A DNA stretch of 64,000 nt from Agarophyton chilense (taxonomy: Eukaryota; Rhodophyta; Florideophyceae; Gracilariales; Gracilariaceae): contig JARGXX010000022.1 in NCBI GenBank assembly GCA_030374765.1, positions 1,116,001-1,180,000 on the forward strand, given 5' to 3'. Below are positions 1 to 64,000 of this stretch, one piece after another (the first letter of the stretch is position 1; every line of letters starts with the position of its first letter). Position numbers and translations under genes: made by a program. The notes under the pieces are model-generated. The model did not search any database and had not been told where the DNA came from. It saw only the letters and a list, made by a program, of their open reading frames with translations.

Positions 1-50
1 CGCACACTTTCAGCGACCACATCCCGATTCTTTGGCGACCAGCACTCCCG

Positions 51-1737
51 ATGAACGGTGGTAATAATCCCTGCCGGGGTTACTTTTCCGGTTTCCATTC
101 GGCTCCCCTTTCGCGGGGGAGTGCCTCCTCAACCGCACCGAGCCAATCCCGGGGTCCGGTTGAAGCTTCAAGCCACATCACTCCTGCGGAGCACTCCTGG
201 CCCAGTTACGACGAACTCGTCGGGTTAAACCCGCGTCAACATGCGGCGATTCTCCGGAGAGCTCCGTGGTTCCATCCGACAGCGGTCTTCGACAAAGAAC
301 TCGTGGCCGTGTATGCTGATGGCAATGCGCGTCTCCCGGGCGAGCTGGCGGCTTTGATCACCACTTCTTGGGACTGGCGACGCCGAGTGGCGGTTCCCGT
401 TCACGCGATTCTGCGGCGAAGACGCGAGTCGGCGGAAGAAGCGCAGTGTACCTTCGTCCGCATCGGCTACTCACGGATCAACAGGGCTAACTTCCAATAC
501 CCCATCCCCGACGAATTCGGCTTCGACCTACGGATGTACCGGACGCAGGGTGAGATCGGCTATTGTGACCGCCTTGCGGCGTTGGAAACTTACGCATGGC
601 GCGGTCAACCGCGAGCGCGTCAAGAAGCGACCTGCTGGGTCCGTCCGATCATTCGTGCCGAGTTCCGTCGCCTTCGTCGTGAGTCCCGATATCGGTGGTT
701 ACAGAACTTCGTCCGCGAGGAGCGTCGGGGCAGGTCCCTCTTTTGGTTCCTTGTCCCTCATCAGAACACGGAGATAAATCGGATTAGTCATTTCTACCAG
801 TTTGGGCGATACGTTTCACTGCCTGGGTGGTGGTCCTCCGTCGAGGTGTGCCGGGGATGTTACGTGGAGTTGCCTCCAGTCGTCTCCTATCTGGGCTCGC
901 ACCTCATCGAGGATCCGCACTCCGGCTTATGGTCCGTGGTCCTAACCGAATGGGCAGTCCGCGCCGCGGCGTACATCTTGTGGGAAGCCTACGACCACTA
1001 TCGACTGTGGTATCTTCCTCCGCGTTTTGCGTGGTTACATCCGGCAGCTGGACCTTCAACTCCCTCTTGGAGGTGACAATAACGCTGATGAAGCTCAGGA
1101 GCTCATCGACATCATCGGGCGTGTCGACTGGGCTGTCTTGCCTGTCCGGCAGAGCGGCCGTGGTCAAGAAGCCGGTGGGGCTGATCGGTCTCCGGGGCGT
1201 CGCACGCCGTTGGCGGGAGATTTCATCTTCTTTAACCCATGGGAGCAGCAAGAGATCTCCCAGGCGGAGGCGTCGGCACTCCGGATGGCTCCGCGAGGCA
1301 TACCATACGGGCACCCCGTGGGGTTTGTCAACTCGGATGACTTCTACTACGCCTATGGCGGTGATGATCTCCCGGAGGAGGCGGGCGAATACCGTGGCGA
1401 CGAGGTCATTGAGGACGTGGGAGACCCCAATGGTGCCGATACTACGGTGCGGCCGGCGCAGGGAGCGACTCACGCAGGTGCGGTGGTCGATCCAGTGGCA
1501 GCGGCGTTGCCGGACGAACCGGAAGTTATCGAGGTTCCCATATGCCCAGAAACGGTTTTTATCTCCCAGTTCCTTCGGGTTGTTGGACTGAACGCGCAAG
1601 CAGCAAGCGGCGACATCGGTGCGATGAGAGACGCCCTCGCGGCACGCCTGGCCGGCGGGAGTAACCCCGCTAGCGATTCGGGTGGCGCGCACGGCAATCC
1701 GGGTTCTTTCAATTATTCCCTTATGATCTTTGGTTAG
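51..1737 (+). pseudogene. aORF-A: opposite-strand frame between pol and 3' LTR of Gyp-A
   Basis: This frame runs toward pol-A on the opposite strand. Its product resembles those of Gyp-B (23554-25347) and Gyp-C (59255-61111) over most of their length. Shared blocks include WPSYDELVG near the start, then PWFHPTAV, a W-D/E-W-R-x-R-V/I-A stretch, FG/EFD-x-x-x-YRT-x-GE, RPI-x-RAEFR, WW-S-x-VE, an aspartate/asparagine-P-W-E block (FFNPWE) and HP-x-GF. I recognise no known domain, signal peptide or membrane segment. Some plant gypsy elements, such as those of the Tat/Ogre group, are known to carry antisense frames in this position, but I see no evident sequence link. The frame is broken about once. 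The first ATG in the window is at 51, and the true start may lie outside. Confidence 0.75.
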
Positions 1738-1929
1738 TATGTCTTGCTGTGCAGTAGTGTGTGCAGCAACTTCCAAAATAGTAAACTGCTTCCGTCTATG
1801 ACGTATTTGTTTTCTTTTTTCTTTTCCAATTCTTCTGTATGTCCTTCTCCAGGTCTTCTGTGCATCTTCTTCTTCTTCCAAGGGTCCCTATCCAGATCTT
1901 CTGTTCCTTTATCCCCATCGGATGTCTTC
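1738..1929. other. Spacer between convergent aORF-A and pol-A
   Basis: A 192-base gap separates the two converging frames. It begins with a possible hairpin just after the aORF stop (TTGCTG and CAGCAA arms near 1747-1772). It then becomes strongly purine-rich on the minus (element sense) strand at about 1803-1900, with GAAGAAGAAGAAG-like runs. Gyp-C has a similar, longer purine-rich stretch in the same place (about 59030-59200). Confidence 0.5.
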
Positions 1930-2818
1930 TTATCCCACTTGGGCTCGATCTATGGTAGCCGGAAAAGCCGTGACAGTACAACGTTGATACTGTACCACCT
2001 TTGACCGAGGTAGGTGCTCTATCGGTTCGTCTGAATCCCATTCGGGGCCGTACCCGTACCAACGGACCAAGTATTGGAGATACCCCTTTGGGTGGTAGGA
2101 GTGCTCTAGAATGCGTCCGACCACGAACTCTTGTCGGTATACTTCCCGGACATCCCGTATGACGGTGTCGCTATCTTCGGGTGGTACCCGTCCTGAGCCA
2201 GGGGGTACCGAAGTGATCACACGTTGGGCGGCTTCGCTCCGGTCAGGCCGTGTAGCGCGCAAGGCAGTCCTCGGCTGAGTAGAATGTCGACCCGAGTTCG
2301 GCGGTTCATTTTCTCCGAGTGCCCGGCTTGTTTCCGCGCTTCCCACTCCGGTTGGAGGGTCCACACCAGCGGGTAGCCCGGGTGGTCCTTCCGCTAATCG
2401 GCGTGGTGAAGCTCGCTTCGGCGGTGAGATTCGCTGGGGCGGTGGCGCATTGTCGCACCTCTCTGTCCTACGGCGAGATTTCGTGTAGTCACGTGAGCGT
2501 TTCAATGGCTGGCTGTCCGGCGTCGGCGCCGTGGATGTATCCGCCTCCCTGTGCGGGGTACTTGGCTGTGCGTCGTCCACTCGTAGTGTATCAGGCTGCG
2601 GTGCGTCAAGCGCATTTGCATTCCGTGTTGCACGTGTGGTGACACCTCGGCGAGTGTTGGTGGCGTTATCCGCAGCTGCGGTCTGAGGCTTGGATAGCGA
2701 CTGCGTCGAGTCGTGCAGGACGTCGGTATCAGGCACCCCTGATGGGCGAAGAATGAAAGGCGAAGGTGCGGCGTTTCCAGCGACGGCTTCGACCGGATTA
2801 CGACGGCTGTCGGGCGCC

Positions 2819-2831
2819 TCCCCCTCCTTAG
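2819..2831 (-). other. Internal polypurine-tract copy in pol-A tail
   Basis: The minus strand reads CTAAGGAGGGGGA. This 13-mer is identical to two internal sites in Gyp-C and nearly identical to Gyp-C's 3' polypurine tract (TTAAGGAGGGGGA). It lies between integrase and chromodomain, inside a codon run for SKEGE. Confidence 0.5.
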
Positions 2832-5428
2832 ACGATGCACCGGAGTTGGTGTCTGTTGGGTGGACTGGGGAGAAGCGACGAATGCGTGACACGATTCCTT
2901 TCGGGTTGGGCGCCGCGGGTAGCGGAAGGTCAGACAAACCCCGAGATGGGTGTGGTAACGCGTAGGGACGCGGGTGGACCTGGGATAAGGGGGTCGATGA
3001 ATCCGTTTCAACGGGAGCAGTCACACTAGTAGGTTGGGATGTTAACGGCGGAGGAGACGATACCACGCGATCGCGAGAGATGCGTTCGTGATTACCAGCA
3101 AGGTCAACAACGAAAGTGTCGGGAGCCACCGAAATAACCCGAAAGGGGCCGTCGGCAACGGGTGACAGCTTGTGGCGTTTCTCCTTCTCTGGGTTCCATT
3201 ACTCCTTGCGGATGAATACATAACCGTCGGGGGCGAGAGGTGGCGGCGAGCGAGGGGCTTTCGAATCAAAGTCACGCTTGTAAGCGGCCGGGGCTCGGCC
3301 CATTGAACGCCGTGCGGCGGGAACGAACTTCGAGAGCCAAGTTTTCCACGCTTCGCGATAAGCAGTCGGTGACGGAAAGGTATCCAGCGTGGGCTGTGGT
3401 TCCAGCACCACGGGCGGTGGGGTTCGGGACAGTAACAGCTCGAAGGGCGTTAATGCAATTGTCCTGTGCACCTGCGTATTGTACGCAAAGGTGAGCGCAT
3501 CAGTGAACAAGTCCCAATCTTTGGGGTGGTCTGCAACGTATGAACGGAGTGTCGCAAGTATTGTCCGGTTGAACTGTTCGGCCTGCCCATTAGTTTGGGG
3601 ATGGTTAGTGGTCGTGAACAGGTTCCTAATGTCCAAGATGCGACATACATCCTCGAAGAAACGAGAGGCGAACTGTCTCCCGTTATCGGAGAGCAGGTTG
3701 ACGGGTGGACCGTAGATGAAGAACCAGTGTAGGACGAAGGCTTGAGCCACGCTCATAGCGGAGATCTTCCGTAACGGTACGGTCCGGACCAGCTTGGAGA
3801 AGCGATCCGTAATTACGAGTAAGAACTTGTAATTCCGCTTGGTGGTAAGGAAGGGACCGAGAATATCGATGGCCACAAACTCCAATGGAGCGCGAGCTGG
3901 AAACAGCTTCAACTTCGTCGCATGACGGCGGAGTTTGACACGGTTCCGAGCGCAATCGGTACAAAACCGCACCGTTGCGTAGCAGTCCACTGCCATGGCA
4001 GGCCAGTAGAAGTTACGGCGTAGGGTGAGGTAAATTTTCCGTCCCCCGACGTGGCCACTCAGTTTGGAGCAGTGCGACAACCACAAGACTCTCGACTGGA
4101 GGTTATGTGGTACCAAGATTTGTGGGTGCGATCCGACGGTCCGTACAAGGTATCCGTCTTCATTCACCTGAAAGGAGAGAGTGCCTCCTCCATTGAGTTG
4201 AGCGCGGACCTTCGCGCAGAACGGGTCAGCGAATTGCTCCCGTATCATCTCCTCTGGAGTAATAGGCACGAAGTTCCCTGGTGAGGGTTTCTCGGAATCT
4301 TCCGAGAGAAGAAAGTCGTCCAATTCGGAACCGGAATCTGAAGAGTCCGTGTCTCGTTCCTCGTCCTCGATGGTGGCGTCGTGGCCATTCACTGCAAAGC
4401 AGGGTATTGCATCGTCTTTGACGGGTAGTGCTTCGCCAGTAGTGACCAGGCGGGAGGGAGCATCGGCTTGGGTGTTGCACGATCCTTTTCGGTACTGCAC
4501 GTCAAAGTCAAATTCCGCTAGACGGAGACTCCAACGCATCAAGCGGCCTGAAGGCTCCGAGATGGAGAGTAGCCATCGAAGCGATGCGTGGTCCGTGAAA
4601 ACGGTGAAATGATTACCCATGAGATAGGGGCGCAACGTTTGTATTGCCCACACTACTGCAAGGCATTCCTTCTCCGAGACGGAGTAATTCTTCTCGTGGA
4701 CGTTGAGCGATCGGGACCAGTACCCTACGGGGCGTCTTTCCCCATTGGGTGCAGTTTGAAACAGTGCACAACCTACTTAGTAGTCGCTGGCGTCCGTATC
4801 TACAGTGGAGGGCCTTCCAGGCTTGGGCAACGAGAGGATCGACGCGAAAGCGGTTTTATCCTGGTCTTGCTTCCTTACCAGAACTTGCCAGTATCCCGAA
4901 TTGGCGTCCAGGGTTGTAAAGACGGTGGCGGTGCCCAGCGAGTCAATGTACTCGTCCATTCTTGGGATTGGATACACGTCCTTGACGGTAACGGCATTCA
5001 ACCGACGGTAGTCGACGCAAAACCTCCAGGAACCATCCTGCTTTGGAGCCAGTACTACTGGAGAAGCCCACGGCGACTGAGCCGGTTCAATGACTCCTGC
5101 TCGAAGCATTTTATCCACTTGCGTTTTTTCCTCCGCGCGTGCGGCGGGTCCGGCACGGTATGGGTGCTGAGAGATGGGTCGGGTGTCCGGTAGCAAATCA
5201 ATCCGGTGTTCCGTAGTGGCAATCTTACCAAGGCAGCCGTCACACATAGTGGTGAAGTCCTTCAACAGTTCTCGCAATCGATGGCGGTATGACCCCGGGA
5301 CGTGGCTGAGATCCAGGTCCTCGAGTTCTTGGACTGTATCGGGGCGGTCACCAATCGTTGAAACGGGCTGCGTCCCTGATGTTACTGGTTGAACCCCGGG
5401 TACCGGTGATGAAACGGGTTCCGGGCTG

Positions 5429-5441
5429 TCCCCCTCCTTAG
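5429..5441 (-). other. Internal polypurine-tract copy in protease-RT linker of Gyp-A
   Basis: The minus strand reads CTAAGGAGGGGGA, the same 13-mer as at 2819-2831, here in the linker between protease and reverse transcriptase (codons for SKEGD). Gyp-C has the same 13-mer at the equivalent linker position (54451-54463). Confidence 0.5.
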
Positions 5442-6393
5442 AGTGAACGAGTCCGAGAACGTCAGCTGCGGTCAGCTTTGTCGGTACCACAGCGATGGGG
5501 TGCGGCATGACGGACCCTATCACTTGGTTCTTCACCATATACTGGGGTACAGGGTACAGTGCCTAGATTGGCGATCAGCACGTGAAACGGTTGGTTTGGC
5601 TTCACATGGACGATTCCATTCGCAATTGCGAGGCTGTGCCTGTCATTCAGTGACGACAATGCTTGCAAGACCCGGAGTCCGTGTTGACGGGAGGTTACTT
5701 TCACCATCATTTGCGACTCAGGCGGGACGCACAACGACGCTGCGACGCGGAGTTTCTTAGATTCACGGTTATCCGGTCCAGGTTCCTGTGCTGCCGATAG
5801 CGGGACGTGCTTCTTAGTGGCACGCCTAAGTGGACGACGAACGATTGGAGTGGAAGATCCATCCTCCATCTCGACACGCCGCTGGCGGGGGAAGATCGCT
5901 TCGACGAAGCAATCGCAAAAGTCGCAACCCAAGATGACTGGGGCGGCTAATTTCCGACATACGACGAAGTCGAGTTTCACCACGCGAGCGCCAACGCGGA
6001 CTACCAGTTCTATGAACCCCACCGTATCCAACGGTTTGTTGTTCGCGTCAGCGACCTCCGGGACGTGGTCACGGCGGATCCTAGACTGCAAGGCAGGCGG
6101 TAACACTTCCTCCATGACAAAGTTCGGACCGGCACCGGTGTCTAAGACGGTAAGGTGTCGCACCATAAACTGGGGTGAAAGGCCAAGGTCAGCATAGACT
6201 TTGTAGTTTCTCTTGGCCATCACCAGAACTCTATCCGGGAACCGGTTATGGGAAACAAGTTTCCACGGACGACGCAGAACACTAAAGTGTTCCGAGTTCA
6301 CGTCATCGACGGCCTCTTTCCTTGAAAGGATTTGGACCGGGGAGCGAGGCTTGGACGCCTCGGGCGCCGTCGACCTCGACTCTGAGTGCGCCC

Positions 6394-6426
6394 CTCCTTG
6401 AGAGGAGACTCCCACATTTAGTTTTT
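6394..6426 (-). promoter_or_regulatory. gag/pol junction of Gyp-A: stop codon plus hairpin
   Basis: Gag ends with AAA AAC TAA. A hairpin with a 5-bp stem (CTCCT/AGGAG, 4-base loop) starts about 10 nt after the stop. Pol opens in the -1 frame with no nearby ATG. Gyp-B and Gyp-C have similar small hairpins 8-13 nt after their gag stops. Ty3/gypsy elements are known to express pol by recoding at this boundary, and the sequence fits that. GAAAAAC is not a canonical slippery heptamer. Confidence 0.45.
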
Positions 6427-8478
6427 CTGGGCCTGCTCCGCCGGAGGCGGCTGCTCAGGACGTTGAGCAGGCAACGCCGGGGCACCAGGTCCAGAAGGTT
6501 CCGTACAGGCGGTGGGGTGACCGACCACGTCGGTGACACGGGATTCCGGTGCAGGTACCACCCGAGCTCGGGGAAGCGACACGTGACGTGGAACATCCGT
6601 TCGAGCACGGATATACGATGCAATCGGAACAGCTGATTTGTCCTCCGGTGATAGGGCCTCGTAATTGACTACGACTTGTGCCCATTCTCGGAGGGACAAC
6701 ACACATTGTGGAGAAGTATGGACTGGTTTGTAGCAGAGATGACAAATCAGACCAGAAGCCGGTATTGGATTGCGGAGCTCGGCGAACTTCACCGCGGGGC
6801 GGGTATCTCTCCAACCAAGACGCGTAAAGCGGACATTACCACTCTCGTGTGGGATGCGTGGCGCACGGACGCGACCATTATCCGCATAGAGTAGCGTGTC
6901 ATCCTCAATCACGTATTGTGATTCGTCCAATGTAGAGGGTAACTCCGTTGCCGGGATGGAATGAACGTTGCTATGGGCTAGCTGCACGTTATCATAGTCC
7001 CCTCGAGAGGCCTGTTTGTCGATCATCGAAGCTGACGGGGTACCCGGTTGTAACATCAACGCTTTTGCGGACCTAACCCTGGAGCCAGGAGTGCGTGCGC
7101 GCAGGGCGTCACCTTCTGCGCGAGCGAACTGCACTAGTTCCAAATACGTGGCTTTAGGTCTATCTTCTCGACGTCGAGCAACAAGAGTCCGGATCGCCGG
7201 GTCCAAACCATCGACAAACATGGTACAACGCTCTTCAGTGGGGTAAACGTTGCTACAGCGGTGGCAGGCCTTGTTAAGGCGCGACGAATAATCGGTTTCC
7301 GACTCGCCTGGACGTTGGCGGGTGTCCCGCAGGGCGCGTATCGCCTGCTGAATGGCGGAGTTAGTAGCATACGACCTCAGGAGGTACTGAACTGCTTCAG
7401 GCCAGCAGGTTACCCCTCCTTCGGACGCGCGTGATGTACCTATGACAGAGTGATACTGGTCTTCTGCAAGCCCACGTAAGAAGTACGATAAGGCAACGTA
7501 GGCCTGTCCCTCGTTCATTCCAAGGATGTCAGCTTCCGCGACAAAGCGTTCCAAGAAATCCAACACCAATATTCGGTCTTCTCCAGAAAACAACTGTTTG
7601 CGAAGTGAGAGCTGCATTCGCTTAATGCAGTCCTTCACTCTTCCTGTACCACGGGGTGTACGATCCAAAGAGGAGTCCTCCAAACGGTAGTACCGGTATG
7701 ATAAGAGCTTCTTAAAGAGCGAATTGGTGGGTTTCAGCTCCTTCAAACCTATGTGATTCCTTCCCTTCGTGCGGGCGCGGATCACACCATGGGTGGCTGT
7801 TGACCGCTTAGAGCGTGAGGAACGCTCACGGCGAGCTACTTCCACCGATGAATCGGAAGAGTCGGACCCCGAGGATGAGGAGTCCGACGGTTCGGGATCC
7901 GCGTTCCTTCGCTTCTTTCGAGCCTGGCGGTTCTCTTCCTTACATCCCTTGTGGAATACTGCAACCGGCTCGGCCGGATCATCCCCCGACATTAGGGTTT
8001 GTTCCAACGTCTCGAGACGGCTTCGGACGCGCGAGAACTTGTCCGCGACGTCCTTGACAAAAGCCGAGGGTTCACCAAGAGACTCTAGAATCGAGTTCAC
8101 ATCCGCACGGAGGACACGGAGGTCCTCAGAAAAATCCTGCGTAGCAGTGTCGTTTACCTTCTTGCGAAGGGAATCGAACTCCTCTGCAAGGATGACTTGA
8201 GCTTCCCGCATAGAGCGGAGTTGATCTTCCACAGCTGCAAGGCTGGGATGGGGTGTGACATCCCTAGCAGGGGAGAGCATCAGGGCGGCGGCAGACGCCG
8301 GTCCTGCTCCACTTGCTGGGGGTGTCGAATCAGAGACAGGAGGTCTCGAGGTCCTTCCACCTGGCACGCCAGTCGATCCACCGGTATGAGATCGTGAACG
8401 GACTGGGATACGGGATGGTTGCGAGGGTTCCGGTGCACCGGTTTGACTCTGCGTCCTCGGACGGTCTTTGGACGACAT
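6418..8478 (-). CDS. gag: gag-A, capsid/nucleocapsid polyprotein
   Basis: This is an open frame of 686 residues starting at an ATG. It begins with a serine/proline-rich head, then a heptad-like stretch (about residues 80-180) and an acidic/basic serine-rich linker. The retrotransposon gag core follows, from about residue 250 to 470 (YRYYRL, LDFLERFVAEADI, CWPEAVQYLLRSYA). Near residue 590 is a CCHC zinc knuckle of the form CX2CX4HX4C (CHLCYKPVHTSPQC), which in this family packages element RNA. It is clearly homologous to gag-B and gag-C. The length and the single zinc knuckle are ordinary for chromoviruses. Confidence 0.9.
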   Translation of the reverse strand: MSSKDRPRTQSQTGAPEPSQPSRIPVRSRSHTGGSTGVPGGRTSRPPVSDSTPPASGAGPASAAALMLSPARDVTPHPSLAAVEDQLRSMREAQVILAEEFDSLRKKVNDTATQDFSEDLRVLRADVNSILESLGEPSAFVKDVADKFSRVRSRLETLEQTLMSGDDPAEPVAVFHKGCKEENRQARKKRRNADPEPSDSSSSGSDSSDSSVEVARRERSSRSKRSTATHGVIRARTKGRNHIGLKELKPTNSLFKKLLSYRYYRLEDSSLDRTPRGTGRVKDCIKRMQLSLRKQLFSGEDRILVLDFLERFVAEADILGMNEGQAYVALSYFLRGLAEDQYHSVIGTSRASEGGVTCWPEAVQYLLRSYATNSAIQQAIRALRDTRQRPGESETDYSSRLNKACHRCSNVYPTEERCTMFVDGLDPAIRTLVARRREDRPKATYLELVQFARAEGDALRARTPGSRVRSAKALMLQPGTPSASMIDKQASRGDYDNVQLAHSNVHSIPATELPSTLDESQYVIEDDTLLYADNGRVRAPRIPHESGNVRFTRLGWRDTRPAVKFAELRNPIPASGLICHLCYKPVHTSPQCVLSLREWAQVVVNYEALSPEDKSAVPIASYIRARTDVPRHVSLPRARVVPAPESRVTDVVGHPTACTEPSGPGAPALPAQRPEQPPPAEQAQKN

Positions 8479-8622
8479 GAGATCAAAGTCCGTTACACGT
8501 GAGTATCCAAACCCGATCGGCTATTGGGGCCAAGAAACTGCCTCAAATAGGGCAACTGAGATCAACCTCAATTTGTGAGTCCTTTTTCCGATTAATCGTG
8601 ACTGGGTGTGCTCGACTCAAAC

Positions 8623-8640
8623 TTCTAAGTCGGGAGACCA
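8623..8640 (-). other. Primer binding site of Gyp-A, tRNA-Tyr-like
   Basis: The minus strand reads TGGTCTCCCGACTTAGAA, 3 nt inside the 5' LTR. The complementary tRNA end, UUCUAAGUCGGGAGACCA, has C61, an acceptor strand ending in G72, discriminator A73 and CCA. C1-G72 with A73 is the eukaryotic tRNA-Tyr signature. The same site occurs in Gyp-B and Gyp-C. Confidence 0.7.
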
Positions 8641-8643
8641 GTT

Positions 8644-9494
8644 TGTAGGACAACGCTTGGAGCGGAGACACCACGAAGATGTTCGGGATATTCCTCTCTT
8701 GAGAGACACGCCTCAGGCGGAGGAGACGCGTCCCAGCGGAGCACAGAAACAGAGCCACTCTGGAAAGGCACGACGGAGTCGGGTGTAAGACCGAAGTCAA
8801 TCCGGCGTACGGGGTGTGACCAATCCTATGCGGAGCGGTACCACGGCGATTGTCGTAAAAGGAGCGAGGAAACAATCGTATGAGGTGGACGAGCGGGGTG
8901 AGTGGTGCGGCCGCTCACGAGAGCCAAAAAGGAGAACGAGAGAAAAACGGGGGCGAAACCCTATACAGGGGCGAGATTACGACAAGTGTCGGCGATTAAA
9001 TATGAACACACTGTGGTGGTAGCACCCCGGTCGACAGAGGGGTGGATAAACTAACGTGCGACGGGCGCTCACGCAGTATGCGGTGAAGATGCGCCGAAGG
9101 CGAAGAGTTCAGAGCCAAGACTCCCTTCTTACATCATCCAAGAGGGTCTTTGCTGGGAAGCAGTGCTGAACCTCCTAAGTAGTGTGGCGCGCGGCCCCTG
9201 ACAGTGGGCGCGCGCCCAAAAAATAGACACTAAATAGCGATAGCGTAGCCAAATAAATACTAAAAATTACTAAATAATACTAACCATTAGGTAGAATCCG
9301 GGCCACGTGTGGCACGCCTCGTACTCAAGCGTTGGCATCCGTGCAGTCCACGTGTTCCACCCATGTGCACTTCCGGTCCTAACCGGTCGTCAGCACGCAA
9401 TAGCGGCATAGCTTGTCATAGCCCAAGCTATTCCTCAAGCAAGCGAAACTTCGAAGTCATACGAAGAAACCCCTTTGAAGGGCATTGTCCTTCA
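8644..9494 (-). repeat. 5' LTR of Gyp-A
   Basis: The 851-bp LTR is bounded by TG and CA on the plus strand (TGTAGGACAA...CCTTCA). The borders were set by matching both ends to the Gyp-B LTR and by the adjacent primer site. Two CACGTG sites (9304-9309 and 9349-9354) lie about 140-190 bp into U3. An AT-rich stretch at about 9220-9290 separates U3 from the rest. Confidence 0.85.
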
Positions 9495-10318
9495 AATGCG
9501 GCCAAAACCAATAACTTGGATTCGACATTGATTGATCAAACTGACTTTTGGAAGATAGGGTTACAAATTGTGTCCTCTATAACGCCTCTTAAGCAGAATA
9601 AGAGCTCCGTAGAGTGATTCAGCAGGATACAAAAACGAATCAGTGTGCTGCAATCAACTCTTTTAGCCTTTCACGGCTCTTAATCGGAGAAACTGACTCT
9701 AAGTTTTTCTGAGTCTAATATAAATTGTTCGCACGTGAGAGAAATAGACGTAATTGAAAGCGTATCTCATAAGTAGAATACAAACAAAAGGAATGAGTCA
9801 GATTGAGGTACTGATAAATACAAAAAGTTAAAAAAGCTCTTTTATATGCTGGAAAACAGCTGAATGTCTGTATTATCGCTCAAGACGCCCAGAAATAGGA
9901 TTAGAGACATTACGGGCGGGATGGAGGAAAGCTGAATAGCAACGATTTCTGTTCAATCATCTGGACGTAATAACTGCTCCAGCTTGCCAGTTCTCTTTGC
10001 ATCTCTGGTTCAAATGTCGTGCCCTTTTTCTCATCGACATCCTGAGGACTTGGCGCGAGGTGGTTTGGCAAAAGGCGGCTCGAGTTGCCGCCGGCTAGCG
10101 CATTGGATGAGGAGGGAGAGAGGACGATATGGACGATGTGTGGTTGGCCTGATACGCATATGCGCAAAGAGCACGCGAGCTCAGAGAGCGCACTCCAAGT
10201 TGGGGGCCACGGCGCATTGTACGGTATCTGAAATGCGGCCAGAATTTTAATTGGTCTACATCTAGTCTATTTCATACATACCAGACGTCGTGTATTTTGG
10301 CCTTTTGCCCACGCGGAG
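9495..10318. other. Spacer between Gyp-A and the GnT-I relic
   Basis: This is 824 bp of mixed-composition, partly AT-rich sequence. I see no homologous protein, repeat or RNA gene. The first five bases after the LTR, AATGC, would be one copy of the Gyp-A target duplication, but the other copy is off the left edge. The last part (10000-10318) becomes GC-rich and could hold the old promoter of the next gene, though I find no clear TATA box. Confidence 0.4.
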
Positions 10319-11480
10319 GTGCCCCACGGCGCCCTCGCGCACACGCGTCGCTGGCGCTCTCTACGACGCGCCGTCGTGTGGCTGTCGCATATGCTCGTGC
10401 TTGCCGTGTTTCTTCTTTCGGGCACAACGCTCGTGCACATTGCGCACCCGGCGTTGTCATCGTCAGCACCAGCACCATCACCGTCGCCATTGCCGCGCCC
10501 GTTCGAATTCCCCATCGTCGTACCGTGCGATCAGCAGGATGGCCACCATCCGCCCATTGATCGCCTTGTGCGTCATTTTGTGCCCTATTGGCACGCTCCC
10601 GCGCCATTCCTTTGTAGTCTTGCGCCCACGTCAAGTGCTATGTCGATGAGCCAGATCCGCACCAGCCTGCGTTCGTCGATACCATTGCCCACCGCCGAAT
10701 CACGCGTCATTACCACTGGGCTCTTGACACCGTCTTCTCCGCCGCGCTCACGTCGCACCCTGTGCACCGCGTCATCGTCCTGGAGGATGACATGCAAGTC
10801 GCCTCGAACATAGTTTGACTACTTCCGCGCCTTCACCCCTGTGCTGGAATCTGACCCTTTCTTGTTCTGCGTGTCCGCGTGGAATGACAATGGCATCCCC
10901 GACGTCGCTTTGAACGACTCCCAGTTTCACCGAACCGATTTGTTCCCGGGGCTCGGATGGATGTTGACGCGTGCCATGTGGCATGAACTAGAGCCAAAGT
11001 GGCCATCCAAGTACTGGGACTGGGACGATTGGCTACGGCATTAACAACAAACAAAGTGTCGCCACTGCATACGTTCTGAGGTCATTTGCACCACAAACGT
11101 TGGCGAAAAGGGCAGTTTCACAATCGTTTCATTTTCAAGAGCACGTGTCGAAAGTGGTCTTGTCACGACAAGCCGTCGACTTCTCCCGCCTCAATCTTTC
11201 CTATTTGAATGAACGCCAATACGATGAGCTCATCTTTGGGCGTATGAAACATGCTAGTGCGCTTTTCAAATTACCTCGCCAGCCGGCCCCAGAACGGAGA
11301 CGTTATCGCATTTTATCCGGACGAGAATATGGATGCAATTAGCAAGCGTACGGGCACTATGGGAGACCATCGAAACGGCGTGAGGCGTACTAGTTACAAA
11401 GGCGTGGTGGTGCTTCCGTGGAATGAGCACTGGGCGTTCATTGTCAGTCGTAGCTGGAAGCCGCCCGCGCGCTGTCAACT
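10319..11480 (+). pseudogene. MGAT1: GnT-I (GT13) N-acetylglucosaminyltransferase relic
   Basis: This host gene is a type II Golgi enzyme that adds GlcNAc to the alpha-1,3 mannose of Man5 N-glycans. The amino end has a basic cytoplasmic stretch (RRWRSLRR) and a membrane anchor (about 10370-10450). Next come TRHYHWALDTVF and the metal-binding acidic triad in VLEDDMQVAS (EDD at 10783-10791). The GT13 hallmark is CVSAWNDNG followed by RTDLFPGLGWML and ELEPKWP (10880-11010), then DDWLRH and CIRSEV, FHFQEHVSKVVLSRQAVDF and YDELI. The carboxy end is RRTSYKGVVV. Similarity moves through the frames 2, 1, 2, 0, 1 (position modulo 3), with about four frameshifts and a TAA at 11042-11044. The shifts fall without intron-like GT...AG gaps, so this looks like a decayed gene rather than a spliced one. 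Confidence 0.82.
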
Positions 11481-12122
11481 TGAAGGTCCCACTTGTTGTT
11501 GACTACTGTGCTGCTTTGGCTGCCATTGAGATGTTGGTAGCCACTTGTTTGAGAGCCCCGCCGAACAGAACCTTGAACAATATCGTGGGGGTTCGCTTTG
11601 CAAGCGGTAGCTTTTCATGAAGTGCCGATGCTGCGCTCGGGATTACTACCATTGGTAACAGCGATATGAAAAAGGGTTGTTGGATAAATTGTGTTCCATG
11701 GTGATCGAACCACTTGGCCGCTCGGAGATGGAATCGGGAGTGGGCGGTTGCCTCAGACTGGGACAGTAGCGCGCCATGTTGTAGTGCGGATGACACATTG
11801 CAACCGCCGGTTGCGCATGACGGTGGTTGGCTCCGGGCGACGCGGCGGCAGCCGGGCGATCGCTGAATGTGGCATGGGCCAGCTCGCTGGAATCTATGCT
11901 TCCGATTTTGTTCTAATCGAACTTGGTGAACTGAACACCTAGACCAGGCACTTTCGGAACGCGGGCACGGTGGAGATGGACGTGGTCACCACAAAGTGTC
12001 TGAGCTGCATATTTGGAGGATCAGTGTGGATGCAGCAGAGCGCTTGAGAAATGTGACACTTTCTCATGGGAAAGGACTCCCTTTTCATGTAGAGTAATAT
12101 GGTTTTGTTTATACATCATTCT
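11481..12122. other. Spacer, no firm gene
   Basis: Short open frames exist on both strands. One minus-strand frame (11503-11796) ends in a hydrophobic, proline-containing stretch faintly like sideroflexin tails. A minus-strand stretch near 11895-11935 reads like an EF-hand loop with an in-frame stop. Neither is strong enough to call. Confidence 0.3.
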
Positions 12123-13469
12123 TCAACGGCGGCTTTTAGGCTTCTTCTTAACTGGGCTAGTGGTTTTGCTACTATTCCGACTTCCACTAGAGTTGCTCAT
12201 CTCATCCTTTGGAACAAATTTCTTAGCTATGGATTTGTAATGCCATTTCCTCACACGAGCTTCCTCTTCTCGCCTACGGGCTTCCTTTGCATCCTCACGG
12301 GCTTTTTCTTCTCGCCTACGGGACTCCTCTGCATACTGAAGGGCTTTCTCTTCTCGCCTACGGGATTCCTCTTCTCGCCTACGGGCATCCTCACGGGTTT
12401 TCTCTTCTCGCCTACGGGATTCCTCTTCTCGCCTACGGGCATCCTCACGGGTTTTCTCTTCTCGCCTACGGGCTTCCTTTGCATCCTCACGGGCTTTTTC
12501 TTCTCGCCTACGGGATTCCTCTGCATACTGAAGGGCTTTCTCTTCTCGCCTACGGGATTCCTCTTCTCGCCTACGGGCATCCTCACGGCTTTTCTCTTCT
12601 CGCCTACGGGATTCCTTTGCATCCTGACGGGCTTTCTTTCCATGCTCTAATTCATTAGACACCTTCCGTAGAGGAGAATCAGGGTCAGGATCATTAAACA
12701 AAGATTGCGGTTTGTGAGTTCCAAAAGGACCAAGATCCGCAGGGCTAGCGCCACGATACACTTGTTTAGGGCCCCATCTGTTTGTATTCGAATCCCTGTC
12801 ATAGACCTCCACGCGTTGATCTTTCTTGCCCTCTTCCTTACAGTTTGCGTCCCTGTTGATAATGATGTACTTATCCACCTTCGCCTTTTCGTACTCGGCC
12901 ACTTTGACATCCGTGTCCGTACTTTCGTTGTGGCTGGTAATTTCTACGGCTGTTTGGACCTGTCCAGCAACCGGATTTGAGATCCTTCGCGACTTTGGGG
13001 AAAGCTGACTTCTTCGCGATGGCGACAACGGGGCTGCGGTGCTAACATCGGGCCTTCGTATGGTCCTTCTCAATGGGGGTTTCCCAGGAGAGGGAGGTGA
13101 ACGGGGGATAGCAACACTCTCTTGTGATGCCGGGGGATATTTGGTCTGGCCTCTGAGATATCGTGCTGTGCCATGGTTCTGCAAAAACTTGGCTATGTTA
13201 TCGTGGGGCCCTTCTGACATTGGTAGTGCGACGAGAATACCTTCCACGTATTCGTATCTTCCATACACTGAAGCGTCTATGTCCAAGTATTCCTCCACCG
13301 AGCAGGGCTTGAGATCTAGCGAGCCTATATCGGTTGTGGGCGGAGCAGTATCAGACGCTTCGACGAAAGAGGCAGGCCCCGAAGGTGGCGCATTCGGTTG
13401 GAGGTCAGATCGATCGCATTCAGGCTCTGGAGTACAAGGATGCGAACAAGACGGAAGCGGAAACTCCAT
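12123..13469 (-). CDS. Uma2-family PD-(D/E)XK nuclease-like protein with coiled-coil tail
   Basis: This open frame of 448 residues starts at an ATG. Residues 1-55 are a proline/serine-rich head. Residues 56-245 match the Uma2 (DUF820) nuclease-like fold: SVEEYLDI and RYEYVEGILV (71-80) at the front, RRPDVS with candidate catalytic D141, VEITS with E176, then TDVKVAEYEKAKVDKYIIIN with K189. Residues about 280-410 form a charged coiled coil with 11 RRREE units, followed by a basic tail (KKKPKSRR). Cyanobacterial Uma2 proteins often end in similar E/R/A-rich coiled coils, so transfer from a bacterium or endosymbiont is possible. Substrate and role are unknown. A proline/serine-rich insertion sits between the EYVEG and PDV motifs. 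No intron is needed for the frame. Confidence 0.65.
   Translation of the reverse strand: MEFPLPSCSHPCTPEPECDRSDLQPNAPPSGPASFVEASDTAPPTTDIGSLDLKPCSVEEYLDIDASVYGRYEYVEGILVALPMSEGPHDNIAKFLQNHGTARYLRGQTKYPPASQESVAIPRSPPSPGKPPLRRTIRRPDVSTAAPLSPSRRSQLSPKSRRISNPVAGQVQTAVEITSHNESTDTDVKVAEYEKAKVDKYIIINRDANCKEEGKKDQRVEVYDRDSNTNRWGPKQVYRGASPADLGPFGTHKPQSLFNDPDPDSPLRKVSNELEHGKKARQDAKESRRREEKSREDARRREEESRRREEKALQYAEESRRREEKAREDAKEARRREEKTREDARRREEESRRREEKTREDARRREEESRRREEKALQYAEESRRREEKAREDAKEARRREEEARVRKWHYKSIAKKFVPKDEMSNSSGSRNSSKTTSPVKKKPKSRR
12262..12640 (-). repeat. Tandem repeat encoding RRREE units
   Basis: The plus strand repeats CTTCTCGCCTACGG followed by short variants (GCTTCC, GATTCC or GCATCC) 11 times. 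Larger units of about 45-110 bp are also duplicated. The repeats code for the coiled coil of the Uma2-like protein and keep its frame, since every step is a multiple of three. They also create long antisense frames that are not genes. Confidence 0.85.
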
Positions 13470-14133
13470 TGCGCTGGCGTCGCTCTATGTTGTAGACGGT
13501 GTGGACTGGCGGTGGGCTTGCCAAGCACCGGACTCGATACATGTGAGGATTGCCTGCGATTCGGTTTGTCTCGAGACAGGTCGACAGCCGTGAGATTCTC
13601 AACCGTTGTAATTGCGGCAAGTGCCGAATCGGAACGACGTGGTCGACTCACAGGGAGCCATCCAATCAGACACCTCTAGATGGGCTCAAACAGAGTGTGG
13701 CAGATGTACTGAGGCGCTTACAGTATGCACGCCCGCCGCCGTAGACAAGCCATCAGGGTTTCCACGCTTGTGTGCAAAGAAGCAACTCATCTCTTCCATG
13801 CCGCAGAACACGCCATCAAAAGGTTTGAGATCAAACGTTTGAGCGTAGATTGAATTAGTGGCCAAGGTGCAAACAAGTCCTCGAAGGATGCCAAAAAGAA
13901 GACCACGTAGGAGCAAAGCCCATATACTTGTCAGAATGTACGGTTTTAGACGACAAGCCAATCATATAATAGACCGTCGTCACTGCTATGTTCTTTCTGC
14001 CGCCTTCCAACGCTGTAGCTCAAGATAGTCGAAAGGCAGGATTCTGCAAGTCGTGCGCTTATTTATAGACTACTAAAATTTCCAACGTCAGTCCACAATC
14101 TCCACACAGTGAATATGCACTAGTCTATCGACA
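13470..14133. other. Spacer between the Uma2-like gene and Cop-1
   Basis: This is the upstream side of the minus-strand Uma2-like gene. It holds one small open frame (13686-13961, minus; separate entry). I see no recognised RNA or repeat. The copia target duplication copy AATTG is at 14134-14138. Confidence 0.4.
13686..13961 (-). CDS. Small hypothetical protein with one membrane segment
   Basis: The frame is 91 residues with an ATG start. Residues about 8-34 are hydrophobic (ILTSIWALLLRGLLFGILRGL) and could be a signal anchor. They are followed by TFDLKPFDGVFCGMEEM, which I do not recognise. It lies in the same direction as the Uma2-like gene, about 215 bp upstream. It may be the first exon of something larger, a gene fragment, or chance. 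Confidence 0.25.
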   Translation of the reverse strand: MACRLKPYILTSIWALLLRGLLFGILRGLVCTLATNSIYAQTFDLKPFDGVFCGMEEMSCFFAHKRGNPDGLSTAAGVHTVSASVHLPHSV

Positions 14134-14145
14134 AATTGTGTTGTA

Positions 14146-14273
14146 CAGTGCGTTTCAAAAACATATCCCTTTACAAAAACTGCGCCAAAAAGGCATTTCA
14201 CGTACTGTAGAGCACATTTCACAACAAATAAAAACCACTAAGTCAATAACACTGTTTCAAAAGTATATCCTTT
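14146..14273. repeat. Left IR/DR end of Tc1-a
   Basis: The outer repeat is at 14146-14172 and the inner direct copy at 14250-14273 (CTGTTTCAAAAGTATATCC). In IR/DR transposons each copy is a transposase binding site. Confidence 0.75.
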
Positions 14274-14293
14274 ATACAATCATTCGCTCAATT

Positions 14294-15289
14294 ATGGCTC
14301 GTGGCGCACCTCTGACACGCTCTGAACAGCTCGAAATCATGGAATTAGTAGGTCAGGGTATGATTCCAGCAGATATAGCCCGAAAACTCAAGCGCAGCCC
14401 AAAAACAATCAGCAACTTCATCAAAAACCCCGCTACATACGGAACAAAGCGTTCAACCGGCCGTCCTACGGCACTATCCCCGGCCGATAAGCGCGGAATT
14501 AAGCGAGAACTATGTCGCAACACTTCATCTTGCGGGAAAATTGTCAAAAACCTAAATTTGCCTCTATCAAGATCTACAATATGGCGTGAAGTCAACCGTC
14601 AAAATTTGTTCAAGTACACAAAAATGAGGAAAACTTTTTTTTTAAAAGATAATCACAAGAAAAGTCGAGTTGAATGGTGTGCTCAAAAGGCTTATTGGAA
14701 AACTGAATGGAATAATGTTATCTTTTCCGACGAAAAAAAGTTTAACCTTGATGGTCCAGATTGCTATAAATTTTATTGGCATGATCTACGAAAAGAAAAG
14801 AAGGAATTTGTGACTAGGCATTCAGGAGGCGCATCAGTAATGGTTTGGGCTGGAATCTCCACTAAAGGAGCAACTGATATGGCTTTTGTTGAAACTACAA
14901 TGAACTCTGAGAAGTATGCTGAGGTTCTAGAAAACTATCTTTTACCTTTTTCATACTGTATGCATGGAGAAGAATTCATTTTTCAGCAAGATAATGCACC
15001 TGTGCATAAGTCTAATTTTATGAAACAGTGGTTCAATAGTCTAAATATGTCGGTTATGGAATGGCCTGCGCGCTCTCCTGACCTCAACCCTATCGAAAAC
15101 ATTTGGGGAATGTTGGCCCGAATGGTTTATGGGCAAGGAAGGCAATTTGATACAGTTTTTGATCTGAAAAATTGTATCAAAGATTGTTGGGAAAAGATTG
15201 ACTGTAATGCCATCAATCCTTTTATAGAATCAATGCCAAAGCGTTGTATAAGTGTTATACAGGCTAAAGGAGCAAAAATAAACTACTGA
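14294..15289 (+). CDS. Tc1/mariner transposase, DD34E
   Basis: The transposase has 331 residues and cuts and pastes its own element at TA sites. Residues about 8-45 form a first helix-turn-helix (EQLEIMELVGQGMIPADIARKLKRS). A basic GRP hinge (TKRSTGRPTAL) follows at 51-61, and a second helix-turn-helix at about 62-101 (SRSTIWREVNR). The catalytic triad is D146 in FSDEKKF, D233 in QQDNAPVH and E268 in PDLNPIENIWG, with 34 residues between D233 and E268. The length is typical (about 340). The open frame runs upstream through the inverted repeat, but 14294 is its first ATG. All motifs are present and there is no stop, so the gene may still be functional. It is AT-rich compared with the gypsy elements around it. 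Confidence 0.93.
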   Translation: MARGAPLTRSEQLEIMELVGQGMIPADIARKLKRSPKTISNFIKNPATYGTKRSTGRPTALSPADKRGIKRELCRNTSSCGKIVKNLNLPLSRSTIWREVNRQNLFKYTKMRKTFFLKDNHKKSRVEWCAQKAYWKTEWNNVIFSDEKKFNLDGPDCYKFYWHDLRKEKKEFVTRHSGGASVMVWAGISTKGATDMAFVETTMNSEKYAEVLENYLLPFSYCMHGEEFIFQQDNAPVHKSNFMKQWFNSLNMSVMEWPARSPDLNPIENIWGMLARMVYGQGRQFDTVFDLKNCIKDCWEKIDCNAINPFIESMPKRCISVIQAKGAKINY

Positions 15290-15320
15290 ACTCGCGTTAG
15301 AATAAAAAGGATGCAATAAA

Positions 15321-15445
15321 GGTTATGATTTTGAAACAGTTTTTTTACTTGAAAATTTTTTCACACTGATTTTGTTAGTTTTACTGTAGCCAAAACGTCG
15401 ATTTTTGGAAAATTTGCGCGAGGGATATGATTTTGAAACAGACTT
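15321..15445. repeat. Right IR/DR end of Tc1-a
   Basis: The inner copy at 15321-15340 (TATGATTTTGAAACAG) and the outer copy at 15421-15445 (ATATGATTTTGAAACAGACTT) are inverted relative to the left end. Confidence 0.75.
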
Positions 15446-15814
15446 TATGAACGGCAACTGTGTGACCTCTTGCGCAATATCTTGTACAATCAAGATAGCT
15501 GAATAGCGCAGAAGGGGAGCTGTTCGCTGTAGACGTAGATAGCAACAGCTGGATTGGGGGCGAGGCGTCTCTTCGCCAAGCAAAGAAGCTCTTCTCTACG
15601 AGAAACTTCAAAACCCAATATCTGCTGTGCTGCCCTCTTCGAGATGGAAGAGGGCTGCACACAGAGCGGGGATTTTATTGCGGAGATGCGCGCGCGTCGG
15701 CGAGCAGCGCCGGCGCAAGCAGTGCAAGTCTGCCTGATGCTGTAGCACCGAATTTGAAATTATTTCAAATGGCTACGCACGATTCGACGGCGCTGAGTTT
15801 CCATATAATTGACA

Positions 15815-15830
15815 CTCCCTCCATTTGCAC
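15815..15830 (-). other. Polypurine tract of Cop-1
   Basis: The minus strand reads CAAATGGAGGGAG immediately before the 3' LTR, the expected position for plus-strand DNA priming. Confidence 0.6.
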
Positions 15831-16148
15831 CCTTGCATCTCTGTAACTCCCCCGCGGCGATCTAGCGATTCTGGAAGCGTTGCATTGCACATGCCATACT
15901 CTACATACAGTGCTATGCAAGTATAGCGTGAGCAAACCCTTCGGGCGAACAGCTCGCGGCGTGCGGCCTTTCAGGAACTTGATGCGCAACGGTTTCAAGC
16001 CGCTTGTATGCAGCGCGGCTGGTTTCCTACTCTTGGTATCCCACGGCCGTCACAATGCATGACGCTTTGCCCCTAAAGACGATCAACAAGCACTACTGAC
16101 TGCTATGGCAGGGCTCGCAACTGCTGTAGAGTATCATTCACGAATGAT

Positions 16149-19100
16149 CTATTGCTCGACATTGACGTTCAGAAATCCTGTCGCCATTGCTGTACGGAGC
16201 GCCGCTTGTTGCATGACCTTTGTAAGTCCATCTGCAATATTATTCGAGCTTCGCACAAAGCCAATATCAGAGATCGTCATATCTTTGAATCCTTCACGTG
16301 CAGCAGCAATATCTAACATCATTCGTTTCTCAGAAGTGGGAGAACCTTTCGATATGACATCGAACAGGGACTTGCTATCCGTAAGTAACTGCACCGGAAC
16401 GCTTCTTTGGGTAAGTAACTCCAACTCTTTCGCCAGTGTAACTGCACGATCGAAGAGATCGCTGAAAGCAATAACCTCTCCGGCCATTGCAGAGCGAGTG
16501 ACCCTTCTAGACTTGTACGACTTGAAGGTAATGGGTATTACGGCACCAGAAGCATCACCGATGAAGACAATGTGTCCCAGTTGCGATGAAAGATCTGCGT
16601 TATTCGCAAATGAAGAGTCCGAAAATCCTATTACTCTCAACGTCTTGCTGTTCAATGAAGGAAAGCTAAGCGATACCTGGTGGCTCTTCGCATATCAAAC
16701 GGCACGGTTGAGTTGTTTGATATACTTCTCTCTCTCCTTCTCGAACATCTCCTCTGTCACCTGGGCGAGCTGTGATATTTCAAACAGACAGTCAGGTCTC
16801 GTATTAGCAAGCCAAGCAAGCCTCATACGCATTGATCGAAACGCTTTGTATGTTGACTGAGGGGTAAGCTCGTCTAGCTTTCGAAGATATACATGTTGAT
16901 CTTGAATGATGACACCTTTCTCGTCCCGTTTCAAAGCAAATCCAGTAAACGTACAAGGTACCAATTGATCTTCAGCCATTTCAAACTTCTTCCGTGTGAG
17001 CTGGGAGATCGTTTTGAACTCTTCATCTCCAGTTCGTAGTAAGTCATCTACGTATCCTCCCGATAGTCCTTTGAGAACTTTGTCCTTCATCAGCATGTAA
17101 AGTGCTGGGTCAGATCGTAGCGGACTCATTCTCAAGTCAGTCTTGTGATGCCGGTCAAGTGTTTGGTGCCAAAGATCACCGGACTCACAAAGTCCATACA
17201 AAGGTTTGAGTAACTGCAAACATTGCGATGGATCCAGCTCAAACTCGGGAACTGGCTTCGAAATGAAAACTTCGCGTGCCAATGGTTCAACAGACTGCAA
17301 GTACGCCTGCCGGACGTCAGATGTCCAGACGTCGAACCCATACATCATGGCCAGTGCAATGAGCAGGCGAATTGACTGAGGCTGTAGTGTTGTAGTCGAG
17401 TGAACCATCATGTGCTTCAGTCGATCGCGGTGTCCCCCGATAACATATCGAGCCTTGTACTTCTCTTGCCCGTCCTGTGTAGATTTGATCGTCAGCACAA
17501 ATCTTCCCGGTAAGATGTTTCCATCGGGTGGAATATCTTCTGGCAGTATGATCTTGAATGTTCCACGCTCAAATAGATTTCTAAGCTCATTCTTCTTCGC
17601 CTCATTCATCTTTTTTGAGCAAGCCCGAGGATCAGACTTATCTATAACCTCTGTCAGATATACATTATCTTCCGAAGGAGTAGCGAACGAGCTTATTGCA
17701 TTTCCCAGTTGTGAGAACAACGTCTGCGCAAATACCTCAGGTTCGTAGTATCGTTTGACCTGAGCCAAGCTAAATGGTCTTGCAGAGCTTATACTTTCAT
17801 CCTGAATGTACACAATCTTCTTCGCTTCGTCGATCGCATCTACGGTAAAGGGGCCAAGCCACTCACCAATTCGGCTATCAACGACCTTCTCCCTCCATAC
17901 CAGTACCCTATCTCCTACCTTGTAGTTCATGTCTGAGGCGGCAGGTGTCTTATGCCTCAAAGCACGATTCACTCGAAGCTTTGACATATGCTTCTGCATC
18001 TCAGCTCTGGCCGAAGATGCAATCTTGGCCCTACTTGCCAAAGAAGTGCGCTCAGTAGGAGGCTCGGTCACAGTCCTGATCTGAGGATATTCTCCAAATA
18101 CCAGGGCAGATGGAACAAGTCCTTCCGGGCCAAGGGTATCGTTCATTGCCTTCACAGCTGCGGCCAAGGCGTACTCAGGTTCAACATGTCCATGCTGTGC
18201 CATTATTTTCCGATAAGTCTGGCGCAGTGGTTGGTGGTATCTCTCTCCAAGTCCAAGGCTTGAATGAGCTTCAACGCGCGTGCGGTCCACTTCAACCTTT
18301 GACATGGCGGCGATGTTGATAAACAAAGATCCAAAAGCACTTCCTTGATCAACGAGCATACGGTTAGGTAGTCCTGTGTATATAGCTGCCCAACATGAAA
18401 AGATCTTCTTCCATATGGTCTTCGTAGATACATCAGGGAGGAATGCAGCTGCGGAGAAATGTGTTCCCTCATCGACAATATGTAAAACCGGTTTCCCGTC
18501 AATATACATAATGTCAATGAAAACCCGTTCGTTAAAGCGAACGTTTTCAGCGCCAATCGTTACTCTGAATCTGTTCGGAGCATTTTGAATACGTTGGCAT
18601 GGATCGCAGCGCTTTGCGATGTCTCTTAGGGTCATCATTGTCTCGGGGGTCGCTTCTTCTGGCTTAGCTCTCTACAGAAGATTGAAAAGCTTTTCCGCCG
18701 ACGGGTGGAAGAACTGACGATGTAGCTTGTGGAGTTGTGTTTTCGTGTAGAATATGCGAGGAGAAAGCATCATATCTACGAAAACATGACCACTTCTGGC
18801 CCTGTACATTGGCACGGACCATGCATCAATAAATTCCTGCAACCCGTCTTCATGGGCTGCAGAAGATCGCTTCGTGAGACGATTAGCGACGGTGTCTGCA
18901 ACGAGAGACTCGCGGTCCAAAAAATCCATGCCGAGAAGAGCTGGAATGTCGGCCGATACAACGTCCATTTGAACTGGAATCGGTGAGACATGTCTAGGAG
19001 TAGCAATCGGTATGGTTATTCTTCCAAGAGTCTCAAAGCTTGTATCTGCAAATCGGTACCTGGTGTGGGCTGCCGATCTCTGAATTCTTGGGGCGCCAAG

Positions 19101-19367
19101 CTTATTATCCGCGAATATACTTCGTAGTTCCTTGATCCCAATGACGGATCTTGGAGCTCCGATGTCCACACAGAATCCATTTAACCTGGAGCGATTGGGA
19201 TCCCTTCTTAACTCAGATGCGAAGACATGAGAGAGATTCACGTCAAGAGTTCGGTGTGTAGTTCTACGCCTCGGTTGAGTAGTTCTATGTGAAGCTACCC
19301 AACGACTTGGGCGACGACGCAGAGGCTGGTGCTCTCGTCGCCCTAGCAAAAATCCTTCTTCTCGCAT
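16149..19367 (-). pseudogene. pol: Cop-1 pol region (protease, integrase, RT, RNase H)
   Basis: In order on the minus strand: an aspartic protease block at about 19190-18930 (FCVDIGAPRSV, then LLGMDFL); a GAG-pre-integrase zinc region (LHKLHRQFFHP with CDPCQR) around 18750-18590; integrase (DIMYIDGKPVLHIVDEGTHF, VDQGSAFGS, LGLGERYHQPLR) at about 18520-18200; reverse transcriptase (about 17560-16900, with GGYVDDLLRTGD near 17050); and a copia-type RNase H (about 16630-16180, with FSDSSFANNADLSSQLG and AMAGEV). It is homologous to the decayed plus-strand copy at 33.3-36.3 kb. The region is broken, with about three breaks. Confidence 0.88.
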
Positions 19368-21094
19368 GAGGGGGAATGATTTTCTTCTCTTTCCATCGCA
19401 ACCGAAAGAAAGTTTGCGTAGTAAAACTTGTCTTCCTTTTCTACATCTTGTGCGGAAATTATATCACCCTTCGTTAGTTCTTCGAAGATACGAACTTCTT
19501 CTGTGTCGTGTTCGTGATCACCTTGAAGAGCTGGCTGGTCTTCTTCAGAGCCAGTATGGGAATTGTCTCCCTCCATTGTGAGGACTAGGTCTGAGACAAT
19601 GTGAACGGCGGCTTCCCCATTCCTCATTCGCTGGCGGATGCTTTCCCGAATAGATCCCGGAATACATCTGTGTCCCGGTTTCCAAGCTGCCCCGCATTTG
19701 TGGCATTCATTACGGCGGCGGCTTTCTTCAAATGTCCTTGCAGAAGATGGAATTCGGCGAGAAGCAGTACCACTATTACGATGAGGGTACTTCCTGACGA
19801 GTTTTGGATCGCGTCCATAACGCTGATATAGAGTTTCTTCCTCTAGTTGGCGGGTTTCAAGACCTTTGCTTCCGTCTTTGGTTTCCTCATCCAATTGTTA
19901 ACTTTCCCTTAACGCGGTCATGAAGCCATTGAGCGTGTAATTGGATGTGACGATATTGCTGATTGGTAACTTAGCCCAAGACATGCCAATAACTGCATTA
20001 CGTAGATATCCAATTTTGTGCGCCTCGGTTCGAAAGTGTGGAGGACACTGCGGGGAGAGTTCCTCAACCAACGTTACAGTCTTTGTAAGACCATCAGAGA
20101 AAGTCGTTATCTCATTCTCCGACATCACCCTTTCCAGTCGCAAAGACTTCAACATGCTATAAACCTGCAGTTGACGAGCATTGCTATTATACTCATCGAG
20201 CATAAGCTTTGCCATGTCCTGAAAGCTCATATCGTCCCGAGCATTGTTGAAAAAGAAAGTTCGAGCAGGTCCATCAAGGATATTGACAAAGTAGTCCGCT
20301 TTCTGCGATGTACTCAAACGATGCTGGCGAGAGCATACATTATAATCGCGAAGAGTTAGCTCAATTGACTGATTGATATCACCGGTGAAGCGATTATCCT
20401 TGAAATGCTGAAATACATAGTTCGCCTTTCGCGTGTCTTCCGAAGCTCCAGTAGAATTGCCTTGTGATCGACCATTGCTCGCATTAGCGATGCGGGATGG
20501 TTGCCCATCAAGAGCTCCATTGTCTTCTTCTGGCGTCGGTGAACTGTCGGGGGTCCCTAAATGAGCACCAACTTGAGCCAAAGCCTCTGACACTTCTGGG
20601 CGTTGTAGTGATGAAGCAGGAGGAGGTGCGTTCGGTCCAGTGTCGATTCTTTCACTGCTTGGAGGGTTACCGAGGACTCTAGACAAGCGAGATAGAGAAC
20701 GACTTCGACGGTAAAACTCGATTCCAATCTTAATGTCTTCGACAGATGCATTGAGAAGATGCATAAACCAAACGTGCGTGATCAAAGCGCGGTCATTAGC
20801 GTCTCTCGCTTCAAGTTCGAGAGAGGTGAAAAGACCATCTGGAATACTATCGAGCTCATAAAGCGCGGCTGTATCACGAAGAAGCTGAACAGGAAAGAGA
20901 GGTGCGCTCAAAAAGGCTTCCGTGATAGTGCTTTCTGGAGAAGGTAGAAAGCTTCTCACAGCATCGTGTATCTCATATTTTGCGAGACGGTGTGAGTGAG
21001 ACGAAATTGTTTGACTCATCGACGACTGGGTACACAGAGAGAATGTACAAAGAACAATCCCGAAGATGTCTTCCAGTTTCGGTACGTGGTTCAA
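19343..21094 (-). pseudogene. gag: Cop-1 gag region with zinc knuckle
   Basis: The block has a long amino part with a capsid-like region (FKDNRFTGDINQSIELTLRDYNV, then DMAKLMLDEYNSNARQLQVYSMLKSLRLER) that resembles copia gag cores. It is followed by a basic region and a cysteine/histidine knuckle (CHKCGAAWKPGHRC near 19710). An acidic stretch leads to the protease region. It is broken about once. Confidence 0.8.
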
Positions 21095-21233
21095 TCAAGG
21101 AAGCAGAACGCTTCAGACGATCGTAGCGCGAGACAGTCTGCGAGCGTGTTGAAGACATATCTCAAAATCAATGTCGAAGAAACCGTACAGAACAACTTCC
21201 AAGAAACACACAACTGCAGCTCACTAATCCGGA

Positions 21234-21607
21234 TGTTGTATGAACGGCAACTGTGTGACCTCTTGCGCAATATCTTGTACAATCAAGATAGATGAATAGC
21301 GCAGGAGGGGAGCTGTTCGCTGTAGACGTAGATAGCAACAGCTGGATTGGGGGCGAGGCGTCTCTTCGCCAAGCAAAGAAGCTCTTCTCTACGAGAAACT
21401 TCAAAACCCAATATCTGCTGTGCTGCCCTCTTCGAGATGGAAGAGGGCTGCACACAGAGCGGGGATTTTATTGCGGAGATGCGCGCGCGTCGGCGAGCAG
21501 CGCTGGCGCAAGCAGTGCAAATCTGCCTAATGCTGTAGCACCTAATTTGAAATTATTTCAAATGGCTACGCACGATTCGACGGCGCTGAGTTGCCATATA
21601 ATTGACA
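21234..21607 (-). repeat. 5' LTR of Cop-1
   Basis: The 374-bp LTR runs from TGTTGTATGAACGG to ATTGACA and differs from the left LTR at about 7 positions by eye. The sequence just inside it (minus strand TCCGGATTAGTGAGC) should hold the primer site, but I cannot match it to a tRNA 3' end. An internal-tRNA primer is possible. Confidence 0.92.
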
Positions 21608-22140
21608 AATTGGGTTTTGTGTAGGAAACAGCGCAAAGAGAAGAAACTGAAATCTCTGACTACTGACACATCTCGCAACCATGAGTTGAGACGCACTGAG
21701 TTAAATTCTGCTTTTCAGCTTAAAACATCTCCGAATTTGAGTGCTGCAATAATTTTGTGTATATTTCTTCTTTTTCCGTTCTGGCGAATAGCGCCGTCGA
21801 GAAAATAGTACGAAAAAGATCGATAAATATCTATCTACGTCTCCCAGCGCTGCAGTTTCCGTAAAGAAACCGATGTATTTAGATTACTACAAAACAATTT
21901 GGCACAGTGTTTCCTTCTTAAAGCGAGAGGACACTCTTACACTATACATCCCAACTTATAATAGCTCCTTCTTCAACAAGCCGCCCATGATCAGCGAATT
22001 TTATGGAGGAGAATTTCTGAAAAAGGCTTTTTAACATCTGAAGTTGACAAAATTGCAGATTCTAAGTTTTGTTGTTGGGCAATGTTCATTTTGAAAAAAG
22101 CTTCGTGTACCAACTCATATATTTTATCTTAAGTGTCGTA
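21608..22140. other. Spacer right of Cop-1
   Basis: It starts with the AATTG duplication copy (21608-21612). The rest is AT-rich, with no homologous frame or repeat that I can support. Confidence 0.4.
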
Positions 22141-22640
22141 CAATCACCTCTGGGGTATGCTACTGTCTTGTCTCGGGAGCGTGGTGACGCTCAACCGTAG
22201 GGAGCTTGGTGATGCTTAACCTTAGAAGGTAGACGTAAGAAACCTTGATGGTAACAGGGCACCGTGAAAACCCGCAGGGGCAAACGGCGAGGCAACTAGC
22301 CTATACCTTGTAGGTGAACGATGGTAGGCGTCGTCGCGCCGGAAAGCCTGTGTAGTAGTTGAGAAATGATGAACCAAAAGGTATAGTCGTTACCCAAGTG
22401 GTGCCTGTCTTTATTAGATTAGGATGGGGGAGGTGCAGTTCTCTATATGCAGTGGACTGCACTCTCCAGATCACCCGGGAGGTGCCAGCAAGGCACGGTC
22501 TCTGACCTAGTGTCAGAGATCTGGCCAGCACTGGCTACATTGACAGGTGGCCACTCCACTACTGTACGAAAATAGACATAATTACAATTACAATTACTAA
22601 CAATTTCTCAACCAGAAGGTACATGTAAACACTACACGTG
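22141..22640. repeat. Possible old LTR remnant split by Gyp-B (left part)
   Basis: The stretch ends in an AT-rich ACTAAC-type tract (about 22570-22605) followed by CACGTG, the same order seen in U3 of the Gyp-A LTR (AATACTAACC then GGCCACGTGTGG). It may continue at 32200-32350 across Gyp-B. I could not define its ends. An ordinary spacer that looks similar by chance is the alternative. Confidence 0.3.
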
Positions 22641-23506
22641 TGTAGGACAATGCGCCCAAGGGGGAAAACCTACGAAGACGTCCGGATCTTCCTCTCACGA
22701 GGTAACCGGCGCGGTAGAGCCCTCCCAGGGATCGGCGCGCAATGCCGGGTGTAAGCCGGAGCCGAACCGTCGCGACGGGCGCAGGGAGGCTGAAAGAAGC
22801 CGAGAATATCCGCGTAATGCGGTGCTTGCGTATCCTCTGAGGAGGCAAAACCCACGAGAGTGGCGAGCACGACAGGTGTCAGTGCGAGCCGCAAGAGCGG
22901 GAATTGCCCAATGAAGGGGAGGAAAAGGGAAGGAAAATGGGAACGGAGGCAAGAGGGCGAGGTTGACCACGAGTCGCAAGGGGGGACTCGGGAATAGACG
23001 GCACTGCCGGGTGTAGCAAACCGTATACACGGGCGGAACCACGAAAGTGGGAATCGATACCCAACACACGAAGGCTGCTTGAATGTCCAAGGGGTTTGGG
23101 AAGCCGTGCACCACGGGAAATCCCTCCGTAAGAAGTTGTATATCCGCGCAGGCGGTTCGACCCAGAGCCAAGATCTGGAAGACCAATATCACCCTTGTTG
23201 GGCAGACTTTACTGGACCGGCGGCCGCGAGGCCGGCGGCCTAAGTACTGTAGTCACCGTAGAATAGAATAAATAAAGTCTATCCTAAATAGCTAAATGTC
23301 CTTCTAATAAAAGGGGCCAATCTGGCGGCCACGTGTCGCGCGGGCGCTGCGGCCACGTGTATGGCACCCGGTCCCGCCGGTGCATCACCGGCGTTCTGGC
23401 CATCGCCGTGAAAACGGATTACTCCTACTCATAACGAGGTTGCACGCCGGAGGCTCCGGAAAAAACTGAAGTCCCGAAAAACCTCCCTGGAGGACGTTGC
23501 TCTTCA
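22641..23506 (-). repeat. 3' LTR of Gyp-B
   Basis: The 866-bp LTR runs from TGTAGGACAATG to GTTGCTCTTCA. Two CACGTG sites are at 23330-23335 and 23354-23359. A plus-strand AATAAATAAAG cluster lies near 23265-23275. Long open frames on its minus strand are shared by both LTR copies but look like GC-rich accidents. Confidence 0.95.
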
Positions 23507-23520
23507 TTTCCCCCCCCTTA
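23507..23520 (-). other. 3' polypurine tract of Gyp-B
   Basis: The minus strand reads TAAGGGGGGGGAAA, directly abutting the 3' LTR. Confidence 0.8.
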
Positions 23521-23553
23521 AGACAGGGCGAACACCTCGAAGAGGAAGTCGGC

Positions 23554-25347
23554 ATGGCAGCTCGTCATGATAAGAGCGCGTCCGACACCGGGTCTCCGGA
23601 AACCAACACACCCTCACCAAGGATCCCACGCACGCTCTCCGCATCCGATTCCAACCACAGCACACCAACACGCACCATGTCCAACCCCGACCGTCATAAC
23701 ACATCCGCGACTCCCACCCTTGGCGGTTCCACCGGCTTCCGGTCCGCGCCCCACCCGGGGGATGTTACCAACCGAACTCCGGCCGTCAACCTCGCGTACA
23801 AAGACCGCCGTATTGGCGCCCGCTTTCGCGGACAGGCGGACCCACTGCAGTGGCCGACCTACGACGCCCTTGTGGGTGCAAATCCGAGAACTCGGCATGG
23901 CTCCGCGAGGTTGCGGTATGCACCTTGGTTTCACCCATTGGCTGTCCGCGACGAGGATTTGATCCAATCCTACACCGATAATTCGGAGATGCTCCCGGGC
24001 GACCTGCCCGGCGTGGTGACTCTGTCCTGGGATTGGCGTAATCGTATCGCCATCCCGGTACACCACATACTCCGCCGACGCGGTGAATTCTCTGCGGAGG
24101 CTCAAGCCGCGCTTGTGCGGATCGCTTATCTCAGGCACCATCGGGCACCTTTCGAGTTCCCGATACCGCCAGAGGTCGAATTCGACGTCCACCTTTACCG
24201 CACTCGCGGGGAAATGTCGTACTGTGACCGTCTTAACGGATTGGAAACCCTCGCTTGGAGGGGCACACCGATCGCTCGGCAAGAAGCCCTTTGCTGGGCA
24301 AGACCGATTCTTCGGGCAGAGTTCCGCTACCAACCGCGGCAGTCGCGCTCGAACTTCCTTCAGAACTTCATCCACGATGAGCGGCGTTGGCGGGCCCGGA
24401 CCGGGTATTTCGTACCGTACCAGAACACGGAGATTGAGCGCATCGCGCCTGCTCACCGACGTGGTCGGTTCGTCAGTCTCTCAGACTGGTGGTCCTCCTT
24501 GGAGGCGTGCTGGGGTTGCTTCGTTGAGCTGCCCCCAGTATTCACCTATGTAGGGTCGTCGTTCTTGAACGATCCCCAGTCGGGGTGGTGGTCCGTCGTG
24601 GTAAGCGAATAGGCCGTCCGCACTGCGTCTTTTATTTTCGCTGAGGCGTACGACCAATACCGATTGTGGTACGTGCCACCGCGTGTGCGGGCTGCGATCC
24701 GTCGTTTGGACATGCGCATCCCCCTCGGGGGCGAGGCGAACGAAGAAGAGATGCTGGGCCTCCTCGACTTTGTGGAGGGGGTCCAGTGGGATGAAGTCCC
24801 GCTTGAGAACTCCCAACGCATTCAACCGCGTCGCGGGTCTGGCCCCAGACTCGGGAGGAATACCGCGCTAGCGGGGGATTTCGTCTACTTCGACCCCTGG
24901 GAGTACCACGAGATCAGCCGCGAGGAAACGGAAGCCAACCGGCATGCGCCGCGTGAAGTCCCGGCCGACCACCCGCGAGGGTATGTCGACTCGAGCGACT
25001 ATTACCGCGACTATGCGGATGGTGACCCGATGGTCGACAACGAACCGGAGGATCCGGGTTACGCTCCGATGGAGGATGTCGGGTCCGGCGAGGCCGGTGA
25101 GGAGTCCGTTGAATACGGTGGTGCGGCTCCATCCGGGGCTGCTGATGCCGTGCGAACGGATTCCTATCCGACTCCATCGGTGGCGGGCCCGCCCGCAACC
25201 GTCGCTGACGCGGAGCGGGGCGAGGTCATCGCGAGCTTCCTTCGGGAGGTGGGGCTTCGCCCTTCCGAGATCTCGGGTGATGTGGCCGCCATGCGGGATG
25301 CCTTAGCCAACCGCCTGGGCGGAGGTCCACCTCGTGCGGAGGAATGA
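23554..25347 (+). pseudogene. aORF-B: opposite-strand frame of Gyp-B
   Basis: It starts at the ATG at 23554, just 34 bp inside the polypurine tract, and runs toward pol-B. A plus-strand transcript would need a promoter in or near the 3' LTR. The product shares its main blocks with aORF-A and aORF-C: WPTYDALVG, RYAPWFHPLAV, SWDWRNRIAIPVHHILRRR, EFDVHLYRTRGEMSYCDRL, RPILRAEFRY, FVPYQNTEIERI, DFVYFDPWE and HPRGYVDSSDYY. It ends with FLREVGLRPSEISGDVAAMRDALANRL, also seen in aORF-A. The family is unknown to me. It is broken about once. Confidence 0.8.
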
Positions 25348-25372
25348 CCGGAGCTTCCGGTAGAATGTAGGG

Positions 25373-25412
25373 CGGCGCCCCTAGGGCGCCCTTGCCAGTA
25401 GTGAGAAATAAA
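25373..25412 (+). terminator. Hairpin and AATAAA after aORF-B
   Basis: A perfect GC hairpin (GGCGCCC, short loop, GGGCGCC at about 25373-25389) is followed by AATAAA at 25407-25412, about 60 bp past the aORF-B stop. It lies between the converging frames and could serve as the 3' end signal of the antisense transcript. Confidence 0.4.
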
Positions 25413-25680
25413 AAGAAGAGGGTCGCCTTTCCGACGCCCTTTCCCAAGTCCGCTTCTTTCTTTCCGGGGTACCGGCCTTCAACCGGGGTTCCGGCGTTGC
25501 AGGGAACCAGCCTAGCTGGGAGTCCCGTGTTTAACGGTGGGCGCTTCGCGCGCGGACCGGTTAACTGGCACGACCACCAACGACGTTGGGATAGCGTGAG
25601 CGGTTGCTTCCTTCCCCGCGTTGGGGCATGGACGGAGATGGCGCGTGGCGCCATCAGCCATTCCATTCCGTGTTCACGGT

Positions 25681-28600
25681 TTATCCCTCTTGGGCGTTTA
25701 CCAGCGTGGCTGGGAGTGCGGTCCCCGCAAGGCGGTGGTATCGCATTACCGCAGAACGCGGGAGGTGCTCGATGGGCTCCGAGGTGTCCCACTCCGGCCC
25801 GTATCCGTACCAGCGGGTCCGATACTGGAGCACCCCGTGCTCATCGTAGCTATGTCCGACGACTCGGTCGAGGACGTACTCCTGCACGTAAACATGCCGG
25901 CCTTGCCGGGTGGTGGTGACCCGAGGCTCAGCGCCGCGTGGTGCTGGGCTCGTCGTCGCCTGTTCCGGGTCACCCGGTTTGTCATTCCGCTCTGCCGTTG
26001 TTGCCGGGTTGCCGGGGCAGCCGTACCGCTTCGCGTAAGTTGCCGGCGCGGCCGGGTTGTGTTTCTGCTGGGCGGTAGGGGCTTCCCTGAAGTCCGCTCC
26101 TACCGCGAGTTTGCGGGGGTCCTTCCGTCTTAGTGACGGTTCGCCGGAGGCCTCGGCTTGATTGGCGGCCTGCGGCGTTCCCATTGGTGGGCAGTTTCCG
26201 CTGTGCGGTGCGCCGCGGGCGGTGAGTGGTTCACCGTCCCGGCGATCTGCCTCCGCGGGGTGGCTGTCAGCCAATGACCGGGATGCCGGGTGCCCATTGG
26301 TCCGATCTCCCGCCCGGGTCACGTGACCTTGAGAACGGGTGGTCTGGCCGTCGCGGACGGTTGGCTCCGATTGTTCGGCAAGGGAGGCGGTTTTCGACTT
26401 GTCGTTGCGCCCCTTTTCCCCCATGGGGTTCGTACCGTTTTCAACGGAGTGGATCGCTAGACCTGCTTGCGCAGCGCCCGCCGGAGTACCGGTATCGACC
26501 GAAACGCTCGGTGTGCGCCCGCAAATGTGCGGGGAGCCCTCAGTTGCTTCCACGCGATGCGGAGCGTCCGTAGGGTCTCGCTTCCCGGCTTCGGGTCTTC
26601 GAGCGCCTTGGTTCCCCTTGCGGGGTGGCGTGGCGGTCGGGTTGACCGCCGCGTCCCGCGGGAGTGGATTGGCGTCCGGCGACGATGCCGGTTGCCCGCT
26701 CGGGGGCCTTGCCCGGGGTGTCCGGTTAAACTTCCGTTGCGACGGCGATGCTTCCGCGATGGAGCGAGTCCCCTCCCCCTCCTTAGACGGAGCGACGGGT
26801 GCTGGTCGGCTAACCGCATGGCGGGTATAAATACCGCTGCGCGACGCCCGTAAGGGTAGCTGGCCGCGAGGGCGAGGTGTTTCCGGCATTGCCGGTGGTT
26901 CCGATAAAGTCGGTATATCGGAGAGACCCCGTGAGGGGTGCGGTACCACGGCGGGGCGTGGTGCCACCTTAATCAAGGAGCGAAAAGATTCCGACTGATC
27001 GGTGGTAAATGGCGCAAGCTTCGGTGGCTGGCCCTTCCGCAGTAGCGCGTTTAGCGGAGCGGCGATATCCGAGAAACTCGGTATAAACCGTCGATAGACG
27101 TTGACCAGACCTAAAAAGGATCGGAGTTCCGTTTGAGTACGGGGCTCCTTCGCCTCGCAGAGGGACTTGATACGAACTTGTTCGATCATTAACCGTCCTG
27201 GACGGATGACGTGCCCGAGATACTTCACCGTGTCGGTGAAGAACTCGCACTTCCTCAACTTGAGGGTTATTCCTGCGTCTCGCAGTACGGTCATCACGTC
27301 CCGCACGTGGGTCAGGTGGTCGTCCAGGTTTCTGGAAAAGACAATGATGTCGTCCAAGTAGACAAGGCACGTGCGCCACTTGAAACGCGACATCAGTATG
27401 TCTATTGCCCTTTGAAAGGTGGCCGGTGCATTGGTTAAACCAAACGGCATCCGCTTGAAGCGGTAGGAACCCGAGTGGCAAACAAACGCGGTTTTGTCTC
27501 GGTCCTCTTCCCGGACTGGGACTTGCCAGTAGCCCCATTTGGCATCCAGAGCCGTAAACACGGTAGCGTCCCCGAGCGAGTCTATACACTCGTCCATGCG
27601 CGGAATCGGGTATGTGTCCCTCACGGTGACGGCATTGAGGCGGCGGTAGTCAACGCAAAACCGCCACGTGCCGTCAGCCTTGAGGGCCAGCACCACCGGT
27701 GAAGCCCAAGGAGATTGGGCGGGCTCGATGACTCCAGCACGGAGCATCTTGTCCACCTGAAATTCTTCCTCCTCCCGAGCTTTCGGTCCCGCCCTGTAAG
27801 GGGGTTGGGCAACCGGACGTGCGTCCGGTAGCAGGTCTATCCGATGCTCGGTTGTATTGATCTCACCCAGTGAGCCGTCCCACATTGTGGTAAACTCGCG
27901 TAGCATTCCGCGTAAGCGGTCCCGGTGTGAGACCGGTACATGACTCAGGTCCAGGTCCTCGAGGGCCTTGATCGGGTCTATCTTATCGTAGCTCGTAGGC
28001 TGTGCCCTGTTGTCAGGTGTGGGAACCGACGAGGTCGGAAATGCATCCGTCTTGACGGTTTTATTGAGCGCCAACTGCTGTGCCTCCCCGGAGGTTTCTG
28101 CACCGGATACCGGGAGACCATCCTCGGTAGAGGGAGTTATTCCGAGTACTTCGGCAGCCGTCACCTTTGTAGGGAGCATCGCGAGCGGGTGCGGCGTCAC
28201 AGACCCAATGACTTGGTTCTTTGCCAGCGTCTGGGGAGCCTTTCCCAGATTGGCAACCAACACCCTGAAAGGGGAATTCGGCGTGACTTGCACGATTCCG
28301 TTCGCAACGGTTAACTGAAATTTCTCGTACAACGATGGCAAGGGCTGAACAACCCGAAGACCGTGTTGACGGGAATTGACTGAAACCATAACCTGGCTCT
28401 CCGGGGGTATGGTTACTGACGAGGCAACGCGTAGCTTCGTAGAATCCCGGTTCGCCGGTGTGGGTTCCTGCGCAGCAGGTAGAGGAACGTGTTTCCTCGA
28501 TGCCCGCTTCAGCGGTTGACGAACAATGGGGACGGTCGATCCGTCCTCAAGTTCCACCTGCTTAAGGCGTGGGCGGATGGCGTCGACAAATCTGTCGCAG

Positions 28601-29058
28601 TAGTCACATCCCAGTATAACTGGCGCGGCCAGCGAGCGGCACACAATAAAATTTAGTTTAACCACCATCCGCCCTAGCCTGACAACCAGGTCGATCACAC
28701 CAGCCGTTTTCAACGGGTTGTTATTGGCGTCCGACACGTCGGGTACCGTTTCAAAACGGATGAGTGACCGCAATGGCGGGGATAAAACCGATTCCACAAT
28801 AAAGTTCGGCCCAGCACCTGTATCCAGGACAGTGAGATGTCTCACCATAAACTGCGTGTGTAGACCAAGGTCAGCGTAAACCTTGTAGTTACGCTTGGCC
28901 ATTACCAAGACTCTATCCGGTATCCGGTTATTTCTAATCCGTATCCACGGTCGACGCAAAACACCGAGGTGTCTAGAGTCCGCGTCTGCGGTGTCCTTCC
29001 TTGTCAGGATTTTCACCGGGGAGCGAGGCATCGGCGCCTCGGGCGTCGTCAGCCTCAA
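25681..29058 (-). pseudogene. pol: pol-B region
   Basis: Parts recognised in order on the minus strand are: aspartic protease (LDTGAGPNF near 28830); reverse transcriptase with VDYRRLN (near 27640), PFGLTNAPATFQRA (near 27440) and YLDDIIVFS (near 27350); a proline-rich tail; and a chromodomain near 25860-25740 (YRTRWYGYGPEWDTSEPIEHL). Pol is in the -1 frame relative to gag. It is closely related to pol-A and pol-C in the parts present. The region is broken. Confidence 0.85.
26774..26786 (-). other. Internal polypurine-tract copy in pol-B tail
   Basis: The minus strand reads CTAAGGAGGGGGA, identical to the internal sites of Gyp-A and Gyp-C, at the matching place before the chromodomain (codons for SKEGE). 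Confidence 0.5.
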
Positions 29059-29072
29059 CTCTGAGGACGCCT

Positions 29073-29100
29073 CTCCCGAAGGGGAGACTCCCTCTATTCT
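29073..29100 (-). promoter_or_regulatory. gag/pol junction of Gyp-B: stop codon plus hairpin
   Basis: About 8 nt after the gag stop is a hairpin with a 5-bp stem (CTCCC/GGGAG, 4-base loop). Pol continues in the -1 frame without a nearby ATG. The layout matches Gyp-A and Gyp-C although the loop sequence differs. Confidence 0.4.
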
Positions 29101-31184
29101 TTTCTCTGTACAGGGTCATGGTCGGGCGAAGGCCCGACTTCTTCGGCAACGAGTGCATGATTCCGTTGCACGGTAGCTACCGCAGGAGCGGGTGGAGATC
29201 CACCAGCGTGGTTTGGCGCTGGTGCGGCGCGTGCCGGCTGAGCCGGTTTGTACCAAGAATTCGGAGTGTGAGCCAATGCGTTGGGGAAGTCCGTCTTCGC
29301 GCGGAGATATGACGTGAGTGGCACGGAGCCCTTCTCCTGCGGGGAGAGGGCTTCGTAATTATCCACCACTCGCGCCATATCGCGTAGCGATAAAAGGCAT
29401 TGCGGGGAGGTGTGCCCGCGCTCGTAGCACAAGTGGCACACCAACGTCACTCCCGCGTTTCGCGGTACGGCATTCCGAGCATCGGTGTATCTTCCGGGTT
29501 CCCGGTTTCCAACCCATCCAGGGCGCTGACTTCGTGTCATTCCGTTCGAGTACGGCATACGGGGGGCCGGAGTGCGGCAGTCATTAAGATAAAAGACCTG
29601 CCCGTTCTCCGTGTCCCCTGCGGTTGAGTCAACCGAGCCATCCGTCGTAGACGGTAATTCCGTTGTCGGAATAGACACACCATCGTGATGGATGACATTA
29701 ATATTGTCATAACCCTGTTTGGGGATGCCATCCGTCGCAAATGACGGTGAAGAAGAGTCTGACTCAAGCAGCAATGCTTTAGCGGCCTTCGACCGGGTTC
29801 CCGGATTGGGTGCACGTAGTGCATCTCCCTCTGCGCGGGCAAACTGTACGAGTTCAAGGTAGGTTACCTTCGGCTCTTGTTCCCTGTAACGGGCGACAAG
29901 AGTCTTGATGGCTGGATCCAAGCCATCAATGAACATCGTACAGCGTTCCCCAGCGGGGTATACATTACCACAACGGTGGAAAGCCTTATTCAGGGGTACC
30001 GAGTAATCGGTCTCGAGCTCGCCGGAGCGTTGTCGAGTGTCTCGCAAAGCGAGTATCGCCGCTTGTATCGCGGTGTTGGTTGCGTAGGAACGCAGGAGGT
30101 ACTGCACGGCCTCGGGCCAGCAGGTTACACCTCCTTCGGAGGCTCGCAACGAGCCCCTAACCGACAAAAACTGATCTTCAGCGACACCCCGTAGAAAGTA
30201 GAGTAGCGCCAAGTAGGCTTGTCCTTCGTTCATTCCGAGTATATCGGCTTCCGCTACAAAGCGGTGTAGGAAATCCAAGACCAGAATTGGATCATCCCCA
30301 GTAAACGACTGGTTACGAAGTGAAAGCTGCATCCGCTTGATGCAGTCTTTTACTTTACCCGTGTCACGCGGTGTCCGACCTAAAGAGGAATCTACTAGCC
30401 GGTAATACCGGTAGGACAGGAGTGTCCTGTACAGAGGGTTGGTGGGCTTCAAGGGTTTGAGGCCCGGATGTCGCCGACCCTTGGGGCGCGACCGGATGGC
30501 CCCGTAGGTGGCAGAGGACCGCTTTGAGCGGGAAGAGCGCCCATAACGATCCTGTGGGTCATCGCTCACCGACGAATCGGAACTCTCCGAGTCACTCGGT
30601 TTACCGTCCGACTCAGATGATGAGTCGGACGGGGGTCCGTGCTTACGGTTAGAATCCCGGTTCTTCCGGCTCTTCCGGTTCCGCGACTGGGTCTCTCGAT
30701 GAGAGACAACCGGTCTAGCCGCGTTCGCGGGCGAGGTTAACGTCCTCTCGACCGACTCAAGTCGGCTTCGGAGACGCTCGAAGCGATTCTCCATACCTTC
30801 TGCGAAGGAAGACGGAGCGCCAAAACACTCGAGTAGCGTATTGACGTCCGACCGCAATACGCGGATATCCTCGGCTAACTCACTTGGAGGGGGGTTAGCG
30901 AGGCTTCCTCGTAAAGAGGTGAACTCCCTCGAGAGGGTATTGTGAGCAGCCCGCAGGGAGCGGAGCTGCTCTTCCAAGCGTACAACCCGCGCTTGGTCGA
31001 CCAACCGCGGAGGCGGAGAAACCACCGTTGCGACGGTCGTTAACCCGGAATCGGGCTGCGGGTCTTCAGTGCCAGTGACCGGTATCTCCCGGGAAGCCGG
31101 TGTTGGAGCCAGGGCCTGTGGAACATCAGTGCCCTTGGCATCACCGCTCTGGCGGGAACGGCTGCGTGTTGCAGGAGGCTCCAT
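29094..31184 (-). CDS. gag: gag-B, capsid/nucleocapsid polyprotein
   Basis: The frame is open for about 696 residues from the ATG at 31184. It has a serine-rich head, a helical stretch with heptads (about residues 80-170), a serine/aspartate-rich linker, then a gag core beginning with YRYYRL and containing LDFLHRFVAEADILGMNEGQAY and CWPEAVQYLLRSYA. The CCHC knuckle (CHLCYERGHTSPQC) near residue 620 is canonical. In-frame sequence extends slightly upstream to a non-ATG codon at 31214, so I chose the first ATG. Confidence 0.9.
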   Translation of the reverse strand: MEPPATRSRSRQSGDAKGTDVPQALAPTPASREIPVTGTEDPQPDSGLTTVATVVSPPPRLVDQARVVRLEEQLRSLRAAHNTLSREFTSLRGSLANPPPSELAEDIRVLRSDVNTLLECFGAPSSFAEGMENRFERLRSRLESVERTLTSPANAARPVVSHRETQSRNRKSRKNRDSNRKHGPPSDSSSESDGKPSDSESSDSSVSDDPQDRYGRSSRSKRSSATYGAIRSRPKGRRHPGLKPLKPTNPLYRTLLSYRYYRLVDSSLGRTPRDTGKVKDCIKRMQLSLRNQSFTGDDPILVLDFLHRFVAEADILGMNEGQAYLALLYFLRGVAEDQFLSVRGSLRASEGGVTCWPEAVQYLLRSYATNTAIQAAILALRDTRQRSGELETDYSVPLNKAFHRCGNVYPAGERCTMFIDGLDPAIKTLVARYREQEPKVTYLELVQFARAEGDALRAPNPGTRSKAAKALLLESDSSSPSFATDGIPKQGYDNINVIHHDGVSIPTTELPSTTDGSVDSTAGDTENGQVFYLNDCRTPAPRMPYSNGMTRSQRPGWVGNREPGRYTDARNAVPRNAGVTLVCHLCYERGHTSPQCLLSLRDMARVVDNYEALSPQEKGSVPLTSYLRAKTDFPNALAHTPNSWYKPAQPARAAPAPNHAGGSPPAPAVATVQRNHALVAEEVGPSPDHDPVQRKE

Positions 31185-31307
31185 GCTAGGCGGTTTCCTT
31201 GGAATTGGCCACACCGTCTCGACGGAAGAATAGAAAGCAAACCGGTGAGACCGGAGAAAACCCGTTAAACGGAAAACAACCTCAGAGAGGACACAAGCGG
31301 TCTTGAC

Positions 31308-31325
31308 TTCTAAGTCGGGAGACCA
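31308..31325 (-). other. Primer binding site of Gyp-B, tRNA-Tyr-like
   Basis: The minus strand reads TGGTCTCCCGACTTAGAA, 3 nt from the 5' LTR and identical to the sites of Gyp-A and Gyp-C. Confidence 0.7.
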
Positions 31326-31328
31326 ATT

Positions 31329-32194
31329 TGTAGGACAATGCCCCCAAGGGGGAAAACCTACGAAGACGTCCGGATCTTCCTCTCACGAGGTAACCGGCGC
31401 GGTAGAGCCCTCCCAGGGATCGGCGCGCAATGCCGGGTGTAAGCCGGAGCCGAACCGTCGCGACGGGCGCAGGGAGGCTGAAAGAAGCCGAGAATATCCG
31501 CGTAATGCGGTGCTTGCGTATCCTCTGAGGAGGCAAAACCCACGAGAGTGGCGAGCACGACAGGTGTCAGTGCGAGCCGCAAGAGCGGGAATTGCCCAAT
31601 GAAGGGGAGGAAAAGGGAAGGAAAATGGGAACGGAGGCAAGAGGGCGAGGTTGACCACGAGTCGCAAGGGGGGACTCGGGAATAGCCGGCACTGCCGGGT
31701 GTAGCAAACCGTATACACGGGCGGAACCACGAAAGTGGGAATAGATACCCAACACACGAAGGCTGTTTGAATGTCCAAGGGGTTTGGGAAGCCGTGCACC
31801 ACGGTAAATCCCTCCGTAAGGAGTTGTATATCCGCGCAGGCGGTTCGACCCAGAGCCAAGATCTGGAAGACCAAGATCACCCTTGTTGGGCAGACTTTAC
31901 TGGACCGGCGGCCGCGAGGCCGGCGGCCTAAGTACTGTAGTCACCGTAGAATAGAATAAATAAAGTCTATCCTAAATAGCTAAATGTCCGTCTAATAAAA
32001 GGGGCCAATCTGGCGGCCACGTGTCGCGCGGGCGCTGCGACCACGTGTATGGCACCCGGTCCCGCCGGTGCATCACCGGCGTTCCGGCCATCGCCGTGAA
32101 AACGGATTACTCCTACTCATAACGAGGTTGCACGCCGGAGGCTCCGGAAAAAACTTAAGTCCCGAAAAACCTCCCTGGAGGACGTTGCTCTTCA
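31329..32194 (-). repeat. 5' LTR of Gyp-B
   Basis: This 866-bp LTR is nearly identical to 22641-23506. CACGTG sites are at 32018-32023 and 32042-32047, about 150-175 bp into U3. Confidence 0.95.
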
Positions 32195-33289
32195 ACGTGG
32201 CTGAGAACACCTAAATGGTAGCTCGCCCGGAGCTGCATGGCCGATGATCCCTCGTATCCTTCACCTACAAGGTCAGTGTAGTATATCGACAACCTCAAAG
32301 GTCAGACCTTCTGCCCCAATACGACATTAATATCTTGGGTTAACGCAATCAAGCACCGTGATGGAGTCCTAAGCGAAACGTACAAAGCGACTACAGAACC
32401 TTGAATTAATCGTTGTGAAGTTGTGCCTGATTTGGACGAAGATGAATTTCCAATACCTTTTTTTCAGACAACGCAAAAATACATATAAAAGACTTTGAAA
32501 AGTATTCTACCTTTACTGAAAGTCATATTTGTACAAAAATTATTTAAATCACTGCATGTTCTGGTTTAGTTACGTCGAGATAGTTTGGCTCTTGACAAAT
32601 TAGGCAGTTTGTCAAAAGGAATCACTGCGAATTTGAGATTTTTCCTGAAAATACACTGCAAACTGGTATGTTTTGAAGCATGTTTGTTTCACGAAGATAA
32701 CCTTTTTTTTCGATGAATATTGAAACATCTGGCGTTGGAATTTACAAAGCAAGCCAATCTGTATATTGCGTTCTAATGATCTGAAATAGCCAACGATCTG
32801 CAACGGTTCGACGTTACCAACTAAAAACTACTGAAGAAAGAGTTTAATCAGAGAATAGTTACTTAAAGCCAGATGGTATTGTTCCATCTCGCAATACCGA
32901 ACATGATCAGGATCATCTTCATACGGATGTTCTTTCTACCGAAACCCTCTCCGATTTGGTTCTTCAAGGTTTGAGAAACGGTGATTGGGCAGTATGAATT
33001 ATGTAAAAACTCATTCTTTTGATTGAAGGAGAAAACTCCAACCTCAATAGTCTCTCTGATCAACAAGACGAAAATGGTTTCAAGCATGCCCACAAGAATG
33101 TTCGTCTGTTTGACGAACAAAATAAGGACCGGTTTATCGAGGTTGCTTCTGGTTTTGAAGCAGTCGACTACAAATGGTGTACAAAATACTCGAACGGTTC
33201 TCCGAGTAGTTTTGTTGCTTCTTCAAACAAATTTTCTCCGGAGCATTTTCAGAAACGCATCGAGGGAACATGGCTCGTCTTCGTCGCCT
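32195..33289. other. Spacer right of Gyp-B, AT-rich
   Basis: It begins with the ACGTG duplication. The first 150 bp may be the right part of the LTR remnant seen left of Gyp-B. The rest is AT-rich. A weak plus-strand frame at about 33019-33290 may be the decayed gag end of Cop-2. Confidence 0.35.
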
Positions 33290-36200
33290 AGCATGATTGA
33301 TAACTTCTTATCGCACCACTCATCTGAGGCGCTAAGCAGGCGTGAACAGTATGCACGCATGGATCTCTCTGTCGCAGCCATTTCATGACAAATCGTCTCT
33401 CTCGTCTACATGGCTTCTGCGTGGTCATTGTTGCCCCGAAATCTGTTGTTGATTTCAAGGAATTGGGAAGGCTGTATCGTGAATAAATAGTTCCCATGCC
33501 GACTTTTTCGAAAGGTCTATCAAAAGCAAGATTCCATTTCGCCTAGACAAGCTTCGATCTCATAGAACAAGTAGTGATACATCTTGCAACACCATCTAAT
33601 GCACATCCTATATTTCCCAAATTCGAAGTCGTTAAAGCTAGTTTACCCGCTCTTTTGGGTATGGACCTCCTGTACAAAGAGTCCTTGATCACAAATATGG
33701 TTTCAAGTCGTTTAAATAAACGATTGTTTGTGCTCCATGATGATGAATCGAAAAAGTATATTAAATTATGGTCAATTACTCAACGGCGAGCGAGAAAGAA
33801 ACATGTTTGTGGTGACGCTGCTCTTCAGAATCACACTTTTCACGAGGCTAGAAATTCTGAAGCTTCACAAGCAGTTTTTCTACCCTTCTGCTGAGAAATT
33901 GTTCAAACTAAAGAAGAGAGCTCGTCCGGAAGAAGCTACACAGAGCTTTATGTTCATTCACAGACCTGAAAAGGAGATGCAATCCCTGTAAAATAATTCA
34001 GAACGCTCCAACTCGCTTTAGAGTCGCGTTCGGCGCAGACAATGTTCGCGTGAATGAACAAATCCTTCTAAATATGGTGTACCTGATTGGAAAACCTATC
34101 CTTCACAATGTGGACGAAGATAATTATTTCCCTTCTGCGTGTCTTCCCCTCCATGTATCAACGAAAACAATCTGGCAGAAGATTTTCCTTTGTTGGGCAG
34201 CAATATAAACTGTAATAGCCATCCGGATGTTGGTTGACAAAAGAACAACGTTTGGCCCTCTTTTCATCAACATCGCGCCACTATCCAACGGTAATGTTGA
34301 TCGAACAGGAAAAGAATCATACTCGAGTCTTGATATTGACAAAATGTATTACCAGCCTCTTTGATAGACGCAGCAGAAGTTAGCTCCCCCAGACTTCTCT
34401 GCGGACGGCAGAATTGCTTTTTCTGTCGCACTTAAATCAGTAACGCATACCTTAGGCCCTGAGCGACAATATTATTATGCCTTAGTTGTCTGGGAGTCCC
34501 CAAAATTTCACACTCGATCTTAGTTACCAGACCAACAAGAAACGTTTGAAAGTAAGACAAAAATCGGTAGGACGTCGAAGGAAGAAATTGAAAGAATATC
34601 ATGTCTAAGCTCTGTACAGATCGCGCATTGAAGCACAGAACATCCCCTGCGACTGACAGAATATATAAGACTGGAGATAATGTCTTTGTTTGGCGAGAGA
34701 AGATCGTTTGCAGTCGTATTGGAGAGTTGATTGGTTCACTCACCGTCAACAATGTCGACAAGGTTAAACGACTTGATTTCGCCCAAGACGTTCGCGTGCT
34801 ACAGTCAAACAGTTTTCTCTTGCCTAAGTCAAAGTGTACTTCGAACCTGAAAATTTGGCGCACTCATTCTTTACCGAACTTTGAGAAGGTCTATGATTTT
34901 AAAGTTTCCCATATGATCATGGAACTTAGTTGACGGAAATTCTGGGCATCTTCGAGGAAGATGCGTTCCGCGAAACGTATTGACATCAAGAACCTGTTGG
35001 ATACAAAGACTTTCGAAATCATACTATCAGAAGATATTCCGACGAAGGAAATGATTTTTACTTGGAATTTAGTCTACTGGCGATGGAAAACTGAAGTACA
35101 AGCCTAAACACGCTATCGGTATACACCGTGGTCGCATGAAGAACATGCTGGTGTATTAAACAACCAATCTACAACCTTCGTCTATCAGATTGTTTCTAGT
35201 TCTAGCCGCCATGTATGAGTGCGATGTCTGGACCTCTGATATCAGTCAAGCTTACCTCCACTCAGCAGAGCCAATTCTCGGCGAGCTTTTCATCAAAAGT
35301 CCTCTTCCAGAGCTTGAACTGGACTGTTCCCCATGTCCACAGCTGCTGAAATCTCTGTAGGGTTCATGGTCATCTGGAAATATGTGAAACCAAATGATAG
35401 ACGATAACAATACCACGAACCTGAGCATGGTATCACTGGATTTGGACAGGCTCTTTACATTCACATAGAAGACAGTAGTCTCAAAGAAATCTTAGGTGGT
35501 TTTTAGATGATCTCTTGCGGTAAGGTGAGCCTTCTTTCAAGGAGCCTTAGAAAAAGACGAACAAGAAGCTTGAAATGACGAAGAAGACTTTTTTGCCTTG
35601 CACCTCTACTGGGGTCTCGTTCGCTTGAAAAAACGATGTAATTATAATACAGAACAAAAACATCTACATCCAGAACCTCGAAGAACTTTCGACTGCCGTG
35701 TCGTTTTCTGTTTTTCGATTTGTGCACATAAGAATCGCTTGGTGATGAAACACCATGCCAGATTACAAGTTCGCAGTATCGCAACTGGCTCACGACAAAT
35801 TGGAACGATTCGAGAGGAAGAGGGTGAAGATTGTCGATCAGCTGAGCTGAGCTGGTCGCTACGCTAAAGTGACCCGGTATCTCGTCTTATTCTTCTACTC
35901 ATAATGGACATTATACAAGTTTTTCGCTTCTTGGACTCTTCTTCCGCTAAGAAACGCCATATCTCGGTAGCTTGGGTGCACTTGCTTCCTGGTGACTACA
36001 TTTGAAAAGTAGCTCCTATACTTTTCAAGTTTTATATTTCTATTATGGTTACCAGCTCATCGATGGCGGGTGAGTTGATTCCTTTTAGAGACCCCTTCAA
36101 ATTTATCAGACAAGCAAACTTTTCAAACAAAGAAAAACCACCTATTCTTACCCGCAATAAACACCGTATTGGTCTACAATTCAAAACGTTTTGCGGTTCT

Positions 36201-36300
36201 CAAAGACCAATCGACCCCATATACTATTGTTCAAAAGGATCTCAACCATATTGAAAACTAAAAGACTGAATACTACGGCCTTTTGAATATGGAGGCAGAG
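33290..36300 (+). mobile_element. Cop-2: decayed copia copy related to Cop-1
   Basis: The plus strand carries, in order, blocks matching Cop-1: protease (about 33390-33700, with LPALLGMDLL), GAG-pre-integrase (LHKQFFYPSAEKLF, about 33855-33905), integrase (about 34000-34600), an integrase-RT linker (TGDNVFVWREKIV...SRIGELIG, about 34670-34730), RT (about 34960-35600; [15 protein letters not shown] near 35235) and RNase H traces to about 36110. LTRs and target duplication were not found. It is heavily broken, with many breaks (more than ten), and clearly much older than Cop-1. Confidence 0.75.
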
Positions 36301-36796
36301 AGCATACCGCTGGAGAAAAATTTGGGAATGGAAAAACATCCAAGGCAGTATTAATCAGTACACGGGAAAATGGTAGCAGCCCGATACCAAAACATATCCA
36401 ACAAAAGCAATACATCACACACTACTGTACCTCTTATTTCTATTCCCATACTATGCAACCAAGCTAACACAATTTGCCACTTCAGCAGAGTGTTCGAATC
36501 TCTGAACACTGAAAAACATGCATGAGATCTACACTGCAGAGAATACCTCAACTTCAACTACGAAATGATTCAACGTGGGCTGTAGTACTCCGAAAGTCAG
36601 CTACACGCACTAACCCAACTACCGCGAAACCACATGTTCAATTCGACTCATACCTTTTAATCAATTATTTTAATACCATTAGAGCTTTGTAGTACGTTAC
36701 AATAACTCGAACCCACGGTGCTGAGATAAACGCCATTTAAAGTACAGCTGAACCGAACAACGAGCTATAACTGCACAAAACCAACCAAACAATCCC
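36301..36796. other. Spacer, AT-rich
   Basis: It may include the lost 3' end of Cop-2. I see no supported gene or repeat. Confidence 0.3.
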
Positions 36797-37375
36797 TTGT
36801 ACCCAACATTGAACCCTATACCACTACCAACTCTGCATGAAAACGCTGCTACATCTAGAAGAGACATAAAAGCCACAGGTACGCTCATCCTGGACAGAGG
36901 CGCCCACCACAACTGCAGTGCAATGCCTAGAGATAAGGAACACGAGGAAGACATTCTGGATATTCCTCTCACAAGGCCCCCGCACCGGGAAAGGCCTTCC
37001 AAGGATGGCACGACAGTCAATCATAAGACCATGATCAGGCCTTAGCGACTAGAGCAGTTAGGTGGGGTAAGATGGCTGTCGATAAAACTGTGGGTAGGAT
37101 TCTTGTAAAGGAAGACAAGTCCACGGTATTGGCAAGCGCAGAGATGCCTATGAGAGCCATGAGTGAATGTAGAACACCCTTAGGTAAAGGGAAAAGGCGA
37201 AAGGGAAAGAAAAAGAAAAGGAGGGTTTTCCACGGAATTAGAGATAATACAGAAAAACAGGGAACGATACTTATGCAAGGCAGAACCGAAACAGTTTGTA
37301 TAATAATTTCTAAGACTGGGCATCTTTGGATGCGCAGGGTAGACATTTTAGTTTTTGGAAACGCTCGTTTCTTCT
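36797..37375 (+). mobile_element. Cop-3: possible copia protease fragment
   Basis: A short plus-strand frame contains TGTLILDRGAHHNCSA, resembling the copia protease active-site region, followed by a lysine-rich stretch. A later piece (GHLWMRRVDILV) is vaguely like a GAG-pre-integrase. It does not match Cop-1 and would be a separate lineage. This is a low-confidence fossil fragment. Confidence 0.3.
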
Positions 37376-37644
37376 AAGAAAGAGTAGAATCGTCGGCAAA
37401 GGGGATTAGGTCCAGAGCTAAATCTGTGGTAGGGAGACCTTTACTGGGCATAATAGCGAAGTCGCGGTTGCGATAAGTGCATTGACGTTCTCTATTTATA
37501 CTTAATATAATTAATTAAGACAGTTCTAACAATAATGTAAAACTGTAATACAGTGCCAATCATAAGTTAGTACAGTGCCAGCCACCATTACTTCTACTGC
37601 TTTCCACGTGCCCAATTGATCTCAGTTGTCGCCAGCACAGCTCA
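37376..37644. other. Spacer left of Tc1-b
   Basis: AT-rich, with repeated CAGTGCCA-like words (about 37550-37590). I see no gene. Confidence 0.3.
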
Positions 37645-37646
37645 TA

Positions 37647-38946
37647 AAGTCTGTTTCAAAATCATATCCCTCGCGCAAATTTTCCAAAAATCGACGTTTT
37701 AGCTACAGTAAAAGTAACAAAATCAGTGTGAAAAAATTTTCAAGTAAAAAAACTGTTTCAAAATCAAAACCTTTATTGCATCCTTTTTATTCTAACGCGA
37801 GTTCAGTAGTTTATTTTTGCTCATCTAGCCTGTATAACACTTATACAACGCTTTGGCATTGATTCTATAAAAGGATTGATAGCATTACAGTCAATCTTTT
37901 CCCAGCAATCTTTGATACAAATTTTCAGATCAAAAACTGTATCAAATTGCCTTCCTTGCCCATAAACCATTCGGGCCAACATTCCCCAAATGTTTTCGAT
38001 AGGGTTGAGGTCAGGAGAGCGCGCAGGCCATTCCATAACCGACATATTTAGACTATTGAACCACTGTTTCATAGAATTAGACTTATGCACAGGTGCATTA
38101 TCTTGCTGAAAAATGAATTCTTCTCCGTGCATACAGTATGCAAAAGGTAAAAGATAGTTTTCTAGAACCTCAGCATACTTCTCAGAATTCATTGTAGTTT
38201 CAATAAAAGCCATATCAGTTGCTCTTTTCGTAGAGATTCCAGCCCAAACCATTACTGATGCGCCTCCTGAATGCCTAGTCACAAATTCCTTCTTTTCGTT
38301 TCGTAGATCATGCCAATAAAATTTATATCAATCTGGACCATCAAGGTTAAACTTTTTTTCGTCGGAAAAGATAACATTATTCCATTCCGTTTTCCAATAA
38401 GCCTTTTGAGCACACCATTCAACTCGATTTTTCTTGTGATTATCTTTTAAAAAAAAAGTTTTCCTCATTTTTGTGTACTTGAACAAATTTTAACGGTTGA
38501 ATTCATGCCATATTGTAGATCTTGATAGAGGCAAATTCAGATTTTTGACAATTTTCCCGCAAAATGAAGTGTTGTGGCATAGTTCTCGCTTAATTCCACG
38601 CTTATCGGCCGGGGATAGTGCCGTAGGACGGCCCGTTGAACGCTTTGTTCCGTATGTAGCGGGGTTTTTGATGAAGTTGCTGATTGTTTTTGGGCTGCGC
38701 TTGTGTTTTCGGGCTATATCTGCTGGAATCATACCCTGACCTACTAATTCCATGATTTTCAGCTGTTCAGAGCGTGTCAGAGGTGCGCCACGAGCCATAA
38801 TTGAGCGAATGATTGTATAAAGGATATACTTTTGAAACAGTGTTATTGACTTTGTGGTTTTTATTTGTTGTGAAATGTGCTCTACAGTACGTGAAATGCC
38901 TTTTTGGCGCAGTTTTTGTAAAGGGATATGTTTTTGAAACGCACTG
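37647..38946 (-). mobile_element. Tc1-b: second copy of the Tc1-a family, inactive
   Basis: This 1300-bp copy lies in the opposite orientation to Tc1-a and is flanked by TA (37645-37646 and 38947-38948). It has the same inverted repeats and the same inner repeat copies (about 37752-37772 and 38821-38842). Its transposase is interrupted (separate entry). Overall identity with Tc1-a is very high by eye, so both inserted recently. Confidence 0.93.
37803..38798 (-). pseudogene. Tc1/mariner transposase with premature stops
   Basis: It is homologous along its length to the 331-residue Tc1-a transposase. The ATG is at 38798. A glutamine codon near residue 103 has become TAA (38490-38492), and a cysteine codon near residue 157 has become TGA (38328-38330). 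A further change near the end gives a stop five residues early (around 37821). The catalytic blocks QQDNAPVH and PDLNPIENIWG are intact but lie after the stops. Only an amino fragment with both DNA-binding helix-turn-helix units could be made. Confidence 0.92.
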
Positions 38947-38948
38947 TA

Positions 38949-39329
38949 TATATCTTGTGCGACCAAACCTTTCGGAAAATAAGCAAGTACCCAGAACCCC
39001 TTTCAGCGAGCGGTGCGCTTCATATTCTCATCCTGAGATGAACGCACGTACTCAGGATTGGGGTAGCAGTGCTGGAAAAAGAGCTTAACGGCATGATCTC
39101 TTCACAATCGGCTGTGTATTCCTTAACTTCAGAATAATCACTCCATGTCTCTACAGTGACTTTACCTCTTGCGAGGGAACAACCATTAGAGCTATCGTCT
39201 GCCTTTCTGCCGATATTGGCTATGAACCATACTCTAAGTGCGATGTCCAACCAACGGGCACCCATCTTGAACGGGATTGTAACCAAGATCCGATCGGTAC
39301 CACTCCCGCAAAGCGGGAAAAATTCCAAT
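38949..39329. other. Spacer between Tc1-b and aORF-D
   Basis: It has mixed composition and may contain the decayed start of aORF-D and the 3' end of Gyp-D. No LTR border was found. Confidence 0.3.
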
Positions 39330-40700
39330 GATGGTGTTGGTCCGTGTTGTCATCATCAATTGCAGCCAAAACAATCTCAGAGTGGTTTGTTTCGGTCCTC
39401 ATCCAGGCGTGGGGTGGCCTGCGTACGGCTTCCCGATTGGGCGGAATCTGAACATTCTTGAAATTTCCTTCCACATTCATGGGGCCCTGTTGTTCCATCC
39501 CGTTGCCGTCTTCGATGATGGATTGCTCGCCGATTACAGGGATGGATCAAAAACCTTCCTGGAAATTTTCCAGCCACAATGGCCTCTTCATGGGACTGGG
39601 GGAGCCGTGTGGCTATCTCTGCGTACGAGCTACGCTGTAGCACGGGATAATTTCCCCTACCCACACATGCCTCTCTCGTGCGGACTGCATATCAACGGTA
39701 AGGACAGGCGCCTTCTAGTTCTAGATCCCTTCAGAACTGCGTTTCGATGAGGTTAAATACTGTACTAGCTAGGAAGTGGGTTACGGTGAACCCCTCGCGA
39801 CGCAGGAAACCTTCATTTGGAGGAGTCTCCCGATCCTCCGCGAGGAAGCTACTTTTTGTGAAAGACCGATCATGCGAACAGATTGCGGCTATCTACCGCC
39901 GCAAACTGGTTCCAACTTCCTACAGCGGTACATCCGTTATAAACGGCGTCGGCGCTATCGGTTTAGGTATTCTGTATCCTAGCAGAGTGCAGAGCTCGAG
40001 CGAATCGCCCCGGATCACCGACACAGTCGGCATGTCTCTCTCCCAGAATGGTTAGGTCATATGTAGGCGTACCGGGGATGCTATATTGGGTTTCCACCGG
40101 TATTGGCCGGCCTCAGGTCATGCCTTCTGACAGATCCCCGTTCAGAATCATTGATGGTGGTCTCCGCTGAATGGGCGGTCGCGCACAGCGGCAAATATCC
40201 TCATGGACGTGATCCTCACTGATGTGTATTAACAGTACAATTTATGAGACATCTAACCGCTTCTGCGGGTGGATATCCAAAGGTTGGATTTTCGCGTCAC
40301 CTTGAGAGGCTGGGCCAATGTCGAAAAAATGACCGATCTGCTCGACTACGTCGATAATGTTGACTGGAGTCAGTTACTGATCGAGAAAAATGGACGAAAC
40401 TAAGAAGGTGGTGGGTCTAACCCAGAAATGGGACCAAATACCGCGTGCGCGGGTGTCATCGTGTACTTCAACTCGTAGAACTTTCGAAAGACCACCGCTG
40501 CAGAATCGCGCGAATACTAGGACGCCCAGGAGGGACTTTCCGGGGATCACCCTGTCGGGTTCATAGAAGCTGAACGTCATTACTGCATTTGTAGTGGGGA
40601 AGATCTAATGGTGGATAAGGATACAAAAGATGCGGACGTCGACGATGCCGTCGACTTCGAAGACGTTTTCAATACCCCTTTTGAGTTAAAATATCCTGGA
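39330..40700 (+). pseudogene. aORF-D: decayed opposite-strand frame of Gyp-D
   Basis: It retains blocks of the aORF family in the right order: LFHPVAVFDDGLLADYRDGS (compare PWFHPTAVFDKELVAVYADGN in aORF-A), NFPYPHMP, YFNS near 40460 and HPVGFIEAERHY near 40550. It is followed on the minus strand by pol-D, so the gene order matches Gyp-A, Gyp-B and Gyp-C. It is heavily broken, with roughly ten breaks. Confidence 0.65.
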
Positions 40701-40824
40701 AACGCCGGTTTAATATGTCCCAGTGCGTCTCTTGAATTGTAATGGATATGTTGGCGTGGCTCTCTCCAGTCTCAGAGCTAGCAGTAATGGGGAAATGATA
40801 GTTTAATTCCTCCGGGAAGTGGGA

Positions 40825-41700
40825 TTAAGTTCTCACAAATATTAAGGGGTAATCTTCGCGATGCAAAATGCTCTGGAAAAACGCCTTGGACGAATAACTC
40901 CTATGAATGAGGGTAGCGTTAAAAAACGCCGAGCTCCAGGTTTTTGGTGTCCATTTGCCTCTGCTATTGGTTAAGTATTTCTGTGCTCCAGGTTTCGAAT
41001 TCTGCCACAGATTCAGTACTTTGTACTGTAAATCATGAGGCAAGATGAGTTCGAGGGATGATCACACCGTTCTAATAAGGTACTCTTTTTTTCTCTTCTC
41101 TTGAGTTATCGTTGAATCGCGGTTACACTAAGCTCATATCCTTGCGCAGAGGAGGTCATTTTGCTGTTCACTCACCATCATCTTCAGTGGTATCGGAACA
41201 AAACCACGGGGTGCAGTATTCCGAATTTCTCAGTAACGAAAAGCTCGTCCCGTTCAGAATCGGGTTCGCGGTTCTTGAAACCCCTATCATGGACCTATTC
41301 CTGTTCTTCTCCATCTCACCCGACGAAGCAAGAGACTTCATTATTATGGAGGTATATCGTTATCATTAACGAAATCTGTTGTCATCGACGGTTAGAGCTT
41401 CTCTATTCGTTGGTAGTTGTAAGAGAGCGTCCAATTCCGCGTTTTTCGTGCTCTTCTTTTTGATCACATCGAAATCGAAGCCCTATTGCGCTAGGCAGAT
41501 ACCTCCATGCATTTGGCAGGCAGACGGTTACGAGAAAGCCTTAAGACGTCGTGAGGATAAGATATCTGTGTAATACGTAAAGTAAACGTCCATATGATAG
41601 GGAGGGTGAGCGAAGAAATTCCACAGAATGGCTAGATAATCCTTTTCCAAGACGAAGTACCTGCAATCGTTGATATACAACAAACGTGATAGATACGTAC
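40825..41700 (-). pseudogene. pol: pol-D relic, downstream part (RNase H to integrase start)
   Basis: Minus-strand blocks match pol-A and pol-C: EKDYLAILW near 41630, an RNase H stretch with SACQMHGG near 41510, and a segment ahead of the integrase zinc region (PHDLQYKVLNLW near 41010). It is heavily broken. The rest of integrase and the chromodomain are not recognisable before aORF-D. Confidence 0.6.
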
Positions 41701-44700
41701 GGGGTTCCGCTTTTCTTAAGAAGTTGTTTGAAATGTGAGTTGAAGTTCCTTGCTTTTTTCTCTTTTACCTGTTCCTTGCCATTATCACTTCTTAAGTACT
41801 TTTCAGTCATTTTATGCCGTGTGGCGTCTGTTGCCGCATTACATTCGGCCTCGGTTGTCAGTAATGCGACGAAATTTTGTTCGCGTGATATCCGGCTTAT
41901 TAGAGTAGAGTAGACGCAGTGAAATGTGCCGTAGATTTATTCTCAATTTACTTCGTTTTTGAAGTACGCGTCGCAGTATGGTCTGAGTCGAACCTCCCAT
42001 TTTTTGTTACTATGCTGTTGGGGAAAGTAGAACATGAGTCCAGGTATCTTCTAGGAAGCGTTTGAGACCTTTTTGAGCTTCTTAGTTGTGTTTTTGAGGT
42101 TGTGGCATATGTTCATCTAGACCGTTGGTGGCATACGCAACGTTAAGACTAGTGCTGTTCGAGATATCGCAGATATCGCTGAAGAGATTCCCGTACTGTG
42201 TAGCTTGTAAAGGTGACAAATTCTTGCTCGACGGTTGATGACCTAGGATCGTTAAGTTTGTTCATAGCGTGGAAGAAGGGTTCTAGTATTGTATAATTGT
42301 TTGTCGCCAGAGAGCATCAATTGCGTCTTGTCTGAGTGTGCGAATACTATCGGGGTACCTAGAGATTCTCCACTTAGACAATCGCTTTAATGGGCCTAGC
42401 CGTTTGATCTTATGATTGATGAGAATTGGGCAATACACATCTTCGATGAGAGATTGTTGAGATACGGGTACCAGGTATCGTCCATAGTTGTGCTTACAAT
42501 TGTGTAGAATTGTGGGTTTTCAGGATGCATAGGCAGGGATCGAGTTGGAAGTTGACAAATTCGTGTGTATTGAGGGATCGCTGCACTTTACGATTGTAGT
42601 AGTAAACAGCAGGTGGAGATCCGTGTATTTTTCACACAAACGGCAGTGTGTGTTTATGTGTTGCTATGTGCCGTCAAATTTGGGCATCTATTTGAAGTAT
42701 ACGGGCCGATCGTGCTGGTATTTCTGTTGAAGATATAATGATTACATATCAGATTTTTCTAGTGGCCAATTCAAGATGGCGTGAAGTGCGAGTAGCATCC
42801 GGTGAGTGATGTGATTGGCGATGTAGGTCGTTGGGTGCTTAGGGTAATAGTAGAGTCCTGGTTTTATTAGATCTCCGCGTAGGTTGAAGAGTTCTTTTCT
42901 CTGCACCATGAGATCTTTTACTGCCCTTTTGTATCATTATGTTATCATAATTGTGATAATATCTTCTGGGGGTGGTTGAAAGACAGAGTGTATCCATTCT
43001 ATGCTGTTTCATGAGTCTATGTACCAAGTCTTGGGCTGGGATCAACTGTAGCGCTTCCGGATAAAGTCTTGCTTTTTATAAGTTGATTGTGAGTGGTATG
43101 CTGAGTTGTATTCTGGTTGTTGTTGGGTGGTTGTGCTTGCAGTATGGGTTTGAAGGCTTTGGTTTTTGTCGTAGGGGGATCGATGTGTGTGTGACATGGG
43201 TACAAGTCTGTTCCACAAATACGTTAATATGACGTGTCTGTCAGATTCAGGTTGATGATGTGGTCTAACGAGGTTGGATACATTTATTCGGGTGATGCAG
43301 CACATGTTTGGAGTTTCTTTTGGAAAACTATATCCGTATCGTTACAATTTGTCCAAAAGTGAACATTCGTGTCGGTTTGGTGTGATGTTGTACCAAAGCT
43401 GTTATGGAGAGGTACTTTATGCGATGTGATAGAAAAGGTTTTACTTGGATATTGTGTTTTGGGCGGCATTATCCCAGAAAATTTTGTATTGTTCTGATGC
43501 GTTGAGTAGTGCGCACATAAAATCAAATATAGCACGATTTAGTCTTTCGGCGAGACCATTCTCTTGGGGTTGGTAGAGTGTGCGTAAGTGGTGACAGATT
43601 TTTTGTTATTGGTGTATTACTTCGTGTTTCTACCAGGAAAGTCTGGTATTATATTGTGTGTTGAATATGATGCAAACTTGTTTCAATGTGGTGCCATATA
43701 TATATTTTTTTGCTCTTGATTAAATGAGCTATTGCGAATTCGTTTGTCGCGCATATTAGTAGAAGCATGTGCTATTTTTCATGTATCGACTTTAGGTGGA
43801 GAATGCCGCAGGTATCTGAGCTCACACACACCCCCATTGGGTACGGGTGTTGTTTAATTTTGTGTGCTGGTGGCTGGCGTTTTGCGTCCTCACAGCGACT
43901 ACACGTGAAGTAGACATTTGGTGGTAATGCCTTCAAAATGCTGGAGAATAGTCCATGACGTGCGATAAGGGCTAGCGATTCGGGATCTGCACGGTTTACG
44001 CATAACTGCCAGTTTTTTCTCATGAGTTGAATGTGCGGTTGCATTTGTTTATGAATGGGGTTGCGTAGCGTTCGTTCTTAGTGGTCGCAATTCTGGATTG
44101 GGAGTTTTTTTATTATGATGGATGGGGGGAAAGTGGTCGCTGGGGTCTTGGTCGTGAGAGTGGGGGTGGTGCTAGTCTAAAAGGTGACTGGTTTGGTGCT
44201 TTTATTATGGTGACGTTTCAATGGAAAACCCCACTGCTGTTTTGGTTGAGGTACTATTTATCATGGTGGCTTTGTTTTTGCATTTGTTTTTATTTCTATT
44301 TTGTATTTGCGAGTATCAGAAGGGGGGTTCCTCCATATTCTAAGACATATCAGTGGTTGAGTGTGAAAATTACAAGTCCAAATCTCGTGACGAGGTAGTT
44401 AATAGGTAGTTGGTTATTGAGTGGATAGTATTTTACGACTGCCAGGGTGTAAAGAGTGTTATTGTTGCTGTTCTTTAGCTCCAGATGTCTACTCTGTTGA
44501 GCTATGGGTCTTTTGGTGGCTTTCTAATGGGGTTAGAATGGGTTTAAGATGGAGGGTCATGGGGAGATGCATCTATGTAATGCGCCTGAGATGCACTGTG
44601 CTATCGAGAAAGAACGCCCAATTAACTTCTTACCTCACCTCGTATGTTGACTCAATTTCAATGTAGTTGTGACCGGGTTCCAGTTTCTTAGTGTAGTAGA

Positions 44701-45865
44701 GGGTGTGTGATTTCACTGCATGCGGGCGATTGGCTTGAGAAGTTGTTTTTCCGAAGTTTAGGTGTCCTGCATTACGGCATTGTGTATTCATGTGGTTTTA
44801 GCGGATGCTAATAGCCGTTTCATATTCGCAAAGACGGTTAAAAAGAATTCAACGAACTGGGTACTTTGTTGCGTCTATAATTGATATAGTTCTTGTATCA
44901 GGGGTTTGGTGGTCCAAATTCTCTGGGGTTTGGGATGCCGTAGTCTTCGGTGCTTCGGGATGTCGTTGTGCTGGAGAAGGAGCTGGATCGGGAAGAATTA
45001 TAGAGATTATTGAGTGATTTGAACCTTCTGGTGAAGTTTCAGATTGTGGCGGGTTTGATATATATATATATATGGCCAATAATTGGTGTCAGGTTTGCAT
45101 GAGTCTTATTTCCTGCTATAAAGAAAACGATTGTCGTGTCTTCATCCTTTTTGTTTAGGCAGCGGGCCACTACCTTCTTCTGGCGAACTACAAAGCGCTT
45201 TTTAGGTGGATGTCTATCTTTTTCCAGTTTTTGGGTTCTGTGCTTTCTGCCTGTCATGAAGAGTTTATGGTTTTTCTTGGTGGTCTAATTTATATGATAG
45301 AATATGTTCTTGGCTGATTCGTGGAACGTGGGTTTTCAAGTCCTAAGATATCATTCGTGATGCCGCTGACAATCGCTGGTAGAACTGGGTTCTTCTTGGA
45401 CTCGAAGATTTTCAGCTGGCCGTAGTAAGAATGTGGGTTTGGGTTGCTTGGAATTCGCGGTAGTGCGTCAATTGGGGCTACATGTGTTTATAGCTCCAGA
45501 TCCCATAATTTGTAGTGTGCTGTTTCTAGATCTAGTATGGTATGTGGTTTGTCGGACGTCAATGAAAGATTGCTGTTGATGTTGTGGAGTTGTTTTTTTT
45601 AAATGACTGGTGGGTGTTTTTGCGTGTGCTAGTGGCGTTGTGGTTATTGCTGGATGATGGGTTTAGACGTATTTATCGACCTATTCGTCGAACGAAGCTG
45701 GGCTTGGAGGTATCGGTGTTGAAAGATAGCGGTTGGAAATTGGCTGAGTTATTGGTTAGCGTTTGTTCATAAATTGTGAGTGGAAAGCTTTGGCCTGTTT
45801 TTTTGCTTCGTCTTTGCCGTCGTCGCTTCTCTAGTACTGTGCGGTTACTGTAATGATACTCGGAA
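41701..45865 (-). mobile_element. Cop-4: old copia relic inside Gyp-D
   Basis: The minus strand has a GAG-pre-integrase-like block (LALIARHGLFSSIL, then CSRCEDAKRQPP, about 43970-43870) and a copia-type integrase end (YQPQENGLAERLNRAIFDF, about 43575-43515). It separates two pieces of Gyp-D RNase H. Diverged direct repeats at about 41717-41830 and 45757-45860 may be its LTRs, but they could instead be related coding segments. The plus strand is strikingly G/T-rich. It is heavily broken, with too many breaks to count. Confidence 0.5.
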
Positions 45866-47106
45866 TTAAGAGGGCACATCCGAGTTGGTAGTCACTAATT
45901 TTGTATCCAAAATAAGCAGTAGTCCGGGTTTTCGCAACAATATATTTGTGCTGACGTGACAGTCTCCTTATGGATACTAACTGCGTCAGTTAGGGGTGAG
46001 TTTAAGAGGTTTAGTTTAAGGGGTTGCCTTTTCGCAGATGAGCGTTCAAGAAAGTTGCGATGTCCGCGATTTTTTTAATAGACATTCGAAAGAAGTCCCC
46101 TAATCCTACAAAGAAGCATAGTTCGCTTTGAGTTGCAGGCATGTTCGATAGCCAAAGTGACTTTACAAGAGCTTTTTCGATCATCATACTTCCAGGACAG
46201 ATAATAGGACCCAGATAATTGACAGTATCTGTAAAAAAAGTGCATTTTACCAGCCTGAGTGCAAATCAAACATAGCTGAACGTGGTCAAAATATCCTTGA
46301 AATTGGTGCGATGGTCGTGCAGACTACCGTGAAATACGATAACAAATTCCAAATGAGTGAAAAATGTACGCCACCTAAAAATCACGCTGGTAGTAGATCT
46401 TTGGAACGCCGAAAGGTAGCTGGACTACTGATCCAACCAAAAGGTTACCGTCTGACCCTGTAAAGTTCCGAAAAAACAACAGAGGCCGCCTTTTAGTGCT
46501 CTTCTTTCCTGACGGGAACTAATCAGTATCCCAAATTGGCTTCACAAGCCGTAAATATGGTATGGGTGCCGCGCTGGTAGATGTTCTCGTCCATGCCTGA
46601 AACCGGATACACGTCCTTGATAGTTAGGGCATTAAAGCGATGGTAGTAAATAATAGGAGCCAGTAAAACTAGAGTTGCTCAGAGGAACTGAGTCAGCTTG
46701 AATATTCCAGCTCGGATCGCTTTGTCCACATAACAATGTTCTTTTTGAGGATCTTTTCGGCCTTCTCTGGAAGGGTATTCACCAAAAGTTCGAGCGTTTG
46801 GCAACACGTTTATCAGATCTTCGGGTGTTATAATCTTACAAAGAAAGCCATAGTGCAGAGTGGTAAAATATGGTAGCATGTCAGGCTGTCGTTTACGGTG
46901 TAATTCCAGTGCAAGATATAATTTGAGTTCTTCAAGTTCTTTCATTGGATCAAGGTGTGTCAAAAACCGTAGAAACTGACTTTCTTTCTGCTCATGCAGG
47001 ATTCAGACTCAATGTATCCAGTTACTGAGTTTTCTTTGTCTTTAAGGTGAGCAAGACCGATAATATCGCCAAAAATCAACTTTCAAGTGTCCACTGCAGA
47101 GGAGTT
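45866..47106 (-). pseudogene. pol: pol-D relic, upstream part (linker, RT, RNase H start)
   Basis: Minus-strand blocks in order are: the protease-RT linker (IIGLAHLKDKENS, about 47060-47025); the RT approach (LPNARTFGEYP near 46800 and VDKAIRAGIFKLTQFL near 46700, compare VDKMLRAGVIEPAQS in pol-B); a later RT part (KCTFFTDTVNYLG near 46240); and an RNase H start (YQLGCALL, 45888-45865). It ends abruptly at the Gyp-E LTR, so the remaining protease and gag probably lie right of the window. It is heavily broken. Confidence 0.65.
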
Positions 47107-47551
47107 ATGTAACGCAATGACGGGCAGGTCAGCGTACGCGTCTCGACTATTGGTAGCGTGGTAGAGCGGGTTCTACGTTTTCAATCCTTGACGGCGGCAC
47201 TCCCAGCGTACTTGGTGCTATAGGCTGGCGTTTACTGCGTATTCCTATAGGTTAGAGCCACGGAAACAATTATTTGAAGACCAATTGGTGGAACTAATGT
47301 ATCAAAGGCACTTATTGAGTATCCTAACGGTGCCAACCTTACTTCAAGGGAGAAGCGTCACTCCAGCCAAGTAAATAGTATTGGCCAGGCACTGGGATCT
47401 CCCTGGCACAGTAATGCTAATCTTTTACACTAATTAAAATAAACTAATAATCTACATGAGTCTAGTGGAGATCAGCCTGTCCACGGGTCGCCTGTAAGAT
47501 ACCTCAGGCCCCGGCGGCTTACAAGGCTCAACCGTAATCGTTGCTCCTTCA
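47107..47551 (-). repeat. 3' LTR of Gyp-E
   Basis: The borders TGTAACGCAATG and GTTGCTCCTTCA resemble the LTR ends of Gyp-A, Gyp-B and Gyp-C, and the inner border lies next to a polypurine tract. The 5' partner is outside the window, so age is unknown. Confidence 0.65.
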
Positions 47552-47555
47552 CATA

Positions 47556-47570
47556 TCTCCCTCCTTAGGA
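47556..47570 (-). other. 3' polypurine tract of Gyp-E
   Basis: The minus strand reads TCCTAAGGAGGGAGA, close to the CTAAGGAGGGGGA core of the other elements, a few bases from the LTR. Confidence 0.65.
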
Positions 47571-47990
47571 TTCCGCTGTCACGACGAAGTCCAAATTTCC
47601 TCATGATTGACCCAGGGGACATGATCGCTTAGTCCCTCCCAAGACCATTGGGCGAGACGGGACATCGCGTCGTCATCACTTTCATGGGGTGCGAAGCGGC
47701 GTGAGCTGACCATAGGCGCCAGAGTGGCAATTAATTTTCCTAAAGACTGAAACTCCCGCGCGCTATGGACACGGGCCATAGCTACATCGCCGGTGATTTC
47801 ATCGTGGCGCGGTAGCGCGACGGTCCCTTGGCTTATTCTCCCCTGACGGTCATTCGGGCCGTCCTTAGTTTCCGCCCTTTCTTTGGTGACCCTCCGCACT
47901 TTGTCCACCGTGGTTTACGCCTGTCAGTCCACTCAGGTCAATTTGGTTCGTCTTTTCATCGTGTTACTTTTCCATTGGTCGCGTGCGATG

Positions 47991-49848
47991 AAAAACTCTC
48001 TTTATAAGCCTGTTGGATACGCCGTTCTCCCTTCGGACTATGTTGCTCCTTTCGGCTTTCCGATCCATTTCCCGGCGGACCAGCCTGTGAGCAGCGGCAT
48101 CATAGCTTCGAAAAACCACGCTGGGAGCTCCTCAGGATATCAAGAGGCCTACGAACGTCACGGAGATCGCCATGACCATACCATCGGAGGAAACCTGCCG
48201 GCAGTGCGTCTTGACATTTTTCCGTCCTCTGTGGAAGAATACCAAAGGTTCTGCCAAATGTACCTCGACGCCCGGAGGTTCGCGACGATACCCGATTTCT
48301 GCAGGGGAAGTAAGAACGCGCGCAGCGTCTCGTGGTACACACAGTGGTTACGTTGTCCTGTGGATCCGCGTTCGGCGACGCGCTGTCGCACTATCATCCA
48401 AGCGGACATGCCGTACGTCCGCTGCGAGGATGAAGCTGAGTACCAGTTCAAGGATAACAAACTCCTTTCGGAACTATACACGGACTTCATCTCGCCTCAT
48501 GTCAGATTTTCTCCGGCGGGTCACCACCTCTTGGCGCTTATTTGCTTTCGCCCGCCGTATGTCCCACTCTTCTTGATGTCCAATACGGTCTATTAGAACG
48601 GAATGAATGAGCCCGATGGTGGTTTGCGTCAATCCCTAGGGTTCTTCTTTTATTGGCACAAAGTGAAGTCTCACGACATCAGTGCAGATAAACGTCTTCC
48701 GTTATATTTTCGGCTTCCTCACATAAATGAGAACCAATGGGCCATGTATTGGCGGGTCTCGCCGCTCCATTTGGTTCCTACGCCGTCTGTGGTGGCATAC
48801 TACTCGCCCCAGCTCATGGGCGACGAAAATGACCGACGGAAGTTCTTGGCTGTCCTGGCAGGTACTCTTCGTTGAGTTCGGTGGGATGTCCCTTATGGAT
48901 TTACTGGATACCGCGAAGTTCGGAGTCTGTGGTAATGTCCGTTTAGAAGATTGGAGGGTATGGTTCGACGAGAACATACCCGGTCGTCGAGATCACCTAA
49001 TCCCACTCCTGGACATCATGATCCGCTTCCTAAGGCATCTGGGCATCCAGAATATCGCCTGTGAGACCCAGTTCGGCGTCGAGGAGACCAAGACCCTTTT
49101 GGATCATGTCCTGCAGGTGGGGAGGAGCAGGATTCCCGGGTTCCTTTGCTATGATCACGATACTGACTCGTTTACGCCGATTCCGCTACATCCGCAGGGT
49201 CGGGATGACACTCGTGCCTATCCCGCCAAGCCTTTGAGGAGTCAACCATCGGACATTCCGAGACGTCATGCGTCTGACTATAACCCGAAGGCCATTGGTT
49301 TTGATTCCCTATGCTTGGAGCCTGATTTGGAGGCCACGCCGTTGCTTCCTGCTGGTATGTCCGATGGAGAGTCATTCGGTGAAGATCACTTCATCCTACC
49401 CGTGGAGGGCGTAAATCCTTCGGTCGAGTCCAATCCTGTGTTGCCGACCGCCTCATTTCCTCCAGCTTCTCTGGGCACCGCTCCTCAAGATGAACTCTCA
49501 AATGAGAAGCCCGTCACCCAAGTGGACATCTCTCCTGGCGAGGTTACTGTCGAAACCGAAAGTCTTGGAAGTTATGCGATGGATCAGACGTCCACTTTGG
49601 GCGTCGACATCGCTCTGTCCTCTCCTTTGCCGCATTTTTCCGCTTCGGTCATGGCTGCAGCCACGGATCTCCGTCATGTCTGCCGTACTGTTGGTATTAC
49701 TGCATCGATGAACATTGCGACAGTCATGATGGAGAATTGCTCCTGGGCGCTTCGATCAGCGTGCTACGCCCCGATTGTCCAGCAGGGTCAGAATCTGATG
49801 ACTACTATGGTCAATCTCCTGCGGCAGAATGCACAAATGATGTCTTAG
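47991..49848 (+). pseudogene. aORF-E: divergent opposite-strand frame of Gyp-E
   Basis: It starts at the ATG at 47991 (MKNSLYKPVGY) and ends with a long hydrophilic region and a helical tail (MAAATDLRHVCRTVGI...QNAQMMS). Position and direction equal those of aORF-A, aORF-B and aORF-C. Similarity is faint but colinear: RCRTIIQADMPYV against RPILRAEFRY, and FLRHLGIQN...GVEETKTLLDHV against IRRLDMRIPLGGEANEEEMLGLLDFV in aORF-B. No known domain is seen. It is broken about once. If the homology holds, the frame is older than the split between these gypsy lineages. Confidence 0.55.
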
Positions 49849-50150
49849 AGGGTTACTGCCGACTTGGATGCCCGTTTTGGTCTACATTTCAGCTCCCCGG
49901 AGGCTCTAGAGGACAGCAATTGTTCCTCAGATGAATCTACGCCAAAAGAAGCGTGTTCGGCTCGCTGGTGTCGGTCCTATCGGTAAACTACGCTTCTCCG
50001 GTGATCCTAGCCCTGGTTTCGCTCCTGCAGCTTCCAATGAGGACGACGGGCCTACCCATGCCCCGCTCCAGTGAATCCTGTTGGTGTTCAGAGCGCTATC
50101 CCGAACCTTAAGGTCTTGGTGAGAGCTCTTAAGCCTCTGCTAGTTAGTCA

Positions 50151-50156
50151 AATAAA
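50151..50156 (+). terminator. AATAAA after aORF-E
   Basis: This is a candidate polyadenylation signal about 300 bp past the aORF-E stop, on the aORF strand. Confidence 0.3.
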
Positions 50157-50305
50157 GTAATGGTTGTGCGTTTCCAAAGTGGATCCTGTAATCCTCCTGT
50201 GTTCGTGCCTCCGGACGCCGTCCGAACCTTGAGAGCTTCATCAGGTCTTTTTCAGGTATCGCCTGAGGACTGATATTGTTCTCTGATGCGGGAGCTACGG
50301 TAGAC

Positions 50306-51220
50306 TGTAGAGCAACGCCCAGTTAGGGGATACTTGAAGATGCAACTCATAGAATGAGGATTGAACCCTCCGAGGGTTATGACTATTATCCCCTCTAAGA
50401 TGTGCTGAGGTGGCACGGTTTTCTGGTTAGAATTCGCCGATGAAGTGAAAATTCGGATGGCCCATGGTTGGATTGGCCCCGTGATACACGTGGCTTAATT
50501 TTGGCACCGATTTTTCAGATATTTGTTAGACGTTGGATTTTTGGGCCCTGACAATGGGATCTCCACGTGTATGGCCCTGAGCAGGTGTGCACTACAGTAG
50601 AGCTTAGTTAGTGGGCCCTACTTAGGGAGGCGAGATCTGACAGTCCGAAGCTCAAAGTAAATGGGAACCAAGGTTGGTCTTCGATACCTTTAGAGGTTCT
50701 TCGTCGCCATCGTTTCGGCCTTACAACCCGGAACGGGCTCTGGTTAGCAACGCCTGCGTAGGGACACGACTCCACTTGGAGAGTGCCCACGTTTGGGTTC
50801 CGTGCAACCACCCCCTTGGGACCGTTCAGACGACCTGCGTGCACGATACCCCGTGGGGGTTCTGCTTACTTGTTGCGTGCTTTTTGTGTTTCCTTTCGAG
50901 GACAGGTTTTCGCCCCTGTATTGGGTTTCTTTTGTTGTTTCGCCCCTTTTCTAGTTCTCGGGTCCGGTGCCTGTTAGTGCCCGACCCTCGCCCCGTTTTT
51001 CCTCTTCGCCGGATTTTCCCCATTCTTTGGGATACCCATACCCATTCCCGATCCAATGGTTTCTACCCCTCACCTCCGTCGGTACTGCCGGAATCCCCCG
51101 TGGGAGTTACACCCCACACTACGGGTGGAACGGAGGGCTCTGTCTCTGAGTCTGTCTCCCCCAGGGCGCAAGGCTTCGAACACCTTGAGAGCACTTCCCG
51201 TCGCCGGGTTTTGCTCTACA
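50306..51220 (+). repeat. 5' LTR of Gyp-C
   Basis: The 915-bp LTR runs from TGTAGAGCAACG to TTGCTCTACA. CACGTG sites are at 50487-50492 and 50564-50569, about 180-260 bp into U3. Confidence 0.93.
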
Positions 51221-51222
51221 AG

Positions 51223-51240
51223 TGGTCTCCCGACTTAGAA
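51223..51240 (+). other. Primer binding site of Gyp-C, tRNA-Tyr-like
   Basis: TGGTCTCCCGACTTAGAA begins 2 nt after the 5' LTR and is identical over 18 nt to Gyp-A and Gyp-B. Confidence 0.7.
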
Positions 51241-51447
51241 TCCGTTCTCGGACTTTTGGGTTGGTCATCCACGTGTTGGAATATCTCTTGGAAGAGGAAG
51301 CAACGTCGTGAAGATTTGTTGTAGTGGTCCCCTTTGGAAAGGGTGGAATTGGTTTTTATTTTTGTTTTGTGTTACGTCATCCGTTCTCCGGGAATCTCGT
51401 GATCGAATTTCATCGTTACCCCGAATCGTCGGTGTCGTGTCTGCAGC

Positions 51448-53478
51448 ATGTCGCCGCCTACCCGTGGTTCCAGGACTGGATCGAACCGTCAAGCGGATTC
51501 AGTGCCCCCGGCCCCGCCTAGGTCGAGGAACTCATTTCCCGAAGATCGGAACGATTCCGGTATCGATCCGGACACTCGGAGAGCACCCTCAGTGGTTTCA
51601 GGTCCTCGAGAGGTCGTGGCTGTGGGCCCAGCTCCAGTGGTGGAGACCCCCTCAGCAGCACCCCGAAGTCGGGCCGACCCTGAATTACAGCGCCTAGAGA
51701 CTCGAATCGATATCGCCAACGCGGCTCACGTCGAGCTCCTTCAGGAGGTTACTACCCTCCGCTGCAAGGTGGAGGACGCCCAGGAGCGGGGAGTGGCCGA
51801 TGACCTTCGTACCCTGAGGAGGGATGTGAACTCCCTTTTGGAAAGCTTTGGTACCCCTGGGGTCTTTATCCAGGAGTACCGGAGCCTCGTGGAGGAACAC
51901 CGCGTGCAAGCGGAACGCTTCCGAGCTCGGCTGGACACCCTCGAGGCCATTATCCGTATGGACGGAGACACAGGAGCCTCGAAGGATAAACCCGACGTTT
52001 CGGAAGACGAAGAACACCGCTCCACTAAACGGTACCGCCGCAAGTCCAAGAAGATGGTTCACCTCCAAGAGAATTTATCGGATTCCGATCCCAATCGCTC
52101 GTCATCGAGTTCGTCCTCCGAATCTTCGGATAGTGAAGATGAACGCCGGTCATCCCGGGCGACTCGGTCGAAGGCTACTTACACCTCTCAAGGGGCAATC
52201 CGTACCCGGAAGAAGGGTAGGAAACACCTTGGATTAAGGGAGCTGAAGCCGACGAATCCTCTCTATCGGAAGCTGCTATCGTACCGCTATTACCGGTTGG
52301 ATAACCCTTCGCGAGATCGAACATCCCGCGGAACGGGTAAGGTCAAGGACTACATCAAAAGGCTGAGCATCACCCTACAGAAGAGGGAGTTCACAGGAAC
52401 AGACCCAATTCTGGTGCTCGATTTCCTTGCGAGGTTCGTCCAGGAGGCTGACATCCTCGGTATGAGTGAAGCGCAAGCGTATCTTGCATTACCCTATTTC
52501 TTAAAGGGGATGGCTGAAGACCAGTTCAACTCCGTCCGTGGATCATCCCGAGCCTCGGAAGGGGGAGTCACGTGCTGGCCCGAAGCGGTGCAGTACCTCT
52601 TGAGGTCATACGCTACTGGAAATGCGATTCAGGAAGCAATCCTTGCATTAAGGGATACGCGGCAGAAGCCGATGGAAACCGAAACGGTGTATTCAACTCG
52701 CTTGAATAAAGCGTTTCACCGATGCGGGAATGTATTCCCCGCCTACGAGAGATGCTCCATGTTTGTGGATGGTTTGGAACCCTCGATAAGGGCATTGGTT
52801 GCCCGACATCGGGAAGAGAAGCGCAAGCTGACCTACTTGGAACTGGTTCAGTACGCCCAGGCTGAGGGGGATACTCTCCGTGCCCGGCAGAACCGAAAGA
52901 GTCGGCTGACACGTGCACTCCTCGCCGATGGAGGTAACTCGTCTTTGTCACTTGCAGGAGGCCCTGCCCCTGTGGGGGTCAATGATAACATTCACTTCAT
53001 GGGAAGTAACCCCGAATCTATGGGTACGTCTGAGTTGCCGTCGACATCCGCTCCGACTACGGATGAAGACCCTGCACTTTATACCCAAGGACGGAGGGTG
53101 CCAGCCGCATCGCTACCTTTTGCGAATACCGCTGCTCGGTTCTCTCTCCCCGGATGGAGGGATACAGCACCACGTCGCGTGGATTCACGTCCACAACCGA
53201 ACCCGGCAGAGCTGATTTGCTATTTGTGTTACCTCCGTGGTCACAAAGCACCAGACTGCACATTTCCCCTACGGGAGGGTTCACGAATTATCGCTCAGTA
53301 CGAGGTTCTGACCCTTGAGGAGAAAGCTCGAGTCCCGAGTAGGTCCTATGAAGAACAAAGGATACTCCGAGCTCACCTTGCTGACAGGGATACAGAAATT
53401 GTACCCGCGAACGGGGAACAACCGGTCCCCTTCGAGGCAGCTGCACCGAATTCGGTGGGGTCCGCTTCGAAAAACTAA
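51448..53478 (+). CDS. gag: gag-C, capsid/nucleocapsid polyprotein
   Basis: This is an open frame of 676 residues from the ATG at 51448. Residues about 70-170 are helical with heptads (LETRIDIANAAHVELLQEV). A serine/arginine-rich linker follows (about 175-240), then the gag core (YRYYRLDN, LDFLARFVQEADILGMSEAQAY, CWPEAVQYLLRSYATG) at about 270-450 and a CCHC knuckle (CYLCYLRGHKAPDC) near residue 592. It is homologous to gag-A and gag-B but clearly diverged. The leader between primer site and ATG is about 207 nt. Confidence 0.92.
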   Translation: MSPPTRGSRTGSNRQADSVPPAPPRSRNSFPEDRNDSGIDPDTRRAPSVVSGPREVVAVGPAPVVETPSAAPRSRADPELQRLETRIDIANAAHVELLQEVTTLRCKVEDAQERGVADDLRTLRRDVNSLLESFGTPGVFIQEYRSLVEEHRVQAERFRARLDTLEAIIRMDGDTGASKDKPDVSEDEEHRSTKRYRRKSKKMVHLQENLSDSDPNRSSSSSSSESSDSEDERRSSRATRSKATYTSQGAIRTRKKGRKHLGLRELKPTNPLYRKLLSYRYYRLDNPSRDRTSRGTGKVKDYIKRLSITLQKREFTGTDPILVLDFLARFVQEADILGMSEAQAYLALPYFLKGMAEDQFNSVRGSSRASEGGVTCWPEAVQYLLRSYATGNAIQEAILALRDTRQKPMETETVYSTRLNKAFHRCGNVFPAYERCSMFVDGLEPSIRALVARHREEKRKLTYLELVQYAQAEGDTLRARQNRKSRLTRALLADGGNSSLSLAGGPAPVGVNDNIHFMGSNPESMGTSELPSTSAPTTDEDPALYTQGRRVPAASLPFANTAARFSLPGWRDTAPRRVDSRPQPNPAELICYLCYLRGHKAPDCTFPLREGSRIIAQYEVLTLEEKARVPSRSYEEQRILRAHLADRDTEIVPANGEQPVPFEAAAPNSVGSASKN

Positions 53479-53534
53479 ACTTGGGAGTCTCCCCTGCGGG
53501 AGGGGCGTCTTCTAAGCCGGAGTTGAAGACGCCC
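53469..53534 (+). promoter_or_regulatory. gag/pol junction of Gyp-C: stop codon plus hairpins
   Basis: Gag ends AAA AAC TAA, as in Gyp-A. A hairpin CCCCT/AGGGG starts 13 nt after the stop (53491-53505). A perfect 10-bp stem, GGGCGTCTTC (53503-53512) with GAAGACGCCC (53525-53534), follows and partly competes with it. Pol is in the -1 frame with no early ATG. Confidence 0.5.
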
Positions 53535-54450
53535 GAGGCGCTCCAGCTTCGCTCCCCAGCTGTGACTATCTTTTCAAGGAGAACGGCTGACACCGACGTT
53601 AACTCGGGATACTTTAGTGTCCTCCGTCGCCCGTGGATACGGTCCCGTAATCTCCGTATTCCGGATCGAGTTATGGTAATGGCCAAGCGGAATTATAAAG
53701 TATTCGCCGACTTCGGCCTGTCCAACCAGTTTATGGTTCGTCAAATATCTGTCCTGGATACAGGAGCCGCTCCTAACTTAATTCATGTTGAATTGTTACC
53801 CCCGCTGCTCCTGGTTCAAGTTCGTACCGGTCCACGTTTGGATATAGCCGATGCAAACAACAATCCGCTACGGACACTGGGTACAATTTCCCTCATGGTG
53901 AGGTTAGGCTCCTATCTCGTTCAGCTAGAGTTTATTGTATGCAAGTCACTTGCAGCACCAGTCATACTGGGTTGTGACTTTTGCGACCGCTTCGTGGAAG
54001 CCATCCGTCCTCGGAATAGAACTGTGGAACTCGAAGACGGGTCTACGATCCCAATCGTTCGTAAACCCTTACAGGGAGCAGCGCGAACACGCGTTCCTTT
54101 CCCTGTCGCGCAGGAATCTGTGAAGAAGGACCCGGTGTCTACACGGGTAAAGGTTGCAAAGTCAGTGGCTATCCCGCCAGAAACCCTGGTTTGGGTCACA
54201 GTTGTTACCAAGCAAATTGTTGTGCATGTGGTACAACCGAACCCGTCTCTGTATACGCGGCGTCAACTCGCCCTTGCGAATGGGGTTGTCTCCGTGGAAC
54301 CGGATAAACCTTTCAAGGTTTTGGTAGCCAACTTTGGAAAGACAACGCAGCATTTGGTCAAACACCAGATCCTGGGTTCTGTTCTTCCACACCCGCATGC
54401 GGTCGTACCTACAAAGATTTCTATCGCAGAGGTCCTTGGTGTGGCGGACC

Positions 54451-54463
54451 CTAAGGAGGGGGA
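54451..54463 (+). other. Internal polypurine-tract copy in protease-RT linker of Gyp-C
   Basis: CTAAGGAGGGGGA lies in codons for PKEGE, at the same linker position as 5429-5441 in Gyp-A. Confidence 0.5.
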
Positions 54464-57400
54464 GCGCACTGCCGAAATCGCGGAAGACGGTGAGCATACG
54501 ACTGCAGCCCCACACGCTGAACACTTTAAACCTCAGGAGGTTACGGCACCTATCACAGGAGCAGACCAGACGGATCCTGTTCAGGAATTGGAGAAATGGG
54601 ATCTCAACCATGTACCCGCATCTCATCGGGTGAAGCTGAGGCACATGCTTCGTGAATTTACCCTCATGTGGGATGGTTCCCTTGGAACTATTGGGATTAC
54701 AGAACACCGCATCGACTTGTTACCGAACACTCGGCCTATTGCCCAACACCCTTACAGGGCTGGACCGAAAGCTCGGGAAGAGGAGAAATCTCAGGTGGAG
54801 AAGATGCTTAAAGCGGGCGTAATTGAACCTGCCCAGTCCGCTTGGGCCTCACCCGTGGTGTTAGTTCCGAAACCGGATGGATCGTTGCGTTTCTGCATCG
54901 ATTACAGACGCCTGAACGAGGTAACCATTAAGGATGTGTACCCGATCCCTCGGATGGACGAATAAATCGACTCCCTTGGGAGCGCTACTGTTTTCTCTAC
55001 CCTCGACGCCAATTCGGGCTACTGGCAAGTCCCTATTAGGGAGGAAGATCGAGACAAAACGGCTTTCGTGTGTCATCAAGGACTTTTCCGATTCCGGAGG
55101 ATGCCTTTTGGGTTGACAAATGCCCCCGCAACGTTTCAACGGGCGATAGACATTCTGTTGGCTCCCTTCAAGTGGAGGACGTGTCTAGTTTATTTAGACG
55201 ACATTATTGTCTTCTCCAACAACCTGGATGACCACCTCGAACACGTCAGGGACGTAATGAAGATACTCCGCGACGCGGGAATCACCTTGAAACTCAAGAA
55301 GTGCGAGTTTTTCACCGATTCGGTTAAGTATCTGGGTCATATCATCCGTCCCGGACAGCTTTCAATCGAGGAAGTACGAGTGAAATCCTTGAAGGAAGCA
55401 AAACACCCGAAAACTCAAACGGAGTTGCGATCCTTCTTAGGTCTGTGTAACGTGTATCGCCGATTCGTCCCGAACTTTGCGAATATTGCCACCCCCCTCA
55501 ACAGGCTCCTGACGAAGGGACAACCAGTTGAACTGGAACCTTTCGGCGACGCGGAAGCGTCTGCCTTCACGGCACTGGTGAATGCCGTAACATCACCGCC
55601 AATCTTGGCTCTACCCAATCCTGGGCTCCCTTACGAAGTGGACACCGATGCTAGTGCAAACCAAGTAGGGTGTGCACTGTTTCAATCCTCTGAGGATGGC
55701 GAACGTCACCCTATTGGGTACTGTTCACGTTCCCTGAATGTCCATGAAAGGAACTACTCGGTCTTCGAGAAAGAATGTTTAGCCGTTGTGTGGGCCTTAG
55801 CTACACTTCGCCCCTATCTGATGGGTACTCGTTTCAAAGTCCATACGGACCACGCATGTTTGCGTTGGCTCCTGGAGATCTCCGAACCCTCGGGCCGCCT
55901 TATGCACTGGCGTCTCCGACTGTCGGAATTCGACTTTGAGATCCTGTACAAGAAAGGGAAGCTGAACACTCAGGCTGATGCACTATCCCGCTTGGGAACC
56001 ACAGCGGAAACGGAACCCTACGAGGACGATGAAATCCCATGTTTTATGGTATCGGACCTCGAGGGAGGAGCTCAACCGCTGACGGATGATGTTTGTGACG
56101 ATATACTCGTCAACGAGAGTCTGGATTCGCCGACCGACTCTTTTATACCTATCTCTCCAGAGGAGATGATACGCGAGCAACAGCTCGACCCATTCTGTAC
56201 ACGGATTCGGGCTCGCCTCAACGGAGGATTTCAGTTACCTTTCGAGGACGACGATCAGGGTTACCTAATCAGGACCGTTGGACCTCGCCCGAGGATAGTG
56301 GTGCCGCACACCCTACAACAGAGGGTATTACACCTCACTCACTATGTGAAGGTTGGCGCCCACCCCGGGGGAAGAAAACTGTACCTCACGTTGAGAAGGG
56401 ACTTTTACTGGCCGGCAATGGCATTCGATTGTTACGCCGTCAGACGGGCCTGCGCCAAATGCGCCAAGAATGACGTCAAACTTCGGAAGCACTCTAAGAA
56501 GTTGACGCTGTTCCCGGCACGGGCTCCACTCGAATTCGTGGCCATAGACATCCTAGGGCAGTTTATCAGGACACCCCGAGGTCATCGGTATCTGCTTGTC
56601 ATTTCTGACAGATTCTCTAAGCTAACGAGAACTGTGCCGCTGAAGCGGATCACCGCCGCTACCGTCGCGCAAGCGTTCGTGACCCATTGGGTGTTCGTAT
56701 ATGGACCGCCGGTGCAGTTGTTATCCGACAACGGAGGGCAATTCGCATCAAAGTTCTTTCAGGATGTATGTCGAATCCTTGATGTCAGGAATTTATTTCT
56801 TACTACGTATCACCCTCAGGGGAATGGCCAGGTGGAGAGGTTTAACCGCACGATACTCAACGCTTTGAGATCGTATGTTGCGGATCACCCCAAAAATTGG
56901 GACTTGTACACAGACGCTATCACGTATGCATACAACACCCAGGTACATCGGGTTACATCGTTATCCCCATTCGAACTGGTACTGTCGAGGACACCGCCGC
57001 CGGTCGCCATCGAGGCTCAACCGACGCTGTCGACGTACCCGTCACCGGGATTGTACCGAGAAGCCTGGAAGGAGTGGCTTACGAAGATGGTGCCGATAGC
57101 CCGGAAAGCAATGGACAAAGCTCAACGCGCCTACAAGAAGGACTTTGACAATCGGGTTCGCAAACCTCTACCTCAGGTGGAGCCCGACGACTTCGTCTTC
57201 CTTCGAAAGGAATACTACAATCCTGAAAAGGAATGTAGGCACAAGCTTTCGCCAATTGTGGACGGACCCTATCGTGTGGTTTCTGTAGACCCGGACATGG
57301 TGGTATTGGATATCGCTAACCGCCACGAACGGATCTCCAGGGACCGCATCACACGAGCGCCCAACCCAAATGTGGAAGTGTTGTCGGCACCAACGCCCTC

Positions 57401-57609
57401 CACAGGGGATGATTCAACGGAAGTTAACCCGTCAAGCGGAGATTCGAACACCCGCCCCGTTATACTTCCGCACCCGGAACGTGGTTTAACCGACCTACCG
57501 GAAACTTCGGATACTCCCGAACCTGGGCCCGCTCCCTCAAGGGCCCAGTCAACGAACTCTCACAGAGTTACTCCCCCACCGGAGGTAATCAAGCCTCCTG
57601 GCTCTCCGC

Positions 57610-57622
57610 CTAAGGAGGGGGA
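57610..57622 (+). other. Internal polypurine-tract copy in pol-C tail
   Basis: CTAAGGAGGGGGA lies in codons for PKEGEE, between integrase and chromodomain. It matches 2819-2831 in Gyp-A and 26774-26786 in Gyp-B. Confidence 0.5.
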
Positions 57623-58170
57623 GGAGGACTTAGTTCCTTCACAGGACGAAGTTTCGGCGTCAGCCAGTCGCCCTAACAGGGAATCTAGTTCTCACAGTGA
57701 GACGGCGAGCCCGACCGAGCCTGCGACAGAGAAGTCACAACCCCAGCGTATGGGTAGCGACATCTCCGCCGACCCAGCCGAGCACGACGTCAGAAAAGAT
57801 GACGAAACCCCGCCTAGTGAGAGTCGTGTGGAGAACTCCGCACCCGAAACGCCTACAGAGCCGACGATCACCCGCCGCCGCGGACGAGACACTGAGGTGT
57901 CGCACACTCAAACCCCGCTTTCTCGGGAACGAGCTGTGTCAGCGGACCCGCACGGGAAAGATCTCGACGACGAGGTTGACCAAATTTGGCTCTCCGTTAT
58001 GGAATGGGAATAGGAACTCCTATGGAGACACTGGAACCCTCAGGAATGAGAAAGAAATGAGTGAGACCCGTCGGGGACAGCTCAGGAGAGTGCTAGCGCG
58101 TGTCGAAAGCGCCACCTAACATCCGCTTGCGGAGTGGCAACCGGCGCCCGCGCATTTATGTGGCACACGT

Positions 58171-58276
58171 CGAATGGCACCGAGCCAATCAAAAGGCTCT
58201 GACGACCAACCGTCGCGCAATCCGCCTCACCGAGCCAATCAAAAGGCTCTGACGACCAACCGTCGCGCAAACCGCC
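58171..58276. repeat. Tandem pair of about 50 bp
   Basis: CACCGAGCCAATCAAAAGGC and the following 30 bases occur twice in a row with about one difference. Close by, 58127-58155 repeats a 28-bp segment of the aORF-C end (59399-59430: CCGCTTGCGGAGTGGCAACC and onward). Confidence 0.8.
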
Positions 58277-59029
58277 TCCGTCGCACGGCGAGTTGCACGA
58301 GAGCAACCTTCGTCCCCGTAGCTCTGGTTGACGTTGAAGTCCTACCCCCCTGAGATTGGAGACGCTACCGCGTCGCGGTTTCTCAACCGTCACGGAATCT
58401 AAGAACACCGTTGTTATCGGGAAGATCTCAGTTTTAAGAAGAACCCAAAACTGGGCCGGTTTGACTCCGTAGACGGAAGTTACAACGTAGCCCACAGGCC
58501 ACTCGGCGCCGTTTGGACGAAGTGCTGAGACCCGCTCGCAACACGGAAAAGAACCCACCGGGGTGTGTCTAGACCCTACGTTGACACCCTCAAGGGAACT
58601 AGAGCGTTCCAAGATGGAAGAGAAGCCCGAACAGGGAAAAGTGTACCCGCAGGAATTCGTTATCGATCGCATCGTGCGTCACATCTACACCCCCGAGGGA
58701 GAAGTCCGCTACCAAGTCCGATGGTACGGATTATCGCCTGATGAGGATACAGTGGAACCCATTGAGCACCTTCCGAGGTCTAAGGTTTTATCCAATCACC
58801 GACGCGCTCGGGTAACCTTGCCTCCAAATCTGGATCGTGCCCAAGTCGGGTAAGCCACCACGAGAACTGTTGTGGATGCGACCTCGAAGTGAGGAAGATG
58901 TTGGACCTCTGAAGAGGAATTGAGGAGAGTATCCCGAAGAACACGTATTGAGAGGGAATGTCTACTGGCCCTCGGCCTAGCGCCGTTAACCGGGGAACAC
59001 AGCACCGGTTATCGGGACAGTTTATGATG

Positions 59030-59200
59030 AAAAAGGAAAAGAAGACCCACGAAGTGGAGAAGAAGATTAAGAAGAAGATTGGAGCCTAGGAAAAGAAGAA
59101 GATGAAGACGAAGATGAAGAAGGTCCTAAGAAGGAATGAAGAAGATGAAGTAGAAGTTAAGATCCTAGGAAGGAAGAAGAAAAGAAGATATGCAAATATC
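59030..59200. repeat. GAAGAA-rich spacer between pol-C and aORF-C
   Basis: The plus (element sense) strand is nearly all purine, with GAAGAAGATGAAGACGAAG-like runs. Gyp-A has a shorter equivalent at about 1803-1900. It could be simple-sequence slippage or a priming or transcription-end element. Confidence 0.6.
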
Positions 59201-59254
59201 AGAAGTTTACTATTGTCACCAAGCTATGGACCCTACAATTACCCGAAGGCGGAA

Positions 59255-61111
59255 CTACGGAAAGCCCGAGGAGGGACCCGCCCCACCGTTGGGATTCTGA
59301 CCCTGATGGTACGCCGAGGCGAAAGCCAACATCTGGCTCACATCTGTCATACCCGGGGGAATCGGAATGCCCGCGTTCACGAGGCCTTGTCGCACACTAT
59401 CCGCTTGCGGAGTGGCAACCGGCGCCTGCGCAAGGGGGTTCACACCCCACCCGGGGGGAGCAGATGCACCGCCACCGGATGCATTCGCCGCCGCAGCTGA
59501 GGTCGTTCCCACTGGTTGGAAGGGTGCAGATGGCTCCACAGGGAGTACTCCACTAGGAGCTGGCATGTCGTTATCCAACGCTGGATCGTCCAGGTCTACT
59601 GGAGGCTCGTACTCGTAATCGTCGGTATAAATGAACCCCGTCGGGTGTCTCACCGGCATCGGTCGAGGCGAGTCCATCAGCGCCCGTGCTTGCGCCGCGC
59701 TGATGCGAACCCCTTCGAAGGGATTGTAATAGACCCAGTTACCGGAACCCGGATCGTACCGACCAGGAGACTTGTCTCGCGCCGATCCTTCCCCGGCGGG
59801 CTGATTTTCCACTGGAACTCGATCCCATTGGGTGTTGTCGATCACGTCCAAGATTGGATACGGGTCTTGCACGTTGCTGACCGAACCCAACGCTGGGACA
59901 AGCTCGATCTGACGCATGAAGGTCCGTAGCATCGGAGGAATATACCAGACACGGAAATGGTCATGGGCATCCCAGAGGAGGTGCGCCGCTACGCGGGCTG
60001 CCCACTCGGCTGCAACGAGGGCCCAGTATCCCGAGTTCAGGTCGTGCATCAAACGAGACCCGATATAGTAGATGCACGGGGGCAGTTCAGCAAAGCACCC
60101 TCGGGGGACCCCGATCTTACTACACCAAGCTAGAAGGGGCACGAATCGCCCAACCTTCGCCGTGTTACGGATACGCTCCAGTTCCACGTGAGGATATAAG
60201 ACAAGGAACCCGAAACGGGAGCGCGAGCGGCGCTCGAAGCGAACGCGTCGATCGAACCCATACTGGGTAAACTGCCGTTGAAGGTACCTAAGTTCAGCCC
60301 GAAGGATGGGACGACTCCATTGGAGCATATCTTCTCGGAGAGGAAAACCCGGTCCGCGGAACTCGGCTTCGGGAAAGGCTGCCAGGTTATCCCCGTAGGA
60401 GACCTCACCGTACGTGCGGTAATAGGCGACATCGAACCCGTACTCCGGGGGAACCATATGGTCAAAGCGTGACCTCTCCAATCGCTGGTAGGCCAGAGCC
60501 GCCATCGCTGCGCGCGCCTTGTCCAAGGACTCCCCGCCACTGCGGTATAGATACTGAGGCTCTATGGCCACTCGCGCCCTCCAATCGGGAGAACGTACAA
60601 CCTCGATAGGTAGGCCACCCGGCAATAAGCCGTCCTCCACGTAGGAGTCAATGAGCTCATCGTCGCGAACCGCTGTCGGATGGAACCACGGAGTGCGGGA
60701 GTATATCACCGAATCGGTAAGGGGACTCCACCTTCGAAAGGATTCGTTTGAGATCCAACCTCTGGAGTTTGCTACCAAGGGCATCGCATGAGCGGAGTTC
60801 CACGCCACCGCGTTAATGTCCAAATCCTCCTGAGGATGTTGGTTGCTCGCCGAGGCGGAAGGTTCGGTACCTGACGGAGCCGCATCCAAACCGGAGAAAT
60901 ATCCACCCTGCTGGGGAGTTTCGTTATCCACCGGCGCGGAGGCCGACGGCCCCGAGAGTGGGTTGGTGACGTATAGGTTCATTCCCTTGAGAGGGTTGGT
61001 TGAGACTGCTGTTGCGAGAAGTTGCGTATCGCCGAAAGTCGGAGGAGTAGAAGAAAGTTGTACCGATGTGCCGGTTTTGTGACGATCCTCAGAAGTGGTG
61101 AAGGACCCCAT
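59255..61111 (-). CDS. aORF-C: intact opposite-strand protein of Gyp-C, family unknown
   Basis: This open frame of 618 residues starts at an ATG at 61111, about 65 bp inside the polypurine tract, and runs against pol. A serine/proline-rich head (1-130) leads to the conserved core: SRTPWFHPTAVRDDELIDSY (about 133-152), SPDWRARVAIEPQYLYR, EYGFDVAYYRTYGEVSYGDNL, RPILRAELRYLQRQF, GFLVLYPHVELERI, GCFAELPPCIYYIGS, WYIPPMLRTFMRQIEL, NWVYYNPFEGVRISAAQA and RHPTGFIYTDDYEYE (about 505-520). The tail is glycine/alanine/proline-rich. Many aromatic and arginine residues are conserved across aORF-A, aORF-B and aORF-C. I see no signal peptide, membrane segment, zinc site or known catalytic motif, so the function is unknown. 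An open frame of this length in an element with LTRs about 3.7 percent apart argues for past selection. Confidence 0.85.
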   Translation of the reverse strand: MGSFTTSEDRHKTGTSVQLSSTPPTFGDTQLLATAVSTNPLKGMNLYVTNPLSGPSASAPVDNETPQQGGYFSGLDAAPSGTEPSASASNQHPQEDLDINAVAWNSAHAMPLVANSRGWISNESFRRWSPLTDSVIYSRTPWFHPTAVRDDELIDSYVEDGLLPGGLPIEVVRSPDWRARVAIEPQYLYRSGGESLDKARAAMAALAYQRLERSRFDHMVPPEYGFDVAYYRTYGEVSYGDNLAAFPEAEFRGPGFPLREDMLQWSRPILRAELRYLQRQFTQYGFDRRVRFERRSRSRFGFLVLYPHVELERIRNTAKVGRFVPLLAWCSKIGVPRGCFAELPPCIYYIGSRLMHDLNSGYWALVAAEWAARVAAHLLWDAHDHFRVWYIPPMLRTFMRQIELVPALGSVSNVQDPYPILDVIDNTQWDRVPVENQPAGEGSARDKSPGRYDPGSGNWVYYNPFEGVRISAAQARALMDSPRPMPVRHPTGFIYTDDYEYEPPVDLDDPALDNDMPAPSGVLPVEPSAPFQPVGTTSAAAANASGGGASAPPGWGVNPLAQAPVATPQADSVRQGLVNAGIPIPPGMTDVSQMLAFASAYHQGQNPNGGAGPSSGFP

Positions 61112-61175
61112 TGGGAGAAGTATGTATAGTGATCGGAAAGTTAGACACCCGCGGCTCGGAATGTTCTTCCTCGTC

Positions 61176-61190
61176 TTAAGGAGGGGGAGA
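61176..61190 (+). other. 3' polypurine tract of Gyp-C
   Basis: TTAAGGAGGGGGAGA immediately precedes the 3' LTR. Confidence 0.85.
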
Positions 61191-62104
61191 TGTAGAGCAA
61201 CGCCCAGTCAGGGGATACTTGAAGATGCAACTCATAGAATGAGGATTGAACCCTCCGAGGGTTATGATTATGATCCCCTCTAAGGTGTGCTGAGGTGGCA
61301 CTGTTTTCCGGTTATATTTCGCCTATAAGGGAAAATTCGGATGGCCCATGGTTGGATTGGCCCCGTGATACACGTGGCTTAATTTTGGCACCGATTTTTC
61401 AGATATTTGTTAGAACGTTGAATTTTTGGGCCCTGACAATGGGATCTCCACGTGTATGGCCCTGAGCAGATGTGCACTACTGTAGAGTTTAGTTAGTGGG
61501 CCCTACTTAGGGAGTTGAGATCTGACAGTCCGAGCTCAAAGTAAATGGTAACCAAGGTTGGTCTTCGATACCTTTAGAGGTTCTTCGTCGCCATCGTTTC
61601 GGCCTCACAACCCGGAACGGGCTCTGGTTAGCAACGCCTGCGTAGGGACACGACTCCACTTGGAGAGTGCCCACGTTTAGGTTCCGTGCAACCACCCCCT
61701 TGGGACCGCTCAGACGACCTGCGTGCACGATACCCCGTGGGGGTTCTGCTTACTTGTTGCGTGCTTTTTGTGTTTCCTTTCGAGGACAGGTTTTCGCCCC
61801 TGTATTGGGTTTCTTTTGTTGTTTCGCCCCTTTTCTAGTTCTTGGGTCCGGTGCCTGTTAGTGCCCGACCCTCGCCCCGTTTTTCCTCTTCGCCGGATCT
61901 TCCCCATTCTTTGGGATACCCATACCCGTTCCCGATCCAACGGTTTCTACCCCTCACCTCCGTCGGTACTGCCGGAATCCCCCGTGGGAGTTACACCCCA
62001 CAATACGGGTGGAACGGAGGGCTCTGTCTCTGAGTCTGCCTCCCCCAGGGAGCAAGGCTTCGAACACCTTGAGAGCACTTCCCGTGGCCGGGTTTTGATC
62101 CACA
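61191..62104 (+). repeat. 3' LTR of Gyp-C
   Basis: This 914-bp LTR ends TGATCCACA. CACGTG sites are at 61372-61377 and 61449-61454. It differs from the 5' LTR at about 34 positions. Confidence 0.93.
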
Positions 62105-62208
62105 TAAACCACCGTGTCAGGAGTCGTTTTGGGAGGGATTTTGGTATAATTTGGGCCAAACAGGGCCCCCTTCTGAAGGCTGCACTCTGTGCTGCCAATT
62201 TTGCGCCA

Positions 62209-64000
62209 TTAGAAAGAAATAAATTTAGCCGGAATAGATTGAGGCTCTTGCCAAGTGTCTTCTTCAGGCGCGTAGGCGAACCAACGGACGCAATAGCGCA
62301 TATTCCTATCTTCTCCCAGATCGGCGGAGATGATGCGATCATTCATGAATTCAGGTTGTTGTTCATTCTCCCGAAGGAGAGTGTATTCCAGTTGGACGAA
62401 TCCATCGGAGTCGGTTTGAAGAGATGTGTCGTCGTCCTTGGAATTGATCATCAAGTCCATGGGGCTATTCGGGTCTGCGAGAACTGCCTTAGAGGGTGTG
62501 GGGACTTGAGCGTCGACCTGAGGTCGTAGTGATTCCGTTGGTCCAAAAGACTGGGACTTAGGTGATACGGCGGAGCTGGGGGCTCGTGTCACCCGATCAA
62601 TAGATACTGTGTCCTGTAGGCCGTCAATTAGTAACGTAATGGTATGTTGATTGGCCTTAAGAACTTTGTATGGTCCCGTAGAGCAGGGTAAGAGTTTCCG
62701 CGTAGTGCCCTCGTGGTCCTCACTGTCCTTCGGTAGCCGGTCCAGGTAAAAAAGTTCTCCTTTCCCAAAGGTCGGTGTGTTCCAAACGGCCTTATCGAAA
62801 TTGACCTTGTAACGCCGTTGGGCTTTGATCAGTATAGTTCTCGCCGATTGGATAGTGCGGTCGATGCGTCGGCGCAAGTAGCGCTTCGCCTGTGTGAGAG
62901 TCATTCCTTCGGTTATTTCTTGGGGTATGATAGACTCCTGAAGGTCAACAGCTATCGGCGGCGGCGCTCTCGTCAGCGTTAAGTCGAAAAGTGTTGTTGC
63001 CGTGGAAGCGTGCACTTGAGTGTTGTATGCATAAACCAGTGGCTCAACGTAGTCGTCCCAGTCCAATTGGTGTTCCGATACGTAGTGTGCCTATCGGTCC
63101 AGATGGGTGCGGTTGAAGCGTTCGGCTTGGCCATTAGTGTGCGGGTGGTACGCCGTGGTGGTCACATGTTTGATACCTAAGGTCGCACAAACGTGTGAAT
63201 AGAATTTGGATACGAACTGGCTGCCGTTATCTGTAAGGAGTTAGAGTGGCATGCTATATGGATATATCCAGTGGTACGAGAAGGCCGTGGCGACATCCGT
63301 GGCTGTTGTCTTCTCTAAGGGTAGTGCTCGGGTAAGTTTGGTAGACCTATCTGTTATAACCAAGACAAACCGTTTTCCATGGGACGACTTAGGCAAAGGC
63401 CCAAGTATATCCATCGCGATGAATTCCATCGGACCTGCGGCGGTAAAGAGCTTCCGTTTGGCCTGATGGTTGGCGCGAGACCCTCGGATTTGTGCGCACG
63501 ATGTGCAGTTCCGTGTGCCTTGCCCTAGGGCCTGCGCCATTAGTGGCCAGTAAAAGAACCTCAGTACGGTCTGGTACATTCTTCGGCCTCCAGGGTGACC
63601 AGCCAAGCAAGGGAAATGGGCGAGGTATAGTAATCGCGCACATAGCGAAGTTGGTATTACCCGTTGGAGTGCCCCATCCAGCGCTGACTGGCGACTGTAG
63701 TCCAAATCGGTCATAGTCGAACAGGCATCCACGGGTTCGTACCAATTGGGCTGTTTCCTTGCAGTACACGTGTTCGACCTGCGTCTGTAGAATTTCCTCA
63801 ATAGTTATCGGGAGGAGCTCTTTTTCCTTCGGGGCTATCGCGTTAACCTGAGGTGGTGTCAATTGGGCGGTACTGTCTCCCAGTCCAATAGTTGTACATC
63901 GTTCTCCTTTACCTCAGCATCCCTCGATTGCATTATACCCATAAGGTCATTCGTTTCCGTATAGACCTGAGGTCCATCGTCTGTAAAGGGGGTAGGAAAT
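62209..64000 (-). pseudogene. pol: pol-E region (integrase and chromodomain), continues off window
   Basis: On the minus strand from the right: a tail that leads into the integrase zinc region (HFPCLAGHPGGRRMYQTVLRFFYWP with CTSCAQI, about 63610-63490), catalytic blocks AMDILGPLP (about 63410), NGSQFVSKF (about 63225) and NGQAERFNR (about 63130), an integrase end with AYNTQVHASTATTLFDL (about 63030), GPYKVLKANQHTITLL (about 62670), and a chromodomain-like end (MRYCVRWFAYAPEEDTWQEPQSI, about 62295-62230). It is only distantly similar to pol-A, pol-B and pol-C. It is broken, with about three breaks in view. Confidence 0.8.

Follow-up and report, generated by a model that had tools for sequence, protein, structure and literature searches.

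A protein-coding antisense gene between pol and the 3' LTR of chromoviruses in the red alga Agarophyton chilense

In a stretch of 64,000 nucleotides from the red alga Agarophyton chilense (hereafter the window; contig JARGXX010000022.1, positions 1,116,001 to 1,180,000), the LTR element Gyp-C carries a long open reading frame on the strand opposite to gag-pol. Does this antisense frame (aORF) encode a protein that is kept by selection, and what could such a protein do for the element? The features of Gyp-C are as follows.

50306-51220, plus strand: 5' LTR (TG...CA)
51403-53478, plus strand: gag, which aligns with the gag of element A, itself a match to Retrotrans_gag
53385-58013, plus strand: protease, RT, RNaseH and integrase frames (53385-54965 and 54966-58013), assigned with Pfam
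58626-58853, plus strand: chromodomain-like end of pol in another frame, assigned from its resemblance to the pol ends of A and B
59255-61111, minus strand: aORF-C, antisense gene of 618 amino acids, open frame, pN/pS 0.52
61178-61190, plus strand: purine tract AAGGAGGGGGAGA, read directly; it separates the aORF start from the 3' LTR and is presumably the polypurine tract
61191-62104, plus strand: 3' LTR, 96.4% identical to the 5' LTR

The aORF-C begins with an ATG at 61111 and ends with a stop at 59255, within an open frame that spans 59255-61207. Its open length of 644 compares with 375 in the best shuffle, and none of 1000 dinucleotide shuffles of the region 58017-61190 reaches 644. The element itself is bordered by a possible target site duplication, TAGAC directly before the 5' LTR and TAAAC after the 3' LTR, in which four of five bases match. 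Its pol frames match RVT_1, RT_RNaseH, Integrase_H2C2 and rve in Pfam, with a protease match below the cut-off. Two tandem copies of 50 bp (58178-58278, 98% identical) separate the pol frame from the chromodomain-like end.

Homologues of the aORF lie in four further elements of the window, here called A, B, D and E.

1-1737, plus strand: aORF-A in two frames (3-1076 and 1024-1737), frameshifted near 1024-1076, with its start before the window
22641-32194, minus strand: Gyp-B, with LTRs at 22641-23506 and 31329-32194 that are 98.7% identical
23554-25347, plus strand: aORF-B, homologous throughout and interrupted at 24610-24612 by a stop in frame
about 39460-40660, plus strand: aORF-D, a relic with many stops found by tblastn, beside minus-strand pol remnants within 40897-46957
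47847-49848, plus strand: aORF-E, a remote homologue recognised by profile comparison; it is split into three frame pieces and converges with the pol of E
62209-63913, minus strand: end of the pol of element E, integrase part, with a Chromo match below the Pfam cut-off, separated from aORF-E by the insertion of Gyp-C

The preliminary description of this DNA had proposed antisense frames of about 560-620 codons in three elements, A, B and C. This size holds for C, which is open over 618 codons; the frame of B is interrupted by its stop and that of A is frameshifted, and with the relic D and the distant E the number of elements rises to five. Open versions of aORF-B are found in many other genomic copies. 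The start of aORF-A, earlier set at position 51, has to be moved, because the ATG of open A copies maps about 153 nucleotides before the first base of the window (locus L049). The proteins of A, B and C align colinearly, with 34-48% identity between families, and the colinear blocks described before are seen in these alignments. Gyp-B is flanked on both sides by the target site duplication ACGTG (22636-22640 and 32195-32199), and LTR pairs are seen in B and C; in A, an LTR is seen on the aORF side only. Element D is a decayed minus-strand element, and the interval 42001-46000 between its pol remnants shows a strong skew of G over C (0.29-0.32) and an excess of T over A. Since Gyp-C sits between the pol end and the aORF of element E, E was in place before Gyp-C inserted. 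On the strand opposite to aORF-A there is a sense frame of 327 amino acids (904-1887). It is probably due to chance, because the sense frames over the aORF in five other A copies contain at least eight stops; the longest open stretch in them has a median of 256 codons.

The assignment of aORF-E depends on how much of the protein is compared. Its 373-residue piece gave no match to the aORF profile (hhalign probability 0.3%, E-value 0.21), and the alignment of aORF-E with a longer genomic copy, L085, gave a score of 50.0 with a probability of 79% (E-value 1.7e-5, a value for one comparison). L085 alone scored 45.3 (66%); the highest score among 30 shuffled sequences was 26.7, and the reversed sequence scored 12.0. 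The pol proteins of E and C share only about 40% identity. All five elements that were found in the window by tblastn with pol carry an aORF in the same place and orientation, and the distance between the stop of pol and the stop of the aORF is 402 nucleotides in C (pol stop at 58851-58853), 334 in B, 193 in A and about 556 in E when Gyp-C is left out. Thus the earlier placement of the aORF between pol and the polypurine tract is borne out for C and likewise for A and B, and the gene has the orientation and place of the frames known as aORF-3R, which run opposite to gag-pol in the interval from pol to the 3' LTR. Domain content (RT, RNaseH and integrase, with a chromodomain at the C-terminal end) places A, B, C and E among the chromoviruses; the Pfam Chromo match is above the cut-off in A (E-value 2.8e-6) and below it in B (5.3e-4) and E (1.5e-3), and the chromodomain end of C is assigned by likeness.

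Three other long frames lie elsewhere in the window. A frame of 453 amino acids on the minus strand (12123-13484), the charged and repeat-rich C-terminal half of which is coded by tandem repeats at 12254-12637, looks like a relative of Uma2-type nucleases with a coiled tail. The frame at 14069-15289 (406 amino acids) may be a Tc1/mariner-type transposase and that at 16695-18671 (658 amino acids) may be an integrase-RT piece of a copia-type element.

The genome searched for further copies comprises 79.76 Mb in 135 contigs and holds at least 71 aORF matches of family C, 108 of B, 114 of A and 110 of E. By eye, 43 of the 71 scored C matches are without an internal stop. Tags that allow up to three mismatches locate 246 sites for the C aORF and 303 for the C chromodomain, and among the first 100 chromodomain sites listed the aORF is in place at 73 (68 by exact tag and five by protein match). 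The gene is therefore present in most copies of family C. Outside this assembly, database proteins that match the aORF are four Agarophyton chilense fragments with 84-93% identity and, more distantly, the hypothetical proteins BWQ96_03215 and BWQ96_10156 of Gracilariopsis chorda and the proteins P0001, P0004 and P0009. The Agarophyton matches led to the rejection of a fungal or oomycete host, and a plant-type telomere pattern had no match. In each protein search 8000 candidates were scored, and none of the matches is named as fungal (three are without an organism name). Searches of viral contigs and of bacterial and archaeal genomes returned pattern matches, none of which was confirmed by tblastn, and no relative of known function was found in any of these searches.

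Comparison of the copies reveals that the aORF is a protein-coding gene and that selection acts on its protein. Pairwise Nei-Gojobori counts were pooled to obtain pN/pS, with 95% intervals taken over codons. For family C the sample consisted of the window copy and 40 best-scoring copies (41 sequences), of which ranks 2-21 were taken regardless of stops and 20 further stop-free ones came from ranks 22-61; L047, whose alignment starts at nucleotide 6, was left out, as were two copies of 1851 nucleotides in the 38-copy estimate. The pooled value for the C aORF is 0.518 (0.417-0.636, 38 copies), and it is 0.486 when the window copy is combined with 19 others chosen by rank, whether or not they contain stops. 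For comparison, gag of the same family (window copy and five of 66) gives 0.599 (0.405-0.890, 6 copies), so that the aORF is conserved at a level like that of other proteins of the element. Values for the other families are 0.61 in B (18 copies, from 20 of 108 scored after L060 and L063 were dropped for shifted tails) and 0.53 in A (5 copies, from 6 of 114 after L075 was dropped), and two copies of E (the window copy and one of 110) show a dN/dS of 0.31 at dS 0.53 over 337 codons. The protein-level selection that had been suspected from the protein blocks is thus upheld, with ratios that are not near 1.

A constraint on the sense strand, the alternative raised in the preliminary description, does not explain this conservation. 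Four other frames over the C aORF DNA give pN/pS values of 0.84-1.16. The only comparable sense frame, which shares the third codon position with the aORF, has a value of 0.54, yet in all 40 C copies it is interrupted by 19-24 stops, and we reject sense-strand constraint on this ground.

Selection is not even along the gene or over the frequency of changes. In C the pN/pS is 0.45 for residues 136-430, 0.42 for residues 521-618 and 0.64 for the two other parts, and the core and the C-terminal tail are thus the most constrained parts. When changes in C are sorted by frequency, the ratio is 0.70 for those seen in a single copy, 0.43 for those in two or three copies and 0.37 for those in four or more, a trend that fits decay of the copies once inserted together with continued selection on the active lineage. 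The corresponding values in B are 0.75, 0.76 and 0.36, with the middle class (two or three copies) no lower than the singletons. Amino-acid identity to the window copy is 92-95% for the aORF, 95-96% for gag and 96-97% for pol; hence the aORF changes slightly faster than gag and pol in amino-acid sequence.

The protein is rich in arginine and aromatic residues. No significant Pfam match to a known domain was found, the sole match up to an E-value of 5 in a scan of eight members being TetR_C_31 in one member (E-value 0.29), and no relative in the PDB was better than an E-value of 1.4 by sequence. AlphaFold2 on an 11-row alignment returned a model with mean pLDDT 31 and pTM 0.20, which is uninformative. 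The maximum Kyte-Doolittle hydropathy over 19 residues, calculated for a single member of each of the families A, B and C, is 1.08-1.19, so no strongly hydrophobic segment is present; an Env-like protein is therefore not supported, the gene moreover being antisense. An inverted copy of gag is rejected as well, since profile comparison of the two proteins shows no similarity (hhalign probability 0.1%). The tail of the protein, which looks disordered, ends in a short conserved segment (for example VIAQFLREVGL...AMRDALANRL) in A, B and P0009-P0011 and, more weakly, in C and P0001. By eye this segment looks like a small helical interaction module.

Given the antisense position and the short distance from the ATG to the 3' LTR (79 nucleotides in C and 47 in B), expression of the gene would require an antisense transcript with its start inside this LTR or adjacent to it. 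A conserved antisense promoter was not found in the LTRs by comparison of A, B and C and by diversity along the C LTR. The LTR parts of the three families share no common block longer than 23 bases (A being represented by 351 bases only), and among the 100-base stretches measured, diversity peaks in the U3 part of the C LTR (pi 0.059 at 61300).

What happens to copies that lose the gene is informative about where its product acts. Four of the 27 sites without the aORF in place, among the first 100 chromodomain sites listed, were read. L081 and L082 have one deletion in common, which corresponds to window positions 59942-60891 (950 bp, residues about 74-390) and falls at a short direct repeat, CGGAGRAATAT; a template switch during reverse transcription would produce such a deletion. 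In L083 the aORF has lost 165 nucleotides in frame, and L084 retains the whole aORF in a broken frame. A tag for the 950-bp junction occurs at 46 genomic sites (35 exact, 11 with one mismatch) and, compared by eye, explains 13 of the 27 sites, L081 and L082 included; 12 of the 27 fall outside both the reading and the tag. At least 18 of the 46 junction sites are paired with gag or pol among the matches listed. At least four of them have gag at 8.4-8.6 kb (8.48 at full length) and at least three at 7.0-8.0 kb, and at least seven have pol at 4.5-5.0 kb (4.96 at full length), two of these also with gag. At least six have gag at about 4.4 kb, that is, about 4 kb are lost between gag and the junction, and these shorter copies are a possible gag-only non-autonomous form. 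The 46 sites may not all be independent, as some pairs (for example on C13 and on C27) have a rare base in common and could be segmental duplicates. Unless many of them are such duplicates, copies without the core have multiplied, and the core of the aORF is therefore dispensable in cis.

The gene is thus under selection and yet its loss is compatible with spread, which fits a trans-acting factor, either a helper or a repressor. On balance, we regard it as somewhat probable that the aORF is an old and stable protein-coding component of a group of red-algal chromoviruses and that its product is most likely a trans-acting accessory or regulatory factor, probably nuclear, with a helper role. The gene, which lies tail to tail with pol, would supply a soluble, arginine-rich protein made of a conserved core (residues about 135-430 in C) and the short conserved C-terminal segment. 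Such a factor might aid the RNA or DNA of the element in expression, escape from silencing, export or entry, and copies without an aORF would be served in trans by intact ones. What the data show is the place and frame of the gene, its homology, its copy number, selection on the protein and the spread of copies without the core; antisense transcription, trans action, a nuclear site and a positive role are proposed. A helper is favoured over a repressor, since a repressor within a selfish element could hardly sustain selection comparable in strength to that on gag. Several observations speak against this reading: the spread of copies without the core would equally suit a repressor or a gene that the element can do without, fold and known domains lend no support to a nuclear or nucleic-acid role, the aORF changes slightly faster than gag and pol in amino acids, and the U3 of the C LTR, the expected site of an antisense promoter, includes the most variable stretch measured, while the LTRs of the three families have little sequence in common.

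The first alternative is that the aORF product is a repressor of autoregulatory kind, or one that controls copy number, and works in trans on every copy; deletion copies would then stay repressed by the others and could still spread. HBZ of HTLV-1 and p22 of Ty1 follow a comparable logic. The spread of copies with one common deletion and the convergence of the aORF with pol agree with it, as do the retroviral antisense genes and transcripts described as regulatory in the available text of PMC10186651. However, purifying selection for a repressor inside a selfish element would require a benefit at the level of the lineage, and the selection is about equal to that on gag. We therefore consider a repressor unlikely, if worth keeping in mind.

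Still less convincing is a structural role, in which the protein would work with gag, for instance as a particle-associated component or one for cell-to-cell spread. Selection of a strength similar to that on gag and the many aromatic and arginine residues are in its favour. However, the protein has neither a strongly hydrophobic segment nor a profile similar to that of gag, copies without the core multiply, and the antisense orientation would uncouple its supply from that of gag-pol; in our opinion this role is improbable.

It could also be argued that the antisense RNA is what matters and that the open frame is a by-product, as antisense RNA may be regulatory in LTR elements according to the available text of PMC7264820 and PMC10186651. 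This is very improbable and indeed already contradicted, because selection acts at the codon level: among the frames, only that of the aORF and the stop-filled mirror frame that shares its wobble position have pN/pS well below 1, and the proteins of different families can still be aligned. That the aORF is a passenger, derived from a single insertion of another mobile element or of a host gene into an ancestor, would suit the failure to find a relative of known function, but it is scarcely credible in view of the same place and orientation in five elements despite the divergence of pol between E and C, and of the selection among copies.

If the aORF is indeed a trans-acting helper, a wider and more tentative picture can be drawn, which we put forward with the odds somewhat against it. 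Red-algal chromoviruses may have a protein family of their own that is older than the split between Gracilariopsis and Gracilaria/Agarophyton and older than the divergence of pol, and a lineage of deletion elements may feed on the trans-acting antisense gene in a helper/satellite system, perhaps one of counter-silencing. If true, this would be a natural helper/satellite system built on an antisense gene. With hundreds of copies, selection close to that on gag, natural deletion copies and no detected relatives of known function, the family allows a direct test of trans action and of help versus repression. No mention of the red-algal family or of its deletion copies was found among the top 3-20 titles of each search of open-licence PMC papers.

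Antisense genes are known from other LTR elements, and the likeness to plant antisense frames pointed out in the preliminary description is apt. Boty-like elements with the antisense gene brtn are reportedly the subject of work by Zhao in 2011. Frames of the aORF-3R type are described in the plant elements Grande, RIRE2, Retand and PvRetro13 and in the fungal Boty, with their function given as unknown in the available text of PMC7264820. The plant frames (Grande gene23, RIRE2, Retand ORF4/TRP28 and PvRetro13) resemble the aORF in being antisense, in lying in the gap between pol and the 3' LTR, in occurring in most copies and in being conserved to a similar degree as other proteins of the element, as far as described in PMC7264820 and PMC11963269. 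However, their hosts are flowering plants, whereas the present element lives in a red alga and carries a chromodomain. Retand, which is linked to TRP28, belongs to a non-chromovirus lineage (PMC11963269, available text), and TRP28 (PF04195) is absent from the aORF in the Pfam scan of eight members.

A closer precedent in element type is fungal. Boty-like elements of Botrytis cinerea have a CHROMO domain together with the antisense gene brtn (PMC4227169, available text), so that the combination of an antisense gene with a chromodomain is in itself not new. The likeness between Boty and the Gyp elements, all of them LTR elements with a chromodomain and an antisense gene, is one of description, and the host of Boty is a fungus.

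Among retroviruses, HBZ is a bZIP protein, and no Pfam match of that kind was found in the aORF. HBZ of HTLV-1 and ASP of HIV-1 are expressed from promoters in the 3' LTR (PMC10186651, available text) and, like the aORF, are encoded on the antisense strand; they belong to different elements and hosts, and for the aORF a promoter in the 3' LTR is deduced from position. The aORF thus adds a case from a distant lineage to the antisense accessory genes of plant elements, of the fungal Boty and of some retroviruses, and it bears on whether antisense genes originated more than once at one place, for which a promoter in the 3' LTR may be the reason.
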